Part shown: positions 1-64,000 of the stretch, in pieces
Numbering within the stretch: the stretch's first letter is position 1
Layout of the letters: every line of letters starts with the position of its first letter
Assembly (NCBI RefSeq): GCF_040529185.1
Contig: NZ_CP159510.1
Location: 62,001 to 126,000 of the forward strand
Length of the DNA stretch: 64,000 nucleotides
Direction of reading: 5' to 3'
Source: Sporolactobacillus sp. Y61
GTDB taxonomy: Bacteria > Bacillota > Bacilli > Bacillales > Sporolactobacillaceae
Notes under the pieces: model-generated
What the model saw: only the letters and a program-made list of their open reading frames with translations
Database searches by the model: none
Told to the model about the DNA's origin: nothing
Made by a program: the position numbers and the translations under genes

Positions 1-595
1 CAATCGCCGAAAGCATATTGCCGAAGTCCGGCATCAGCACAAATCTGACATCCTTCCGCGTCAGCCCGGCGCTTTCCAGCATTTTCTGATAGATGTAGTC
101 ATCCACCGCATTTTCTGTGGAAACAGCCACTTTCTTCCCTTTCAAATCCTGATAATCTTTAATCTCATCCTGCTTATCCTTGCCAATGACGAAACTGAAA
201 TAGGCATTTCCCGGAAGATTATGTCCTTTGTCGCCAATCATCTTCACATTGATGCCCTGAGCGATGGAGTTGAAGAAGGAAGCCGAAGAAATGCCGCCGG
301 CAATATCGATTTTGCCTGAAGCCAGAGCCGGAAGCATATCATCGCTGTTTGTAAAAGTGGTAAAAGAGACGTCAATGTTATAAGCATCAAAGTAGCCCAG
401 CTTCTCCGCAATATAAAATCCCGCCCCTGAGGCCGACCCGTCTTCGGCAATCACGACTTTTGCCCGCTCTTTAAGTGGTGTAAGATTCCCCGGCAGATCG
501 ACTTTTTTTGCCGGCTTATCGTCGGTCTGATCACTCCCGCATGCTACAAGAAAAATCAGTGTGAGAATGAAAAATCCCTTCAGCCATCTGGACAT
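1..595 (-). CDS. ABC transporter substrate-binding lipoprotein (NMT1/SsuA-like), C-terminus off the left edge
   Basis: About 198 codons are visible; the 3' end lies outside the window. The ATG at 595 follows a good GGAGG site. The N-terminus is a lipoprotein signal peptide (hydrophobic stretch ending in LVAC, lipid-anchored Cys at residue 19), followed by the fold of periplasmic-binding type 2 proteins, with the motif AEKLGYFDAYNIDV and a later KGKKVAVSTENAVDDY segment typical of nitrate/sulfonate/taurine/HMP-type binding proteins. It is the last visible gene of an operon read leftward: permease, ATPase (2-bp gap), binding protein. The lipoprotein would capture the substrate outside the membrane and hand it to the permease. 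Substrate cannot be read from sequence; aliphatic sulfonates, taurine or a pyrimidine precursor are all possible. Confidence 0.85.
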   Translation of the reverse strand, partial: MSRWLKGFFILTLIFLVACGSDQTDDKPAKKVDLPGNLTPLKERAKVVIAEDGSASGAGFYIAEKLGYFDAYNIDVSFTTFTNSDDMLPALASGKIDIAGGISSASFFNSIAQGINVKMIGDKGHNLPGNAYFSFVIGKDKQDEIKDYQDLKGKKVAVSTENAVDDYIYQKMLESAGLTRKDVRFVLMPDFGNMLSAI

Positions 596-597
596 CT

Positions 598-1395
598 TTA
601 CATATCCTCCTTATTTTTTGCCGTGCGGGAAGCCGTGACTTCCTGCCGCAAATGATGGTGAATCTTCACAAACAGCTTCGCCATGCCACTGTCCGCGCGC
701 ACCTTTTCAATGGTCCGCGGGCGATCGAGACGGACATCGATAGACTCTGTTATCGTCCCCGGCTGGGACGACATCAGTTCCATCCGGTCGCTCAGAAGCA
801 GTGCTTCATCGATGTTATGTGTGATAAAGACAACGGTTTTTTTCGTCTCCGCCCATATGGTGAGCAGTTCCTCCTGCAGTATGATCTTATTCTGTTCATC
901 AAGTGAGGCAAAGGGTTCATCCATCAACAAAATTTCCGGGTCATTGGCAAAAGCCCGGGCAATTGATACCCGCTGCTTCATTCCGCCGGACAATTCTTTC
1001 GGATATAGACGGGCGGACTCGCTCAGACCGGTTTTTTCCAGATATTCCTCTACACGGGAGCGGACGACCGATCCTGGGGCACCGCGGACTTTCAGCCCAA
1101 ATGCCACATTTTCCCACACCGTCATCCAGGGAATGACCCCGTTTTCCTGAAAAACCATCGACTGAAGCGGGCGGTCTCTGGAACCGGGCCGGATTGTAAA
1201 AGAGCCTGAACTCGGCTTTTCCAGGCCGGCCAGGATACGCAGTAATGTCGATTTACCACAGCCGGACGGTCCAAGCAGGCAGACAAATTCCCCCTCCCGT
1301 ACCTGGAGGGTGACATGGCGCAATGCAGCCGTACTGCCTCCCTTCTTATAAAAAACTTTTGAAACATCATCGACAGTGATTTTTACATCTGACAT
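598..1395 (-). CDS. ABC transporter ATP-binding protein (SsuB/TauB family)
   Basis: A 265-residue ATPase. The start is the ATG at 1395 behind GGAGGAGAG; an in-frame upstream extension of 20 residues has no ribosome site and looks spurious. Walker A GPSGCGKST is at residues 42-50, then a Q-loop (VFQENGVIPWMTV), the signature LSGGMKQR, Walker B (LLMDEP) and the switch His (ITHNIDEA). The Q-loop and the ENVAFGLK segment are typical of the nitrate/sulfonate/bicarbonate subfamily. It energises uptake with the permease encoded 16 bp upstream and the lipoprotein that starts 2 bp downstream. Confidence 0.93.
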   Translation of the reverse strand: MSDVKITVDDVSKVFYKKGGSTAALRHVTLQVREGEFVCLLGPSGCGKSTLLRILAGLEKPSSGSFTIRPGSRDRPLQSMVFQENGVIPWMTVWENVAFGLKVRGAPGSVVRSRVEEYLEKTGLSESARLYPKELSGGMKQRVSIARAFANDPEILLMDEPFASLDEQNKIILQEELLTIWAETKKTVVFITHNIDEALLLSDRMELMSSQPGTITESIDVRLDRPRTIEKVRADSGMAKLFVKIHHHLRQEVTASRTAKNKEDM

Positions 1396-1411
1396 GGCAT
1401 CTCTCCTCCTC

Positions 1412-2221
1412 TTACTGCCACGGGACCATTCTGCTCTGCAGGGCGCGGACGCCAAGCGAAAACAGGTAGCCGAAGAAAGAGATCAGAACGAGACCAACGT
1501 ACATTTCCTTCATGACAAATGCACTGTACGAGGTCCAGATCAGGTAACCAATACCTGACGTGGCGCCGACCATTTCGGCGGCAACGATCGTCAGAAGGGC
1601 GATCGCCTGCCCCATCTGAATCCCTTCGAACATGACAGGCAGTGCGCCGGGCAATGCAATTTTCAGCATATAGTCCTTGCCTGTTGCTCCGAAATTTCTT
1701 GCGACATCCATGTAGATGCTGTCAATGCCCATCACCCCCGCCGCTGTATTGATCACGACAGGAAAAAAGACACTTGTTGCAATAGTGATCACTTTCGATA
1801 CTTCACCAATCCCGAACAGGATGATGAAAATCGGAAGCAGGGCAATGGTCGGAATCGGCATCAGACTCATGACAATCGGCTGCACAAACAGTTTTACCGG
1901 CTTATAAAGACCCATGAACAGACCGATGATGATGCCCGGAATGACGCCGAGGAAAAAACCGCCGGCGATCCGCAGCAGACTGATTGTTAAATGGTTAAAC
2001 AGTTCGCCGGATGCCATCAGATCGATAAAGGTACCGATAATTTCAGTCGGCGGCGGAAAGAAACGGGCGTCGACAAGATTTGTTCGTGAGAGTATTTCCC
2101 AGATCATCAAGAGGAAAACGGGAGAGGCAATCGTCAGCGATTGCTTCAGCCGTCCTCTCCGCCTGCGTCTGCGCCATTCCTCACGCTCACTCTCAATCAT
2201 TTTTTTATCCTGTTCACTCAT
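1412..2221 (-). CDS. ABC transporter permease (SsuC/TauC family)
   Basis: A 269-residue permease if the ATG at 2221 (MSEQDKK) is used; an in-frame extension to 2320 exists but is low in conservation-like character. After a basic arginine-rich N-terminus there are about six membrane segments and the EAA-type loop (VARNFGATGKDYMLKIALPGA) that docks on the ATPase. First gene of the importer operon. The upstream region holds a long-range inverted repeat (2323-2332 with 2421-2430) that could be a structured leader. A GGAGAAGGAGA site lies about 15 bases before the chosen ATG, so a start a few codons upstream is possible. Confidence 0.9.
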   Translation of the reverse strand: MSEQDKKMIESEREEWRRRRRRGRLKQSLTIASPVFLLMIWEILSRTNLVDARFFPPPTEIIGTFIDLMASGELFNHLTISLLRIAGGFFLGVIPGIIIGLFMGLYKPVKLFVQPIVMSLMPIPTIALLPIFIILFGIGEVSKVITIATSVFFPVVINTAAGVMGIDSIYMDVARNFGATGKDYMLKIALPGALPVMFEGIQMGQAIALLTIVAAEMVGATSGIGYLIWTSYSAFVMKEMYVGLVLISFFGYLFSLGVRALQSRMVPWQ

Positions 2222-2322
2222 GGTTTCAATCCTGTTTGTCTCCTTCTCCAAGTGAACAACACCTCGATTTATCTGATCATTTATATATATAAAGAAAGGC
2301 TGAAAAACAGAAGTGGACAAAA

Positions 2323-2430
2323 TTCACCTTTGTTTTTCGACCGGACACGCCAAGTGGGCTGCCTGAAATGATGGAGTGCAGAATCGTGTGTACTCAACTT
2401 TTTATATTCTTCATTAGAATCAAAGGTGAA
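2323..2430 (-). promoter_or_regulatory. Candidate structured leader of the ABC operon
   Basis: Ten-base arms TTCACCTTTG (2323-2332) and CAAAGGTGAA (2421-2430) are perfectly complementary and enclose 88 nt, upstream of the ABC permease on its coding strand. A second palindrome GTGACC-8-GGTCAC lies at 2474-2493. The long P1-like stem suggests a folded leader RNA or paired operators. I could not match it to TPP or ykkC riboswitch consensus. The rest of 2222-2550 shows no gene. Confidence 0.3.
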
Positions 2431-2549
2431 AACATAGTTGCCATTGCATTTCATTAGTGAGACTCCGTTCTATGTGACCATGACAGCGGTCACTTAAACT
2501 TTTTTGCCTGTGTGATTTAGATTTGTTAAAGAATCGATGAAATGAAGGC

Positions 2550-2591
2550 AAATAAAATCAGGGACACCTGTATGGTGAAGGTATCCCTGAT
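2550..2591 (-). terminator. Rho-independent terminator after the HIT gene
   Basis: Arms 2557-2569 and 2579-2591 (13 bp, one mismatch; core ATCAGGGA/TCCCTGAT) with a 9-nt loop, followed on the minus strand by TTTTATT. Confidence 0.75.
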
Positions 2592-2734
2592 CTTTGTATT
2601 ATGCGTGGGTTTTAAGCAGTTTTCATGGTGAGAAAACGGTTATATGCGGTTCATCGCTTGCTTCAATTTACTCCCTGACCTTGCCGGCACGGGCGCTCCT
2701 TTCCTTCTTTTCACCCGGCTTTTCACCCGGGTAT

Positions 2735-3208
2735 TCATTTTTCACACACTGTCGACAGATTCCTGGCGAGCTCATTTTTCAGTTTTCCGTGTTTTTCCAT
2801 GTTGAACTGTTTGTCTGCATCAAACCAGTTGGAGGCATCATAGAGCCACACCGGCTTTTTTCTTTGCTCTTCTTTTTCCCACTCATACCGGGGAAAAATA
2901 TGAGCGTGCAAAAACGCGTCAGTATTGCCCAGGATATCGTAATTGACACGTATCGGATGACAGACATCGATGATGACGTCTCCAATCAGGCTCATATCCG
3001 TTAGAAACTGCGAGCGTTCAGAGACTGATAAATCATTCAGGCTGAACACTTCTTTTTTCGGAAGCAGGACGCAATAGCCGGGCAGAAACTGCGTATCGCC
3101 AATGACCGCGTAGCCGCTTTTCATTTGGGCCAGAACCATCGGATTCGTTCCGTTTCTTGCTGATTCAATTCTGTTTTTTCTCCAGTTCACGGCTGTCACC
3201 TCCAGCAT
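2735..3208 (-). CDS. HIT-like family protein
   Basis: 157 residues. The motif LHAHIFPRY (His101, His103) near the end is the HxHx core of HIT-family nucleotide hydrolases/transferases, but the third His of the usual triad is replaced by Phe. A preceding N-D-A-F segment and the buried strand GYAVIGDTQFLPGYCVLLP match the first half of the HIT fold. Such proteins hydrolyse nucleoside phosphates such as Ap4A or AMP conjugates; the substrate here is unknown. It follows the GNAT gene by 21 bp and is closed by the terminator at 2550-2591. The ribosome site is weak (GAAGAAAA). Confidence 0.7.
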   Translation of the reverse strand: MLEVTAVNWRKNRIESARNGTNPMVLAQMKSGYAVIGDTQFLPGYCVLLPKKEVFSLNDLSVSERSQFLTDMSLIGDVIIDVCHPIRVNYDILGNTDAFLHAHIFPRYEWEKEEQRKKPVWLYDASNWFDADKQFNMEKHGKLKNELARNLSTVCEK

Positions 3209-3229
3209 CTGTTTTCTTCAGTCATTCTG

Positions 3230-3742
3230 TTACAGTTCGATCCAGTAGCGCTGAGTGATCCGCTCTTTATGTTGCCTTTCATTTTCAAGGATACCGCCAT
3301 TATTGGTGATTGTTTTCGCAGAACCTATATTATTCTTATCACAAGTGATGAGCACACGTGTGAGTTGAAGGTTGCGTGCTTTATTCAGTGCCATGGCCAG
3401 CATCAGGGTTGCGTAGCCCTTATGCCGTTCCAAAGGGCGAATGCCATAACCCATGTGCCCGCCGAAATCGAGTAAAGCGTCATTCAATTCATGGCGCAAC
3501 TGCACCGCCCCATAAAGGCGCATGTGATCGTCCGCCAAAAAGTATAAGGTTGCCGGAACCCAGTCACGCCTGCGCACCACATCGGTTTTTCCCTCTTCCA
3601 GGCCCGCCAGGAATTGCGACCAGGTGTGACTTCCTTTGTCCGAAGCCTCTGGAACAACCCTTTCCCCGGACTCTTTCCATTCCGATAAGTAATCATTATA
3701 ATTGTCTTCAAGTTCTGGCGTCAGTTCAACTAATGTCAACAT
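3230..3742 (-). CDS. GNAT family N-acetyltransferase
   Basis: 170 residues. Motif A of the GNAT fold is visible as GYGIRPLERHKGYATLML (the R-x-K-G-Y-A acetyl-CoA pyrophosphate loop), followed by a C-terminal NNIGSAKTITNNGG segment typical of motif B. These enzymes transfer an acetyl group from acetyl-CoA to an amine; the acceptor is not predictable. It sits in a same-strand run: methyltransferase, ASCH protein, GNAT, HIT, with short gaps, so co-transcription is likely. Confidence 0.85.
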   Translation of the reverse strand: MLTLVELTPELEDNYNDYLSEWKESGERVVPEASDKGSHTWSQFLAGLEEGKTDVVRRRDWVPATLYFLADDHMRLYGAVQLRHELNDALLDFGGHMGYGIRPLERHKGYATLMLAMALNKARNLQLTRVLITCDKNNIGSAKTITNNGGILENERQHKERITQRYWIEL

Positions 3743-3793
3743 TGAATCACCCCGATACCTGTGTGGACTTCATCAGCCGGCACCGCATATTTT

Positions 3794-4258
3794 TTAATCA
3801 CCCTTCTTATATACCAATTCAAAAACTTCGCAGACACATGGCATGTTTTCGGTAAACGTCACCCCGGCTTCAGCATATTCCTGTTTGAAAAAGGCTTCAT
3901 GGACACGGCGCCAATATGCCAGTGTGCGGTCCCCTTCCCCTTCGTGCCAGGCATGCTCCCAGGTGACTAAGCGATAGGGAAGAGTTTCTACAACAACGGT
4001 TCGGGTCATTGCCACAGGGTCACCGCTGCCATCAAGAATCATGTTGAACTCGCCGACTTGCGGAAGGGGTTCGCCCTTTTCATAGAGTTCACGGGCTGAG
4101 GTTGTTGCTGTTTTTATCCCTTTAACAACAAGATCAGCCAGTTCATCAGCCATATCAGGCGTATTGCCAAACGCCCAGGCCTGATAATTGTTATGCGTGA
4201 ACCCCTGCCTCTTTTTAAAATCGTTCCAGAAAGCCTGAATTGCTTTATCGTTCGTCAT
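3794..4258 (-). CDS. ASCH domain protein
   Basis: 154 residues from the ATG at 4258, which has a GGAGGAG site; a 26-residue upstream extension is unlikely. The AFGNTPDMADELADLVVKG and KTATTSA segments and the late HAWHEGEGDRTL stretch are characteristic of the ASCH (PUA-like) fold. Family members bind RNA or hydrolyse modified nucleosides (the E. coli YqfB homologue is an N4-acetylcytidine amidohydrolase); the activity here is inferred only at family level. Confidence 0.85.
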   Translation of the reverse strand: MTNDKAIQAFWNDFKKRQGFTHNNYQAWAFGNTPDMADELADLVVKGIKTATTSARELYEKGEPLPQVGEFNMILDGSGDPVAMTRTVVVETLPYRLVTWEHAWHEGEGDRTLAYWRRVHEAFFKQEYAEAGVTFTENMPCVCEVFELVYKKGD

Positions 4259-4287
4259 GGATACGCACTCCTCCGATTGGGCGAATT

Positions 4288-4935
4288 TTACTGATTTTTG
4301 TTCCCTCTTCCTATGTAAACGAGACCATTTGAACAATGTCCATTCATTGTCCTGTAAACAACCTTTTCATATACTAAATCCTCAAAACCCTCTGTCCAGA
4401 TTTTTACACGTTCATCATCATGATGCCTCAGGACCGCACCATCCGGTAATTCGAAGACGCCATACGCCCCATATTTTTGTTCGTACCTTTTATACCGCAT
4501 GACATTTCGCTCATCGGCATTTATCAGAAAATCATTCACGTAAATGATGCCGCCAGGTTTTAAAACACGCTTGATTTCGCTGATGATTGCGTCCTGCTCT
4601 TCATCTTTATGGACGCAGGTAAGAACAGCAAGCAGCAGCACCGCGTCAAAAGTGTGATCCTCAAAAGGTAACTTGCCGCTGTTTATGGCAGAAAGCTTCA
4701 TTTCGTCAGATTCATTAAACCGGGCACGCTGAATCATTTCTTCTGAGAAATCAACCCCGTATAAATGAGTAAAATGACGGCTGCTCAACTCCGATAACGT
4801 TCGACCATAGCCGCAGCCATAGTCCAGTATTCTATCATCTTTCGATACATACCTGGAAAAAAGATCCAATCGAAAAGGAGTAGTAAACCGCTTATCACCT
4901 GCCACTTTATTCCAGTAGTCTTTCTGGCTTTGCAT
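4288..4935 (-). CDS. Class I SAM-dependent methyltransferase
   Basis: 215 residues. Motif I (ILDYGCGYGRTL) binds S-adenosylmethionine; the post-I acidic residue (LYGVDFSEEMI) and the HTFDAVLLLAVLTCV motif IV/V region complete a Rossmann-type methyltransferase of the Methyltransf_11/25 class. A GGGGGC ribosome site precedes the ATG. The acceptor substrate is unknown. It heads the minus-strand run that continues through ASCH, GNAT and HIT. Confidence 0.85.
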   Translation of the reverse strand: MQSQKDYWNKVAGDKRFTTPFRLDLFSRYVSKDDRILDYGCGYGRTLSELSSRHFTHLYGVDFSEEMIQRARFNESDEMKLSAINSGKLPFEDHTFDAVLLLAVLTCVHKDEEQDAIISEIKRVLKPGGIIYVNDFLINADERNVMRYKRYEQKYGAYGVFELPDGAVLRHHDDERVKIWTEGFEDLVYEKVVYRTMNGHCSNGLVYIGRGNKNQ

Positions 4936-5148
4936 GCATCATGCCCCCTAACCACGCATGCGGCACATTCGCCTCATATGAAATTGATTGTACAATGACA
5001 GCAGGTAAAAAGCTACAGGTGACAGGCAGATACTTTATTTCAAATCTGAACAGGCGTGCCTGATTCGTCAATTCTGATGCATGAAAAACGATTTTCACTC
5101 ATTACTGTGATACATTAATGGCGATGGGAAATACAAGGAGGTATTTGA

Positions 5149-6087
5149 ATGAGCATCGTGACGATTGGAAAAAGCCAGGTCAAAACCGTCCCACTTGGGC
5201 TGGGGACAAATAAAGTCGGAGGCCATAACCTGTTTGCCGGTTTATCGGAGAAAGACGGTCGGGAAACCGTTCGGGCCGCGCTGAAATCAGGTATTCAACT
5301 GCTGGATACAGCTTTTATGTACGGTAAAGGGCGCTCAGAGGAATTAATCGGAGAAGTCATCAGGGATTTTCCAAGAGATCAGGTGATTATTGCCGATAAA
5401 GCTGCCCATGACTTTTCAAGCGGTCAAATGGTACTAAATAATGATCCTCAGTTTCTGAGACAATCAGTGGACAAGGCTCTGAAACGACTGAAGACGGATT
5501 ATATCGATATTTTTTATATCCATTTTCCTGATGAAAAAACACCAAAAAGTGAAGCAGTCGGCGCCCTCCAGGAATTAAAAGAAGCAGGGAAAATTCGAGC
5601 CATCGGCATTTCCAATTTTTCATTAGAACAGACCAGGGAAGCTAATCAGGACGGTTATGTGGATGTGGTTGAGAATTATTACAGCCTGATCCACCGTGAT
5701 GAAGAAATAAATTTATTCCCTTATTTGCGAGACGCGGGGATTTCCTTTGTCCCGTACTTCCCGCTTGAATCCGGACTGCTTACAGGCAAGTTCAACAAAG
5801 AGACGACGTTTGACGAAAGTGACCCACGCAGTAAAAATAAGAAATTTACGGGTCAGGCGTTCCAAAAGACGATGGAGGCGGTTGATACCCTTCGCCCGAT
5901 TGCGCGCAGGCACCATGTTGACGTCCTTCAGGTTGTCCTGGCATGGTACCTGGAAAATCCTGATCTGACTGCTGTAATTCCGGGTGCCCGTAATGCCGGA
6001 CAGATACCAGGCATTGTCCAGTCTCTGGATGTTCAACTGTCAAAAGAAGAATATGATCTTATTGACCAAAACTTCTCAACCCGATAA
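5149..6087 (+). CDS. Aldo/keto reductase
   Basis: 312 residues with a strong CAAGGAGG site. The AKR catalytic tetrad is recognisable: Asp and Tyr in DTAFMYGKGRSEELIG, Lys in IADKAAHD, His in IFYIHFPDE. The C-terminal NADP-binding part reads AVIPGARNAGQI. It reduces aldehydes or ketones with NADPH in the cytoplasm; the YdbC/general-stress-type subfamily is the likely class. Monocistronic, closed by the terminator at 6101-6127. Confidence 0.92.
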   Translation: MSIVTIGKSQVKTVPLGLGTNKVGGHNLFAGLSEKDGRETVRAALKSGIQLLDTAFMYGKGRSEELIGEVIRDFPRDQVIIADKAAHDFSSGQMVLNNDPQFLRQSVDKALKRLKTDYIDIFYIHFPDEKTPKSEAVGALQELKEAGKIRAIGISNFSLEQTREANQDGYVDVVENYYSLIHRDEEINLFPYLRDAGISFVPYFPLESGLLTGKFNKETTFDESDPRSKNKKFTGQAFQKTMEAVDTLRPIARRHHVDVLQVVLAWYLENPDLTAVIPGARNAGQIPGIVQSLDVQLSKEEYDLIDQNFSTR

Positions 6088-6100
6088 ACCCTGACCAAAA

Positions 6101-6127
6101 AGAAGCGCTGTGAGGCGCTTCTTTTTT
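6101..6127 (+). terminator. Terminator of the aldo/keto reductase gene
   Basis: Perfect 8-bp arms AGAAGCGC/GCGCTTCT with a 6-nt loop followed by six T. Confidence 0.9.
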
Positions 6128-6162
6128 CCGCAGTCTGCCGTTTATCCCGCATAAACGGACAG

Positions 6163-6258
6163 GCCCGGGTGGGGATAACGGCCCGCACCAGCCCGATGAG
6201 TTCAACGAACAATCAGCGGGAGATGAAGAGCCCCCCACTGATTGAAGTTTGACTTTAT
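6163..6258 (-). repeat. Dispersed hairpin repeat, copy A (short form, inverted)
   Basis: Read on the minus strand it begins ATAAAGTCAAACTTCAATCA, has arms CAATCAGTGGGGGG and CGCTGATTG, then TTCGTTGAACTCATCGGGCT, and ends near CCCCACCCGGG. The same blocks occur at 19655-19808 and 22914-23067 on the plus strand, each with about 60 extra bases inside the hairpin. Confidence 0.75.
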
Positions 6259-6327
6259 TCAATCGAGCCAGAGCGTTTGGATAAAAGCACATGGATCAGC
6301 ATCTGATGCCTGCAGATCTCATCATGG

Positions 6328-6506
6328 TTATTTTTTAATTCCCCAGTAGCAGCGTTTTGGGATACAATTTTCTCTTCTTTCTTGAGCTTTGCCATGATTT
6401 TGCTGACTTCTTTCTTGTCAATCCCGGTTGCTTCAGCTACAGCACCCGCATTTGCAGGTCCCGCAGCTTTTTCAAAAAAAGCAAGGACTGCATCATAATT
6501 TTCCAC
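6328..6506 (-). pseudogene. Small winged-helix HTH protein, frameshifted by one base
   Basis: The GTG at 6506 (site GAGAGGA) opens a reading frame MENYDAVLAFFEKA..., a small wHTH (GIDKKEVSKIMAKLKKEEKIVS). The family normally ends SPKRCYW. Here the DNA reads TCCCAAAACGC; adding one C restores S-P-K-R-C-Y-W-G-I-K-K and a stop at 6328-6330, giving a 59-residue protein. As read, the frame runs on to 6255 with an unrelated tail. So one C of a four-C run is missing, in the genome or only in the assembly. Confidence 0.7.
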
Positions 6507-6723
6507 CTGGATCCTCTCCCTTAAACGTATTCACTCAAACTGAAAACACCTTCATTATACAAATTCACCGTTCCCCTGATATATTGCAGGTCGCAGTGAA
6601 TATGGCATTTCTGTGTCGTTTTGACTACCATGAGGGAGCATCATACCGTATGATCAGGATCAGCTGAGCTTCGATAATGAGTACCGGGAGAAACGGGGAT
6701 AGGTTTTCCCTCTCTGACAAATA

Positions 6724-7316
6724 TTAGTTACCCGACCAGAGCACGTGCTTCACAGATTGGAAAACATCATATGATTCAATTAAAATACATTTCTCATTTG
6801 AAAAGACAAACTTGACAATCCAAGGCATCAGATGCTTCATAAGTTTAAAATTCTGGAATCCATAGTCCGAATCAAAGTAATGAATCATTACACTGAGAAG
6901 CGTGCCGTGACTGCTGATGACTAACGTTTGATCCCTATAGTTACGCAGTAATATATTTAAGAAGCCGATAACACGGTCCTGGGCTTCCTGCAGGCTTTCC
7001 CGGCAGGAAGCTTATACTGAAAATCTGCCCACTGTCTTTTTGCATATGATTGAAAATCATCCACCCATTGTCCGATAGTTCGTTCACGAAAACCCGGAAC
7101 ATGATGAATGGGCATACCTTTTTTATCTGTAAAATGACGGATGGTATCCAACGCACGCTGATACGGGCTTGAAAAAACAGTATTGACGTCTTTATCCTGA
7201 AGAAAGTCGGTAACCAGTGTTCTGTCCTTCAACCCCTTGCCGGTTAATGGTCGACATCTGTCATTGTGGACACGGGCATCTGACTCAGCATGCCGGACAA
7301 AATAGATGATGGTCAT
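6724..7316 (-). pseudogene. Histidine phosphatase family protein, frameshifted by one base
   Basis: The ATG at 7316 starts MTIIYFVRHAESDARVH with the RHG-type phosphohistidine motif (RHAE). The frame is lost near 7000: the DNA has GCCGGGAAAGC where GCCGGGGAAAGC would continue P-A-G-E-S-L-Q-E-A-Q-D-R-V. In that restored frame the coding continues through the second catalytic motif ISSHGTLLSVM to a stop at 6724-6726, giving a normal length of about 197 residues. The family covers phosphoglycerate mutase-like and other phosphatases. As written, the enzyme lacks its second catalytic His. Confidence 0.8.
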
Positions 7317-7403
7317 CTGGCGACACTCCCATAAGTAATCTTTATATCAGAATGTGTTTCTTACTTTCCTCATGGTGCTGCGCTATTCCGGAGAGTCCCC
7401 AGC

Positions 7404-7999
7404 TCACCCTACAATCAGTGCTCTGCGTCCCATTGCATCGTAAATCCGAATGAACTTTCCTTTTTCCACCCGAACATTTTTTCCGCTCCGCTCAGTAGAT
7501 TCGCAGTCGTTGAAAGTGACGAAATCATCATTTGTGCCGGTGACGACAATACAGTGCAGCGGTCTCGGGGCAAAAACATTTTTCCGGCAGGAGTCTTCCA
7601 GTATCGCATGACCGGCATCTCATGGGAGATTGTGAACCAGACAAGGACCGGTTTCCCTTCGCCAACAGCCTGCTCAATAACCTTGAAATCTTTTCCATAA
7701 AGTGCCGTCCCGCCACCGCGATAATGGTCAAGGACCTGCTTTAATGGCTTCGGGTTAATCGTGACACCATCGCCATAAGGATCTCCGACAAAGCCGACTT
7801 CCGGATCGCCCCAGCTTCTCACGGAACCATCCGGGTTTTCGATCAGCGGTGTGCTGTCGCGCGGCATCTGCCGGACCACAGTCTCCTTATCCACATTTAC
7901 TCCATAATAATGAAGGGCCATCGTCAGGGCGACCGCCTCACATCCGGTCGGCAGTTCCGGTCGCTGCCGGATCAGAGGGACATCCAAAAGAGCTGTCAA
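7404..7999 (-). pseudogene. C39-like peptidase family protein, frameshifted near its C-terminus
   Basis: The start is probably the TTG at 7999, with AGGAGG eight bases upstream (an in-frame GTG at 8006-8008 overlaps that site). The sequence PLIRQRPELPTGCEAVALTMALHYYG carries the catalytic Cys of the Peptidase_C39_2 family. Near 7560 one base is missing: in the shifted frame it continues P-L-H-C-I-V-V-T-G-T-N-D-D-F-V, with the family's catalytic His, and stops at 7404-7406. The unshifted frame ends at 7415 with unrelated residues. Bacterial members are secreted or cytoplasmic cysteine peptidases of unknown substrate. Confidence 0.75.
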
Positions 8000-8268
8000 T
8001 ACGTCCACCTCCTGTTTTTCCTGCTTTATTCGCTTTTTTCAAAGGCGACTGGTAATATATTCGTATGGACAAAAGTCTGATCATTTTCCAGGCCATGCAG
8101 GCGATCTGTCTGAAGATACGTGTAGTATATCATATCAATATAGTATAATAATCTTAGTCTTTATTATAATCTTTTCCCGTTCGGGCAAAATATGGGTAAG
8201 GCTTTATTTGTGTTTATACTGATTCATAAAAATAAAACTAAAAAACTGTTTAACTGGGAGTGGACATT

Positions 8269-9786
8269 TTGACGTTGCAAATACCTGAGCATGTGAATCT
8301 GTATGATGAGATGGTGAAGCAGGCAAAATTACATCCTAAGAAAGTAATCATCGAAGATTTAAGCGTTGCGCTAACCTATAAAAAATTCTTAATCGCTGTC
8401 AATGTGATGAGCGGTAAGCTGGATCAGATTGTAAAGGGCGAGAAAAGGGTGGGCATTTTTCTGCCGAACGTCGCCGCACAGGTGATTGTCCTGTTCGCGC
8501 TGTTTAAAAATGAACAGCAGCCCTGTCTGCTGAATTTCACGATGGGCACGCAAAATATTATCGACTGCATCGAAACCGTCTCACCGATGGAGACCGTCAT
8601 CACATCAAGGGAATTTGTGAAGAAGGCGGATCTCGAGTTTGTTATTGAAGAGATGGAAAAGCAGGTTAAAGTCGTTTACCTCGAAGATGTCCGCAGCAGT
8701 ATCACCACATTTCAGAAGCTGTCCGGATTATTCGGATCCAGAGTGTCCGGTCTGAAGAAAAGGGAGCAGTCGGAAGTCATTCTGTTTACATCGGGAACCG
8801 AATCGAAACCAAAGGGGGTCATCCTGACACATCGGAACATTTATGCGAATATTAAACAGGTCTTTAATCATGTCGCACTCGATGAGGATAGGGACCGCAT
8901 TTTAAACCCACTGCCACTCTTTCATTCTTTTGGCATGACAGTCGGTTCGATCCTTCCGGTTGTCGGGAATGTAAAAGTATTTCTCTACCCGTCACCACTC
9001 CATTACCGGGAAATCCCGAAGATCGTTGAAAAAGACAAAAGTACACTTTTTGTGGCGACCAATACTTTTTTCGAGAATTATGCAAAATATGCAACGAGAG
9101 AGCAGCTTCATACTCTGAGAATTGTCGTCTGCGGGGGTGAAAAGCTGCAGAAAGATGTCAGAGATACCTACCGCGATAAGTTTGGCATTCAAATTATGGA
9201 AGGATACGGAGCAACCGAAACGTCGCCGATTATTTCTCTGAATACCGCGCAGCACCATAAAGAAGGAACGGTCGGCCGTCTCGTTCCCCTGATGGAAGCC
9301 CGGATTTCCAAAGTGGAAGGAGTGAATGAAGGCGGTAACCTGCTACTTAAGGGGCCGAATGTTATGAAGGGCTACCTCATCCATGGAAAAGGATTCGTTC
9401 CGTGCGGAGAGTGGTATAATACCGGTGATATCGCTGAGATTGATAAGGATGGATATATTCGGATTATTTCCCGGTTAAAACGCTTCGCAAAAATAGCTGC
9501 AGAAATGATTTCATTAAATAAAGTTGAGGAACTGGCACTAGAATGCTTCGGCGAATCAGTTTTCTACGCCGTCAGTATCCCCGATAAGCGCAGGGGAGAA
9601 AAAATCATTCTGTTCACGACCAAAGAAGATGTCCCGGTCAGGAAGTTTAAAAAGTTCATCAAGGATAAGAAAATGTCTCTGCTCTATATTCCTTCCGAAA
9701 TCAAACATATTGATGAAGTGCCACTGCTCGGCAGCGGGAAACCCAATTACTGGGTACTTGAGAAACTGGCCAAAAAAGAAGAATGA
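8269..9786 (+). CDS. AMP-binding acyl-ACP/acyl-CoA synthetase (Aas-like)
   Basis: About 505 residues from TTG 8269, which has GGGAG eight bases upstream (GTG 8260 is in frame but overlaps the site). ANL-family motifs are clear: P-loop LFTSGTESKPKGV, GYGATETSP, and YNTGDIAEIDKDGYI. The C-terminal RLKRFAKIAAEMISLNKVEE resembles the adenylating half of the acyl-ACP synthetase Aas, where a fatty acid is activated with ATP and loaded on ACP or CoA. Acyl acceptor is inferred. Monocistronic with a bidirectional terminator. Confidence 0.85.
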   Translation: MTLQIPEHVNLYDEMVKQAKLHPKKVIIEDLSVALTYKKFLIAVNVMSGKLDQIVKGEKRVGIFLPNVAAQVIVLFALFKNEQQPCLLNFTMGTQNIIDCIETVSPMETVITSREFVKKADLEFVIEEMEKQVKVVYLEDVRSSITTFQKLSGLFGSRVSGLKKREQSEVILFTSGTESKPKGVILTHRNIYANIKQVFNHVALDEDRDRILNPLPLFHSFGMTVGSILPVVGNVKVFLYPSPLHYREIPKIVEKDKSTLFVATNTFFENYAKYATREQLHTLRIVVCGGEKLQKDVRDTYRDKFGIQIMEGYGATETSPIISLNTAQHHKEGTVGRLVPLMEARISKVEGVNEGGNLLLKGPNVMKGYLIHGKGFVPCGEWYNTGDIAEIDKDGYIRIISRLKRFAKIAAEMISLNKVEELALECFGESVFYAVSIPDKRRGEKIILFTTKEDVPVRKFKKFIKDKKMSLLYIPSEIKHIDEVPLLGSGKPNYWVLEKLAKKEE

Positions 9787-9807
9787 AAGCATACAGGAGC
9801 ACGCAAA

Positions 9808-9836
9808 AAAGGATGGCAGATTCAGCCATCCTTTTT
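9808..9836. terminator. Bidirectional terminator between convergent genes
   Basis: GGATGGC (9811-9817) and GCCATCC (9825-9831) flanked by A6 on the left and T5 on the right, so it serves the acyl ligase (+) and the MFS gene (-). Confidence 0.85.
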
Positions 9837-9872
9837 CTTTAACCTGATTTTCCGTTGTCGGAAGCACAATCC

Positions 9873-11120
9873 TCAGGCCGTCTGTTCAGGCACCGGTTCA
9901 CCCGCTGTGACCAGGGTCTTATCACGTCCCATGAGGAACGTCAGAATTAAGATGAAGACCCCGGTACCGATCAGCAGCCATTCGATTTTAATGAAATCGG
10001 CGATGGGCCCGAAGATCAGCATACCGATCGGCATCATCGATGTAGAAATCATCCCCATGACGCCGAACACCCGGCCGAGATAACCTTCCTCAACTTTCTC
10101 CTGCAGCATAACAGTTGTCGGTGTATTCAGCATCGGCATAGAAACGCCGAATAGGGTCATAAAGACCAGATAAATCCAGAAAACCGGAATAGCGCCTAAC
10201 GCGAAAGTGCAGATACCCATAATCAGAGTGGAGAAAACCAGCGTTTTCGTTCTGTTTCGGAAACCGCCCCAGGCTGCGATCAGCCCGCCGCCGGCCATCA
10301 TACCGACAGAAAAGGCAATTTCAATTGCTGTCAGACGCCAGACATCGCCGCCGAATGTCCGTGTCACCTGCAGAGGTGTCAGAAATGCAGCAGGAGCCAT
10401 TAAGACAAAAAACAAACCAAAGAAAAGAAAAAATTGCTTCAGAAAAGCATGATCACGCACATACCGCAAACCTTCTCTAAAGTCACTCAGATAACTTGTC
10501 GTCTGCTTCTGCATCGCTTTCTCATGAGGTGCGATTTTCACTAATGTGAGCAGGGTACTGATTGCGATGGCGGCAGTCACAACATCAATAAAGAAGATGA
10601 TTTCAATGGACGCCAGGGACAAAAGTGCTGCACTGACGATCGGAGAGATAAACATAATCACCGCCTGAATACTTCCGTTGGTTCCATTGACCTTTGTCAG
10701 TTTATCCCTTGGGACAATCTGCGGCAGAATCGCGCCGACTGCCGGCGTCTGAATACCTGTTCCGAAGGCGCGGACCGCTGCCATAACAAACAGCAGCCAG
10801 ATCGCGTTGTATCCCATGAGGAAAAAGAGGGCAAGTATAAGTGTCGAGACGGCGACCAGTCCGTCAGATAAAATAATCAGATGTTTTCGGTTATAGCGAT
10901 CCGCCCATACACCTGCCACCGGGGACAGAATAAAAGTGGGTATAAATCCGCAAATGATATAGAGGGTCATCATCATACCGGACTTCGTCTGAAGTGTGAT
11001 GTACCACATCATGGCGTATTGTACCAGGGAAGATCCGAAGAGCGAGATCGTCTGGCTGCTCAAAAACAGAATAATGTTCTTCAGCCAGTGTTCTTTCAAA
11101 GGAGGGTTTATTGTATTCAT
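9873..11120 (-). CDS. MFS transporter, DHA3/macrolide-efflux type
   Basis: 415 residues with about 12 hydrophobic segments. The N-terminal block (SLFGSSLVQYAMMWYIT) and the loop GVWADRYNRKHLI between helices 2 and 3 are typical of the MefA/EntS-like DHA3 drug exporters. The second half repeats the pattern at GMMAGGGLIAAWGGFRNR. Proton-driven export of a small molecule is expected; substrate unknown. The ribosome site is weak. Upstream 11121-11420 holds only a short GAGAGG/CCTCTC hairpin near 11163 and no gene. Confidence 0.88.
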   Translation of the reverse strand: MNTINPPLKEHWLKNIILFLSSQTISLFGSSLVQYAMMWYITLQTKSGMMMTLYIICGFIPTFILSPVAGVWADRYNRKHLIILSDGLVAVSTLILALFFLMGYNAIWLLFVMAAVRAFGTGIQTPAVGAILPQIVPRDKLTKVNGTNGSIQAVIMFISPIVSAALLSLASIEIIFFIDVVTAAIAISTLLTLVKIAPHEKAMQKQTTSYLSDFREGLRYVRDHAFLKQFFLFFGLFFVLMAPAAFLTPLQVTRTFGGDVWRLTAIEIAFSVGMMAGGGLIAAWGGFRNRTKTLVFSTLIMGICTFALGAIPVFWIYLVFMTLFGVSMPMLNTPTTVMLQEKVEEGYLGRVFGVMGMISTSMMPIGMLIFGPIADFIKIEWLLIGTGVFILILTFLMGRDKTLVTAGEPVPEQTA

Positions 11121-11421
11121 CTTATATCACTCATTTCCGTATCATATTGAACGCATCAAAAAAGAGAGGCCGTCAATCCTCTCTGTCATGACGTTTACAT
11201 GAGGTTATTACATGGAAAGACTGATCCCGTTGCGCCAGGCGCTGTCGAAGCTGATAGCTTATGAAATTAGCGGACAAGACCGGCTCTTCTCAATCTGAGT
11301 GATGCTGTCATAAGACAACCCTCCATTTTTTCAATCCATAACATTTTTATCATAGCAGGTGCAAACCATTTGGGCAATGGAAAATGGATTCCGACCATCA
11401 TTTTTCTTACTGGCCTTCATA

Positions 11422-11455
11422 GAAAAACGGCCTGTTGCTGAAAAAGCAGCAGGCC
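11422..11455 (-). terminator. Terminator of pepC
   Basis: 11-bp arms 11429-11439 and 11445-11455 (one mismatch), with five T on the minus strand (GTTTTTC). Confidence 0.8.
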
Positions 11456-11490
11456 GCGAGTCAATCCGTCTCTTACAGAGTCAACAGGAT

Positions 11491-12816
11491 TCAGGCAAGT
11501 GAATCCCAGGGAGCAAGTTGTACCGGTTCCATATCTGCGATTTTGCGCTGCGTCTCCGTCAGGTATTTGCGGCGGACAACAACCTCATAAGTGAACGCTT
11601 CAAACCAGCTGTCACTCATCACAAAGTAACCTTTTTCACCATTCTTTTCGCCCCAGCTGTTTTCAACCTTCCACTGCCGGACCTTTTCTCCATCCAGATC
11701 AACGCCGGTCAGAGTCATGGCATGTGACACCGAGGCTTCACCGTATCGCAGGCGATCTGCTTTGCTCATCGTCAGGTCAACATCGAAAAGCTCGCCGGTT
11801 TTATAAAGCTCCGTATCCAGCAGTCCTTCCTTGCGATTCATCTGTTTCAGTACATCATTTCCAAACCAGACGGTCTGCCCATCTTTAAGCTGTGCGACGG
11901 CAGCTTTCCGAAGGGCATCCATCTCGACATTGACGAAGATGATCGGCTTTCCCTCAATGATGTTGTCCTGGGCCGGCATGCTGTAGCTTTTGTTCAGTTC
12001 CTTATCCGGTGAATTGGTCAGAACAACATAATCGTCAAGGTCCATATCAAAGTAATCATGAAGGAATGCTGTCGGGGTCAGATTCTTCTTCAGATGATGT
12101 TTTTTATCATCATCCCTGTATTCCAGATCGAATGTGGCCGGCGGCTCACCAACCGCCATCGCAGTCATCCGGTAGACCTCCTCCAGCATCTTATGACGCT
12201 GCCCGCTCAGTTCACTTTCATCGGCACCATCCTGCTTTAACTGGCGCAGAATTTTTGCGTCTCGACGCAATTTCAGATTCAGGGTTTCCCGGAATCCGGT
12301 GGTATCATTTGTATTAAACGTCTCAGGCATTGCGTAAGCAGGAACGACCCCATACTTCTGTATCAGCCCTGCCGCCATTGCCCATTGACCGCCGTCACCC
12401 GCAGGTCCGTCCAGTTCAGTCAGATAAAAACGGACTTCCCTGTCGTTCGCTTCTTTTTCCGCCGTCCTCAGGATTTTCTCATAAAAGATGTTCGCCCGTT
12501 CAATTTTATCCCAGAAATAAAGATAAGCCTGTGACAGCTCAAAATCTTTCACTTTATACTTCTTTGCGAACTGATGGCGGAGTGTATTCAGTGTCGCAAA
12601 CATCCAGCAGCGTCCACTGTTACGCTGGTTCGTCACTTCTCCTGTCTCGACTTCGACTGAAAAAACACGATTCAGCTTTTTCCTTGCTTCCGGATTGTAA
12701 CTGGCTTCAAACACGCCGCTGCGCATCACTGCTCTCTGAATAACCGCCGAACTCGGATGATCCGCAAAATGGTTATGTAATGCTTTTATTTCCTGACTGG
12801 TTAATGGATGAGACAT
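11491..12816 (-). CDS. pepC: Aminopeptidase C (bleomycin hydrolase family, C1B)
   Basis: 441 residues from ATG 12816 (site AAAGGAGAG). The papain-like catalytic triad is visible: Cys in NQRNSGRCWMFATLN, His in YGEASVSHAMTLTGV and Asn in VENSWGEKNGEKGYF. The length and the conserved N-terminal hook match PepC of lactic acid bacteria, a hexameric cytosolic aminopeptidase that trims oligopeptides after import. The POT transporter at 43456-44937 could supply its peptides. Monocistronic, own terminator. Confidence 0.95.
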   Translation of the reverse strand: MSHPLTSQEIKALHNHFADHPSSAVIQRAVMRSGVFEASYNPEARKKLNRVFSVEVETGEVTNQRNSGRCWMFATLNTLRHQFAKKYKVKDFELSQAYLYFWDKIERANIFYEKILRTAEKEANDREVRFYLTELDGPAGDGGQWAMAAGLIQKYGVVPAYAMPETFNTNDTTGFRETLNLKLRRDAKILRQLKQDGADESELSGQRHKMLEEVYRMTAMAVGEPPATFDLEYRDDDKKHHLKKNLTPTAFLHDYFDMDLDDYVVLTNSPDKELNKSYSMPAQDNIIEGKPIIFVNVEMDALRKAAVAQLKDGQTVWFGNDVLKQMNRKEGLLDTELYKTGELFDVDLTMSKADRLRYGEASVSHAMTLTGVDLDGEKVRQWKVENSWGEKNGEKGYFVMSDSWFEAFTYEVVVRRKYLTETQRKIADMEPVQLAPWDSLA

Positions 12817-12960
12817 GACAAACTCTCCTTTATAGAAGTCTTCCTTAATAAATATAACGCACACACGCGATTAAGCAAGCAGACGTCATCAGCAACACGA
12901 ATCCTGTCGTATAATAAGAGATAGCGAATTTCAGAGATAAAATAAAGAGGTGCGGTTCGT

Positions 12961-14160
12961 TTGGATAAAGAGTGGTTTTATTCCACAGGTTCAGAAGTCA
13001 GAGGTCCTTTCTCATCTGATCAAATGATTCGCCTCGCTATAGATCAAAAGATTAACAGAAACACGCAGATCATCGCCAGAGGGATGACGGACTGGGTGCC
13101 CTTCGCCGCGTCGGATCTGCATGCTCTGATGAAAGCACAAAGCGGAAAGAACAGTGCGCAAGCCCCGCATGCCACAGGCAGTCTTATCCGTGCCGCTGCC
13201 CGACGAATCAGCGAGATGACCGGAGAAACGGGACCGGTCAGCCTGAGTCTGAAAGATATTTTTTCTGAGGTATTCAAAAAGCATACGAAAGAAGACGGTG
13301 AAAAAATATTTATTGCCGGGACCGTCTATACCACGCCAAAAGTGAAAGATATTTCTGCGGATTGGCCGAAACCCTGGCTGTTCTTCCGCGTGTTTCTCGT
13401 CTCAATGATCGTCTACGGATTACTCTATGTGTGTGCCATCAGCCTGAGAAATCCAGTGACGCTTCCGGGATTGATTCTGGTTGGTTCCTTCGCTGTCCCC
13501 TTTTCCCTGGTCGTCTTCTTTTTTGAAACGAATGTACCGCGAAACATCAGTATATTCAGTGTCGTTCAAATGTTTTTTGTCGGCGGGACCGCTTCCATAC
13601 TGGTCTCCCTGTTTCTTTACAGTATCGTGCCTCTTGATCAGCTGACGATGACCAGCGCAATCGGTGTCGGAGTGATCGAAGAAACCGGGAAGATGCTCAT
13701 CGCCGCCTGGTTCATTTACCGGCTCAATTCCCGTTACGTCCTGAACGGGCTCCTGATCGGTGCGGCGATCGGGGCCGGATTTTCTGCTTTCGAGACCGCA
13801 GGCTATGTTTACCTGTTTCAGGCGTTTGGCTTGAGCGATACATCGTTCCTGGACGTGATTTTCGAACGCTCCTGGACAGTTGTCGGCACCCATACGCTGT
13901 GGACGGCCATCGCCGGCGCGGCGCTCATGATCGTCAAACAGGATCAGCCGCTTCACTCCCGTCATTTCATGCAGCGGCATTTCCTGACATTCTTCGCCAT
14001 TGCTGTTGCTCTGCATGCCGTATGGGATATGCCGATCATGAATGGCTCTGATCTCAAAGTCATTGTGCTGACTGCAATCGGCTGGTTCATCGTTCTGATC
14101 CTGATGAACAGCGGTCTCCGGCAGGTCACGCGAATGATTCACAGCGAAACAGGTCATTAA
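12961..14160 (+). CDS. PrsW-type intramembrane protease with N-terminal GYF_2 domain
   Basis: 399 residues, TTG start with AGAGGTG upstream. Residues 1-60 (EWFYSTGSEVRGPFSSDQM ... DWVPF) form a GYF_2/DUF4339 domain, a peptide-binding fold. The C-terminal half is a PrsW/CPBP-like membrane protease: EETGK in a helix (VIEETGKMLIAAWF), a second acidic helix (GFSAFETAGYVYLF), then His motifs GTHTLWTAIAG and ALHAVWDM. B. subtilis PrsW performs site-1 cleavage of the anti-sigma factor RsiW; here the added GYF_2 domain may recruit the substrate (inference). A terminator follows at 14175-14202. Confidence 0.85.
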   Translation: MDKEWFYSTGSEVRGPFSSDQMIRLAIDQKINRNTQIIARGMTDWVPFAASDLHALMKAQSGKNSAQAPHATGSLIRAAARRISEMTGETGPVSLSLKDIFSEVFKKHTKEDGEKIFIAGTVYTTPKVKDISADWPKPWLFFRVFLVSMIVYGLLYVCAISLRNPVTLPGLILVGSFAVPFSLVVFFFETNVPRNISIFSVVQMFFVGGTASILVSLFLYSIVPLDQLTMTSAIGVGVIEETGKMLIAAWFIYRLNSRYVLNGLLIGAAIGAGFSAFETAGYVYLFQAFGLSDTSFLDVIFERSWTVVGTHTLWTAIAGAALMIVKQDQPLHSRHFMQRHFLTFFAIAVALHAVWDMPIMNGSDLKVIVLTAIGWFIVLILMNSGLRQVTRMIHSETGH

Positions 14161-14174
14161 AGATGAGAACGGAC

Positions 14175-14202
14175 AGCAGGACATCTCCGCCTGCTCTTTT
14201 TT
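14175..14202 (+). terminator. Terminator after the PrsW-like gene
   Basis: AGCAGG/CCTGCT arms with a 9-nt loop, then CTTTTTT. Confidence 0.65.
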
Positions 14203-14220
14203 ATAATTCTGATTTTATGA

Positions 14221-15294
14221 TTAGAGAAAAAGAGCTGCACGGTTTCCACCATTCCTTTTCGCCTGATACATCGCTCGATCCGCACGCCTCATCAATTCAG
14301 GAAGCGCCACATAATCCGTCCTCGGAATCGTTAACCCGAGGCTGATGCTCAGATGAGCGCCAATACCCCTGGATGTCTGAAACGTGCTGTCATAGATCTT
14401 GCGTCTGATCCGCTCGGCCACCTGTTTTGCCTCGTTCTGATCCGTATTCGGAAGAAAAACCCCAAACTCCTCACCGCCAAGGCGTCCGATCAGATCCCCT
14501 TTTCGCAGGACACTCCGGCTCATATCCGTCACCTGTTTCAACGCCAGATCTCCCATAGCATGACCGTATGAATCATTCATGCCCTTAAAATCATCAATAT
14601 CAAACAGAATGAACGCACAAGGGTATCCATTATCCTGATGCCATTGCAGTTCTGCCTGAACAGACCCTTCGAAAAATCCCCGATTGGAAATGCCAGTAAG
14701 TGAATCCGTGTGTGCAAGGTGTATCAGACGGTGCTCCAACTGTTCGGAGTACCTCAGATAGTAGAAGGAAGCATAGGACAATCCAGTGAAACTCGCCAGT
14801 ACATTGGACAGATACATAAAATGCGTCATAGCCGTATTGGTTTCTGTAATGGGTGGGAAAATTTCTGAAGTATAGAAAAGTAAAAGTGCGACCGAAAAAA
14901 GGGTACTGGTCAGCATCAGGCGCAGAATACCTGAAAATCCCGAAAAAAACACAATCGGCACCAGGGCGAGCAGATAAAAATAGTATCCTTGATCCCAACC
15001 GTAGACAATGATGCAGCCTGTCGAATGGGCGACGATCTCAATCGTCCAGATTATACCTGCCAGGCGGGTCCGGCCCGCACGATTCAGCCGCAGACAGAAA
15101 AAGTCAATGATTACAGCCAGTATATTATTTATGAGAACGACCGGATTGCCAAGCATATAGAATATCGGCATAAATAAAATATGGGCGAGAAAAGTGAAGG
15201 AAAACATCGTATGGCAAAAAGCAGAAAATTTTCTGTTTCCCCCGGTTTCTTCGGAAGACAGCTCTGCCCATTGTTTTTTGGAAACATGTCTCAT
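14221..15294 (-). CDS. Membrane-anchored diguanylate cyclase (GGDEF)
   Basis: About 357 residues. Five or six hydrophobic segments fill residues 25-180, then a coiled linker and a GGDEF domain: LTGISNRGFFEGSV, DIDDFKGMNDSYGHAMGD, and the active-site loop RLGGEEFGVFLP with GGEEF intact. It should make cyclic di-GMP in response to a membrane-sensed cue. No allosteric I-site RxxD is evident five residues before the loop. Start choice: ATG 15294 is about 12 bases from AGAGG; an in-frame ATG at 15306 abuts the site and is less likely. Confidence 0.9.
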   Translation of the reverse strand: MRHVSKKQWAELSSEETGGNRKFSAFCHTMFSFTFLAHILFMPIFYMLGNPVVLINNILAVIIDFFCLRLNRAGRTRLAGIIWTIEIVAHSTGCIIVYGWDQGYYFYLLALVPIVFFSGFSGILRLMLTSTLFSVALLLFYTSEIFPPITETNTAMTHFMYLSNVLASFTGLSYASFYYLRYSEQLEHRLIHLAHTDSLTGISNRGFFEGSVQAELQWHQDNGYPCAFILFDIDDFKGMNDSYGHAMGDLALKQVTDMSRSVLRKGDLIGRLGGEEFGVFLPNTDQNEAKQVAERIRRKIYDSTFQTSRGIGAHLSISLGLTIPRTDYVALPELMRRADRAMYQAKRNGGNRAALFL

Positions 15295-15621
15295 ATCATA
15301 AATCATCCTCTGCTCGGGTGATGATCAATAACGGCCCAATGATTCTTACAGACAGCTGCGTTGGCCGCATCTCATTGATCTTCAATAACAGATGAAACCG
15401 CTACCGGTCAGTCTGTTAATCTATTTCACGGATTCAACCCTTTTCCAGTTTTATAGGACCTTTTTATTATAACTTAATACCTATTATCCGTGTGAACTAT
15501 TTTCACCTGTCCGCTTCCGGCAAGGACATCAGACGCATGTCACCGATTCCGGTGTTACAGATCCAGGGAGGGCAACCCCCCCGGAGCCCTTTTATCACCA
15601 GGCGTTGCACTTCAGGAGAAT

Positions 15622-15675
15622 AAAAAGCTCGCCGGCCGGATGCCGATGAACCATCGGATCTCAGCCAGCGAGCTT
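15622..15675 (-). terminator. Terminator of the hydroxyacid dehydrogenase gene
   Basis: AAGCTCGC (15625-15632) pairs with GCGAGCTT (15668-15675), with further internal pairing, and five T on the minus strand. The rest of 15307-15716 shows no gene. Confidence 0.75.
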
Positions 15676-15716
15676 GTATTCATATGGAACGAGTGTCAAC
15701 GGTTCTGTCCGTTCAC

Positions 15717-16652
15717 TCAGTTAACTTGTTCATTAAACGTCTGGAATTTTTCTTTAATCGTATCTGCCGAATGTTTGAATTTGGCTTCCTCTTCATCTGT
15801 CAGCGGCAGAACCGTAACTTCTTCAATCCCGTTTTTACTGATGATGGCCGGCTGCCCGACATAAGTTCCGTACTTTTCGCTGTAGCAGGAACAGATGTAG
15901 GCGGCATGGGCATCAGAGAGCACCGCCTGGCTCAGTTTAACCGCACAGGTTGCAATGGCCCAGCTGGTATACCCTTTACCCTTATAGACCTCCCAGCCGC
16001 CGCGGCGTGCTGCTTCTTCCAGATCATCCAGATTCAGATCCCGCTGTTTTGCAAGCGCTGTAATGTCCAGGCCATTTACACGAACCGTAGACCATGCCGT
16101 GAACTGGGACTGGCCATGCTCACCATAAACATAGCCGCTGACGTTCTTCGGATCGCAATTAAACTCGTCGGACACAACTTTCTGCATCCGCGCCGTATCA
16201 AGGAAAGTCCCCGTTGCAAAGACCTGCTGACGGCTGAGTCCGGTATTTTCCTGGAAATATTGCGTGATCGCATCACATGGGTTCATCGTATCAATGGCAA
16301 CGCCTCGGAACCCGGAAGCTTTAACTTTAGGGGCAATGTCTTTTACAATTTCTTTGGTGTATACGAATTCTGCCCAGCGATTGCCCTGCGCCTGTTTCTC
16401 CTGATACGCCAGAATATTACCGGCAGTAATAAACAGGATGTCTGCGTCCGCAAGTTCACTGTAATCATTGATTTTAATAATCGTCCGTGTTTCAATCCGG
16501 CCCTGCATATCCTGCAGATCAAGCTGTTCAGCCCGGGCCAGTTCCTCATTCTTGTCAATCAGAATCAGTTCATCAGCAATTCCTTTTGATACCAGGGTAA
16601 AGGCAACGGCCGCGCCAACGTGACCGAGACCAATGATGGCATATTTTCTCAT
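15717..16652 (-). CDS. L-2-hydroxyisocaproate/L-lactate dehydrogenase family
   Basis: 311 residues. Rossmann motif IIGLGHVGAAVAFTL binds NAD; the catalytic loop GEHGQSQF holds the proton-transfer His, and the Arg of DTARMQ binds the carboxylate. The overall sequence is closer to L-2-hydroxyisocaproate dehydrogenase of lactobacilli than to classical LDH (KGYTSWAIATCAVKL, LDTARMQKVV). The usual NPVD motif reads NPCD. It reversibly reduces 2-oxoacids, likely branched ones from amino-acid breakdown. Monocistronic. Confidence 0.88.
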   Translation of the reverse strand: MRKYAIIGLGHVGAAVAFTLVSKGIADELILIDKNEELARAEQLDLQDMQGRIETRTIIKINDYSELADADILFITAGNILAYQEKQAQGNRWAEFVYTKEIVKDIAPKVKASGFRGVAIDTMNPCDAITQYFQENTGLSRQQVFATGTFLDTARMQKVVSDEFNCDPKNVSGYVYGEHGQSQFTAWSTVRVNGLDITALAKQRDLNLDDLEEAARRGGWEVYKGKGYTSWAIATCAVKLSQAVLSDAHAAYICSCYSEKYGTYVGQPAIISKNGIEEVTVLPLTDEEEAKFKHSADTIKEKFQTFNEQVN

Positions 16653-16751
16653 CTATCTATCTCCACCTTTCTGAAATGTGAAAATGTATATCCTTTCTAA
16701 TTTTAACATAACGAACAATTTCCGAGTCCGTTTTCTAATATTTTTCTAAAA

Positions 16752-17300
16752 TCAGAGCATACGGGAAATATAATGACGCATGTATTTCCCTGTTTTCTCC
16801 ATCTCTCTCATGACGACATGAATGCGATGATCATCCAGAAACCAGTTTTGTTTCGTTATCCCCGTCCGGTCAACGATTGGGCTGACATAGAAAAGCGTGT
16901 GACGAAAGTGAATTTGATAGGTTAACAACGCTCTTCGTGCATGGTAGTTTTTACAAACAAGGATAGCTTTTTCAGGCGTTATGCCTTTCTGCTGCAGCAC
17001 ATTCCAGGAATATTTCGCATTCTCAAAGGTATTGGTTGCCTGATCTTCTTTAAGAATTGCCCCGTCCGGTACACCCAGAGACAGTCCGATTTCCCGTAAA
17101 AATGCCCATTCCGTCGTTGGAACGTTCCGACTTTTCCCTCCGGATGGAAGAATGAAGGGAGCTAGCCCCTGATGATAGAGCTCTGCCGCCCTGACCATTA
17201 GTCCGGACTGGCCGCTCCCGGGTATCAAAATGATATTTGAGGGTTTAACCGGCGTTTCAAAGAACATGAAGTCTGTAATACAGTCAAAGGGATGCGACAT
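16752..17300 (-). CDS. YdcF/SanA family protein (DUF218)
   Basis: 182 residues from ATG 17300 with AGGAGAG upstream. DUF218 markers: IILIPGSGQSGLMVRAAELY, ILPSGG, EDQATNTFENAKYSW (conserved acidic and Asn residues), CKNYHARRALLTY. The family includes ElyC/SanA-type envelope proteins and an S-adenosylmethionine-binding E. coli YdcF. There is no signal peptide, so it is probably cytoplasmic. Function unknown. Confidence 0.85.
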   Translation of the reverse strand: MSHPFDCITDFMFFETPVKPSNIILIPGSGQSGLMVRAAELYHQGLAPFILPSGGKSRNVPTTEWAFLREIGLSLGVPDGAILKEDQATNTFENAKYSWNVLQQKGITPEKAILVCKNYHARRALLTYQIHFRHTLFYVSPIVDRTGITKQNWFLDDHRIHVVMREMEKTGKYMRHYISRML

Positions 17301-17499
17301 GCGATTCTCTCCTGCTTTCCTTAGAATTCCCTTTCCCTTTTTCACTTCCACAGGATTATGGCCAATTCCTTTATTTCTCTATAAAACGGATATCGGAACC
17401 TGAGCCAACTTTCCCGCAGTAAAGAAATTCCTGCTGATTGACAAACTGACGGATAACAATACCTGTATTCGATCATCCACCACGCCCTAAAGGGCGCGG

Positions 17500-17553
17500 T
17501 GCCCATTTCCCACTTTGTGTTTTTGTCCAGCCGATTGTGGACGTTGCGCAGAA
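17500..17553 (-). mobile_element. IS256-family transposase scrap
   Basis: About 17 codons (FLRNVHNRLDKNTKWEM) match the better preserved IS256 remnant at 42345-42600 (FLRNVRDRQGINTKREV). Both are followed by the same hairpin-rich sequence, so the two sites are copies of one composite element. Confidence 0.5.
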
Positions 17554-17580
17554 ACCAGGCCATATAAATTAGGCGGAAAA

Positions 17581-17796
17581 ATTCCGCTTAACCTAGTAAA
17601 AAGGATACCAGGGAGCTTCAATAGACGGAGGGATTCCGCCTAACCTAGTAAAAAGGATACCAGGGAGCTTCAATAGACGGAGAGATTCCGCCTAACCTAG
17701 TAAAAAGGATACCAGGGAGCTTCAATAGACGGAGGAATTCCGCTTAACCTAGTAAAAAGGATACCAGGGAGCTTCAATAGACGGAGGGATTCCGCC
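17581..17796. repeat. 52-bp tandem repeat, four full copies plus a partial
   Basis: The block ATTCCGC(C/T)TAACCTAGTA... recurs at 17581, 17633, 17685, 17737 and (partial) 17789, an exact 52-bp period with only two or three substitutions between copies. Each junction forms a CGGA-TCCG hairpin. A single diverged copy of the unit is at 42614-42665. No unique spacers separate the units, so this is not a CRISPR array. Confidence 0.95.
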
Positions 17797-17920
17797 TGTT
17801 AACTCAAAAAACATGAAATTGGGAGGACTTTTCATTGCCTAATCGGAAATCCTCCGCTTATTAGATTTCGAAACCCGTTCTATTCTGCATTTAAGCGGAA
17901 AATCTCCGCTCATGAACCAA
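17797..17920. repeat. GCGGA/TCCGC hairpin repeats
   Basis: The stretch contains paired motifs such as AAGCGGAAAATCTCCGCT near 17893 and aligns with 42666-42795 across about 120 bp. It is the second half of the composite element shared with the 42.6-kb site. Confidence 0.7.
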
Positions 17921-17972
17921 GACAATAATACTATTTACAGGCACGAGATACCTGCCGGGAATTTTCATTAAA

Positions 17973-18917
17973 TCAATCGCTCAATATATTGTTGCTCAAA
18001 CTGCACAGGCCGTCCAGATTATCTTTTTCTAAGGGTGTAAAGCCGATCCAACTTAATTCTCTCTGGAGTCTTTCTGGAAGTTGATCATAGACGTGTTCAA
18101 AACTGATGGAATCATTTATACAGAAAAATAACCACAGCGCCTCCCCATACATCTGCCATTGAAGATTAAAGGAGTCGCCTGTTTCAATGAATCGCTTATT
18201 CTTACGTTCAACCAATTTCTCCTGCAATGGATCAAGATCGAAAGGTGCTTTCACATGATGTGCTCTTAAGTACTCACGAAGCCGGTGAAGAATGGGCGAA
18301 AAGTCAGTCATAAAGTCGCAATCACGAATAGATGCATGTGTCCGAAACGCACGGTACAGGTCCTGATCCTTCCGAATGCAAGGGATAACGCGGCTTGTGG
18401 ACAGACTGCCTTCCTTCAGAAATAAATTCAAAAAAGCAGCCTCCGACCAGGCACCCATCGCCGCATTCGTCGCCGAATAGAAGCGACCAGCCTGAAAAAA
18501 ACGTTTTGTAGCCAGAATCCTGTCCTGAACAATGGCCTGGACCGTACGAATCATCTTCTTCTGACCTGCTGATGAATTTAAAAATTTTTTCGCATCACTT
18601 TGGACGCAGCTGAGAAGATTGTTTTTGTCTTTAATGATTTTAATTTCGTTTAGAAAGCGATACGCCCAGGGATTCTGGTAAACAGCTTCCAGCCGCGGTA
18701 TTGGAGAACATTGAACCTGGATCAGGGTATGACGAAATTCGATGTTTTGATCGCACATCTGTGTCGAATTATTATAGACTGTCAAATCAAGATCACTGTA
18801 CTGATCGGCTGTTCCTCTTGCTGCCGAGCCGCCAATTGAAACGCAGCATGCACTGGGATAAAAAGAAGCAATAAAGCTCATGGCCAACTGCATTAACTCA
18901 TGGCATCTCGAATTCAT
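17973..18917 (-). CDS. Nucleotidyltransferase-domain protein
   Basis: 314 residues from ATG 18917 (GGGAG nine bases upstream). The N-terminal motif SIGGSAARGTADQYSDLDLTVY is the GSxxRG...DxD active site of the pol-beta nucleotidyltransferase superfamily, which uses two metal ions to transfer NMP. The remaining 230 residues are helical, as in aminoglycoside/lincosamide adenylyltransferase-like proteins, but no resistance subfamily can be named. It ends near the hairpin repeat region and lies beside the kinase-like gene. Confidence 0.75.
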   Translation of the reverse strand: MNSRCHELMQLAMSFIASFYPSACCVSIGGSAARGTADQYSDLDLTVYNNSTQMCDQNIEFRHTLIQVQCSPIPRLEAVYQNPWAYRFLNEIKIIKDKNNLLSCVQSDAKKFLNSSAGQKKMIRTVQAIVQDRILATKRFFQAGRFYSATNAAMGAWSEAAFLNLFLKEGSLSTSRVIPCIRKDQDLYRAFRTHASIRDCDFMTDFSPILHRLREYLRAHHVKAPFDLDPLQEKLVERKNKRFIETGDSFNLQWQMYGEALWLFFCINDSISFEHVYDQLPERLQRELSWIGFTPLEKDNLDGLCSLSNNILSD

Positions 18918-18997
18918 TGGAATCAACTCCCGCAGACACGCTTTAAGTTACTCTTAGCCGGTATTACGCATTGTGACCTGATTTATACCTTGAACCG

Positions 18998-19504
18998 TTA
19001 TTTCCCAATCCGGTCAATGATTTTGTATGCTGCCTGTTCAGCGGAAAGATGGCTCACGTTGATTTTCTGTGTCGCTAATTTCTGGTACAGCTCCATTCGC
19101 TCATAGCTTTTCTCAAGTGCATCCATCGTTCGGATACCGTTTTGAACGTCCTTTGCGAAATGTTCACGTAATGTTTCTCTTGAGCAGATCAGCGAAAATT
19201 TATACAGTTCAAAATCACCATGCAATTGCGAGAGAATCTGGTCAAAAATGGATTCACGATGAAGCACCCAACAAAAGACAAGATAGCGAAATGAAGAATT
19301 CGCCAAATATGCATTCAGTAAATATGTAATATTGTCTGTGACCATTGCTTTATTTTCTTCCGAGAAGACCCAGGGATTCATTTTCCAGCACCAGTCGCCA
19401 TCAAGATATATACTTGGTACCAGTTTGTCCGCGACGATTTCCGAAACGGTTGACTTTCCGACGCCCATTGTTCCATTAATTATGATCAATTTTTTCAATC
19501 TCAT
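18998..19504 (-). CDS. P-loop nucleotide/small-molecule kinase-like protein
   Basis: 168 residues from ATG 19504 (GAGGA site); a long upstream in-frame extension crosses a repeat element and is not coding. Walker A is INGTMGVGKST at residues 9-19; YLDGDWCW follows as a substrate or metal contact. The size suits shikimate kinase or AAA_33-type phosphotransferases. Substrate unknown. It is read in the same direction as the nucleotidyltransferase gene 80 bp downstream. Confidence 0.75.
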   Translation of the reverse strand: MRLKKLIIINGTMGVGKSTVSEIVADKLVPSIYLDGDWCWKMNPWVFSEENKAMVTDNITYLLNAYLANSSFRYLVFCWVLHRESIFDQILSQLHGDFELYKFSLICSRETLREHFAKDVQNGIRTMDALEKSYERMELYQKLATQKINVSHLSAEQAAYKIIDRIGK

Positions 19505-19654
19505 CAATCCTCGTTCATTTTTTATCCGCGACCCGTATTGCTGTGTTTTGAGATCGATTATACACCCTGACCCTGTCAAAACCTGAAGCCCTTTTTGCGG
19601 ATCAGTAAGGATGGTACTGATGTGCCGCTGAAAAGCCACTTCACTGCGAGCGCA

Positions 19655-19808
19655 ATAAAGTGAAACTTCAATCCGTGGGGGGATCGACGCACAGGACGTG
19701 CTCGTGCAGGATTGCGACAGGACGCCCTCGTTTTTAGCCTGCGCGCATCCCCGCTGATTGTCAATTATACCCATCGGGCTTCTGCGGACAGCGAGTCCCC
19801 CACCCGGG
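19655..19808 (+). repeat. Dispersed hairpin repeat, copy B (long form)
   Basis: Starts ATAAAGTGAAACTTCAATCC, contains GTGGGGGGATC and CCCCGCTGATTG arms, CCCATCGGGCTTCTGCGGAC, and ends CCCCCACCCGGG. The insert between the arms holds GCGACAGGACGCCC, shared with copy C and absent from copy A. No other content was seen in 19505-20052. Confidence 0.75.
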
Positions 19809-20052
19809 CATCGTTCGTTTTCTCTCATGACCCTGAGGTGGAGGTCTTACCGACCATCCGGGGTAACAGTCCCTTCTGTCCTCGTCAAATGACAGGCTGT
19901 TCATGTCCCGCACCTGCCTGTCATATTGATTCTATCGGTCTTTTAATCTATAGTTAAATAAGAATTCATTGATTTAGCCGCTGCTTTTCATCAGGCGGTT
20001 CGATTCGCATAGATGATGTGTACAGGCAGCAGCGATTACGCGAAAAAGAGAG

Positions 20053-20580
20053 ATGAACCTTGTGAAACTCTTTACAATAATGAATAATCTATTCATTTTT
20101 CTGACCATCTCTTTAGTCAACACATTCATATCGATAAAGCTGCCCTTATCGATCTTCCATTTTGACAGCTGGCTGTTCAAAGTAAGAAATTGGGAGAGAA
20201 ACGGAAGAATCTATCAGGACTGTTTAAGCGTAAAAAAATGGAAGAACCGGTTACCGGAACTCAGTGATTTTCTTTCATTCCTTTTTTCCAAAAAACAGAT
20301 GGAGCATCACAATACGGATTATCTGTATCGATTTGCACTGGAGACCTGCCGTGCTGAACTTGCCCACTGGTGTATTATTCTCAGTTCTCTCATTTTCACC
20401 CAGTGGAATCCGACCGGCATGTCGCTTCTGATGATCTTTCTTGCTGTCCTGCTTAATCTCCCGTATATCATCATACAGCGATATAACCGGCCCAGAATCC
20501 TGGCCATCCTCTCCAGCAGAAGAACGGATATGAATGATCGTATGGTCCACGACTGGGAAGTCATCCATAAAGATATTTAA
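20053..20580 (+). CDS. CrtO-like glycosyl acyltransferase family protein
   Basis: 175 residues with two N-terminal and two central membrane segments. The blocks NWERNGRIYQDCLSVKKWKNRLPE, LETCRAELAHWCIIL and NLPYIIIQRYNRPR match the glycosyl-4,4'-diaponeurosporenoate acyltransferase (CrtO) family, which esterifies a glycosylated lipid in the staphyloxanthin pathway. No other carotenoid gene is nearby; the two downstream genes are a lipid glycosyltransferase and a flippase-like protein, so a membrane glycolipid acyltransferase role is inferred. Start uncertain: ATG 20053, GTG 20062 and ATG 20080 are all in frame. Confidence 0.75.
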   Translation: MNLVKLFTIMNNLFIFLTISLVNTFISIKLPLSIFHFDSWLFKVRNWERNGRIYQDCLSVKKWKNRLPELSDFLSFLFSKKQMEHHNTDYLYRFALETCRAELAHWCIILSSLIFTQWNPTGMSLLMIFLAVLLNLPYIIIQRYNRPRILAILSSRRTDMNDRMVHDWEVIHKDI

Positions 20581-20595
20581 AGGGGAACTATTAAC

Positions 20596-21744
20596 GTGAA
20601 CAGAATCCTGTTTATCTCTTCTAAGCATACTGGCGGTGGGCATCAAAGTATTATTAAAGCACTCAGTCAGCAGCTTCTTCTTCTTTCTCCGGAAACAGCA
20701 TTTTCCGTTATCGACGGATTTGAACTCGGTCACGGGTTCCTCCGGTTTTCCAGCCGCAGTTATGATTCATTTGCGATTAAATTTCCCGCCTTATGGGGAC
20801 TGATCTATCAGCTCAGCACACCGTTTAAACCGCTGGTCAATTTATTCATTGCACGAAGTATCAGAAAATCTCTGTTAAAACAGATCCATATCTTCCATCC
20901 GGATATCATCGTGTCCGTACATAACCTCTTTGTCGGATCTGTGATTCATATTCTACGTCAGGAAGGTCTGGACATTCCGGTTATTTCTTTGATTGCTGAT
21001 CTGGACCATGTCACCAGTCTCTGGGCAGACAAGCGGGCGAAATATATTCTCTGCCCAACGGAAGAGTCCAGACAAAGGATGTTAAAAGCAGGTATGGCAA
21101 AAGATCAGCTGATTCTGACCGGATTCCCGGTCCGCAGAGAATTCTGTGACCTGAACCCTGATACTCCCTTTCACCGGCCGCTTAAAGACCGGAAAGATCT
21201 CTCTGTCCTGCTTATCAGTGGAAGTCAGGGGTCAGCCCAGGTAATCAGGATCGCCAGAACGCTGTTAAGGAATCAGAATATCCGGATCACGATTATTGCC
21301 GGTCATAATGCACATTTAAAAAAAACAATGGAGAAGGCATTATACTCCTCCTCTGCCGGAAACCGGGTGACGATCTATGGCTTTGTCAGGGAAATGAGCA
21401 CACGGATGAAGGAAGCAGATCTTCTGATCATGCGGGCAAGCCCCAATGTCTTAATGGAGGCCGTTAATCTGTGCAAACCGGTCATCGTGACCGGAGCATT
21501 ACGGGGGCAGGAAGCCAGGAACCCTCAATTTGTCTTAAAATATGAGTTAGGTTTTGTTTGCAAAGATGTGGACCGCCTGCCAAACATCATTTCAGCGTTA
21601 ATGAAAAATCATGGTGAACAGCTGAAACGGCTGGCTGAACACCAATACCGTTTTCGAAAACCGGAGTCTGCCCGCAGAATCACTGAACGGCTGATTCAAA
21701 CAGCCAGTGAAGCCCACACGTCACGAAGCCTTCCAATCGCCTGA
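20596..21744 (+). CDS. MGDG synthase/UgtP-type glycosyltransferase
   Basis: 382 residues, GTG start with AAGGGGA upstream. The N-terminal motif SSKHTGGGHQSIIKAL is the diacylglycerol-binding GGGH loop of MGDG synthase/processive diacylglycerol glucosyltransferases (GT28 family), and the C-terminal donor-site region reads LIMRASPNVLMEAVNLCKPVIVTG. It should transfer a sugar from a UDP-sugar to a lipid acceptor at the inner membrane face. Fifteen bp after the CrtO-like gene and 54 bp before the flippase-like gene, so one operon. Confidence 0.87.
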   Translation: MNRILFISSKHTGGGHQSIIKALSQQLLLLSPETAFSVIDGFELGHGFLRFSSRSYDSFAIKFPALWGLIYQLSTPFKPLVNLFIARSIRKSLLKQIHIFHPDIIVSVHNLFVGSVIHILRQEGLDIPVISLIADLDHVTSLWADKRAKYILCPTEESRQRMLKAGMAKDQLILTGFPVRREFCDLNPDTPFHRPLKDRKDLSVLLISGSQGSAQVIRIARTLLRNQNIRITIIAGHNAHLKKTMEKALYSSSAGNRVTIYGFVREMSTRMKEADLLIMRASPNVLMEAVNLCKPVIVTGALRGQEARNPQFVLKYELGFVCKDVDRLPNIISALMKNHGEQLKRLAEHQYRFRKPESARRITERLIQTASEAHTSRSLPIA

Positions 21745-21798
21745 GAGCCGCCGGCCACAAACCGGCAAAAAGTTCAGTAATCAGTAAGGAGTCACCAG

Positions 21799-22713
21799 AT
21801 GTCAGGGAAAACAAAATTCAAGCTTATCGCAGGAATAATCATCACCATCGTGATCATCTATTATTCAATAAAGTCGCTCGGAAAACTGGATCTGAGTCTG
21901 CTGTCACAATCGAAAATCAACTGGGTCCTTGTCTTTTTTTCCATTGTCATCACGATCTATTCCAATTATATTCGCGGTCTGGGCTATACACGGGGTATGG
22001 ATCCAAACATAGATCGGCTGACTGCCTTTCAGATTGTTGGCATCGGACATGCAGCGAACATGGTCTTGCCTCTCCATATTGGTGATGGCCTGCGTCTGGC
22101 CTTCTTCCCGGCTGATTACTCCGCGATTCGTCGTACGAAACTGGTGGTGATACCGGCTATCGCCGACTCGATCGCAATCATCATGATTTCACTCCTTGCT
22201 GTTCCCTTCTCCGGGTTCAGAGACCCTGAAATCGTACGGACGTTATGGATCCTTTTCTTTATATGTATTGCTCTTGCCGTCGTGTTTCTGGCAAGTATTT
22301 TCCTGATTCCGCGATTCCGCAAATATATGAATGACTACTTAAATATCGGCCTGCTGAAAATGATGTTCTGGGCCTTTTTATCCTATCTGCTGCTGCTTAT
22401 CGCCACATGGCTGGGGCTTGCTGCCTGCGGATTTGGCCTGTCTGCATCGCTGCGGATGTCACTGGCTGTTTTCGCCACGACGAATATTATCGGATTTATT
22501 CCCGCCTCACCCGGGGCTGTCGGTCTTTTTGAATACGGAGTCATTATCGGCCTTGCCGGACTGGGGGTCCCGCAGAGCACCGCACTGTCGGTCGGTCTGC
22601 TGCTTCATGTAAGCCTGTATGCAGCCATGCTTCCGATGGGCATCATCCTGTACATCATTGCCCTGAAAAGCAAATATAGGAAGGAACTGAAAAAGTTGCT
22701 GCGACAGAAATAA
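21799..22713 (+). CDS. Flippase-like membrane protein (LPG synthase TM/UPF0104 family)
   Basis: 304 residues with about eight hydrophobic helices and an AGGAG start site. ANMVLPLHIGDGLRLAFF and the FIPASPGAVGLFEYGVI signature are diagnostic for the YbhN/AglD-like 'lysylphosphatidylglycerol synthase TM region' family. Members move or modify lipids across the membrane. With the upstream acyltransferase and glycosyltransferase it could move the finished glycolipid outward (inference). Confidence 0.87.
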   Translation: MSGKTKFKLIAGIIITIVIIYYSIKSLGKLDLSLLSQSKINWVLVFFSIVITIYSNYIRGLGYTRGMDPNIDRLTAFQIVGIGHAANMVLPLHIGDGLRLAFFPADYSAIRRTKLVVIPAIADSIAIIMISLLAVPFSGFRDPEIVRTLWILFFICIALAVVFLASIFLIPRFRKYMNDYLNIGLLKMMFWAFLSYLLLLIATWLGLAACGFGLSASLRMSLAVFATTNIIGFIPASPGAVGLFEYGVIIGLAGLGVPQSTALSVGLLLHVSLYAAMLPMGIILYIIALKSKYRKELKKLLRQK

Positions 22714-22913
22714 CGCCGGGCAGTCACGAACACGATCGGTAAGCCTTTTTCTGATGCAGCCTGCCGAATGAACTGTCATTCGTTTGCACAGCGACCCTGA
22801 ATTGAAAAACGGACCCTGCGGATTCATTCGTACGGGATCCATTAATCGATCGAAAATTGTACCACGCCTTTTGAAAGCACTTTTTGATTAGCTGATATGC
22901 CGCCCGGTATCGG

Positions 22914-23067
22914 ATAAAGTGATACTTCAATCAGTGAGAGCTTCTCGGGCACAGGGCGTGCTCGGGCCGGCGTTGCGACAGGACGCCCTTGTTTTCAGCC
23001 TGTCATCCCCCCACTGATTGTTCGTTGAACCCATCGGGCTGCTGCGGGCAGTGATCCCCACCTGGGG
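22914..23067 (+). repeat. Dispersed hairpin repeat, copy C (long form)
   Basis: Starts ATAAAGTGATACTTCAATCA, then the GCGACAGGACGCCC insert, CCCCCCACTGATTGTTCG, AACCCATCGGGCTGCTGCGG and ends near CCCCACCTGGGG. It lies 200 bp after the flippase-like gene. The rest of 22714-23659 carries no gene I can support. Confidence 0.75.
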
Positions 23068-23342
23068 TCAGTTGCAGGCAATTTTCAAATTTCCCAGGCC
23101 TGCCTTAAAGAATAAAGCATTACCGTTACAGCAGTAATATACCCGGACCTTGTTGATAAAAGATCGTTCCAAAGCGTTTCAATTTTTTTTGCTGCGAATT
23201 ACATCGAATGACATCACATTAAATATTTAACGATCTGGATGATGGCAATCAAAGGTAGGCAGCATGTTCAGTTTCAAGTTGGACATTTCCAAAAATAGAT
23301 GTTCATGCTTGCTGCTTTTGTTGTGGAATACCTCCTGTTTAT

Positions 23343-23379
23343 AAAAGCCCGGACGGAATCATTATCCGTGCGGGCTTTT
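23343..23379. terminator. Strong hairpin terminator in intergenic DNA
   Basis: AAAAGCCCGGACGGA (23343-23357) pairs with TCCGTGCGGGCTTTT (23365-23379) with one bulge; A and T runs on both sides. It may close a short transcript starting downstream of the glycolipid operon. Confidence 0.75.
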
Positions 23380-23659
23380 GAATGGATATTTTTATTGTTA
23401 TCTGACATGATTCTATATACCTGACTATCCTACAATGAAAATGAGCTCTTTTGGAAGATTACTTTGTTTATGTGAATATGAGCTCATAACAGCAACTTTT
23501 TGATTCCATTTCTATTTTATAGTCGATGTTACGGGAATAAACAATACTTTTCCATAATAACTTTGAGACTGCAGTGAAAGCTACAGCTCACATAATGAAG
23601 TGAAAATGTGGACCTGCTGGTAACTACCCCTAATGCATGCATTGGTAGAAAATATCATT

Positions 23660-24820
23660 CTATTGAATATAGTTCACTGGGTTAACTGCTCCCTTATGTG
23701 GTGGCGGAGTCCAGGGACCTATGTATAATTCAAAATGTAGATGAGAACCAAATGATTCCCCCGTATTACCCATTCCTCCAATGACTTGGCCCTGTGCCAC
23801 TCGTTCACCTGCAGAGACATTATAAGCATTTAGGTGAGCGTAAACCGTCGTATACAATTTCCCATTAATTCTATGAGATAGTATCACTGTATTACCATAA
23901 CTGGAAGATTTATAGGCTTTGAACACTACTCCATCCGCAGACGCTTTTACCGGTGTTCCGTCAATGTTCGCAATATCAATTCCTGGGTGAAAGCTATTGT
24001 CAAACGACCGCTTACCAAAACCTGATGAGATATAACCCTTAGTAGGATTTATAAAAACCGATCGGCTCACAGATAATTTTTTAATTTCTATTGACGGCAT
24101 CTGCTTATTGACTTCGCTCGTTTGAGCTTTAGCAATTTCTGTTTCTTCTTTTTTATTCATTTCTTTTTCTTTGATTTTTGAAGCTTCTTTTCTTAATAAC
24201 GCTAACTCGCGGCGTTGATCTTCCTTTTCATTAAAAAGATCCCTCTCTAATTTTCTTAAATCCGCCAATCCATTTTGCAATTTTCTTTGTTCCTTTATTA
24301 AAGAAATTCTTTTAAATACCTGATGCTTCTTATCATTCTCTTGGGCGGTCAGTAATTTTTGATCATTTTCATAAATAACTTTCAGTGCAAATAACCGATC
24401 AAGAAAATTCCCAAAACTTTCTGCACCTAAAAGTACATCAAGATAGCTTATTGCCCCTCCATTGATGTATATGGAACGAAGTCGTTTTTTTAATAATTTT
24501 TCTCTGGCATTGATCTGCCTGGTCAGCCGATTAATTTCCTTATTCAACCACCTGGATTTTTCTTGACTCTCATCTAATTTGCTCTGCTTGTCCATCACAT
24601 TTTTTTGTAGTGTTTCAATTCGCTTTTCAATGGCCTTAATTCGTTTAACGACCACATCTTGTTGCTTATTGTTGTTTGTTAGTTGTGGATTGTTTGATAG
24701 ATTCTGTTTAATATCCGTTTGGCGATCAGATGCTGCCTGTGCGTTATACGCATTAAAACCAAGCGTTAATGAAAGTACCATCCCTAAAGTCATAGTCACG
24801 TGTAAATAGTTTCTTTTCAC
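23660..24820 (-). CDS. Secreted M23 peptidoglycan endopeptidase with coiled coil
   Basis: 386 residues, GTG start after AAAGGGAAAG. A signal peptide (to about residue 30, ending AQAASD) is followed by two long coiled-coil stretches (about 45-130 and 145-235), as in EnvC/YibP-type hydrolases, then a lysostaphin-like M23 domain: HPGIDIANIDG, GNTVILSH, and the zinc motif HLHFELYIG. It cuts peptidoglycan cross-links outside the cell. It lies downstream of the rrf2 relic and its regulatory repeats, so its control may be linked to the metal island. Confidence 0.88.
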   Translation of the reverse strand: MKRNYLHVTMTLGMVLSLTLGFNAYNAQAASDRQTDIKQNLSNNPQLTNNNKQQDVVVKRIKAIEKRIETLQKNVMDKQSKLDESQEKSRWLNKEINRLTRQINAREKLLKKRLRSIYINGGAISYLDVLLGAESFGNFLDRLFALKVIYENDQKLLTAQENDKKHQVFKRISLIKEQRKLQNGLADLRKLERDLFNEKEDQRRELALLRKEASKIKEKEMNKKEETEIAKAQTSEVNKQMPSIEIKKLSVSRSVFINPTKGYISSGFGKRSFDNSFHPGIDIANIDGTPVKASADGVVFKAYKSSSYGNTVILSHRINGKLYTTVYAHLNAYNVSAGERVAQGQVIGGMGNTGESFGSHLHFELYIGPWTPPPHKGAVNPVNYIQ

Positions 24821-25008
24821 TAATTTCTTTCCCTTTAACTTCCTCTCTGTTCTATGGAGTATTAGGTGAAAGACCCCCGTTCCGTACTACGTTGAATGAT
24901 ATGTCTGACAACTATCTCTTAAATTTTCAAGCCCTTTAAATTTCATTTATATTTTTTATTCTGCTTCACCCCTTTAGAACCCCTCAATTGGTCCATTCGA
25001 ACATTGCG

Positions 25009-25431
25009 CTAAATATAAAACATATTCGGACCTTGAATTTGTGAGCCTGAATCATTATGAATCAAATCGTCAAGCGTTGTCCCCTCCAAAATATTACAGA
25101 CGGCATCGTGAATTTTTGCCCACATTTCACGTTTTGCTAATTCATCTTCTTCAGCGACTTTTACAGGTTGAATCGGGCCATCTAACACCCGAATAACATT
25201 CGCTGCCGTGATCTCTTTTGGGGTTTTCGACAAAATGTACCCCTCGTATGCACCACGTACACTTTATACTAATCCGGCGTTACGGAGAGGGGCGACCAGA
25301 AGTTCCAAATAATTTTCGGAAAGATTATAGGCCTTAGCAATTGCATTCAACGACAGTGGTCCTTTACCCAGATTTTTGGCCAAAGCCATCATGATCGTCA
25401 GTCCGTAACGGCCCTTTGTCGAAATCAGCAT
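25009..25431 (-). pseudogene. Rrf2-family regulator with an in-frame stop codon
   Basis: From ATG 25431 the sequence reads MLISTKGRYGLTIMMALAK..., a CymR/IscR-like winged helix, and meets TAA at 25264-25266 where the family has Lys (GLV-K-SVRGAYGGY). The same frame continues V-R-G-A-Y-E-G-Y-I-L-S-K-T-P and ends at 25009, giving a full 140 residues. A single A-to-T change explains the stop. There is no cysteine cluster, so it is the non-iron-sulfur type. A partial product could start at TTG 25233. Confidence 0.8.
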
Positions 25432-25496
25432 CAAAAGGACCTCCCTTAACTGCCCTTAACATGACATTAATTAGTTTCGATATTTTCTATTTAAAG

Positions 25497-25542
25497 ATAA
25501 TAAGCAATAAATGTGTGGATTTTGTTTGGAAACTATGTAGAA
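25497..25542 (-). promoter_or_regulatory. Predicted regulator-controlled promoter upstream of rrf2
   Basis: On the minus strand heptamers TTCTACA (25536-25542), TTCCAAA (25525-25531) and ATCCACA (25514-25520) lie at an exact 11-bp period, 11 bp before a -10 box TATTAT (25497-25502). Confidence 0.55.
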
Positions 25543-25693
25543 ACAAAATATGTTGTGAGGCGAAACACCTGCCATTACGTATGGCAGCAGTAAAACATCA
25601 GTAAAACAACATCATTCTGATTTGAAGTAACTTGTCATCGGAGTTATGTCTTTTTAAATTAGTTTTAATTTGTTTCTTTAATTATTAATATTG

Positions 25694-27328
25694 TTATCCT
25701 GCACAACAAGACAGCGAAGATATATCTTTGTCAAATGTGAGTGCTGCTAATCTCAGGCCCTCCGCCATAGTCAAATAGGGTGCAAGACTTTTCTGAAGAT
25801 CTTCTACAGTCAGCCCGAACTTAATGGCCAATGTTGCAGCATAAATCACGTCTCCCGCATTTTCAGCGACAATATGGACGCCCAGGACTTTGAGCGTCTT
25901 TGCTTCTGCCACTAATTTAAAGACACCAGTCGTCTCTCGATTAACGATTGCTCTGGGCACGGCATTTAAAGGCAGAACAGACGTTTTTACCTTAAGGCCC
26001 TTTTTTAGTGCCTGCTCTTCCGTTAATCCAACCGTGGCAGTTGATGGCGTTGTAAACATAACGCCCGGTACAATGCCTAAGTCAACTTTTCGACTAAGTC
26101 CTCCGACAGCGTTGTCTGCAGCAAGACCGCCTTGGTAAGCAGCGACATAGACGAACTGCGGGCCGAGCGTGACATCCCCAGCTGCATAAATACGTGGATT
26201 GGACGTTCTGGAAAATTCATCAATGAGGACTTCGCCCTGGGTACCGACCTTAACGTTTGCTAAATACAGATTTAAGTCTGCTGAGTTCGGTTTGCGTCCT
26301 GTTGCGACAAGTAGCTGCTCTGCTTCAATAACTTGTTCCTTACCCTCAGTCTCTATATGAACCTTCTTTATCTGCCCGTCTTGTTCGATACGCTTGAATT
26401 TTATTCCGGTAATAAAATGAATACCTTGTTGTGTTAAAGCTCGCCTTATGGTTTCCGATATTTCCGAATCATATTTTTTTAATAATTGATTGCCCCGCTG
26501 CATCAACGTGACTTCCGCACCTAAATAATGATAAAGCTGACCTAATTCAAAACCTACATAACCGGAACCGATGACCGCAAGACGTTTCGGGACCTTTTTC
26601 AGTTCAAGTAAAGTTGTGCTTGTTAAGAAATCCACATGATTTAATCCGGGAATATCGGGTATGAACGGTGAAGCACCGGTGGCGATTAAAAAACGTTTTG
26701 CCGTCAATTGTCTGCCATTCACTTCGACCGTTTTTTCATTGACAAACTTTGCCTCTCCTTTAATAAGTTCAAAACCATAAGTTCCAATTAAACTTTCATA
26801 CTTTTGGATCCGTAATGTTTCAACCAATTTATTTTTTTGCTTAACCAGTAGTGCTAAATCAGGTTCAGCTGCTGAAGTGTGCAATCCCTCGAATGGATGA
26901 TTTTTTGCCTGGTTATTAATTTCCCCGGCTCTGAGCAAGGTCTTAGAAGGAACACAACCGATATTGACACAGGTACCGCCCACTATACCTCTTTCTATCA
27001 TTGCCACTCTGGCACCATACTCTCTGGCTTTAATGGCTGAAGCAAAAGCCGCACCGCCAGAGCCAATAATAATATAATCGTAATCGTCTTCTTTATCAGA
27101 ATCTCCTTCTGTTTGAATCTGCATAAAATTCCCGGGTTGGTAGTGTGCTTCAACTATTGCCTGTTCCACAGCCTCCTTTTTAATATTAACTGGTAGCTTA
27201 AAAAAGGCTTCTCCACGATGATAATTAACCTTAATGTTTCTTGCACCAATATGTTCCAGAGCACTTGCCACATGGTCTTCACAACTGGCACAGGTCATCC
27301 CCTGAACAGTCATTCGATACGTTATCAT
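25694..27328 (-). CDS. merA: Mercuric reductase
   Basis: 544 residues from ATG 27328 with GGAGG. The N-terminal metal-binding domain has GMTCASC at residues 9-15; the flavin/NAD oxidoreductase core carries the redox pair in [15 protein letters not shown]; the C-terminus ends SSLSCCAG with the vicinal Cys pair that delivers Hg(II) to the active site. It reduces Hg(II) to Hg(0) with NADPH in the cytoplasm. It is 20 bp downstream of merR; no merT or merP was found in the window. Confidence 0.95.
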
Positions 27329-27348
27329 ATGAGTTCCTCCTCGTATTC

Positions 27349-27741
27349 TCACATTAAAGATCCAATAATGGGGCAATCATAAATTTCTTTATTCTCAGGA
27401 CATCTTTTTTTCAGATCGACAAGCATCTTTTCTACTTTTTTTAATTCCCCGATTTTACGCTGTATCTCACTAATCTTGTTAACGGTAAAATCATATATAT
27501 CCCTGCACTTCACTTCATTGCGGTCAACAACACCTAACAACTTGTCAATTTCATTCAATGTAAATCCTAATCTCTGCAACTTTTTAATAAAATTCACTCG
27601 ATCCACTGTTTGAGTCGTATAGAGACGGTATCCTTTAGCAGTACGAGAGGGAATTGAAATAAGCCCCAGCCGTTCATAGTACCGGATCGTTTCTTTGTTG
27701 ACGCAAGTTCGGCTGGCCAGCTGTCCGATTCGTAACCTCAT
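27349..27741 (-). CDS. merR: Mercury-responsive MerR regulator
   Basis: 130 residues from ATG 27741 (GAGGTGA site). The MerR helix-turn-helix ([24 protein letters not shown]) is followed by a dimer helix and the three Hg-binding cysteines: one in [10 protein letters not shown], two in [14 protein letters not shown]. It represses and, with Hg(II), activates the stretched promoter just upstream (27767-27788), which therefore controls merR-merA. Confidence 0.93.
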
Positions 27742-27760
27742 TTGTTTCACCTCATATACA

Positions 27761-27792
27761 ATATAAACCCTGTACCAAAGTACAGGGTCAAC
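27761..27792 (-). promoter_or_regulatory. MerR operator/promoter
   Basis: Perfect palindrome ACCCTGTAC-4-GTACAGGGT at 27767-27788. It sits between TTGACC (-35) and TTATAT/TATATT (-10) with a 19-20 bp spacer, the hallmark of MerR-activated promoters. Confidence 0.9.
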
Positions 27793-27857
27793 TCTTATTC
27801 CTAAACATAACTCCATATCATAACGATAAAATCATTAATCGTTCTTTTAGAATGGAC

Positions 27858-29021
27858 TCAACTGAAAAAAGAGCTTTTCTGATTAAAAAATTGGTCATAC
27901 AAATTTACTATATTGAATTTCTTGTACAGTTTGCTATAATCTCTTTTTCCTTCTAATACATCAAAAAGTAAGCTTAATAACTTAGGGAAACGAGAAACAA
28001 TTTTTTGCATCAATTTCGGATCTTTGTAAAATTCCCGGCCAAACTGATCCAATGTACTGAGTTCGGGCATGATTGTCAGATCAACATCTCTTTGATAGGT
28101 TGAAAATGCTTCATTATATCCATCCCTGATCGTCTTTATTAAATGGTCAGCAAGTAATTCAGCACTCCACAAAGCATAATAGATGCCCTCTCCGGCAAAT
28201 GAATCGACCAGTCCGGCTGCATCTCCGATTAATGCTGTTCGTTGCGTCATGATTGTCTGCCGGGTACCGCTGGCAGACAAAAAAGATCCTTTCGCACTTA
28301 GAAGATCTTCACTCACTTCCTGATGGTTCAGAAATGAATGCAAATATCTCGACATCAATTTCTGACCTAACGAGTAAGAACCGATACCTGCCGATAGAAT
28401 TCCATTTTTCGGAAATATCCATATATATCCGTCAGGTACACTGGTATAATCAATAATAACTTTGTGTTTATATTTTGTGTTTGTTGCCTGGTTACATCTG
28501 AATTCATATTCCAATGCCAGAGCTTTCCTGCGTTCCGACATTAACCCGACCTGTTTCGCAACGATACTGTTTACGCCATCGGCTCCAACCAAATACCGTC
28601 CTGAATATTTCTCATCCCTTGTGAAGACCTCGACCCCTCCACCATGCTCGACCACTTTTTTAACGAAGGAATCCTCTTTCAGTTCTGCACCACAGTCAAC
28701 GGCATGTTTCGCCAGTAGTTGATCCAATTCGTCTCTCATTACCATATAAATAAACGGCGTTTTATGTTTAAACTCCTGAATATCATGATTCCCTTCCACC
28801 GTGACAAATGAAGTGATCTGATCTCGAATAATCGGTGTGATATCAATCGGCATTTTCAGGAGGGCTCTCTTGGTTACCCCGCCTCCACATACTTTATAAC
28901 GCGGAAAACTTTGCTTCTCTACAATTAAAACATGAAGCCCTGCTTCAGCAAGTTTTGCTGCCAGTGAACTGCCACCGGGACCTGCTCCGACAATAATCAC
29001 ATCATAAAGCCTTGAATCCAT
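27858..29021 (-). CDS. Geranylgeranyl-reductase-family FAD oxidoreductase
   Basis: 387 residues. FAD motif DVIIVGAGPGGSSLAAKLAE at the N-terminus, then FPRYKVCGGGVTKRAL (the family's substrate-side motif), YLVGADGVNS, and ALIGDAAGLVDSFAGEGIYYAL. This is the geranylgeranyl/digeranylglycerophospholipid reductase family, which saturates isoprenoid chains. No archaeal-type lipid exists in bacilli, so quinone or prenyl-lipid reduction is possible. It precedes merR on the same strand inside the metal island; a functional tie to metal resistance is only inferred. Confidence 0.85.
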   Translation of the reverse strand: MDSRLYDVIIVGAGPGGSSLAAKLAEAGLHVLIVEKQSFPRYKVCGGGVTKRALLKMPIDITPIIRDQITSFVTVEGNHDIQEFKHKTPFIYMVMRDELDQLLAKHAVDCGAELKEDSFVKKVVEHGGGVEVFTRDEKYSGRYLVGADGVNSIVAKQVGLMSERRKALALEYEFRCNQATNTKYKHKVIIDYTSVPDGYIWIFPKNGILSAGIGSYSLGQKLMSRYLHSFLNHQEVSEDLLSAKGSFLSASGTRQTIMTQRTALIGDAAGLVDSFAGEGIYYALWSAELLADHLIKTIRDGYNEAFSTYQRDVDLTIMPELSTLDQFGREFYKDPKLMQKIVSRFPKLLSLLFDVLEGKRDYSKLYKKFNIVNLYDQFFNQKSSFFS

Positions 29022-29065
29022 TTTAATTCCTCCAGCTTACATCACTTAGAATATAATTGCACGGA

Positions 29066-29509
29066 CTACCTGTTCGTAACGCCATGATTGTGATCATGAG
29101 TATTTATACTGTCATTGTCGGAATCCTGATTTTGTGTATCAGGAGAAGGCTGAACGAATGTGGCGATCGTTTGGGGAATCGCAGAAAATACAATCACAAT
29201 CGAAAGAATTGATGAGATAGCATAAACCCATGCGATGGATCGTTCATGGCGCCATTTACGTTTTGCAACGAAAATAAATTGGACTGAAATAAGCAGAGAA
29301 ACAATTAACAGAATCATCTTCAAAAGAGGTGACATATTAAATAAAAACGCTCCAATCGATGTCAGACCCACTGAAATTAACAGTACATGCAGCCAATGGT
29401 GGGAGGTAGCAAGAATGGCGAACAGAACAGATCCTATTGACTTCAGCCAAGTTTTCCCCTGACCTGATTTCTTTGCATCCGAATCAGATTCAAGCGCTCG
29501 CTTTCTCAT
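29066..29509 (-). CDS. Small membrane protein with His/Asp-rich tail
   Basis: 147 residues, AGAGAGGAG site. Three or four hydrophobic segments (about 28-46, 50-80, 92-115) and a C-terminal tail rich in Asp, Asn and His (THDHNHG). SHHWLH near the first helix could bind a metal. There is no cysteine, which argues against a MerT-type mercury transporter. Unrecognised family. Located between the flavoprotein and lgt genes with 38-44 bp gaps. Confidence 0.7.
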   Translation of the reverse strand: MRKRALESDSDAKKSGQGKTWLKSIGSVLFAILATSHHWLHVLLISVGLTSIGAFLFNMSPLLKMILLIVSLLISVQFIFVAKRKWRHERSIAWVYAISSILSIVIVFSAIPQTIATFVQPSPDTQNQDSDNDSINTHDHNHGVTNR

Positions 29510-29547
29510 AACTTTTCTCCTCTCTACTCTCTATATTCCCTGTTTCC

Positions 29548-30339
29548 TTAAATTTTTTCCCTTTGATAATTTTTCGTTTGCCTATAGCGTCGGATCATAA
29601 AACCAATAGCGATTATAATTGTAAGCAGGGCAGTCACTTGAGCTGTTTTCAAATTAAATACGGTACTGAGGCTGTCGCCTCTCCAGAACTCCAACGAAAA
29701 TCTCAAAATCGAGTATAATTCCAGCATCAGAAGGAACAAGAATCCTTGAAATGGTTTTCTGTGTTTAATCAAAAACAGAATACCCAAAATCACAAGATCG
29801 CCGATCGCTTCGAATAAGGGTGTTGGCAATACCGGCGTGCTACCAAAGGCATGGTAGACAAACGTTCCCGGAGGATATGTAACAGCCAGGAACGAATCAC
29901 TTGGAATACCGTAGGCATCACCAGCGAGAAAATCGGATAAACGACCGATAGACATTCCGAGTATTAACGCCGGAGCGACGATATCCGCTACCTGCCAGAC
30001 CGGCAACTTATGTTTTTTCGCAAGCCAGATGCCAATTAAAATCCCACCAAGAATTCCACCTTGCAAGGCCAGTCCACCCATCCAAACCATAAGTATTTCT
30101 CCTGGGTGAGCCGCATAATAAGGCCATTTAAAAAGTACATACCATAATCTCGCCCCTATGACTCCACCCAGTACACAGTAGAGAGCAAATTCAACCATAT
30201 AATCGGCATTAATATTCTGCTTTCTGGCCTCACGATTCACGATCCATAAACCAAGCAGTGTTGAAAGCGCAACTGATACTCCTAAAGTATTGATCGCTAT
30301 TGGACCAACCCTAAATAAAACAGGTCCTGGAAACCACAC
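29548..30339 (-). CDS. lgt: Prolipoprotein diacylglyceryl transferase, accessory copy
   Basis: 263 residues, seven membrane segments. The Lgt signature is present as GRLSDFLAGDAYG; the preceding loop reads WMGGLALQGGILGG, with Gln where E. coli has His103 (other Gram-positive Lgt proteins also vary here). It moves diacylglycerol to the lipobox Cys of prelipoproteins. Its place in a copper island that also encodes a lipoprotein multicopper oxidase suggests a dedicated copy. It has its own predicted regulated promoter at 30384-30416. Confidence 0.92.
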   Translation of the reverse strand: MWFPGPVLFRVGPIAINTLGVSVALSTLLGLWIVNREARKQNINADYMVEFALYCVLGGVIGARLWYVLFKWPYYAAHPGEILMVWMGGLALQGGILGGILIGIWLAKKHKLPVWQVADIVAPALILGMSIGRLSDFLAGDAYGIPSDSFLAVTYPPGTFVYHAFGSTPVLPTPLFEAIGDLVILGILFLIKHRKPFQGFLFLLMLELYSILRFSLEFWRGDSLSTVFNLKTAQVTALLTIIIAIGFMIRRYRQTKNYQREKI

Positions 30340-30383
30340 GTATCGTCATCCTTTCCATGAATCTCATTTTTCTAATTTGAATC

Positions 30384-30416
30384 TTATAGTAAACATTTGT
30401 GGAAATGATATAGAAA
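30384..30416 (-). promoter_or_regulatory. Predicted regulator-controlled promoter of lgt
   Basis: Minus-strand heptamers TTCTATA (30410-30416) and TTCCACA (30399-30405) at 11-bp period, 9 bp before the -10 box TATAAG (30384-30389). Confidence 0.6.
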
Positions 30417-30541
30417 CAGTAAAGAAAACGATACCCCGTTTTTGTTTTCACTATCGGCAGATGTCATTTAGTGGCGTTAATGATTCGACTCTATCTATAA
30501 GTAAATAAGAAAAGATGACGATTAAACCATAGTCAACTTTT

Positions 30542-31195
30542 TTACGTGTGTTCTTTTTTTGTAAAATTAATCAAATGAATCCGGGGAATGAACCTGGGTA
30601 CTCTCTTCATATAATCGATATACTCTTTGCCAAACTCCTGTATCATATTTTGCTCCTCTTTTTTGGCCAGTTTTCTGTACATAATTAATAATGTTGGTGC
30701 CATGATCAGCGTAATCAATGTGGGCCACTGTATCAGGAAGCCAAGGATACTGAGTCCAAAACCAGTGTATTGAGGGTGACGGACAAATCGATAAATTCCA
30801 TCCTGGACTAATTTTCCATGGCCAGAATGTATTTTTCTCCAACCAATCCAAATTATAATTAACCCACCAAAAATAAACACATTGCTTAATGGATGCAGAA
30901 TTTCAAACAATACCGGAGATCCTCCCGTTAGCGCCACCCAGAGATGGCCATTTATATGATTGAAGGGATCAAGGACCGGATAATTTTTACCTAAAATCGA
31001 TGTCAGAATATAAATGGTCAAAGGAAAACCGAACATCTCGCTGAACAACGCGACTATAAATCCTGTAAATGCCCCTAAGGTTCGCCAGTCCCGCTTCGTT
31101 GTCGGCTTAAAAACAGACAGTGCAAATAGTCCAAAGAAAATGATGTTAAACAGAACAGCGCCCCATAGACCATATGCGTATTCATTCTCCGGCAA
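30542..31195 (-). CDS. ICMT/PEMT-like membrane methyltransferase
   Basis: 217 residues, TTG start after GGGGAG. About five membrane helices precede the SAM-binding C-terminal block GIYRFVRHPQYTGF ... EEQNMIQEFGKEYIDYMKRVPRFIP, typical of isoprenylcysteine carboxyl methyltransferase and phospholipid methyltransferase families. The acceptor may be a lipid or a prenylated molecule. It follows the cupredoxin gene by 35 bp, in the copper ATPase operon. Confidence 0.85.
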   Translation of the reverse strand: MPENEYAYGLWGAVLFNIIFFGLFALSVFKPTTKRDWRTLGAFTGFIVALFSEMFGFPLTIYILTSILGKNYPVLDPFNHINGHLWVALTGGSPVLFEILHPLSNVFIFGGLIIIWIGWRKIHSGHGKLVQDGIYRFVRHPQYTGFGLSILGFLIQWPTLITLIMAPTLLIMYRKLAKKEEQNMIQEFGKEYIDYMKRVPRFIPRIHLINFTKKEHT

Positions 31196-31230
31196 GACTA
31201 AATCTCCCCTCTCAGCTGTTTTTATTTGTT

Positions 31231-31611
31231 TCAGTTTTTAACAATAATCTTTCCCTTGAACATGCCCATTTGGCAATTAAAATCATAGGCACCTGTTTTC
31301 ATAGGAGGAAGATCGACGATCACTTTCTCGCCGGCAGGAAGCGTTGCGCTTTTCTCAAAATCGGGAAAGACCACCATGCCGTCGCATGCGCCGGTCTCAA
31401 CTCGAGTAAATTCAAATCGAACTGGCTTCCCGCTCTGTACAAAAATTCGGGAAGGATTGTAACCATTCTTGACAAGAATCTTTGCTTCCTGGTATCCGGA
31501 TGCATTGATTTCCGCCTGACTCCCACCTTTTTTCGGTCCCCAGAAAAACCAGGCTATGACACCCACTAATAACAATCCTCCGATCGTAACAATCCAATCC
31601 AATCCAATCAC
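31231..31611 (-). CDS. Membrane-anchored cupredoxin-domain protein
   Basis: 126 residues. One N-terminal helix (GLDWIVTIGGLLLVGVIAWFF) anchors a beta-sandwich with copper ligands in the pattern ETGACDGMVVFPDF ... NCQMGMFKGKIIV (Cys, His-less Met cluster). Such single-domain cupredoxins often accompany CopA-type ATPases and probably shuttle or buffer copper outside the membrane. Start GTG 31611 or the in-frame TTG three codons later. Nine bp after the ATPase gene. Confidence 0.85.
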   Translation of the reverse strand: MIGLDWIVTIGGLLLVGVIAWFFWGPKKGGSQAEINASGYQEAKILVKNGYNPSRIFVQSGKPVRFEFTRVETGACDGMVVFPDFEKSATLPAGEKVIVDLPPMKTGAYDFNCQMGMFKGKIIVKN

Positions 31612-31620
31612 CCTCTTTTT

Positions 31621-33696
31621 TTAACTGAATTTTAATTTTAATCCCTTTAAACGATTAGCATTAAGGACAACGGTTAAAGAACTGAAAGCCATCGCGGCCG
31701 CAGCGAAAAGCGGCGATAATAAGATTCCGGTGAAGGGATAGAGGACGCCTAAAGCAACGGGAATGCCGATTGCGTTGTATATAAAGGCACCAAATAAGCC
31801 TTCGTAAATGTTTCTCATCGTTGCGCGGCTCACTTTGATTGCACTGACGACCCCTTTCAGACTGCCCGAAATTAGAGTAATATCGCTGGCTTCGATTGCG
31901 ACATCTGTACCGGTTCCGATTGCAATACCGACATCCGCCTGAGTAAGCGCAGGTGCATCATTAATGCCATCACCAACCATGGCCACCTTTTTGTCCTCTT
32001 TCTGGAGATTTCGGACATTCTCAGCTTTATCCTGCGGAAGCACCTCTGCCAGTACTCGACCAATACCGACCTGTCTGGCAATCGCATGAGCCGTCCGCTC
32101 ATTGTCCCCGGTAATCATTACGATTTCAAGGCCCATCGCTTTCAATTCACGAATAACGGATATCGAATCACTCTTTACCGTGTCTGCAACTGCGACAATT
32201 CCCCCAGGTTCTCCATCAATTGCCAGAAACATCGGCGTTTTTCCTTGATCGGCAATAGATGAGGCATAACGTTGAAAACCGTCCAGCGGAATATTTTTTT
32301 CTTTCATCAATTTTAAGTTGCCAAAATAGATTTTCTTCCTGTCCACAATTCCTTCGACTCCATGTCCCGGGATCGCATTGAAGTCTGTACTTTGAACAAC
32401 TGTCAGCCCTTCTTCTCTTGCCTTTTCCACTATAGCGGATGCCAGTGGATGCTCTGAACCTTGTTCAATCGATGCGGTAATCAAAAGAACTTCTACTTTA
32501 GAGAAACTTCCTAATGGAATGATATCTGTCAGGGAAGGCCTACCCTCCGTAATGGTACCGGTTTTATCCATAACAATGGTTTCCAGTTTTTGGGCAATCT
32601 GAAGTGCTTCTCCTGAACGAATTAAAATCCCATTTTCTGCTCCCTTCCCAATGCCTGTCGTGAGTGACATTGGAGTGGCCATCCCCAAGGCACATGGGCA
32701 GGCAATAATCAATGTCGTCACGGCAACGACCAGGGCGTAAACCCATCCGGGCTGCGGCCCAAAATTAAACCAGACGAGATAACCAAGTATGGCTGCGATA
32801 ATCACCCCTGGTGTAAAGATAGACGAGACCTTATCGACTACTTTTTGAACCGGTATCCGGGAGCCCTGAGCTTGCTTAACCATCTCGACGATGTTGGCCA
32901 GAGCCGAATCTTTTTGTTCCTTGGTCACGAGAAGTGTGAAGCTTCCCGTTTTATTCAGTGTTCCTCCGAACACTTCATCGCCCTTTTTCTTTTCAACCGG
33001 GATGGATTCCCCGGTCAGCATGGATTCATCAATCGCCGACCCTCCGGAAAGAATGATCCCATCAATAGCAACCTTTTCACCCGGCCGGACGATGATCTGA
33101 TCGCCGATTTTTATTTCTTCAAGCGGTATCTTGACTTCCTTCCCGTTCCGAACAACATTCGCTGTCTGCGGCTGCAGAGCGATCAACTTATTGATTGCCT
33201 CAGACGAACGCCCTCGCGCTTTGACTTCTAACGCCGATCCAAGCACAACCAGTGCCGTAACAACCGTAGTCACATCGTAATATACATCGGCCATTTCCGG
33301 GCGGGGGAAAATTTGCGGCCAAAACAGGGCAATCATTGAATAGAGCCACGCTGCCGATACACCGGTTGCGATCAACGTATTCATATTTGCGGAGCGTTGT
33401 TTTATGCTCTCCCATGCTCCGATAAAAAATTGTCCGCCACTTCGAATGACAACATACAGAGCTAACAAACCCATGACCAACCGCGTCCACCAGAGTTGTT
33501 CACTGCCCATTGGCAACAGGTCTCCCAGCCCAAATAAATTTGGATAAGAGACTAAGATAACAGGAACGGATACGATGGCTGCCCGCCACCATTTTCTCAT
33601 CAAAGAACGATATTCCTGTTCTTCACCGGAACTTTTCTGGTCGCTCCTTTGTTCTGAATGTGTATGACCTTCCATCATCGTGTCTTCTTCTCTCAC
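31621..33696 (-). CDS. Copper-translocating P1B-type ATPase without HMA domain
   Basis: 691 residues, GTG start with AGGAGGGG. The short N-terminus is His/Gln/Glu-rich (EGHTHSEQ) and lacks an HMA domain. Core motifs: [12 protein letters not shown] (CPC metal site in helix 6), phosphorylation loop [23 protein letters not shown], and [11 protein letters not shown]. The CPC site indicates Cu(I)/Ag(I) export. First gene of an operon with cupredoxin and ICMT-like genes, driven by the triple-repeat promoter at 33843-33886. Confidence 0.94.
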
Positions 33697-33842
33697 TTTT
33701 CACCCCTCCTTTGAAATTTTAAAAAAACATGGTTAATTTGTTCTTCTTTAAATGGATGATCCAAACCATCGCTCATGTTTGTTAAATGGTTGTCGACTGC
33801 CTGCCATGTACCTTATTGAATAGGTTCCCCTCACTTATAGAT

Positions 33843-33886
33843 GGTATAGGAAAATCATGTAGAATTTGAGTAGAAAGCATGTAGAA
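33843..33886 (-). promoter_or_regulatory. Predicted regulator-controlled promoter of the copper ATPase operon
   Basis: Three minus-strand heptamers TTCTACA (33880-33886), TTCTACT (33869-33875) and TTCTACA (33858-33864), exact 11-bp period, 9 bp before -10 TATACC (33843-33848). The rest of 33697-34050 shows no gene. Confidence 0.65.
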
Positions 33887-34052
33887 TCTGTTTACAACTA
33901 CTAAATAATAAGGTGCTGATCGATTGATGCCCATTCGTCTCTTTTAATATGATGAATGTCATGAATTTTATAATCTCGAGTTACATTTGTTGTTGCTCCT
34001 TAAGTTTTGTCATCTTTTCATCCGCCTTTAATATCTACAATGACTATTAAAC

Positions 34053-34086
34053 AGGGGCGAAAAAACCGAATCGATTTTTCGCCCCT
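34053..34086 (-). terminator. Terminator of the His-rich small-protein operon
   Basis: Perfect 12-bp arms AGGGGCGAAAAA/TTTTTCGCCCCT with a 10-nt loop; weak TTTAAT tail on the minus strand. Confidence 0.7.
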
Positions 34087-34122
34087 GCCGTTGAAATTAT
34101 CTTTTTCATTTCTAATTTACAT

Positions 34123-34398
34123 TTAATGATGGTGCTCTTTATCTTTTTTCATTATTCCCGGCATCATGAACAGATGCATCAATGGGCAAATGAGGACTGC
34201 AGCGAGAATAAGCAGATTTGCGGATCCTGAAACGCCGCCTGTTAAGAATAAACCGACAACCACGGCGATGGGAATGATGAAGCAGATCGCCATCATCAAG
34301 CTATGGTTGTGATTATGCGTTCCATGATGATCCAGATTGTTATTTCCCTGGTTGTGATTTTCATGGCTCTGATGATCATGATTTCCGCAACAATTCAT
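34123..34398 (-). CDS. His-rich DUF2933-like membrane protein
   Basis: 91 residues with a CAGGAGGG site. The N-terminus MNCCGNHDHQSHENHNQG is packed with Cys and His; two hydrophobic segments follow (ICFIIPIAVVVGLFL; LLILAAVLICPLMHLF) and the protein ends EHHH. The arrangement resembles the DUF2933 small membrane proteins found beside copper genes. Probably binds copper or another soft/borderline metal at the membrane. Third gene of a small operon. Confidence 0.75.
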   Translation of the reverse strand: MNCCGNHDHQSHENHNQGNNNLDHHGTHNHNHSLMMAICFIIPIAVVVGLFLTGGVSGSANLLILAAVLICPLMHLFMMPGIMKKDKEHHH

Positions 34399-34435
34399 CG
34401 AAATCCCTCCTGAATTCTATTCCTTTATTACTGTT

Positions 34436-34585
34436 TTACGATTGGCGCTTCCCCTGATGATGATCATTGTGTCCTTTTAACAGATCCGATTTCTTCTGCG
34501 CCTCATGAGTAGGCGTGTGCTGCTGAGTGTGCTGATGGTGCTCAGATTGATGGTCTTGATGATTGTGATCTCCGCAACATGACAT
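34436..34585 (-). CDS. 49-residue His/Gln-rich small protein
   Basis: ATG 34585 with GGAGA eight bases upstream; 49 codons to TAA at 34436-34438. It starts MSCCGDHNHQDH, closely matching the N-terminus of the downstream gene (MNCCGNHDHQSH), and has 12 His in 49 residues with no membrane segment. Likely a soluble metal-binding peptide or a shortened paralogue. It lies between the genes at 34602-34793 and 34123-34398 with gaps of 16 and 37 bp. Confidence 0.65.
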   Translation of the reverse strand: MSCCGDHNHQDHQSEHHQHTQQHTPTHEAQKKSDLLKGHNDHHQGKRQS

Positions 34586-34601
34586 AAAACATGTCTCCTG
34601 G

Positions 34602-34793
34602 TTATTCATTTTTGTTTTTGAGTTGCTGCAGTTGCTCGCGTAAAAGGTGATTCTGTTCCTTCAGTTCGTTTAATTCAGACGAATTTTTCTGGTGTTTCGA
34701 ATGATCTGCGTCTGAATGATCCCCCTTCATCATAAACATCATGGGAAGCATCATCAGGGGGCAGGCAAGTAAGAGTAGCCATGACCAATCCAT
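34602..34793 (-). CDS. Small DUF2933-like membrane protein with coiled coil
   Basis: 63 residues with a GAGGAGG site. One membrane helix rich in Met, Cys and Pro (LLLLACPLMMLPMMFMM) followed by a KGDHSDADHSKHQ linker and a short leucine-zipper-like coil (LKEQNHLLREQLQQLK). Met/Cys/His content suggests copper contact. First gene of the His-rich trio, behind a clear TATAAT promoter with two regulator heptamers. Confidence 0.7.
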   Translation of the reverse strand: MDWSWLLLLACPLMMLPMMFMMKGDHSDADHSKHQKNSSELNELKEQNHLLREQLQQLKNKNE

Positions 34794-34825
34794 CGATTTC
34801 TTCCTCCTCTCGTTCTTTATACTGA

Positions 34826-34860
34826 ATTATAGGCAGGAATTGTGTGGAATCTGTGTGGAA
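34826..34860 (-). promoter_or_regulatory. Predicted regulator-controlled promoter of the His-rich trio
   Basis: Two perfect minus-strand TTCCACA heptamers (34854-34860 and 34843-34849) at 11-bp period, 11 bp before a consensus -10 TATAAT (34826-34831); no -35 box is evident. Confidence 0.7.
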
Positions 34861-34896
34861 AACAAGTCTTTATACGAAAAAGAAAATTTGGAGGGA

Positions 34897-35097
34897 CTAC
34901 CGTTTATTTCGGTAATGAAACCATAAATAGAGGCCGCCGATGACGACCACCGGACAGGCGACCCACATGCAGGCTCTGACAAAAGTCCTTCCGAAAGCGA
35001 GTAAACTTTCGTGGCCAAAGGCATTAGCGGAGAAGAACAGGCAGGTCAGCCCCATAATAATTAAAAAAAGGGAAAGAAACCAATCGATTTTTTTCAT
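34897..35097 (-). CDS. Small two-helix membrane protein
   Basis: About 66 residues from ATG 35097 (an in-frame GTG at 35121 overlaps the kinase stop codon and would add 8 residues). Two hydrophobic segments: WFLSLFLIIMGLTCLFFSANAF and VRACMWVACPVVVIGGLYLWF. Unrecognised. It follows the histidine kinase directly, so it is probably co-expressed and might modulate the kinase. Confidence 0.6.
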   Translation of the reverse strand: MKKIDWFLSLFLIIMGLTCLFFSANAFGHESLLAFGRTFVRACMWVACPVVVIGGLYLWFHYRNKR

Positions 35098-35120
35098 GGC
35101 TGCACGTCGTCCTTTCTCCA

Positions 35121-36500
35121 CTACTTTTTATGAGGAAAACGCAGAATAAAAGTTGTCCCTGTTCCTTTTTGACTCTTCACATCGACTGTGCCGCCCTGCA
35201 TCTCAACATACTTCTTGACAATGGACAGGCCGAGACCAGTCCCGCCATATTTCCGTGCTCTTGACTTCTCCACACGATAAAAGCGGTCAAAAAGATACGG
35301 CAGCTCATGCTCAGGGATCCCGATTCCGGTGTCCGATACAGATAAAACGGTCGCTTCCTTCTCATCAGTCAGCTGAACAGAAACATGTCCCCTTTCCGTA
35401 TAACGGATCGCATTTTCAAGCAGGTTCAGCAGCACCTGTTCCATGCGCTGACGATCCCCATAAACAGGCGGCACATGATCTTGCAGCTCCAATTGCAGAC
35501 TTAATTGCTTTTTTTCTGCCTTGAGTCGGACCTTCTGCATAGCTGTTTTCGCCATTTCTTTGAGATCGAGCGGTTCCAGGGAGAGCGTGATCCGTCCCTC
35601 TTCCATCTTTGCAAGGTCAAACAGATCATGGATTAAATGTTCCAGCCGGACGGATTCCTGATAAATGATCGAAAGATACTGCTTTTTCTCCCTTTCAGAA
35701 TCCACCAGGCCATCGTTCAGCACTTTGGCATAGCCTTGCAGATAAGTCACCGGCGTGCGAAGTTCATGGGAAATATTTGAGAAAAAAGCGCGCCGCGAGT
35801 CCCGATATCTTTGCAGACTCGCCGCCAGATCATTAATGGAACGTCCGAGCTTGCCGATTTCGTCCCGGCCCTTCACCTGAAGGCGGGTATCCCAGTTTCC
35901 CTTTGCCATTTTATCAGTCATTTGCTGCATTTTCAGCAGCGGGCGGGAAAATAATTTGCTCATGATCACAATCAGACCAAGGGCAAGGAGAAAGGCCCCT
36001 AATCCGGAAAGCAGCAGCAGATTTCGCAGTTGCTGCAGAGACGCTTCCATGTTTTTCGTTGAAGCCATCACATAGATGGCCGAATGTGTTGCCCCTCCCT
36101 TTTGAACGGGCCTGCCAACAATATAAAACTTTCCACGGGCATCGCTTCTCAAAAAAGACTCAGCGTGGCCCTCCAGCAGGCGGCGGGTATCCTGCGCTTT
36201 TATTAAAGACAGATTTTCTTCTTCACCAGGAAATGTCACGATTTTTCCCCGGTCGTTTACCCATAAAACTTCTACATCCGAAAACTCGGCAAAGGTACGA
36301 ATCATCGATTGAGTGGTGGCTTCACCGGACTCAGCCATCGTAGTAAAATGAGCGGCGATTTGCTGCGTATCTTCTTTCATCTGCGTATCGTAAAAATTCA
36401 TAAATAATCGATCAACGGCAAAACCTGAAAATACCAGAATCACAATCATCAACGCCATCACTGCCGCACCCAGTTCAAGAGCGATCCGATTGATTTTCAT
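35121..36500 (-). CDS. Sensor histidine kinase (copper-island two-component system)
   Basis: 459 residues. Two membrane helices (about 10-30 and 165-185) enclose a roughly 130-residue extracytoplasmic sensor; then HAMP, HisKA with SNISHELRTPVTYL (phospho-acceptor His), and HATPase with NLLENAIRYTE, VSDTGIGIP and YGGTGLGLSIVKKY. ATGA overlap with the response regulator gene indicates coupled translation. The location between copper ATPases, CopZ and His-rich proteins suggests sensing of periplasmic-side copper (inference). Confidence 0.92.
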   Translation of the reverse strand: MKINRIALELGAAVMALMIVILVFSGFAVDRLFMNFYDTQMKEDTQQIAAHFTTMAESGEATTQSMIRTFAEFSDVEVLWVNDRGKIVTFPGEEENLSLIKAQDTRRLLEGHAESFLRSDARGKFYIVGRPVQKGGATHSAIYVMASTKNMEASLQQLRNLLLLSGLGAFLLALGLIVIMSKLFSRPLLKMQQMTDKMAKGNWDTRLQVKGRDEIGKLGRSINDLAASLQRYRDSRRAFFSNISHELRTPVTYLQGYAKVLNDGLVDSEREKKQYLSIIYQESVRLEHLIHDLFDLAKMEEGRITLSLEPLDLKEMAKTAMQKVRLKAEKKQLSLQLELQDHVPPVYGDRQRMEQVLLNLLENAIRYTERGHVSVQLTDEKEATVLSVSDTGIGIPEHELPYLFDRFYRVEKSRARKYGGTGLGLSIVKKYVEMQGGTVDVKSQKGTGTTFILRFPHKK

Positions 36501-37204
36501 GATTGTCCGGCCTCTGTCTCAAATTTATAGCCGACGCCCCAGCTTGTCTGGATCGGATGATAGGCCAGGCCTGATCTTTTTAACTTCTCTCTGATATTTT
36601 TGACGTGTATATCGACTACTCGGGCATCTCCTTCAAAATCATAGCCCCATATTTTTTCGATTAACTGCTCGCGGGACAGGACGCGCCCTTTATTTTCCGC
36701 CAGTGTCATCAACAGGTCGAATTCTTTAGGCGTCAAATCAAGCGGCTGGTCATGAACAAAAATCCGCCGTCCGTCCCTGTCAAGCGTCAGCCCGGGAAAG
36801 TGGAGCAGATGATCTTCCGATTGTTGGGGTGAAACGAAAGAAGCACGGCGAATAAGCGCATGGACACGGGCGATCAATTCTTCCGGATCAAACGGTTTGG
36901 TCAGATAATCATCCGCCCCGAGTTCAAGGCCCTGAACCTTATCTTTTGTCTCATCCAGTGCAGTCAGCATCAAAATGGGGACCGTCCGGATTTCCCGAAT
37001 CGATCGACAGACTTCCCAGCCATCCATATGGGGCATCATGATGTCAAGGATCACCAGGTCAAAAGATTGATTTTTCATTTTCACAAGGGCTTCACAACCA
37101 TCAGCGGCTTCAACAGGATCAAATCCAGCTTTTGATAAATAGATGCGCAGCAGATTGCGCATCTTCCATTCGTCATCAATGACCAGGATTTTCAGCTTTT
37201 TCAT
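36497..37204 (-). CDS. OmpR/PhoB-family response regulator
   Basis: 235 residues from ATG 37204 (AAAGGTGAT site). Receiver domain: VIDDEWKMRNLL, phospho-acceptor Asp in LVILDIMMPHMDGWEV, Lys in DDYLTKPFDPEEL. Winged-helix effector: LTPKEFDLLMTLAENKG and GYDFEGDARVVDIHVKNIREKL. OmpR-family dimers bind 10-11 bp direct repeats, which fits the TTCYACA heptamers found at five promoters in this island. A hairpin (CAGGTT/AACCTG) lies in the 5' region 37205-37300. Confidence 0.93.
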   Translation of the reverse strand: MKKLKILVIDDEWKMRNLLRIYLSKAGFDPVEAADGCEALVKMKNQSFDLVILDIMMPHMDGWEVCRSIREIRTVPILMLTALDETKDKVQGLELGADDYLTKPFDPEELIARVHALIRRASFVSPQQSEDHLLHFPGLTLDRDGRRIFVHDQPLDLTPKEFDLLMTLAENKGRVLSREQLIEKIWGYDFEGDARVVDIHVKNIREKLKRSGLAYHPIQTSWGVGYKFETEAGQS

Positions 37205-37377
37205 GATCATCACCTTTTCTTATCATATAACCCATGTTTTTTCTCGAAAAACAGGTTCATCTCATGCCTGTCATAAACCTGGTTTCCGTTTTCTTCTAAC
37301 GCCTCATCCCAGCTGAGTCACGTTCCTCACTATCAATCGCAACCGGTTCCCGCTCAATTTCTCTCTTAAAGTGTGAA

Positions 37378-37409
37378 AAGGTGCCTTCACCATGCGGCGA
37401 GGCACCTTT
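37378..37409 (-). terminator. Terminator after the CopZ-like gene
   Basis: AAAGGTGCC/GGCACCTTT arms (37378-37386, 37401-37409) with T4 following on the minus strand. Confidence 0.75.
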
Positions 37410-37414
37410 CCTGA

Positions 37415-37630
37415 TTAATTATGACCGACTACATCGTAGCCCTGCTTTTCGACAGCTTCCTTCATGTCGTTAAACCGGACTTTCGTGTCGTCATACTCAA
37501 CGGCCGCCTGACCTGAGGGCAAATCCACTTCAGCCGCTGAAACGCCATTCAGGTCTTTCAGTGTCTTCGTCACCAGGCGTTTGCAGTGGTCACCCATCAT
37601 ACCTTTGACATTCAATGTTGTTTTTGCCAT
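37415..37630 (-). CDS. CopZ-like HMA-domain protein with a degenerate metal site
   Basis: 71 residues from ATG 37630 with AAAGGAG. The ferredoxin-like HMA fold is clear (TTLNVKGMMGDHCKRLVTKTLKDLNGV ... AVEYDDTKVRF, split here for length), but the CxxC loop reads G-M-M-G-D-H-C: the first Cys is Gly. Normal CopZ carries Cu(I) to CopA on two thiols. One Cys may still bind copper in a dimer. It lies 35 bp downstream of copA and precedes a terminator. Confidence 0.85.
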   Translation of the reverse strand: MAKTTLNVKGMMGDHCKRLVTKTLKDLNGVSAAEVDLPSGQAAVEYDDTKVRFNDMKEAVEKQGYDVVGHN

Positions 37631-37665
37631 TTGACTCAAACTCCTTTACTGATTATTTTCCGGCA

Positions 37666-40065
37666 TCAGATTTTCACACGTTTCAGGCGCAAACTGTTTG
37701 CAACAACAGAAACAGAACTAAAGGCCATGGCTGCACCGGCAACCCATGGTGCAAGGAGTCCGAATGCAGCTACAGGAATGCCGACCGAATTATAGAACAG
37801 TGCCCAGAACAGGTTCTGACGAATGTTTCGCATCGTTTTCCGGCTCAAATCAATGGCTTTTGGAATATGAAGCAGATCGCCGCCGACCAAGGTGATGTCG
37901 GCTGCCTCAATGGCAACATCCGTACCGGTACCGATTGCCATGCCGATATCCGCCGTAGCAAGCGCCGGTGCATCATTGATGCCGTCGCCGACCATGGCCA
38001 CTTTCAACCCTTTGTTCTGAAGAACCTTTACTTTCGCTGCTTTTTCTTCAGGAAGAACTTCGGAAAACACATGGTCAATACCCGCCTGCCTGGCAATAGC
38101 CTGCGCCGTTCGCTCGTTGTCACCCGTAATCATATAGACGGCAAGGCCATGGGCTTTCAATTTTTCAATGGCCTGCTTTGAAGACGATTTAATGGCGTCG
38201 GCAACCGCGACGATCCCCTGAAGCCTGCCGTCACTTGCGACAAACATCGCCGTCTTCCCTTCTGATTCAAGCTGCTTCATTTGCTGCTCACTATCCGCAT
38301 AGGCAATACCTTCCTCTTTCATCAACCGCCGCGTGCCGATCGCAACCTCTTTTCCGGAGACAACGGCTTTAATACCGTAACCAGCCACTGCTTTAAACTT
38401 GTCGGGGGATGAAAGCGCCGGGTGACTTTGTTTACCGAAGGCGACAATCGCCTGTGCCAGGGGATGTTCACTTGCTGATTCAGCTGAAGCAGCAAGCGAC
38501 ACCAGTTCATTTTGATCAGAACCGTTCAACGGGATAACATCTGTCACTTCCGGTTTTCCTTTTGTAATCGTCCCGGTCTTATCAAGCAGTATCGCCTGCA
38601 GATTGTGCGTCGTTTCGAGATACTCACCCCCCTTAAAGAGAATGCCATGCTCAGCTCCTTTGCCGGTTCCGACCATGATAGACGTCGGCGTCGCCAGACC
38701 CAGGGCGCATGGGCAGGCGATCACCAGCACACTGATTGCCGCAACGAGTGCCGGAGCGAACTGACCTGGTGTGACAAACAGAATCCAGACAAGGAAAGCC
38801 AGCAGTGCGATGCCGATGACGATCGGCACAAAGATACCCGAAATGCTGTCGGCGAGCCGCTGGATTGGTGCCTTGGATCCCTGCGCCTCCTCAACGATTT
38901 TGACAATCGAGGCCAGTGCGGTGTCCTTACCTACTTTTTCGGCCCGCATCGTCAGTGTCCCATTGGCATTCACCGTGGCACCAATGACTTTGTCATCTCT
39001 TCCCTTTTCAACGGGAATCGATTCGCCGGTAATCATCGACTCGTCAACCGATGACTCGCCGTCAGTGACGATACCGTCTACCGGTACTTTCTCTCCGGGT
39101 TTGATACGAAGCACGTCCCCGACAGCTACCTGGTCAATCGGCACTTTTCGTTCCTGACCGTTCTCAATGACCGTAGCCTCTTTCGCCGAAAGTCCCATCA
39201 GTTCCGTGATCGCCGCAGTGGTTCTCCGCTTTGCCCGGCTCTCAAAATATTTGCCTAAGAGGACAAGCGTGATCAGAATGGCACTCGTCTCGAAATAAAG
39301 ATCCGGATTGGTAAGCCCGCCGAACTGGAAGCGGAATGTTTCAAATGCACTGTAAAACCAGGCGGCACTTGTCCCAAGCGCAACCAGTACATCCATATTG
39401 GCGCTTTTATTAATCAAAGCCTTTGTCCCGCTGATGTAGAACTGCCCGCCGATATAGAACTGGACAATTCCGGCAACAACAAGCTGAAACCACGGATTCA
39501 TCAACAGATCCGGCATGGGAAGCCCTGTCTGGAACGGCAGATGGGCCAGCATGGTGTAGAGCAGCGGAAGTGAGAGAACAGCAGACAGGATCAGTTTCTG
39601 CAACTTTTTTCTCAGCTCCCGCTCTTTGGTGTCCTCTGTCTGTTCTTTTTTGGGAACAGCCTGGTAACCAAGTTTTTTCACGCGGTTATAGATCGCATCA
39701 GGATCAACAATCCCGGGTTGAAAAATTACCATCCCGGACTCTGTCGCCAGATTGACCTGAGCGGATACAACGCCGGCCATCCGATTCAGTCCCTTTTCGA
39801 TACGCGCGGCACAGGAGGCACAGGTCATTCCCATAATATCGGCATCGAGCCTCTTCGTTCGTACGCCATAACCTAACTTTTCTATTTTTTGGACAATATC
39901 CGCCGGCTTTGTCTTTTCTTCATCAAGAGTTACTTTTGCCTTTTCCAGTGCAAGATTAACATTCGCCTGAACACCGTCCATCCTGTTAAGCGATTTTTCA
40001 ATTCTTGCAGAACAGGAGGCGCAGGTCATTCCTGTAATCCCGATTTGTATCGCCTTTGAACTCAT
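37666..40065 (-). CDS. copA: Copper-exporting P1B-type ATPase with two HMA domains
   Basis: About 799 residues from ATG 40065 (AGGGAG nine bases upstream); an upstream in-frame extension of 41 codons runs into the promoter and is not used. Two HMA domains each with GMTCASC, then the ATPase core: [15 protein letters not shown] (CPC), [39 protein letters not shown] and the C-terminal helix with [17 protein letters not shown]. It exports Cu(I). Operon copA-copZ, under the TTGACA promoter that overlaps a CsoR-like operator. Confidence 0.96.
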
Positions 40066-40159
40066 CCCTCTCATCTCCCTGTATGATGACTTCAGAAAAA
40101 ATATCATAAACATCCGGAATCGTTTTGTATCCATTAAAGAATTACCGTACTTCATGTTC

Positions 40160-40188
40160 ATGATACCCCCATAGGGTATATATGTCAA
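40160..40188 (-). promoter_or_regulatory. copA promoter with CsoR-like operator
   Basis: Minus strand TTGACA (40183-40188), 17-bp spacer, TATCAT (40160-40165). The spacer carries the inverted repeat ATACCC-5-GGGTAT (within 40163-40179), the form of CsoR operators. Transcription would start about 88 nt before the copA ATG. Confidence 0.8.
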
Positions 40189-40241
40189 AGTATCCGATAC
40201 ATGCCTGTCTCTATTTGCACAACTTTCTTAGATTCTCCCTT

Positions 40242-40280
40242 ATTCTAATAAACAAATGTGTAGATTTTGTCAGGATAGAA
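40242..40280 (-). promoter_or_regulatory. Possible second, weak regulator site toward copA
   Basis: Minus strand ATCTACA (40259-40265) lies 11 bp before TAGAAT (40242-40247); the next repeat position reads ATCCTGA, a poor match. The flank is similar to the site upstream of rrf2. Confidence 0.3.
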
Positions 40281-40316
40281 AAAAATCCTGTCTTTTTTCT
40301 TCCGCCATTTTTCAAT

Positions 40317-40349
40317 CTTCACAGTTTCCCCACATTTATACGCTACACT
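40317..40349 (+). promoter_or_regulatory. Predicted regulator-controlled promoter of the multicopper oxidase
   Basis: Plus-strand heptamers CTTCACA (40317-40323) and CCCCACA (40328-40334), 11-bp period, 9 bp before -10 TACACT (40344-40349). Confidence 0.55.
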
Positions 40350-40378
40350 GAGGGAAACCAGAGAAAGGACGTCGATTC

Positions 40379-41956
40379 ATGAAAAAATTGCTTTTCGCCG
40401 CCGTCATCGGGTTCGCCTTACTGATCTTCACGGCGTGTTCTGCGAATACAGAAAACGGCAATGAAGGAACGGCTCAGCAGGAAGCGGGCGGTGAAACGGC
40501 GACATTACCATCACCTCCAATACTAAAGGGACCAAATATCACGCTTGTTGCTAAAAAGGGGGCACAAAAGTTAAAGAACGGCGTCACCGTTCCGGTCTGG
40601 ACATTTAATGGAACGGCTCCCGGCCCGGAAATTCGCGTGAAAAAAGGGCAGAAAGTGCGTGTCACGCTTAAAAATGAACTCCCCTCACCTGTTTCCATAC
40701 ACTGGCACGGTTATCCGGTCCCAAATAAAATGGACGGCGTTCCGGGCGTGACGCAGGACGCCGTTGCACCCGGAAAGAGCTTTACCTATTCGTTTGTCGC
40801 TGACAGAGCGGGAACCTACTGGTATCATTCACATCAGGACTCAGTAAACCAGGTGGATCGGGGATTATATGGCGCTTTTATTGTCGAAGATCCCGAAGAA
40901 AAATATGATAGGGAGTACACGCTGATGCTGGATGAATGGGTGACCGATAAAAGTCAGATCGACCGCCAGATTAAGTCTATGACTCAGGGAAGCGGCCAAA
41001 AAGGCAGTAATGACTCTGGAGGAATGAATCATATGCCCGGGATGAACATGGGAGACAATGGCGACATGGATATGGGCGACATGGATATGGGCAACATGGG
41101 CATGTCCGGAAATATGATGAAAGATAACATGAGCATGTATGACCTGTATACGATCAACGGAAGGAGCGGCAACTCAGTTAAACCACTGGACGTTAAAAAG
41201 GGCGATCATGTCCGGCTTCGTTTCATTAATGCCGGCTATCTCCCGCACAGTATTCATATCCATGGCCATCGCATCAGGGTTATCGCAACCGACGGGCAGC
41301 CGATTAACAAGCCTCAGACCGTTAAGGATCAGGTCATTCCCATAGCCCCTGGTGAACGCTATGATGTTTCCTTTATTGCCGACAATCCGGGAAAATGGTA
41401 CATTGAAGATCATGGAACCGCCAAGGGTACGGACGGCATGAAAGCCGTTATTGACTATGAGGGAAGCAAAACAACAACCGATCGTTCTGATGCCGACTTG
41501 TCTTTGCCGGCAATCAGCCTCGACCAATACGGAGCAAGCGCAAAACCGACGTTCACTCTGAACCAGAAATATGATGTGAACTACACGATGGATTTGAACG
41601 CTGGCATGGACAACAACGGGATGATCTATACTATTAATGGAAAGACTTTTCCGAATTTCGATCCAATCAAAGTCAAAAAGGGGGACCGTGTAAAGGTTAA
41701 ACTGGTCAATCATGATCATATGAATAATCATCCAATGCATCTGCATGGTCATTCTTTTCAGATCCTCAGTAAAAATGGCAAGCCGATAACCGGTTCACCT
41801 GTTTATAAAGATACTTTAAATATGAAGCCGGGAGAAACCTATGAAGTCGCCTTCCTGGCCAATAATCCCGGAAACTGGCTGTTTCACTGCCACGATCTTC
41901 ATCATGCAGCGACCGGGATGATAACAGAAGTCAACTATACAGATGATAGTAAATAG
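40379..41956 (+). CDS. Lipoprotein multicopper oxidase
   Basis: 525 residues, AAAGGA site. Signal peptide with lipobox (LLIFTAC, Cys20). Copper sites: HWHG and WYHSH in the first domain, then SIHIHGH, and the C-terminal HPMHLHGHSF and HCHDLHH, so type 1, 2 and 3 copper ligands are all present. Between the cupredoxin domains (residues about 215-245) is a Met-rich loop (NMGDNGDMDMGDMDMGNM), as in CueO-type cuprous oxidases. It likely oxidises Cu(I) to less toxic Cu(II) outside the membrane. Co-directional SHOCT gene follows. Confidence 0.93.
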   Translation: MKKLLFAAVIGFALLIFTACSANTENGNEGTAQQEAGGETATLPSPPILKGPNITLVAKKGAQKLKNGVTVPVWTFNGTAPGPEIRVKKGQKVRVTLKNELPSPVSIHWHGYPVPNKMDGVPGVTQDAVAPGKSFTYSFVADRAGTYWYHSHQDSVNQVDRGLYGAFIVEDPEEKYDREYTLMLDEWVTDKSQIDRQIKSMTQGSGQKGSNDSGGMNHMPGMNMGDNGDMDMGDMDMGNMGMSGNMMKDNMSMYDLYTINGRSGNSVKPLDVKKGDHVRLRFINAGYLPHSIHIHGHRIRVIATDGQPINKPQTVKDQVIPIAPGERYDVSFIADNPGKWYIEDHGTAKGTDGMKAVIDYEGSKTTTDRSDADLSLPAISLDQYGASAKPTFTLNQKYDVNYTMDLNAGMDNNGMIYTINGKTFPNFDPIKVKKGDRVKVKLVNHDHMNNHPMHLHGHSFQILSKNGKPITGSPVYKDTLNMKPGETYEVAFLANNPGNWLFHCHDLHHAATGMITEVNYTDDSK

Positions 41957-41974
41957 AAGAAAGGTATGATAGAC

Positions 41975-42220
41975 ATGATGGGATGGAACAATGGAATGAT
42001 GAATGGATTCGGCATTGGAATGGGCTTTATCGGATGGCTTTTACAGCTCGCGCTCTTTATCGCCCTGATTTATCTGGCAGTTGTCCTGGTTAAAAAAGTG
42101 AATCACCATCATTCAGGCAACAGCGATCATGCCGAATCGATTTTAAGGGAACGGTTTGCCCGCGGTGAAATTACCGAAGAGGAATACGAGAAAATGAAAA
42201 GAATTTTGCACGAATCCTAA
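41975..42220 (+). CDS. SHOCT-domain small membrane protein
   Basis: About 81 residues from ATG 41975 (an in-frame ATG at 41966 abuts the ribosome site). Met/Gly-rich N-terminus, one membrane helix (GWLLQLALFIALIYLAVVL), a HHHSGNSDHAE linker and the SHOCT motif ILRERFARGEITEEEYEKMKRIL. Such proteins commonly follow copper-resistance genes; role in oligomerisation is assumed. Ends at the strong terminator 42304-42339. Confidence 0.85.
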   Translation: MMGWNNGMMNGFGIGMGFIGWLLQLALFIALIYLAVVLVKKVNHHHSGNSDHAESILRERFARGEITEEEYEKMKRILHES

Positions 42221-42303
42221 ATCAACGAAAAACGATTGAACTGGCTTTCCTGATTTTGAATTGTGCGCCCGGCAAAACGCTGCCGGCCTGATACTTCCGA
42301 TAT

Positions 42304-42339
42304 AAGAAAGCGACCCGGGAAAGGTCGCTTTCTTTTTTT
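42304..42339 (+). terminator. Terminator of the oxidase-SHOCT operon
   Basis: Perfect 12-bp arms AAGAAAGCGACC/GGTCGCTTTCTT and seven T. Confidence 0.92.
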
Positions 42340-42344
42340 AGTGT

Positions 42345-42600
42345 TATCCTTCCCCACTTTTTTGGGGAGTATGCCGGCGGTCACATCGGGGCAGGCGTTC
42401 TCCACCAGCTGCGTGATTGCTGGCCGTTTCTTCTCGCAGGTTACCAGGAAAGCGTTTAGCAGTTCCTGGGCCACTTTGGTGTTCGGCGCATGAAAGATTT
42501 CCCGGACGGTGTTGCTCACTTCCCGCTTTGTGTTTATGCCCTGGCGATCCCGGACGTTGCGCAGAAAAAGGGGCCCGGCATCGCTGCCAGGAGGCCCTGT
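42345..42600 (-). mobile_element. IS256-family transposase remnant
   Basis: The frame FLRNVRDRQGINTKREVSN, TVREIFHAPNTKVAQELLNA, FLVTCEKKRPAITQLVENAC matches the middle of IS256-type transposases (after the conserved HFMRN). Both ends of the gene are missing, and the frame ends near the terminator at 42304-42339. A shorter copy of the same segment is at 17500-17553. Not functional. Confidence 0.65.
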
Positions 42601-42795
42601 AAATTAGACGGAGAAATTCCGCTTAACTTGGTAAAAAGGACAGCAGCGAGCCTCAATAGGCGGAGAAATTCCGCCTATTGACTCAAAAGACATGAAAAGG
42701 GGGAGGTTTCACTGAATAAGCGGAAAACTTCCGCTTATGCTACTCCGAATCCCGTTTTATCCCACATTTAAGCGAAAAATTTCCGCTTAAGCAAA
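42601..42795. repeat. Composite hairpin element, second copy
   Basis: Aligns with 17565-17920. It contains one 52-bp unit (42614-42665) instead of four, and hairpins such as AAGCGGAAAACTTCCGCTT near 42718 and AAGCGAAAAATTTCCGCTT near 42771. Confidence 0.75.
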
Positions 42796-42844
42796 ACGAC
42801 TGTATTTACAAAATAGCCATGGTTGACTTACAAAGCCATAAGTG

Positions 42845-42901
42845 TAAAAAAAGCTCCGGCCTGCAGGCTTTTTCAAGATCAAACCTGCTGGCAAGGAGCT
42901 T
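42845..42901 (-). terminator. Terminator after the metI relic
   Basis: AAGCTCC (42851-42857) pairs with GGAGCTT (42895-42901), plus CCTGCAGG-like inner pairing and a T7 run on the minus strand. Confidence 0.75.
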
Positions 42902-42927
42902 TCTGCAAAAAATTTCACAAGGTAACT

Positions 42928-43345
42928 TCATGCGTGGTGACTTACCTTACGGGCAATGATATCACCGATGAACTGAATAACGAAAACCAAGAGAAGGATG
43001 ATGATCATCGCCATAAATGTCACATCGTTTTGGAAACGCTGGTAGCCGACACTGACGGCGAGGTTACCGAGACCACCGCCTCCAACGGCACCGGCCATTG
43101 CCGTTAAGCCGATCAGGCTGATCATCGTCAATACAGACACTCGGATAATATCAGCCAGTCCTTCCCTTAAATAGACTCGAAAAATAATTTCCAGCGGACC
43201 GGAACCCATTGATTCCGCGGCCTCAATGATTCCCGAGTCTACCAACGACCAATGCGTTTTGAATCTGCCTCGCATAAAATGGCGAGGTTCCAATCACCAG
43301 CGGTACGATTGCTGCCGTCGTGCCGATCGTCGTCCCGTCGGTGTA
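42928..43345 (-). pseudogene. metI: Truncated and frameshifted methionine ABC permease
   Basis: The last third of MetI is present: IGTTAAIVPLVIGTSPFYAR, then after a one-base shift near 43245 DSGIIEAAESMGSGPLEII, LIGLTAMAGAVGGGGLGNLA and YQRFQNDVTFMAMIII. The 5' part is missing: homology begins near 43345 and unrelated sequence lies upstream. No metN or metQ is next to it, so the transporter has been lost here and only the terminator remains. Confidence 0.8.
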
Positions 43346-43455
43346 GTTCTCATGTAACCATTCCCTGGCGAACGCCGTTGGGCAATTCACGATAAAGGTT
43401 TTAGGATTTAAGAGAGACATGGGCAATCAGCGAGCGAACAATACCGCCTGTCTAA

Positions 43456-44937
43456 TTAATCTACGTCTTTCATAAATCCGTGGATCCAGGGAGAAACAAG
43501 ATACAGCACGCCGCTAAGAATGAGTACAATGCCGCCTATAACCAGGAAATACAGGACTTCAGTCTGGCTATTATAAAGCGGAACAACAATTGCATTGATG
43601 GCCTGAGCGGTTGCATCAGACAGCAGCCACAGGCTCATCGTCTGAGCAGCGAATGCCTTCGGTGCCAGTTTCGTCGTGGCCGACAAGCCAATTGGAGACA
43701 GGCACAGTTCTCCGAAAACCACGAGCAGGAAGCTGGCAACCAGCCACAGCGCACTGACTTTAACATCCGTGCCATAGAGAAATCCGGGTAATGCCATAAT
43801 TAGAAACGAAAGACTGGCAAAAAACAGACCAAAAGCAAATTTTTTGGGTGTGTTAGGCTGTCTCTTTCCGAGTTTGAACCAGATATAAGAAAAAATGGGG
43901 GCGAAAATAATGATAAACACTGGATTTAAGGACTGGAACCACGATGAAGGAATGGTGAAATTGCCCAGCGAAAGATCCGTTCTTTCATTTGCAAACGCGG
44001 ACAGGATGACCGCACCCTGCTCTTGAATCATCCAGAAGAAAATCGATGAGAGAAACAGGGGGATATACGCATACAGACGTGGTTTTTCTTCCGGCATGGT
44101 CTTCTCGCTGTGAAGCATTTTGTAGAAGTATCCGATCGGAAGAAGAATAGCAAGAAACGTAATGCCCCAGACGAATCCAGTAGCGCTCACCTTGCCGGCT
44201 GATCCAAGCAGAATCAGAACCACTATCACCAGAACCGCAGCAGCTATCCCGAGAGACATACTTTTTTTCTCGTGGGCGTTCAGCGGGTTAATCGGTGTAC
44301 TGTTGGCCAGCTTCGGATTTCTCTTGCTGTTAATTCCGTAAACGATCAGCCCCAGCGCCATACCGAATGCCGCACAGCTGAAGCCCAGATGGTAATTGTA
44401 ATTCTGGCCAAGTGTTCCGGCAATATAGGGCGCAAGAAATGCACCGATATTAATCCCGGTATAATAAATGCTGAATCCTGCATCTCTGCGGGTGTCATCC
44501 GCCTCATACAGTTTACCAACCGAAGTTGCAATGGTTGGTTTCAGCAGTCCTGTCCCGGCAATAATCAGCGCCATCGAGACGAACAGGGCGGGAACACCTG
44601 CCGGAATCGACAAGGCGATATGCCCGAACATAATAAGGATGCCCCCGTAAAACACCGTACGTCTCATGCCGAGTACCCGGTCGGCAATCCAGCCGCCGGC
44701 AATTCCGGACATGTATACGAGCGCTCCGTAGATACTCATTATCGAAGCTGCCAGCCCCAATGACAGCCCTAACCCACCGTTACTGATCTGGTCATACATG
44801 TAATAGAGAAGGATAGCCCGCATCCCATAATAAGAAAATCGTTCCCATAGTTCTGTAAAGAACAAGGTGAATAAGCCTTTAGGGTGACCGAAAAAATTGC
44901 TATTTGCATCAGCCTGATTGTGGCTGCCTGTATTCAT
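43456..44937 (-). CDS. POT family proton-coupled di/tripeptide transporter
   Basis: 493 residues from ATG 44937 (AGGAG 13 bases upstream; a TTG at 44949 abuts it). About 14 membrane segments. POT signatures: TELWERFSYYGMRAILLYYMY (ExxER motif), GGWIADRVLGMRRTVFYGG, and FSIYYTGINIGAFLAPYIAG (PTR2-1). It imports di- and tripeptides with protons (DtpT type), which PepC could then degrade. Upstream 45003-45044 contains a TCTTCCGG/CCGGAAGA hairpin. Confidence 0.92.
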   Translation of the reverse strand: MNTGSHNQADANSNFFGHPKGLFTLFFTELWERFSYYGMRAILLYYMYDQISNGGLGLSLGLAASIMSIYGALVYMSGIAGGWIADRVLGMRRTVFYGGILIMFGHIALSIPAGVPALFVSMALIIAGTGLLKPTIATSVGKLYEADDTRRDAGFSIYYTGINIGAFLAPYIAGTLGQNYNYHLGFSCAAFGMALGLIVYGINSKRNPKLANSTPINPLNAHEKKSMSLGIAAAVLVIVVLILLGSAGKVSATGFVWGITFLAILLPIGYFYKMLHSEKTMPEEKPRLYAYIPLFLSSIFFWMIQEQGAVILSAFANERTDLSLGNFTIPSSWFQSLNPVFIIIFAPIFSYIWFKLGKRQPNTPKKFAFGLFFASLSFLIMALPGFLYGTDVKVSALWLVASFLLVVFGELCLSPIGLSATTKLAPKAFAAQTMSLWLLSDATAQAINAIVVPLYNSQTEVLYFLVIGGIVLILSGVLYLVSPWIHGFMKDVD

Positions 44938-45360
44938 GATGTCTGTCAAACTCCTTTATCTATAGTATTATTTAGTTGCATGGCGCATCCTGGTATCCGG
45001 TCTCTTCCGGGCAAATAACAGGGAATGCTTGTCCTGCCGGAAGAAAACCGCAGATCTGTTAAAAGATGCGCCGCCCGTGAACGGTAAACTTTCTAAATGA
45101 ATAAAGCCATTCACACCTGACCGATAAAAATTGATGAGAAATGGAGAAAAAATCGAGCGACAGAATGAAATGGATCATAATTTGATAGACCATACTGATA
45201 AGGTAATGAGAAGTAAATTCACTCAATTTATAGTGGTTCGAAAAAGAGGCAGAAAACATGAACGGAACGTAAAAAGTCAAGCAGTTCAGACAAAACACAA
45301 AGCAATAAAGTAAACTTCCATTAGCGCGAACTGTCTGGCCCAACCTGAGGGGAAACTCCT

Positions 45361-45642
45361 TCAATGACAATACCGATAACGCAGACAAAAATTATCTGAT
45401 CTGTGAAGATATTTTCGTCCACAGACGATTGACTGTGGATTTTCTTCATCTTTAATTTTCTCTCCGCGAACACCGCAGACGACTCCCGTTATTTTATGGG
45501 CGTTAGGGTGGTTCTGCTTTATGGCATTTTTTACAGGGAAGTGGGGTAACCCGCTCTTCAGAAAGTCATCGTCCACAGGCCAGTAGAACCAGTTTGGATT
45601 CACGACTGGTGTTATGTTCGATGTTATAGAGGAAAATGCCAT
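45361..45642 (-). pseudogene. Degraded DUF2200-like gene
   Basis: A 93-codon frame starts MAFSS and contains HPNAHKITGVVCGVRGEKIKDEENP, which matches the DUF2200 gene at 57921-58271 ([23 protein letters not shown]). The stretch between the two parts and the C-terminus do not match, so this is a decayed relic. The remaining sequence 44938-45360 carries no gene I can support. Confidence 0.45.
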
Positions 45643-45704
45643 CTGCTTTTCGTATCTGATCTATTTTTCCAAAATGATGTCACTATGAAATATCCCTCAT
45701 TCAC

Positions 45705-46583
45705 CTATTTCCTGTAATCCTTCCTTATAAAAGGCTCTTTTATACATTCGGAAGTGAGCAGCCTGTACTTCTGCGGATGGCGGTAGGCGTTTCCCTGCGT
45801 TTCAAGACTTCTGTACTTCCTGATTTCATCGACAGGAAAATCGGCAATGTAGATTCCCTCTCGTTCCCCGGCTTCAATAATCAGCGTATCTCTGGAAACG
45901 GGTTCGGAAGGTCTGTATGCCATCCCGTCAAACGCAGTGGAATGGCCATTACAGTCGGGCTGACCCATCGGATAGTTAACCGTTGCAATACCCACCATAT
46001 TTTCAAAAGCTCGCGCCCGCAGCTGCGAGATACGGTTAATCTCCATCGGACAGGCATTCGGCACCAGAATAATCTCGGCACCCTTCAGCATCAAAATTCG
46101 CGCGCTTTCCGGAAATTCGCGGTCATAGCAGATCATCGCACCAATCTTTACATTACCCTGCCCGGTGTCTAAATCGACGACGTAAAAATCATCGCCGGCT
46201 GTCAATCTGCATTCGGCACCAAAATCACAGGTGTGTACCTTCGCATAGGTGAGTACCCTGTTCCCTGAACGATCAAACAGGCAGATCGTGTTCCTTGGCA
46301 AAGGCTCGTACTTTTCGAGAAAGGTTATGCCAATTGCCATATTAAGATCCCTCGCAAGCTTTCCGAATGAACCCGTAAATTCACCAGTGGCCGATACTGC
46401 GGTTGCCTTTAATTCATCTATATCTTCCGGTATGTTGTAGCCAACGCTCCACATTTCAGGGAACAGCGCAATATCCGCGCCCATTTTCTTTGCTTTTCTG
46501 CAATATGCTAATCCCTTACGCAGATTGCCATCCATAGTGTCTTCAGGCAGGAGCTGCAATAAAGCGACTTTCAAATTTTTCAT
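45705..46583 (-). CDS. Carbon-nitrogen hydrolase (nitrilase superfamily)
   Basis: 292 residues, AAAAGGAGC site. Catalytic triad: Glu43 in ALFPEMWSVGY, Lys115 in TYAKVHTCDF, Cys152 in GAMICYDREFPES. The C-terminal region with VNYPMGQPDCNGHSTAFDGM and the final ETQGNAYRHPQKY block fits amidases of the N-carbamoylputrescine/omega-amidase group. It hydrolyses a C-N bond in an amide or carbamoyl compound; substrate unknown. Monocistronic. The 670 bp that follow on the right (46584-47200) show no gene. Confidence 0.88.
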   Translation of the reverse strand: MKNLKVALLQLLPEDTMDGNLRKGLAYCRKAKKMGADIALFPEMWSVGYNIPEDIDELKATAVSATGEFTGSFGKLARDLNMAIGITFLEKYEPLPRNTICLFDRSGNRVLTYAKVHTCDFGAECRLTAGDDFYVVDLDTGQGNVKIGAMICYDREFPESARILMLKGAEIILVPNACPMEINRISQLRARAFENMVGIATVNYPMGQPDCNGHSTAFDGMAYRPSEPVSRDTLIIEAGEREGIYIADFPVDEIRKYRSLETQGNAYRHPQKYRLLTSECIKEPFIRKDYRK

Positions 46584-47200
46584 TATCTATTGCTCCTTTT
46601 AATCATGATTCATCTCTGTAAAACAGCATACACCCATATCCAGGCTACGGACTGATTCGCTTAACCGGTTAAAAGTGTCATTTTCAGACTTTGCCTTCAA
46701 GTCTTAAAATCACAGAAGTGGCTGATTTTCGTGCCTTCACTCTTTTGCCTCGACATCAGTACGCACGTCTCTATGTGATAAGAGTTGACAGCAATATGTC
46801 TTTTCCAGCGTTGCTGGTAACAGATCTACAACATTTTGGGCACGATCTGCAGGCAGAAACATAGCAATCGGAGCTCTTCAAAATTCTCAATCAAGGGTTC
46901 TACCATTTAATATATCTTAACTCTGTGAAATTGCTTATTCCTATCCTTTTCCCTTGATACTTTCTTGTGAGACTTAACTCAAATTGCCTAAAATAGGGTG
47001 ATGACAGCCATTAATGCCCAGATTCCAATACCCATATATCCCTTAGAATATTACAGGGGGAACGGGTAACAAAATCATGCTTAGCATCAGCATACTGTAC
47101 CATAGAGCATCATTGAATGTGAAACAAGATAACCCGGGGTATGCCAGCCCGAAGCAATTAAAATGTTCAGAATTTTAATGTGACGCATGATCTTGTTGGT

Positions 47201-47227
47201 TATAATAATATTTGGAGTATATACTCC
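47201..47227 (+). promoter_or_regulatory. Promoter and palindromic operator of the VOC gene
   Basis: TATAAT at 47201-47206 is followed by the perfect palindrome GGAGTATATACTCC at 47214-47227, covering the expected transcription start, so repression by a dimeric regulator is likely. No clear -35 box. Confidence 0.6.
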
Positions 47228-47252
47228 CAATAAAATCAGAGGAGCTGAAAAA

Positions 47253-47663
47253 ATGCAAATTATTCCTTATTTACAGTTGAACGGAAATGCAAGAGAGGCA
47301 ATTGGATTTTACGAAAAGGTATTTCATGCAGAAGTTTTAGCAGTTACTACATTTGGTGAAATGCCTGTTACCGCGGATTTTTCTTTCCCTGAGGATGCAA
47401 AAGACTTCATTTCACACGCTGCGATAAGGGTTGGAGAGTCAGTAATGATGTTTTCAGATACATTCCCAGGTCAACCCGCTCACGAAGGAAACCTGGTGAC
47501 CATTTGTGTCACGTTTGATAATGCAGACAAAGCCCGCCAAATTTTTGGAGCCTTACAGGATGGCGGACAAGTTGAAATGCCACTGTCAGAAACGGGTTTT
47601 AGTCCTGCTTACGGGGTGATTAAAGATAAATTCGGTGTAACCTTCCAAATTTACACTGAATAA
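47253..47663 (+). CDS. VOC superfamily (PhnB/glyoxalase-like) protein
   Basis: 136 residues from ATG 47253 with AGAGGAG; the longer in-frame reading crosses the operator and is excluded. Two beta-alpha-beta-beta-beta modules: YLQLNGNAREAIGFYEKVFHAEV and LVTICVTFDNADKARQIFGAL, ending in YGVIKDKFGVTFQIYTE. PhnB-like members have poor metal sites and unclear activity; roles in detoxification or antibiotic sequestration are known in the superfamily. Controlled by a palindromic operator. Confidence 0.85.
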   Translation: MQIIPYLQLNGNAREAIGFYEKVFHAEVLAVTTFGEMPVTADFSFPEDAKDFISHAAIRVGESVMMFSDTFPGQPAHEGNLVTICVTFDNADKARQIFGALQDGGQVEMPLSETGFSPAYGVIKDKFGVTFQIYTE

Positions 47664-47857
47664 TATCAAGGTTAGTACATGTGATAACAGTAGAAAAGCG
47701 GCTTTGCACAAATGACAAAGTCATCTTTTAAGCTGGCTCCATTTTCCCACAAAATCGACTGCAAACTATTAGCATACTTTTCTTCTCAAAACAAATAAGA
47801 ACCGGGGAAGGATGCTCAATTTCTTCGCCAGTTCCTATTAGCGAATCCAACAGATAC

Positions 47858-47898
47858 AAAAAAATCGATCCAAAACACAAACGATGTGCGAAGGATCG
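47858..47898 (-). terminator. Orphan terminator-like hairpin
   Basis: CGATCC (47866-47871)/GGATCG (47893-47898) with seven T on the minus strand. No minus-strand gene ends here; 47664-48280 otherwise shows nothing. Confidence 0.35.
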
Positions 47899-48280
47899 GC
47901 TTTTAAACATTTGTCTATCATTTTCATCCTCTATAGCGGATTATTGACCGCCTTGTTCCCCCCATAAATCACGCACTTGAAAGTCACAATAATCCCCCAA
48001 CAGTTCCGGCTATTTCTTTGCTGTTATCTGCTGATCATGGGCCACTAGTCATAACGGCAGGGTATTTGATGTCGAATTATGTCGATTCTTGCTTTTTCGT
48101 AAAATCCCAATGCCCTTTTAGGCATTTCGGCCGTGTTCATCAAACGGTCACATTTTGTACACTAGTACTAAACCAAACTTCATCCTTCTTCACTGACTGT
48201 TTCTTCTAAAAACACATCACGTTTTTGCATTTCCTGATCATCAATCCTATTGAACAGCCCTCTATTCTGAAGGTGATAAA

Positions 48281-49771
48281 ATGAGAGTAAACATGGGCTC
48301 CGGCTCAGCCGGCGAGACACAAACCTACGATGCCGAGGGACTGATCGCAGCCGCCGAAGCACGTGCCAGACACTATCAAACGTTACGGGATCAATTCCAT
48401 AGCTTACGCACCGCATTCCAGCAAATCGCCGGACTCGGCTCCGATTTCCAGGGTATGGGTGCGGATGCGATTAAAGAATTTTATGCCGCTCAAGTCACTG
48501 TCGCCGATAGCTGGCTGCGGCTGATTGACAAGAAGATTGCCTATTTCCAGGGCGTTGCCGGGACCATTGAGGATAAGCATCTTGGCGGAGACACAAAGAT
48601 TCATGTATCTTTTCTGAACGAGGACTTGTCAGTCGGTCACGCACGCTCCAAAGAAATGGTGCGCGAGCAGCGTGAGGACATTGCCAGGATCCTAAGCAGC
48701 ATCTCTGATCTTGTACCGATCCATGTCTTTTCCAACCACGACGTCGATCAGGCCTTAGACGCTGCCGATAAAAAGCGTGCACAAACAGCGCTCGATGTTC
48801 AAGACCTGGACCAGTCTCTGACCAGCGAATACCGGCAAATCAGTGAAGATCTGCCGCACATCCAGGCACTGTATGAAGCACTGATCCAATCGACCCGCCA
48901 GGGCGCAGACGTGCTGCCGATGCATTTCAATGCAACCACCTATTATGACAGCAAAGCTTATCAACTTGAGGAGAATAGGACAAAGGAAACATATCTTTAC
49001 CTTAATTACAAGGCTCAGCAAAAAGCAAAGTACCACCGGTTAAGGGGCAAAACAGCTTTTCCCGCTGACCGTCCAGCAGCAAAAAAATTGAAACCAAAAT
49101 TAAGGCTTTACGTGAATAAAGCAATAGAAGACCATAAAAAAGGAAAAATCAGCAAAAAAACACTTGATTCCATTCTGTCCGGAATTCTTAATACAGGGAC
49201 CGCTTTTATACAAAATTCTATTGAAACAAAACTAACCAATAAAGTTTCAAAACAAATCGCTTCTTCTGTAATCACATGGATACAGAAGAATACGACTCAT
49301 TTTGTAGATCGCGGTTTGGTTGGTGCCACAATTACTGGAGGAACAACCACCATTCGTGAAGCGCCTGCCTTATTAAGCAGTGCAATTAGAACCGGCGCCA
49401 TCTATGGTGTGCCAGTCGTGGGTTCTGCAATAGACTTTACAGTACAATTGTACCGTGGCGAAGATACCAAAGACGCCGCAATCAAAACCGGGGGTCATGT
49501 TGGAGCAGGGATGGTTGGTGCTGCAATTGGATCGGCAATTCCTATTCCAATTTTTGGATCAGCTGCTGGATTTGCTATAGGTGTCACTGCTTCTATGGCT
49601 TTTGATTGGTTATATGATCATAAAGACGATATTGCTCATCAATTAAAGAAATTAAGCGAAGACGCAGCTCATATAAAAAAGAAAGTTGTTCACTCAATAA
49701 TGGACAATGGTAAAGAAGTTGGTGAAGCAGTCTCTGGTTTCTTTGGGAACTTAGGTTCTGCATTCAATTGA
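48281..49771 (+). CDS. LXG-domain polymorphic toxin with glycine-rich C-terminus
   Basis: 496 residues, GAAGGTGAT site. Residues 1-210 form the helical LXG secretion domain (DAEGLIAAAEARARHYQTLR, later FQGMGADAIKEFYAAQ) recognised by the type VII secretion system. The C-terminal part has a small-residue, glycine-zipper-like hydrophobic region (GGHVGAGMVGAAIGSAIPIP, IFGSAAGFAIGVTASMAF). That architecture matches membrane-depolarising LXG toxins such as TelE of streptococci. The next gene encodes a membrane protein suited to be its immunity factor. No WXG100-type partner is seen upstream. Confidence 0.85.
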   Translation: MRVNMGSGSAGETQTYDAEGLIAAAEARARHYQTLRDQFHSLRTAFQQIAGLGSDFQGMGADAIKEFYAAQVTVADSWLRLIDKKIAYFQGVAGTIEDKHLGGDTKIHVSFLNEDLSVGHARSKEMVREQREDIARILSSISDLVPIHVFSNHDVDQALDAADKKRAQTALDVQDLDQSLTSEYRQISEDLPHIQALYEALIQSTRQGADVLPMHFNATTYYDSKAYQLEENRTKETYLYLNYKAQQKAKYHRLRGKTAFPADRPAAKKLKPKLRLYVNKAIEDHKKGKISKKTLDSILSGILNTGTAFIQNSIETKLTNKVSKQIASSVITWIQKNTTHFVDRGLVGATITGGTTTIREAPALLSSAIRTGAIYGVPVVGSAIDFTVQLYRGEDTKDAAIKTGGHVGAGMVGAAIGSAIPIPIFGSAAGFAIGVTASMAFDWLYDHKDDIAHQLKKLSEDAAHIKKKVVHSIMDNGKEVGEAVSGFFGNLGSAFN

Positions 49772-49788
49772 AAACAGGAAGTGAAAAA

Positions 49789-50319
49789 ATGGCACGTCGA
49801 CTCATTCCTTTTTATCGAGAAATGGGCAAAAACAATCCGGGATTTACGCTCTTTTTGGATACAAACTCCGGCAAAGTTTACAAAGCATACCATAAAAAAG
49901 TGAATCAGCTGATCTATTGGGTAGCCTTTGTACTGGTTCTTGCTTTGCTGAGAAGCATCCAACCGCTGAACCTGCTCACGGACACCCCACTTGCTTTGTC
50001 CATTCTGCTCCTTTTAGAATTAACAATCAGTTTTTTTATTGGTTATAAACTTTATAAATCCTACTATTTTAAAGAATTAAAAGAAGTATTTTTTGACCAG
50101 ACGATGCTTCAGGAGTACATCATTTCCGGTAAACGTATGCTTAAAATTGATTTGATTGCTACTGTTAGTTCATTTGTCGTTTTTGCGCTCGCTTTAGCAT
50201 TGTTTTTACTCACCTATTGGATTATTTGGTACCTATTATCATTCCTGATGCTTGTACTTACTGACTATATGTTATGCAGCTTCTCTCGAGATCGATTTAA
50301 ACTGTACAAACGCGGGTGA
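49789..50319 (+). CDS. Candidate membrane immunity protein for the LXG toxin
   Basis: 176 residues from ATG 49789 (AGGAAG site); an in-frame TTG overlaps the toxin stop codon. Four hydrophobic segments in two pairs (about 45-60, 68-85 and 130-150, 152-170). It begins 17 bp after the toxin gene. Immunity proteins against membrane-acting LXG toxins (TipE for TelE) are integral membrane proteins, so this assignment follows from position and topology, not from a recognised family. Confidence 0.6.
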   Translation: MARRLIPFYREMGKNNPGFTLFLDTNSGKVYKAYHKKVNQLIYWVAFVLVLALLRSIQPLNLLTDTPLALSILLLLELTISFFIGYKLYKSYYFKELKEVFFDQTMLQEYIISGKRMLKIDLIATVSSFVVFALALALFLLTYWIIWYLLSFLMLVLTDYMLCSFSRDRFKLYKRG

Positions 50320-50376
50320 CCCATTAACCACACCATTGGTTAACAAATACTTTGAAAAAAAAGGAGAAATCACGAC

Positions 50377-50670
50377 ATGAAGGTATTGCCTATCGGAAGT
50401 GTCGTTCGTCTGAAGAATGGCGATGTCAAACTGATGATTTTAAACCGAGCACCCCTTTACAATAAAAATGGAGTCATTGGATACTTTGACTATTCAGCTT
50501 GTATCTATCCAACCGGTAAAGTTGAGGAACAGGTCTATTTCTTTAATCATGAAAATATAGAAGAAATCTATTTCAAAGGTTACATAGATGAAGAAGAGGA
50601 ATTATTTCAAAAACAATATCAGTTGAAAATGAAAGACATCCCCTATGAAAGGTTTCTAATAGAGGGGTAA
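50377..50670 (+). CDS. DUF4176 domain protein
   Basis: 97 residues with AAAAGGAGAAA upstream. The pattern LPIGSVVRLKNGDVKLMILNR ... YFDYSACIYPTGK ... YFFNHENIEEIYFKGY ... EEEELFQ is the DUF4176 family, regularly encoded in type VII secretion effector loci. A helper role in toxin export or folding is suspected but not shown. It follows the immunity candidate by 57 bp. Confidence 0.8.
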   Translation: MKVLPIGSVVRLKNGDVKLMILNRAPLYNKNGVIGYFDYSACIYPTGKVEEQVYFFNHENIEEIYFKGYIDEEEELFQKQYQLKMKDIPYERFLIEG

Positions 50671-50831
50671 TTTTTAGAATTTACAGATATTAACATATTT
50701 ATGGCCAACAGATTCGCTTAAAGATCCAGTAGATGCAGGTAAATACAGTTTGCGAATTTATCAACCTAATCCTTATTTCTTATCCTTATTTCTTAAAAAA
50801 CTTCGACAGATACAGTTAATCACTTTTACCG

Positions 50832-51048
50832 ATGCGTCATGTGTCGAAAAAAGACACACAGCCCATCAATCATCTGCCGGTAAACGCAACCAAAGCGACG
50901 ATCCTAGATCAGGAAATTCAGTATGGCATACGTGACGGCGCAAAAGACGCGGTTAAAGACACCGTCATGGGCTTATGGGAGGCAGCAACAAATCCGGTTG
51001 AGACGCTCAAAGGCACTTGGCACGCAGTGACCCACCCAATTCAAACGG
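50832..51048 (+). pseudogene. LXG toxin middle segment, copy 1 (truncated by transposons)
   Basis: Reads VSKKDTQPINHLPVNATKAT, ILDQEIQYGIRDGAKDAVKD, TVMGLWEAATNPVETLKGTW, HAVTHPIQT, then runs into 26 bp of an IS21 end and the IS30 element. It has no secretion domain. The 64 codons are nearly identical to copy 2 at 55632. Just upstream (50700-50830) the sequence includes DSLKDPVDAGKYSLRIYQPN in one frame, which looks like the end of yet another toxin. Confidence 0.75.
50840..50858. repeat. Hairpin at the start of LXG cassette copy 1
   Basis: TGTGTC-7-GACACA palindrome; the same hairpin begins copy 2 at 55632-55648, where homology between the cassettes also begins. Confidence 0.6.
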
Positions 51049-51074
51049 TGTATTTGTCAACTGAAAAATCCCCC
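51049..51074. mobile_element. Relic IS21 left end
   Basis: These 26 bp are identical to the left end of the complete IS21 at 52337-52362 (TGTATTTGTCAACTGAAAAA then TCCCCC). The rest of that older copy is gone; the IS30 element follows about 15 bp later. Confidence 0.8.
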
Positions 51075-51087
51075 GGATTTAAAATCT

Positions 51088-52241
51088 AAGTGCAACACAT
51101 CAAGATTACACAAATAGGCCATGGAGACCTAAACTTAAAGTGGCAAAACTCTAAAGAAAGGAAATCTCCATGACCCAATCTAAGAATAGCACTGCCGAGC
51201 ATTACCAACAACTCACACCAGAAGAAAGAAGCGCAATTGAAGCGTATTTGAACGCTGGTAAGTCAAAAGCCGAAATCAGCCGTCTGCTTCATCGCAGTCG
51301 CAGTACCATCTCTCGCGAAATCAGGCGGGGCAGGGTTCAACAGCGTAATTATGACTACCTCTTTGTCTATCGATACTACGCTGACACCAGCCAGCTCTTT
51401 CATGAACGGGCCCGTCAAAAGTGCCATTCTAAGGGCTTAGAAGAACGCTGCTGGTTGTTCTTCAAGATGTTCACAAAGGCGCTCAAACGGCGTCCGCGGA
51501 TTGAAAGTGTGGACAGTTATATCCATGTCTTCAAACAGGCGCATCCAGACAAGCCCTGTCCATCAACGCCGACCGTTTACCGCTACATTGATCAAGGCCG
51601 GTTAGGCGTGAAGAACATTGATCTGCCGGCCAAACTGAGGCGTCATGTGAAAGCCAGTCACCACAATCATTCACGTAAGAATCAGCGCCTGGCTGGCACC
51701 TCAATTGAAGAACGGTCAGACGTCATCAACGACCGGAAACGCTTTGGCGACTGGGAAGGTGATCTGGTTAAAGGCAAGCGCCGGGCCAGTGAACCAGCTC
51801 TCCTGACGTTAACTGAACGACAGTTACGTTATGAACTGATTGTGAAGATTCCCGACTACCACGCTGACACCTGTTTGAAGTATCTTCAAAACGTTGTCGA
51901 CAAGCAGCCTGAGCTCTTTAAGACCATCACCTTTGACAACGGTTCTGAGTTCAAACTCTTAGATCAAGTCAAGGGCCCTCAGGTCTACTTTGCCCACCCT
52001 TATTCACCCTGGGAACGAGGCAGTAACGAGAACCAGAACGGTCTGATCCGGGAGTACATCCCTAAAGGCCAGTCACTACGTGGCTTCTCTAAAGATGCTA
52101 TTGCTCAGGTTCAAGAGGCACTGAATCAGAAACACCGCAAGGCGCTCAGCTATGCTAGCGCCGCCGAGCTTATTGAGGCCGCGCTGGCAAGCTAGCTCAC
52201 GGCCTGACTCCATGGTTGTTGCGCTTGATTTGACATTCCGG
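51088..52241 (+). mobile_element. IS30-family insertion sequence
   Basis: One transposase gene flanked by imperfect inverted repeats that share ATCAAG and CCATGGAG (left about 51099-51130, right about 52207-52232). Exact ends could not be fixed by eye. Confidence 0.75.
51170..52195 (+). CDS. IS30 family transposase
   Basis: 341 residues with a GAAAGGAAA site. N-terminal HTH (LTPEERSAIEAYLNAGKSK; AEISRLLHRSRSTISREIRR) and a DDE integrase-type core: FGDWEGDLVKG (first Asp), FDNGSEF (second Asp), SPWERGSNENQNGLIREYIP (catalytic Glu). Intact and full length, so the element may be active. It sits inside LXG cassette copy 1. Confidence 0.95.
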   Translation: MTQSKNSTAEHYQQLTPEERSAIEAYLNAGKSKAEISRLLHRSRSTISREIRRGRVQQRNYDYLFVYRYYADTSQLFHERARQKCHSKGLEERCWLFFKMFTKALKRRPRIESVDSYIHVFKQAHPDKPCPSTPTVYRYIDQGRLGVKNIDLPAKLRRHVKASHHNHSRKNQRLAGTSIEERSDVINDRKRFGDWEGDLVKGKRRASEPALLTLTERQLRYELIVKIPDYHADTCLKYLQNVVDKQPELFKTITFDNGSEFKLLDQVKGPQVYFAHPYSPWERGSNENQNGLIREYIPKGQSLRGFSKDAIAQVQEALNQKHRKALSYASAAELIEAALAS

Positions 52242-52251
52242 GTTGAAAAAA

Positions 52252-52336
52252 ATGATTAATAATAGATTATTTTTTAATCCTAATTGGAGTATGGAAGACA
52301 TAAGTAAGTATTCTGAGATTGCTTACAATGATTTAT
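52252..52336 (+). pseudogene. C-terminal toxin domain, first part (split by IS21)
   Basis: Reads MINNRLFFNPNWSMEDISKY SEIAYNDL and is cut by IS21 at the target duplication ATTTAT (52331-52336). Joined to 54898-55040 the frame continues without a stop. The start codon is probably internal to the original toxin gene, whose 5' part was lost through the IS30 event. Confidence 0.7.
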
Positions 52337-52423
52337 TGTATTTGTCAACTGAAAAATCCCCCATATAGTCATTTAAAATTCCCCCACCCAACTTATTAAG
52401 CTCATGGGGGAATGGGATAGAGT

Positions 52424-53203
52424 TCAACCGATTTGTTGCTGCTCCATCCAAGCTTTTGTTTCTTTCATTCGATAGGAATTGCCATTCATATTGACTAAAT
52501 ACGCCTGATGCGTGAGTCGATCAATCATCGCTGCAGTCATGACGGGATCCTGAAAGATTTCGCCCCATCGTTCAAAGGATAAATTTGTTGTGATGAGGGT
52601 AGACTTTTGTCCTGCCCGTAGTGAAAGATGAGTAAATAAGAGTTCTGCCCCTTCCTTGTCAAAAGAGATATAGCCCATCTCATCCAAAATGACCAAATCA
52701 TATTTTTTAAAGCGGGTTTGAAAGGCGCGAAGCGTCCGTTCTGATCGACACTCTTTCATATAATTAATGAGCAGGGGAACCGTCGTAAACCAAACGCTAT
52801 ACCCTTCCTCACAGGCTTTGATGCCAAGTCCAATAGCTGTATGGGTTTTCCCGGTTCCGGGATTGCCGGCTAAAATAAGATTTCTTCCTTCCTGGATGAA
52901 TTGAAGGGTTCTCAGTTGTTTGTATTTCTTTTGGGCATCCTCCGGCAAGTCCTGAACGGACAGATCTTCCAGATATTTTTTGTATGGAAATTTAGCGCGT
53001 CGAATGCGATTAGCCTGTGCAGTCTGCCTTCGGGCATCCCATTCCTTTTGCAGGAGTTCTGCTAAAAAGGCTTCATAATTGATGTCACGGATCACCGCAT
53101 CATTAATCTGTTCCTTAAAGCATTCACGAATCGTCGGTAATTTAATATCCTTGCAATACTGGTAAATTCTATCGTTCACGTTGTTTGACTTGTTCATACG
53201 CAT
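52424..53203 (-). CDS. istB: IS21 helper ATPase
   Basis: 259 residues. AAA+ ATPase with Walker A LAGNPGTGKTHTA and Walker B LVILDEMGYI. IstB selects the target DNA and stimulates the IstA transposase. Its start overlaps the end of istA by 10 nt, giving coupled translation. Confidence 0.95.
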   Translation of the reverse strand: MRMNKSNNVNDRIYQYCKDIKLPTIRECFKEQINDAVIRDINYEAFLAELLQKEWDARRQTAQANRIRRAKFPYKKYLEDLSVQDLPEDAQKKYKQLRTLQFIQEGRNLILAGNPGTGKTHTAIGLGIKACEEGYSVWFTTVPLLINYMKECRSERTLRAFQTRFKKYDLVILDEMGYISFDKEGAELLFTHLSLRAGQKSTLITTNLSFERWGEIFQDPVMTAAMIDRLTHQAYLVNMNGNSYRMKETKAWMEQQQIG

Positions 53204-54786
53204 ACCTCCTCATGCTGTCCAACCTTTGTCGTGTTGAATAATTCGTCATAAAGTCTGAGATGCCGTTCTGCCTGACTTGCAATGGATTGCGTTTCCTCTG
53301 ATGTGAGCGGGGGAACATCCTTGGGTATTCGATTTTTTGCACAGACGGCTTTAATCTTATCGGTCGTTACATGATTCGGTCCCATTTGTCTGAGCTCCTG
53401 AATGCTCTGTTCAATCTCCGGCAGTGTAGCTTTTTCTTTTAAATAATGAATCAGTTCTATAAAATCACGCTCACGGTTGATATAATGGGTAGTGTAGATA
53501 TTTCTGATTTTGGGATCTGCCTGTTGCAGTGCTGCGCTACCAGCTAATGCACCGGGCTTTTTCCTTAGGGTCTCAAGGTAGTGCTCAATCTGAAGACCCC
53601 ATTCATGACAACCGGTCAGTAGTTTGTGCTCAGCGACTTTTTGTTCGTTATAGAAACAGTGAATCCGATTCGTATAAATTTTAACCTGAACCTGTTCACC
53701 CACTAAATGATCTGGAACCGAATAGTGATTTTGATCAACCACAACCGTGGCATATTTGTCTACCCGCAATGTCGCGTATCGAGCGGCGTCAAAGGGCTCA
53801 GGCAGACGAAGGAAAAAGGGACGTTCAGCCTCCAGAGCCACTACAGGTGTCTGATCGTTATATGATCGCTCCTTTTGATTTAATCGCATGCAGACTTGAT
53901 ACAAATAGCTATTGGCTTCCTCGATGCTTTCAAAGGAATCTTGAAAGGCAAACGCTTTCCTACGAATAACTTCCACGCTCCGCTCAACATGCCCCTTCTC
54001 ATTTCCGCGTCTTGTATTACAGAAACGAAAAGTGAATCCATAATAGATCGACAGTTTAAGCAGACCCTCGGTCGGCTCTTTTTCATTCGGCCCGACAAAA
54101 CGTTTCACCGCCACACGCATATTGTCGTAAACCATGGTATGATAGACACCACCCACCTCTTTGAAGAACATCGCGTGTGCTTCTTGAAAACACTCCGTTT
54201 TTTGTTTTGAAAACAAGTACGCCATGCGAAAATTGCCATAAGCAGACGTAAACACGGCCATCTGAAACGTTCTCAGCTTTCCTCCAATCTTTATTTTGAC
54301 TTCACCCCAATCAAATTCACAAATGTCCCCTGGAGTATAAGACCCTTTAATATAAGCATCCTTCACTTTTTTCTCGATGGATCGAACGGTTCGAAGAACC
54401 GTACTGTAACTGATAGGAACACCTCCTGCCTGCAGCGATTCGAAAATATCCATCGGTTTCTTTTGTTGCTTATGGAGCCCCTGTTTCCGTTTGTTCTCAT
54501 TTTCCTTAAGATGACCCCGAATCATTTGTTCAATCTCATCCGTTACAACGCGCTTTTTTCGATTGTTCACGTGATACCTTGGCTTCTCAACTAACTCCTG
54601 GATTAATTCACCTCGATCGACCTCATGATCAACCTTTTGAAGCTGTTTCAATTTCTCCTCGTAGTCATGGATATACTTCCGAATGGTTTTTCGATCAACC
54701 CCCGTTTCTCTCGCAATCTCTCTTTGGGATCGCCCCTCCCTCAAATACATAAGTAAAATGTCTTGTTTCTGCATCAAAGCAATCAT
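53194..54786 (-). CDS. istA: IS21 transposase
   Basis: 530 residues, start ATG 54786. HTH region SQREIARETGVDRKTIRKYI, then a DDE core: EFDWGEVKI (first Asp), YDNMRVAV (second Asp), and RRGNEKGHVERSVEVIRRKA (Glu), and a beta-barrel C-terminal part. Full length, so the element is probably competent for movement. Confidence 0.95.
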   Translation of the reverse strand: MIALMQKQDILLMYLREGRSQREIARETGVDRKTIRKYIHDYEEKLKQLQKVDHEVDRGELIQELVEKPRYHVNNRKKRVVTDEIEQMIRGHLKENENKRKQGLHKQQKKPMDIFESLQAGGVPISYSTVLRTVRSIEKKVKDAYIKGSYTPGDICEFDWGEVKIKIGGKLRTFQMAVFTSAYGNFRMAYLFSKQKTECFQEAHAMFFKEVGGVYHTMVYDNMRVAVKRFVGPNEKEPTEGLLKLSIYYGFTFRFCNTRRGNEKGHVERSVEVIRRKAFAFQDSFESIEEANSYLYQVCMRLNQKERSYNDQTPVVALEAERPFFLRLPEPFDAARYATLRVDKYATVVVDQNHYSVPDHLVGEQVQVKIYTNRIHCFYNEQKVAEHKLLTGCHEWGLQIEHYLETLRKKPGALAGSAALQQADPKIRNIYTTHYINRERDFIELIHYLKEKATLPEIEQSIQELRQMGPNHVTTDKIKAVCAKNRIPKDVPPLTSEETQSIASQAERHLRLYDELFNTTKVGQHEEVCV

Positions 54787-54897
54787 CTTCCCATTCTCCC
54801 CACAAAAGAATTTATAGTCTGTGGGTTTATTATAATAGAGTGGGGGAATTTTCAGTGACTATCCTGGGGTACTTTTAGATTACTATATACAATTTAT

Positions 54898-55040
54898 TAC
54901 GTCGCGGCAAAACAGGAAATTTAACCTATAAGATAAATGGTGAAATTTTGAATGTATATATTCATTCTGACGGTACTTTTGGTACAGTGTATGGAACTCA
55001 TAAGTTCACTGTTCAAGAAATTAGAAACATCAATAATTAA
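54898..55040 (+). pseudogene. C-terminal toxin domain, second part
   Basis: Continues the split toxin as LRRGKTGNLTYKINGEILNV, YIHSDGTFGTVYGTHKFTVQ, EIRNINN and stops at TAA 55038-55040. The compact beta-rich pattern ending in YGTHKFTVQEIR resembles small toxin domains at the ends of polymorphic toxins, but I cannot name the family. Removing IS21 and one ATTTAT restores the frame exactly. Confidence 0.7.
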
Positions 55041-55054
55041 CCGGAGGGATCAAA

Positions 55055-55564
55055 ATGTTTCACATAAACTATAAGATATTTAATCATATAGTAAACGAAG
55101 TAAATGAGCTTAGGGGGGCAGATGGATACTTTCAAATACAAGTTGGTGATTCAAAGTATGGTCTAATGCTTACAGAGGACCTAGATGCTTTTTCTGTTTC
55201 AGTATACTGGTGGTTTATCTATTTTTTAGAAGCACTGTACCTTATTCAAAGGGAAGATCAGGTATACATAAGTGATATTGAAACACCTCAAGTATGGATT
55301 GAGCTAAAGAGAATAAACAATGATAAGCTGCTAATTAGTGAAGCCCATGCAACTAAGCCTGAAGGAAGCCATGCCGTTGTCTGCACTATTTCAAACAAGG
55401 TGACCTATCCTGCCTGGAGCGGAAAACCTGTATTATTCACTGAATTTAGAGATGAACTATTAACAAGTTCAATCAGCTACTTAAATGATTTATATAAAAT
55501 AAACGCGAAAAGTCACCCCAATCTCATAAAATTGAAAACATTAATAGATAAGGTGAAAAAATAA
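55055..55564 (+). CDS. Orphan immunity protein candidate
   Basis: 169 residues, CCGGAGGGA site, 14 bp after the end of the split toxin. Soluble alpha/beta protein without signal or membrane segments (FQIQVGDSKYGLMLTEDLDA; FEALYLIQ-like helix; HAVVCTISNKVTYPAWSG). Position directly after a toxin C-terminus is the standard place for a cognate immunity gene. It is intact although the toxin is broken, which suggests it still protects against siblings carrying the intact toxin. Family not recognised. Confidence 0.6.
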   Translation: MFHINYKIFNHIVNEVNELRGADGYFQIQVGDSKYGLMLTEDLDAFSVSVYWWFIYFLEALYLIQREDQVYISDIETPQVWIELKRINNDKLLISEAHATKPEGSHAVVCTISNKVTYPAWSGKPVLFTEFRDELLTSSISYLNDLYKINAKSHPNLIKLKTLIDKVKK

Positions 55565-55631
55565 AAAATAATATCATATAAAAAAACTCAGACTTTAACT
55601 GTCGTTTGTCTTTACCTTTAGATGCAGTCAC

Positions 55632-55648
55632 GTGTCGAAAAAAGACAC
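55632..55648. repeat. Hairpin at the start of LXG cassette copy 2
   Basis: GTGTC-7-GACAC, same sequence and position as in copy 1. Confidence 0.6.
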
Positions 55649-56130
55649 ACAGCCCGTCACTCCTCTGCCGGTAAACGCAACCAAAGCGGCGATCCTGGAT
55701 CAGGAAATTCAATATGACATACGTGACGGCGCAAAAGACGCGGTTAAAGACACCGTCAGCGGTTTATGGGAGGCAGCGACAAACCCGGTTGAGACGCTCA
55801 AAGGCACCTGGCATGCAGTGAACCCACCCAATTCAAACGGCTGACCTCATCAAAAACGCGTTGGTTCAGTCGTTTGATAAAGAGATGGTGCACGGCAATG
55901 CCTACACACGCACAAGATGGGTCACCTATGCCCTTACCACGCTGGCAGTCTCTGTTTTCGGTACAAAAAGCGTTGATAAAATCAGCAAAACAGCCAAAGC
56001 TGGAAAAACAGGCGAAGCAGCAGGCAAAGCAAGCACTGCCATTAAAACAACACGAACCAGGGGAACAGAATGGGTGAATCAAAAACTGGATCAATGGCGC
56101 CGCCCGCTCCCAGAAGGCTGGAAAGTCCTT
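55632..56130 (+). pseudogene. LXG toxin middle segment, copy 2 (frameshifted)
   Basis: From GTG 55632: VSKKDTQPVTPLPVNATKAA, ILDQEIQYDIRDGAKDAVKD, TVSGLWEAATNPVETLKGTW, then GTGAACCCACC where copy 1 has GTGACCCACC; this extra A shifts the frame. In the restored frame it continues LIKNALVQSFDKEMVHGNAY, TRTRWVTYALTTLAVSVFGT, a Lys/Ala-rich linker and ...WVNQKLDQWRRPLPEGWK. This is the pre-toxin region of LXG proteins; no secretion domain precedes it. Confidence 0.75.
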
Positions 56131-56224
56131 TTTGTATCTAATCAAAATGCAAGGTTATGTACTTTTAGGCTGCATAACTCTGTACTTTTATTTTGCCATA
56201 CACAAGACATTCAAGACAGTATCA

Positions 56225-56598
56225 CTATCTGTAATTCCAAAACCATGTATTGTAATCATCTATCAAATGATCATTTGGGGTGTCTAAACTAACTTTGAGA
56301 TTTCCTATCGGAATATAACGCCTCTTTCTTCCAATTTTAACAGAGCAAATAAGTCCGTAAAAATCATCAATTTCTTCATCAAGTCCTGTAACCCTGACTT
56401 CGTACGTCTTCGCAGACAAAAAACCCGTTTCACGTTCGTAACTGGCCGTGAACGGAAAAACAAGATGATCTTTCAAATAGTTTAAAAATGTTTCAAGCGT
56501 TTCACCTGTAACCATGGGAAGATCGTTATCATACCCGATTTTTCGGAAAGAACGTCTCTTAATATATCACTTACTCTCTTCTCCCATTCATCCTTCAT
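56225..56598 (-). pseudogene. Small acidic protein ('calcium-binding' family), probably frameshifted
   Basis: The 96-codon frame from 56515 (MVTGETLETFLNYLKDHLVF ... EIDDFYGLICSVKIGRKR ... DDYNTWFWNYR) matches a small family often labelled calcium-binding protein. It lacks a ribosome site. ATG 56598 has GAAGGT upstream and opens MKDEWEKRVSDILR; one extra base near 56560 would join this to R-R-S-F-R-K-I-G-Y-D-N-D-L-P-M-V. So the gene is likely 56225-56598 with a one-base deletion. Confidence 0.55.
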
Positions 56599-56665
56599 CT
56601 ATTGACCTTCTTTCACCGCGATATGGGCCATCTGCTATTTTTTCTCCTCACAGTGGGGTTTCCCC

Positions 56666-57556
56666 TCACTTCCCACAGCATTTCTTATACTTCAGTCCAC
56701 TGCCGCAAGGACAAGGATCATTCCGTCCAATTTTGTCAACTTTAACGGGCTGATGACTTGATTCGAGATGATATGTGCTCTTCGCTAATTCTTTTTCCCA
56801 TAGAAGTTGTTCCTTCTCCCCGTTCTTATCAAAACATGCCCACCATTCCATTTCAGCAATCGAATCCTCAATGAATTGAAAGTATGGGTTATTTCTGGAT
56901 TGATTAAGCGTTTCCTCTTTAGTGGACTGTAAAACGCGTTCTACATCCTTCAAACCGATCACCATCGTATCTACGCTGCCTTTCGCGTAAACACGTTTTA
57001 TAGAATCATAGGTTTCTTGCGGATACAAGTCCGTGCAACAGTTGATAATATGGGCATTAAAATAGTAATGTTCATCAGATAGTTTTTCCGTGAGCAAACT
57101 TTCAAGATACTTGACGATCCTTTCCCTCTCGATCTGTCCATTCAGGGCAAGGATGACCAGTGCGCTGAGACCTTGACCGCGCGCAAACTCATCTAACTCT
57201 TTATTCTCGATCAGTTGCTGAAGCATTTGAATGTCTCCATTATAAACGGACGCAAGCATACGACTTGTTCCTTCGGTAAGTACGTCTCCCAGTATCAAAT
57301 CAAGTTTATCATCCGGAAGGTGCAGAATTTTCACTAATAATGGAAATAGTTCTTTGACACGGAATTGCGATAACAGATATAAAGCATAAATAAGATCTAT
57401 TCGCTTCTCTTCATACTCATCAGGATGTTTGACAACTTCTTCGACGATCTCAATAAGAAACGGAATGGCCTCGTCTTTTCTTTCAATGATTTGCTGCAAC
57501 TGATCTTTCGGAAATGTTCCATTATAATACTTGATGGACTCGATTATCTGTTTCAT
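56666..57556 (-). CDS. DUF1186/SEC-C motif protein
   Basis: 296 residues. A helical repeat-like body ([40 protein letters not shown]) ends in a SEC-C zinc motif: [26 protein letters not shown] motifs bind zinc and appear in SecA and many accessory proteins; the body matches DUF1186. Function unknown. It lies beside the small acidic protein gene on the same strand. Confidence 0.8.
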
Positions 57557-57920
57557 TTGCTCATGATCCTTTCACATATGTATGGGGCCGCCAATACATT
57601 TTTTAACAAAGTCTGATGAAAAAATAGAGATAAAAATGGTAGTCCGAAAATCTATTACCGTTTCCTGGGCCCTCATCTCTCTGTTATTTTTTTGCGACAC
57701 ACACCATTCGGCATGGAACGACTGGCATCGGATTGATGTCAGGTCTCTTTTTTCCGTTTTTCCATTTGGGAGAATATGTCCAACATGATTTTTAAGGCCT
57801 TTTTCGTGTGTGGGACCAAATCCACAGTATTTCTATATCTTATATCCATTGGCGGGAACAAGTCAGCATAGTAAAAGATTAAGTCCTGTCATCTCCGGCA
57901 GCAGTGGTGAAATTTCACCC

Positions 57921-58271
57921 TCATCTCCGCAAAATCTTCTCCATTGTCTTGCCTTTCGCCAATTCGTCCACCAGTTTGTCAAGCCAACGAATTTTCTGCA
58001 TAAGCGGTTCTTCAATCTTCTCGACGCGATGCCCGCAAATCACGCCTGTAATTTTGACGGCGTTCGGATTGATCTGCGGAGCATTGGCGAAGAACGTTTC
58101 AAAATCAGTGTTCTTGTCAATTTGTTCCGCAAGGCCTGCATCGTCATACCCTGTCAGCCAGCAAATCACAGCATCCACCTCAGATTTGCTGCGCCCTTTT
58201 CGCTCAGCCTTTTGAATGTAGAGCGGATAAACTCTCGAAAATGCCATTTTGTACACGCGCTCATTTTTCAT
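57921..58271 (-). CDS. DUF2200 family protein
   Basis: 116 residues from ATG 58271 (AAAGGGATG upstream). [60 protein letters not shown] and a C-terminal [19 protein letters not shown] define DUF2200. Cytoplasmic, function unknown. A decayed relative lies at 45361-45642. The 360 bp to the left (57557-57920) hold only short frames without support. Confidence 0.85.
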
Positions 58272-58425
58272 AAAGTATCATCCCTTTTCGCTTCATGTTT
58301 ACCCTCACCGCGTGATATCGATGAGGTCCCCACCCTGCCCGAACGTCGGCATCTGCCACGAGATTTTCTCTGTCTTCCGGCGCGGCAGGTTTTCGGTTAC
58401 TTTGCCACTCCGGATCGCCCTTGTC

Positions 58426-59400
58426 TTATTGCCGGACAAAGTGATCAAGCAATGCACGCACTTCATCGGTTGTCTCTGTGTTCATCAGTTGATTTCTTAG
58501 TTCACTTGCCCCTCGAAAACCATGGACATAAATCTTAAAAAAACGATGAAGAGCCTTAAACGGACGCAGCTCTAATTTTTCCGAATAGTGATCACGGAGA
58601 TCCAGATGCAGCCTTAAGAGATCAAGCAGTTCCATACTGCTATGGTCTTTCGGTACTTTTTCAAAAGCAAATGGATTTTTAAAAACGCCACGCCCGATCA
58701 TTATCCCATCCACACCATACTGATCCGCGAGTTGCAGACCGGTTTGACGGTCAGGGATATCGCCATTGATTGTCAAAAGTGTATCTGGTGCCACCTCATC
58801 ACGCAGTTTCTTTATCTCCGGGATGAGTTCCCAGTGGGCATCTACTTTGCTCATTTCCTTCTTTGTACGCAGATGAATGGACAAATTCGCAATATCTTGT
58901 CTCAACAGGTGTGTCAGCCAGCCGCGCCATTCATCTACATTCGTGTAACCCAGCCTTGTCTTCACACTTACGGGCAATCCCCCGGCTTTTGTTGCCTGTA
59001 TGACATCTGCTGCGACTTCGGGACGCAGGATCAAGCCGCTTCCCTTCCCTTTCTTTATCACATTAGCCACTGGACAGCCCATATTGATATCAACACCACG
59101 AAACCCCTGCTTCGCCAGACCAATACTCATTTGCCGAAAGTATTCAGGCTTGTCCCCCCATATTTGGGCGACAATAGGCTGTTCATCCTCTGTAAAAGTC
59201 AGACGCCCACGCACACTATAGATCCCCTCCGGGTGACAATAACTATCTGTGTTTGTAAACTCTGTAAAAAACACATCGGGTCTGGCGGCTGCACGCACGA
59301 CATGGCGAAAAACAACATCCGTTACTTCTTCCATTGGTGCCAATGCAAAAAAAGGTCGTGGTAAATCACGCCAAAAATTATCGATCATCGTTACATTCAA
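58426..59400 (-). CDS. tRNA-dihydrouridine synthase
   Basis: 324 residues. Dus markers: [19 protein letters not shown] at the FMN-binding start, catalytic Cys109 in [30 protein letters not shown], and [28 protein letters not shown] split across the phosphate loop. The enzyme reduces specific uridines in tRNA with NADPH and FMN. The sequence fits the DusC-like/YfjN group; the exact target position is not predictable. AGGA site eight bases before the ATG. Confidence 0.92.
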
Positions 59401-59710
59401 ATCCTCACATTATATGGGATGCCAGATCAAAAACTTCATCCCCAAAATTGCTTTCTTAACACTTATAGCACGATCAAGCTCACTAAATCAAATGACATAC
59501 CCTAAATCGATCACTTGAAGGATTTGTGCCTGCAACTGTCGAAGTCGAGTTTAGAACCCGGGATGAACCGTCCGGCTTTTGAAGGACCAGGCCAGGGTGA
59601 AGCATGACGTCGCCAGTGTACTTCCGCAATGACTATGAAAAAGTGGTCACACCGGTTGTGGATTTTGTTAGAACGCTTGACGGAATCGATCCATGTTAAA
59701 AACATGATGT

Positions 59711-60556
59711 TTATCGTTCTTCCTTTAATTCATCCAGTCTCTCTTTTATTGCTTCAATAGCCGTTTGATCCCTGGCAATTGTTAAGCCCTTTTCGTATAC
59801 TTCTCGTGCTTTATGAACATCCTTCTTTTGTCCAAAGAAGTACAAATCTCCCCAGCCGATATAGCCCCAGGGATTGTCAGGAAAATCTTGCACTAACTTC
59901 TCAAACTCGGAGTCAGCCTTTTCATATTGGCCTAATTCAGCGTAAGATTCCGCAATGGCACGCCGCATATTATGAATTATCTCACTTTCTTTGGGAAAAT
60001 AGTGACAGAACTCACGACAATAATTTATTCTTTTTTCAAAATAAACAGGCTTATTCACACCCGCATTATGAAGTTCATCTTCCAGATCCTGGCAAAAATT
60101 TCGAATAAAAAAACTGCCTTTATAGTGCTTGTCCAAATAATCTAAGTTTTGGTATTCAGGGTTGATCCTGTCCTTTATTGCCTCCCAGACTGTCAACCAT
60201 ATATCACATGCAGATGTTGCGTTATTTTCATCCAGATACTCATAACCCCTGTCAATCAAGTCATTCATTTGTTCCATGGATAGTTTTTTAGGTGGAGCCA
60301 ACCTTTCCCATAAAACCCATGCCGCCAGCCAGGGGAAATCTTCATCTCGGCCTTTGATAGTAATCATATATTGATCGAACCAGTTCTCCGAAAGCTCCTC
60401 GGCAGAGTAGAACTTTTCAACATCTTCTAAAAATGTTTTCTGTTTAAATGGAATACCAAATCTTTGTAACTTGTGAATGATTTCATTGGTACTTAGTGCG
60501 TTCACTTCTTCATAGGTCATAAGCCTGTTAACGGGATTTCTTCCAATTTTAGCCAT
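59711..60556 (-). CDS. TPR protein with truncated SEC-C start
   Basis: 281 residues, GAGGGGAG site. The N-terminus MAKIGRN is the start of a SEC-C motif, but the expected PCPCGSGKKYKKC is missing and the protein continues PVNRLMTYEEV. The C-terminal third has two TPR-like repeats (YAELGQYEKADSEFEKLVQD; WGYIGWGDLYFFGQKKDVHK). Probably a protein-interaction scaffold; no specific role can be given. Confidence 0.7.
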   Translation of the reverse strand: MAKIGRNPVNRLMTYEEVNALSTNEIIHKLQRFGIPFKQKTFLEDVEKFYSAEELSENWFDQYMITIKGRDEDFPWLAAWVLWERLAPPKKLSMEQMNDLIDRGYEYLDENNATSACDIWLTVWEAIKDRINPEYQNLDYLDKHYKGSFFIRNFCQDLEDELHNAGVNKPVYFEKRINYCREFCHYFPKESEIIHNMRRAIAESYAELGQYEKADSEFEKLVQDFPDNPWGYIGWGDLYFFGQKKDVHKAREVYEKGLTIARDQTAIEAIKERLDELKEER

Positions 60557-60658
60557 GCTTTCTTCTCCCCTCTCACGATTTCTGTGACAAATTTACCCTT
60601 CATTGTCAAAATATTAAATTTGTTCATCTACCACAATCAAAACCGTTCTAACCAAAAT

Positions 60659-61225
60659 TCAAACCCTCAGCGAGCCTCGGAACCCCCTGGCAGCATAGTA
60701 ACTCCCTGCTCCATTGTGATACACAAAAACAGTGTCATAGCGACGATCACAAAAGATGGCTCCACCGAGTTTTCTGATATGAGAAGGTGTTTTCACCCAG
60801 CTCGATGTTTTAGTATCGAAATTTCCAAGCCTCTGCAATTCCCGGTATTGTTCTTCCGTTAATAGCTCAATACCCATGTCAGCAGCCCTGTCCAAAGCGT
60901 TGTTTTCCGGTTTGTGTGCTTTCCTTGATTCCAGTGCCTCGCGGTCGTAACAAAAACTTCTTCGACCTTTAGGACTTTCCGCTGAACAATCATAAAAAAT
61001 GTATTCGTCCGTCTTTATATCGTGACCAACAACATCCGGTTCCCCCCCGGTTACTTCCATTTCATTGAGGGACCACAGTTTTTCAGTATTCATTTCCAGC
61101 TTTGCTTGTATTTTAGTCCATTCGAGTCCTTTATGACGATTCATGTTTTTCTCAAAGCGTGCTTTCAATACACCGAGTATTTCCTCACGGTGTTCTGATG
61201 ACAGCTTCCTTTTTTCATTATCCAC
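60659..61225 (-). CDS. DUF4256 family protein
   Basis: 188 residues if GTG 61225 is used (AGGAG seven bases upstream); an in-frame ATG at 61240 lies before that site. EILGVLKARFEKNMNRHKGL, NEMEVTGGEPDVVG, DCSAESPKGRRSFCYDREAL and SWVKTPSHIRKLGGAIFCDR are typical of DUF4256. Cytoplasmic, function unknown. 61241-61497 shows no gene. Confidence 0.85.
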   Translation of the reverse strand: MDNEKRKLSSEHREEILGVLKARFEKNMNRHKGLEWTKIQAKLEMNTEKLWSLNEMEVTGGEPDVVGHDIKTDEYIFYDCSAESPKGRRSFCYDREALESRKAHKPENNALDRAADMGIELLTEEQYRELQRLGNFDTKTSSWVKTPSHIRKLGGAIFCDRRYDTVFVYHNGAGSYYAARGFRGSLRV

Positions 61226-61497
61226 TCCAGAGCTCCTCATTTCCTATTGTTTAGTTACAAATTCCTTTGTAGCAGTGCGACTATCTCAACATGGCTCGAG
61301 GGGACAGAATGATATTTCACTATTGCTTTTAGTGGTTAAATGATCAAAGAAAATTGTAAGATTTGATCATTTCATTCCTTGTCCATATTTCTTCGGTACG
61401 TTAATTTTATAGAGTTCCGCCCAACGGAAAGAGTTCTCCATTCCATCTTTTGTTGATCTTCAATTGTTGGCAATTCAATAGGCTATGTTACTGATTT

Positions 61498-61827
61498 TTA
61501 ATCCTGCAATCTTTTTATCCAACGTGTAAAAGACTCTCTATGTCGCTCATACCACTGGCTTGTAGCCAAAATCTTCATTCCGTTAAATTCAAAAATCTCT
61601 TTCCAATAATGGCCATACTTTTCATCCCTAATTTGAACAGAAATATCTTCACCGTCTTTATATTTTCTAAGAAGTGGGTAATCTATTCCCAGTATTTCTT
61701 TTGACCATTGTTTTGACAGCATCAAGGTTAATTCTTTATCAGTAAAGCGCCTATTTGATAGCTGCCTCAGTGTTTGGCGGACTAATTCCCCGATTTTTTC
61801 CTCATTATTGAGGCTATCATATTGCAT
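61498..61827 (-). CDS. Hypothetical protein
   Basis: 109 residues, highly charged and helical at the start (EEKIGELVRQTLRQLSNRRF, TDKELTLMLSKQWSKEILGI), then a beta segment (FEFNGMKILATSQWYERHR). No ribosome site is clear at ATG 61827, and it begins 15 bp after the neighbouring gene stops, so translation may be coupled. No family recognised; it could be the C-terminal part of a larger DNA-associated protein. Confidence 0.5.
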   Translation of the reverse strand: MQYDSLNNEEKIGELVRQTLRQLSNRRFTDKELTLMLSKQWSKEILGIDYPLLRKYKDGEDISVQIRDEKYGHYWKEIFEFNGMKILATSQWYERHRESFTRWIKRLQD

Positions 61828-61842
61828 AGAATTATATTCATC

Positions 61843-62586
61843 TTACACTTCCTCATTTTTATGTACATGTAATGGAGTATAATCTGCTCTTAGATATACG
61901 TAATAGTCAGTCAATTTTATATTAAATTTCTTGAGCAGCTTTCTTATAAGCTTTCTTATACTGTTTGCACTTAAATTAGTCCAGACATATACCTCAATGT
62001 TTTTCATTTTAGCATTTTTTCTATCGAGATGTTTTTTGCTGAAATAAGAAATCTTTCTTCCCTTCATAACAGGATCATTAATAAACTCTGAGAATTTAGT
62101 GGCATCTATCTCTGCTAACAAATCACATGTTTGCAGCAATGCATCCTTCCAGTCTTTTGCTGGATACCGATTATTATTAAATGAAAACGCAACCACTTTT
62201 TTATGGGTAAAATCTTCATAAAGGGTATGAGGTATTGAAGAATCAACTAAATAATTGGAATAGTTTGGTATGGATCTCCGTTCCTCTATTTCGCCTGGTT
62301 CTTCTTCAGGCTCTTCTTCATCAATTTCAGCATCTATACTTATCGAAGTTGAATATTCATTGATTTTGTCCTGAATCTCTGACACTGATTTAGAAAACTC
62401 CAGCAATTCCATACCTTTGTCATAATCTTTATTCTTAAGGAATTCTACAATAGTCGTATTTGTGCTACTCAGTAGTCCGTCTAAGGCAAGGTTTAGTAAA
62501 TCCAATGCATCAGAGATTTCGGTCGCATCCTCTGGAAAGTATAGCTTGATAAAATCAATTAATCTGTTGATATCAATCTCAACCAT
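61843..62586 (-). CDS. Hypothetical acidic protein
   Basis: 247 residues from ATG 62586 (AGGGGACGG site). The N-terminal half is helical, followed by a Glu/Pro-rich linker (DEEEPEEEPGEIEERR) and an alpha/beta C-terminal domain (VVAFSFNNNRYPAKDWKDAL; KISYFSKKHLDRKNAKMKNI; TNLSANSIRKLIRKLLKKF) with basic helices suggestive of nucleic-acid contact. It resembles accessory proteins in restriction-type loci, but that is a weak inference. Confidence 0.55.
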   Translation of the reverse strand: MVEIDINRLIDFIKLYFPEDATEISDALDLLNLALDGLLSSTNTTIVEFLKNKDYDKGMELLEFSKSVSEIQDKINEYSTSISIDAEIDEEEPEEEPGEIEERRSIPNYSNYLVDSSIPHTLYEDFTHKKVVAFSFNNNRYPAKDWKDALLQTCDLLAEIDATKFSEFINDPVMKGRKISYFSKKHLDRKNAKMKNIEVYVWTNLSANSIRKLIRKLLKKFNIKLTDYYVYLRADYTPLHVHKNEEV

Positions 62587-62676
62587 TTTACACCGTCCCC
62601 TTTTCAACAAATGCATAATGATTATACCTTTTTGGTTCTATGATTTATCCCAAATATACATTCTCATTATGTCACT

Positions 62677-62790
62677 CTAAGTAGTTTGGAAATCATAAAT
62701 AGTCAATTCTTCGTTATTATCAAAGCCTTCTCGCACATATCTTTTTTCCTCATCATCCAAATCATTTATATGGCCAACAATTAATGCTTG
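62677..62790 (-). pseudogene. Fragment resembling the C-terminus of a type I restriction (HsdR) subunit
   Basis: A frame reading GHINDLDDEEKRYVREGFDN, NEELTIYDF ends at a stop at 62677-62679. The EEKRYVREGFDNNEEL pattern is typical of the HsdR C-terminal domain. Only about 35 codons remain and no start is seen. Confidence 0.35.
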
Positions 62791-62867
62791 CTGTTACAAC
62801 TTTTCTGCCATTCATGAACCACACTCCAAAACTTATCAATTTTTCCCAAAATTATAGATCACCGCCA

Positions 62868-63686
62868 CTAGTACTTTCTTAAATCAATCGAGCCTCTATT
62901 CAACAATTTTTTCAGCCAAACTGTACAATCATGAAAAACGGTCTTGATATCCTTTGTTTCATTTCCGAAAACTCGTACGATAACTCCCTGGGTATTCAGT
63001 CGAGAAAAACCAATTCTGCAGGTTTCATGATAACGATCAAGGATTTCCATCAATTCTTCCGTTTTATTTTCTACTTTTTTATTGATCATGAATAATGTAC
63101 CTAAATGGGTGTAGCCCTCGAGAAAACCGGTATTCTTCATATACTGCATTTTAGGAATTAATGACAAATGATCTAGAACCACTAATTTCCCATCAACATA
63201 AATCTCGGTTTTCATTCGAATATTCCGGTATGGAAACAATTGATCATTGTCCGACCATCCAGGGGTAATCATATCCTCATACAAAAGCATTGCTTTAGTA
63301 GACATACGAATCACACTTTTTTGATAATAGGAAGCATCACGATAAGCGATGAGTGGTTCCGGTTTATATTCAAGTAAACTATCATCGTGCAGCTCAAAAA
63401 AATTCTCTTGATAGACGGTTTTTGTTGGCGTTCTATAAACTTTCGTCGCGGCCTGTGTTGTCAGAAGCAGTTCAGACCCGTCTTTTAAAACGACATCCAT
63501 TTTATACTTATCTTGGTCAACATAACCACCCCCAGGGTTAATGACAATGTAGCAAGCCTGACCGCTATTATCCAAATATAAAGGGCGCATCACTTTCAAT
63601 GCTCCCCGGAAATAAACAGATGAGGGTACTGTTTTCCCTTGTTTTCCGCTCATCTCCAGCCTTAACTCACCCGTCCATTCGCTCAT
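62868..63686 (-). CDS. ureD: Urease accessory protein UreD
   Basis: 272 residues from ATG 63686 (AGAGGGG upstream). Features of UreD/UreH: VMRPLYLDNSGQACYIVINP, GGGYVDQDKYKMDV, LLLTTQAATKVYRTP, LLEYKPEPLIAYRDASYYQK. It forms the UreD-UreF-UreG complex that delivers nickel to apo-urease. It follows ureG by 48 bp, the usual order at the 3' end of urease operons. Confidence 0.93.
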   Translation of the reverse strand: MSEWTGELRLEMSGKQGKTVPSSVYFRGALKVMRPLYLDNSGQACYIVINPGGGYVDQDKYKMDVVLKDGSELLLTTQAATKVYRTPTKTVYQENFFELHDDSLLEYKPEPLIAYRDASYYQKSVIRMSTKAMLLYEDMITPGWSDNDQLFPYRNIRMKTEIYVDGKLVVLDHLSLIPKMQYMKNTGFLEGYTHLGTLFMINKKVENKTEELMEILDRYHETCRIGFSRLNTQGVIVRVFGNETKDIKTVFHDCTVWLKKLLNRGSIDLRKY

Positions 63687-63734
63687 ATCCGCTATACCCC
63701 TCTTTATTGTCAACCATATATAGCACTTCCTCAC

Positions 63735-64000
63735 TTAATTCATCCCCGAGAGCATTGCATTATGATTCAGCCAATCGATAATTTCATTAAGTCCGGTGCC
63801 ATCCAGTAAATTCGTAAATACAAACGGTTTCTTCCCTCGAAAAATTTTAGTATCACGTGCCATGACATCCAGATTAGCGTGAACATATGGCACAAGATCT
63901 GTTTTATTAATAATAAACAGATCAGATTTTATCATCCCCTGCCCTCTCTTACGTGGGATTTTTTCACCTTGTGCCACATCAATAACATATATTGAAAAAT
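63735..64000 (-). CDS. ureG: Urease accessory GTPase UreG (C-terminal part, start off the right edge)
   Basis: About 88 codons visible: [40 protein letters not shown] (the NKTDL guanine-specificity motif), [20 protein letters not shown] and GLNEIIDWL. UreG is the GTPase that powers nickel insertion. The frame is open through 64000, so the N-terminus with the P-loop lies outside the window. Confidence 0.93.

Follow-up and report, generated by a model that had tools for sequence, protein, structure and literature searches.

A candidate copper-envelope regulon marked by an 11-bp direct-repeat promoter code in Sporolactobacillus

In the PHO box, each turn contains seven conserved and four loose nucleotides, and PhoB is described as binding these units head to tail and contacting sigma (PMC4415409). 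The boxes reported here resemble those of PhoB and PhoP in E. coli, B. subtilis and Streptomyces in having 7-nt core direct repeats at an 11-nt period, but the heptamer is TTCYACA rather than the CTGTCAT of E. coli or the GTTCACC of S. coelicolor given in that account (PMC4415409), and the genes behind them, unlike the PHO regulon, are copper, lipoprotein and envelope genes. In C. glutamicum, the OmpR-family regulator and kinase of the CopRS system are clustered with a multicopper oxidase and a copper ATPase, and the described operator, a 9-bp direct repeat with a 2-bp linker, has the same 11-bp period as the island boxes (PMC3353115, PMC3140484). CopRS is reported to have a single genome-wide site, TGAAGATTTnnTGAAGATTT, located 266-285 bp upstream of the cg3286 start (PMC3140484), whereas the island carries boxes at at least five promoters, with an 11-bp gap to the -10 element. 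Judged by these descriptions, CopRS is the nearest functional likeness.

Two further groups are relevant. According to PMC8275575, copper induces a second lgt (lgt2) and a lit gene (lit2) in Listeria and Enterococcus, both transcribed together with copper-resistance genes that sit on a mobile element. Here, by contrast, boxes associated with a two-component system precede the island lgt and, in one relative (G003), a lit gene whose operon comes before the regulator. The heavy-metal regulators cztR/silR/copR (TIGR01387) are also OmpR-family proteins of metal resistance; the island regulator scores below the cut-off of this family (183.3 against 279.2), as does the island kinase for TIGR01386 (207.5 against 292.55). 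No description of the regulon was found in the open-access (PMC) papers searched.

Gene content and promoter boxes of the island

The window, by which we mean the whole 64-kb stretch of DNA that was analysed, spans positions 62,001-126,000 of a 3.22-Mb single-contig genome. Its minus strand carries a copper cluster comprising CopZ/CopA, a response regulator and kinase, His-rich DUF2933 proteins, a second copper ATPase with a cupredoxin, an lgt operon, merR, merA and an M23 peptidase; the multicopper oxidase of the island is on the plus strand. The genes considered here are:

23660-24820, minus strand: M23 peptidase with a PcsB coiled coil
29548-30339, minus strand: second prolipoprotein diacylglyceryl transferase (Lgt)
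31231-31611, minus strand: cupredoxin-like protein
31621-33696, minus strand: heavy-metal P-type ATPase of the copper-translocating subfamily (TIGR01511, 588.8 against a cut-off of 397)
34123-34398, minus strand: His-rich 91-aa DUF2933 protein
34602-34793, minus strand: 63-aa DUF2933 protein, the first gene behind its box
34897-35121, minus strand: 74-aa membrane-like protein without a Pfam match, syntenic after the kinase in relatives
35121-36500, minus strand: HAMP histidine kinase, the presumed partner sensor
36497-37213, minus strand: OmpR-family response regulator, the presumed box binder, given its Response_reg and Trans_reg_C domains and the co-occurrence of its orthologues with boxes
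40379-41956, plus strand: multicopper oxidase with a signal peptide that is lipobox-like by eye

An initial sequence-only reading had proposed that TTCYACA-like heptamers recur at an 11-bp period at five promoters that have no visible -35 box, and that the island encodes an OmpR-family response regulator. All five sites were found, and the hexamers 16-18 bp upstream of all five -10 elements have at least three mismatches to TTGACA. Both domains of the regulator score above their cut-offs, the receiver (PF00072) at 111.5 bits and the winged-helix Trans_reg_C (PF00486) at 97.2 bits. The spans below run from the first heptamer through the -10:

25497-25542, minus strand: box before a broken rrf2 gene and the M23 peptidase; TTCTACA/TTCCAAA/ATCCACA at period 11, N11, -10 TATTAT
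30381-30415, minus strand: lgt promoter box; TTCTATA/TTCCACA, N11, -10 TAAGAT
33841-33886, minus strand: box of the copper ATPase at 31621-33696; TTCTACA/TTCTACT/TTCTACA, N11, -10 TACCAT
34826-34860, minus strand: box of the His-rich/DUF2933 small genes; two exact heptamers, TTCCACA/TTCCACA, N11, -10 TATAAT, 0 mismatches
40315-40349, plus strand: box of the lipoprotein multicopper oxidase; weak ATCTTCA-N4-TTCCCCA, N11, -10 TACACT, 3 mismatches of 17
40242-40276, minus strand: weak candidate box before copA; ATCCTGA/ATCTACA, N11, TAGAAT, 4 mismatches

The gap between the last heptamer and the -10, initially given as 9 or 11 bp, needs correction: 11 bp can be read at all five sites, for example TTCCACA-N11-TAAGAT at lgt and TTCTACA-N11-TACCAT at the ATPase. 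The mixed reading arose because TATAAG, TATACC and a shifted register at the oxidase had been taken, and the 11-bp reading is settled because the orthologues agree. Within the window, the 4-bp and 11-bp spacers differ among sites. The promoter of the regulator itself has no box, its best candidate having 8 mismatches.

The original proposal joined the surroundings of two ATPases in the regulon; for CopA, the second of them, the candidate box is weak, and a similar copA box at 5 mismatches occurs in three of seven CopA loci (L042, L045, L046). The palindrome-like stretch ATACCCCCATAGGGTAT (40161-40186), located where the copA frame begins, resembles a CsoR operator. Mercury genes had also been counted in the island, and merR and merA do lie downstream of lgt, but they have a MerR-type regulator of their own. 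An inverted repeat before merR (27760-27790) resembles what is presumably the MerR operator of merR itself, and given this repeat the mercury genes are probably under separate control. The Rrf2-family gene behind the first box (25246-25431, minus strand) is interrupted by an in-frame stop; G058, a genome grouped as the same species, has the gene intact (142 aa).

Counts within the genome and across the genus

In the whole-genome scans the control was the pattern read backwards. Allowing one mismatch, TTCYACAN4TTCYACA gave eight hits in the 3.2-Mb genome against four in the control; five lie at four island promoters and three elsewhere, each inside an open reading frame (by eye, a restriction-modification methylase, an ABC-transporter ATPase and a Fur-like regulator). 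Four promoters within 9.3 kb at the control rate have a chance of about 7e-10. With two mismatches the pair alone is unspecific in one genome (86 hits against 68). A whole-genome scan anchored to the -10, as the sequence-only reading had suggested, used the composite TTCYACA-N4-TTCYACA-N11-TANNNT. At up to two mismatches it gave seven hits against four in the control, five at the same four island promoters and two in coding sequences; at up to three it is unspecific in one genome (37 against 36). Because the motif was derived from the sites of the window themselves, other genomes provide the fair test.

Orthologues of the regulator, 74-81% identical, are present in 11 of 13 genus mates and in G024, which is grouped in another genus; that of Sporolactobacillus sp. 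THM7-4 is 78% identical. Two genus mates, G004 and G005, lack a close orthologue, the best match in G004 reaching about 47%. The relatives share the gene order regulator, kinase, 74-aa protein and 63-aa DUF2933 protein, and a box precedes the DUF2933 gene in all 11 regulator-bearing genus mates, in G024 and in THM7-4 (15 loci). The ATPase promoter has an orthologous box in seven loci, the island lgt has a box with at most one mismatch in seven of seven loci examined, the window included, and the rrf2 box is found at the same place in G058, G002, G003, G006, G010 and G011. At the oxidase, 10 of 11 loci have a box with 2-4 mismatches whose distance from the start is 29-32 bp, the eleventh being not assessable; it is this conservation in orthologues, rather than counts, that argues for the oxidase box.

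Across 18 loci of these relatives plus the window (416 kb), heptamer pairs with at most one mismatch number 41 at period 11 and 20 at period 22, which is twice 11, with 1 at period 7, 3 at 15, 6 at 17, 2 at 18 and none at the remaining periods from 8 to 21. At 19 unique sites in relatives picked by their heptamers alone, TANNNT follows at 11 bp in 16 and at 7-10, 12 or 13 bp in none; in two of the three exceptions the register overshot by one repeat, and the third has CAATCT instead. In the 12 regulator-bearing Sporolactobacillus-group genomes the composite at up to two mismatches gave 93 hits against 54 in the backwards control, exceeding it in nine genomes, equalling it in one and falling below it in two, and 51 of the 93 lie less than 20 kb from a regulator orthologue (hand count). 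The regulator-lacking G004 and G005 gave two and three hits. One locus of G004, a lone multicopper oxidase with a SHOCT gene (L196), keeps its box despite the lack of a close regulator orthologue. Hit counts per genome across 58 relatives show weak contrast only.

Many of the genus-mate islands are near-identical copies and hence not independent. Long stretches of the island loci of G024, G006, G010 and G011 (L042, which is from G024, and L041, L043 and L045) show 97-99% identity, which points to recent horizontal transfer of the copper island; one of these genomes is grouped in another genus. A plasmid carrier was not found: with the regulator-kinase DNA as query, none of 29 plasmid records covered 80% of it.

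Orthologue loci across the Bacilli

A first comparison covered 82 loci of distant regulators. A composite hit at up to three mismatches occurred in seven of seven loci with recognised copper-cluster genes and in 12 of 75 others (Fisher 1.3e-5), two of the seven being called by a SHOCT match beside the regulator or kinase only and one by the 74-aa protein only. Controls in this comparison were nominally significant as well (p = 0.011 for gap 9, p = 0.036 for period 7), and a class-wide sample was therefore drawn. Among its 398 genomes, 40 contain a match to the regulator at E<=1e-72; 40 loci were taken from 35 of these genomes, and the regulator orthologues there are 49-62% identical to that of the window.

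In these 40 loci the composite gave 32, 62 and 110 hits at up to one, two and three mismatches, in 19, 27 and 34 loci, respectively; six loci had no hit even at three. By contrast, 75 loci (1.37 Mb) of other regulator relatives with no recognised copper gene gave 0, 2 and 17. With the gap held at 11, periods of 7, 8, 9, 10, 12, 13, 14 and 15 yielded no hit at up to one mismatch and 1, 4, 7, 0, 4, 1, 5 and 1 at up to two; with the period held at 11, gaps of 9, 10, 12 and 13 yielded 12, 4, 11 and 18 at up to two. TANNNT stands 11 bp behind 30 of 31 unique pairs found by their heptamers alone, and behind none at 7-10 or 12-15 bp. TTCYACA itself ranks first among the 630 arrangements of its letters, with 62 hits against 45, 44, 35 and 34 for the next four and a median of 0. 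Fifty-nine of the 62 hits fall outside open reading frames of at least 150 aa, and for 44 of them, by a hand count in which hits include double registers of one promoter, the picked reading frame starts 6-65 bp downstream. In several of the 40 loci neither a copper pump nor an oxidase was recognised within 8 kb, and the signal in such loci may not be copper.

Proposed mechanism and extent of the regulon

The repeats are a real cis-code, better supported than first proposed, and very probably define one regulon. The sequence-only reading had predicted a common regulon linked to the OmpR-family regulator of the island, and the comparative data support it, as boxes accompany the regulator's orthologues. 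We consider it likely that this regulator (36497-37213) binds the repeats and switches on the copper, lipoprotein and envelope genes. The sequences show the boxes themselves, how they are spaced and conserved, and that they accompany orthologues of this regulator; binding, activation and a copper signal are inferred. In the scenario that we envision, the membrane-bound kinase responds to a metal or envelope cue, most likely an excess of copper, and phosphorylated regulator molecules line up head to tail over two or three heptamers on the same face of the helix, with the last heptamer exactly 11 bp before a sigma-A-type -10. The regulator would stand in for the missing -35 and recruit RNA polymerase in a PhoB-like manner. 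Copper would then be exported and oxidised, and His-rich copper-binding proteins, a second Lgt serving the lipoproteins and envelope genes would be expressed. Copper is the presumed signal because of the gene content in the genus, with the oxidase, two copper ATPases, the cupredoxin and CopZ. The mechanism, being PhoB-like, is already known in kind; its footprint is unusually wide and regular.

The resemblance to PHO boxes bears on two alternatives. Phosphate control, which the sequence-only reading had asked to see excluded, is unlikely as the main function: the two off-island composite hits at up to two mismatches are both in coding sequences, and the regulator scores 216.5 against NCBIfam PhoB (TIGR02154), under the cut-off of 296.2. 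Another member of the regulator's family, such as a chromosomal PhoP, WalR or ResD homologue, might instead bind the boxes, with the island having borrowed its operator. The 7+4 tandem form attributed to PHO boxes (PMC4415409) would fit such a regulator, the genome holds 25 matches to the island regulator at E<=0.001 and the G004 oxidase has its box despite lacking a close orthologue. A borrowed operator nevertheless seems improbable to us, as five of the seven composite hits in the genome are at island promoters and the other two inside coding sequences, and as boxes amount to two hits in the 75 loci of other regulator relatives but occur in 27 of the 40 loci of this regulator's orthologues.

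It is highly unlikely that an alternative sigma factor reads the last heptamer as its -35. Although the distance from heptamer to -10 is fixed at nearly every site, a sigma factor has no need of two or three heptamers spaced one helical turn apart, a gap of 11 bp is short for a -35 to -10 spacer, which is usually about 16-18 bp, and the -10 form TANNNT is that of the ordinary sigma factor. We give just as little credence to the idea that the boxes are alike only because promoter DNA was recently duplicated or moved along with the island, without shared regulation. In the 40 class-wide loci, heptamers, period and gap stay constant while flanks, genes and spacers differ, and the spacers vary even inside the window, all of which speaks against this idea, even though the 97-99% identity of the G024, G006, G010 and G011 loci shows the island to be horizontally mobile.

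If the island regulator does bind the boxes, their distribution outlines its targets. The M23 peptidase, initially offered as a possibility, is confirmed as a likely target by a conserved site in G003 and G006 (L229/L230), where the box directly precedes an M23 orthologue 69% identical to that of the window and no reading frame of at least 50 aa starts between them. In G003 (L044:1186-4315) a box is followed by an operon of PspA, DUF4178, DUF4247 and Lit that leads into the regulator, and G002 has a second PspA box far from the regulator. With only slightly more confidence than doubt, we propose that one hitherto unrecognised two-component system, distributed over the class Bacilli and in part mobile, uses this rigid code (period 11, 11-bp gap) to couple copper defence to lipoprotein making (Lgt, Lit), to cell-wall proteins (the M23 peptidase and a CWB2 lipoprotein) and to the membrane-stress protein PspA, which would constitute a Gram-positive copper-envelope regulon. 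The code gives a rule by which operators and promoters can be searched for in a regulator group present in 40 of 398 sampled class genomes (E<=1e-72), and through which regulons and functions could be assigned to DUF2933, DUF6803 and SHOCT genes. Sharing an operator may also explain why enzymes that modify lipoproteins travel with copper genes.

Boxes in the class-wide loci also precede DUF2933-like genes and the regulator itself. A Pfam scan of ten downstream genes from these loci identified two multicopper oxidases, Lgt, SHOCT, a CWB2 protein, DUF6803, a rhodanese and an FtrD-like protein, with two genes giving no match. In Alicyclobacillus sp. SP_1, a box-like site with 3 mismatches lies before a PspA gene (L089:5460-6211). 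A DUF6803 membrane protein stands behind near-perfect boxes in many loci of large genomes (L239:12391-12885 and similar loci of L233-L272).
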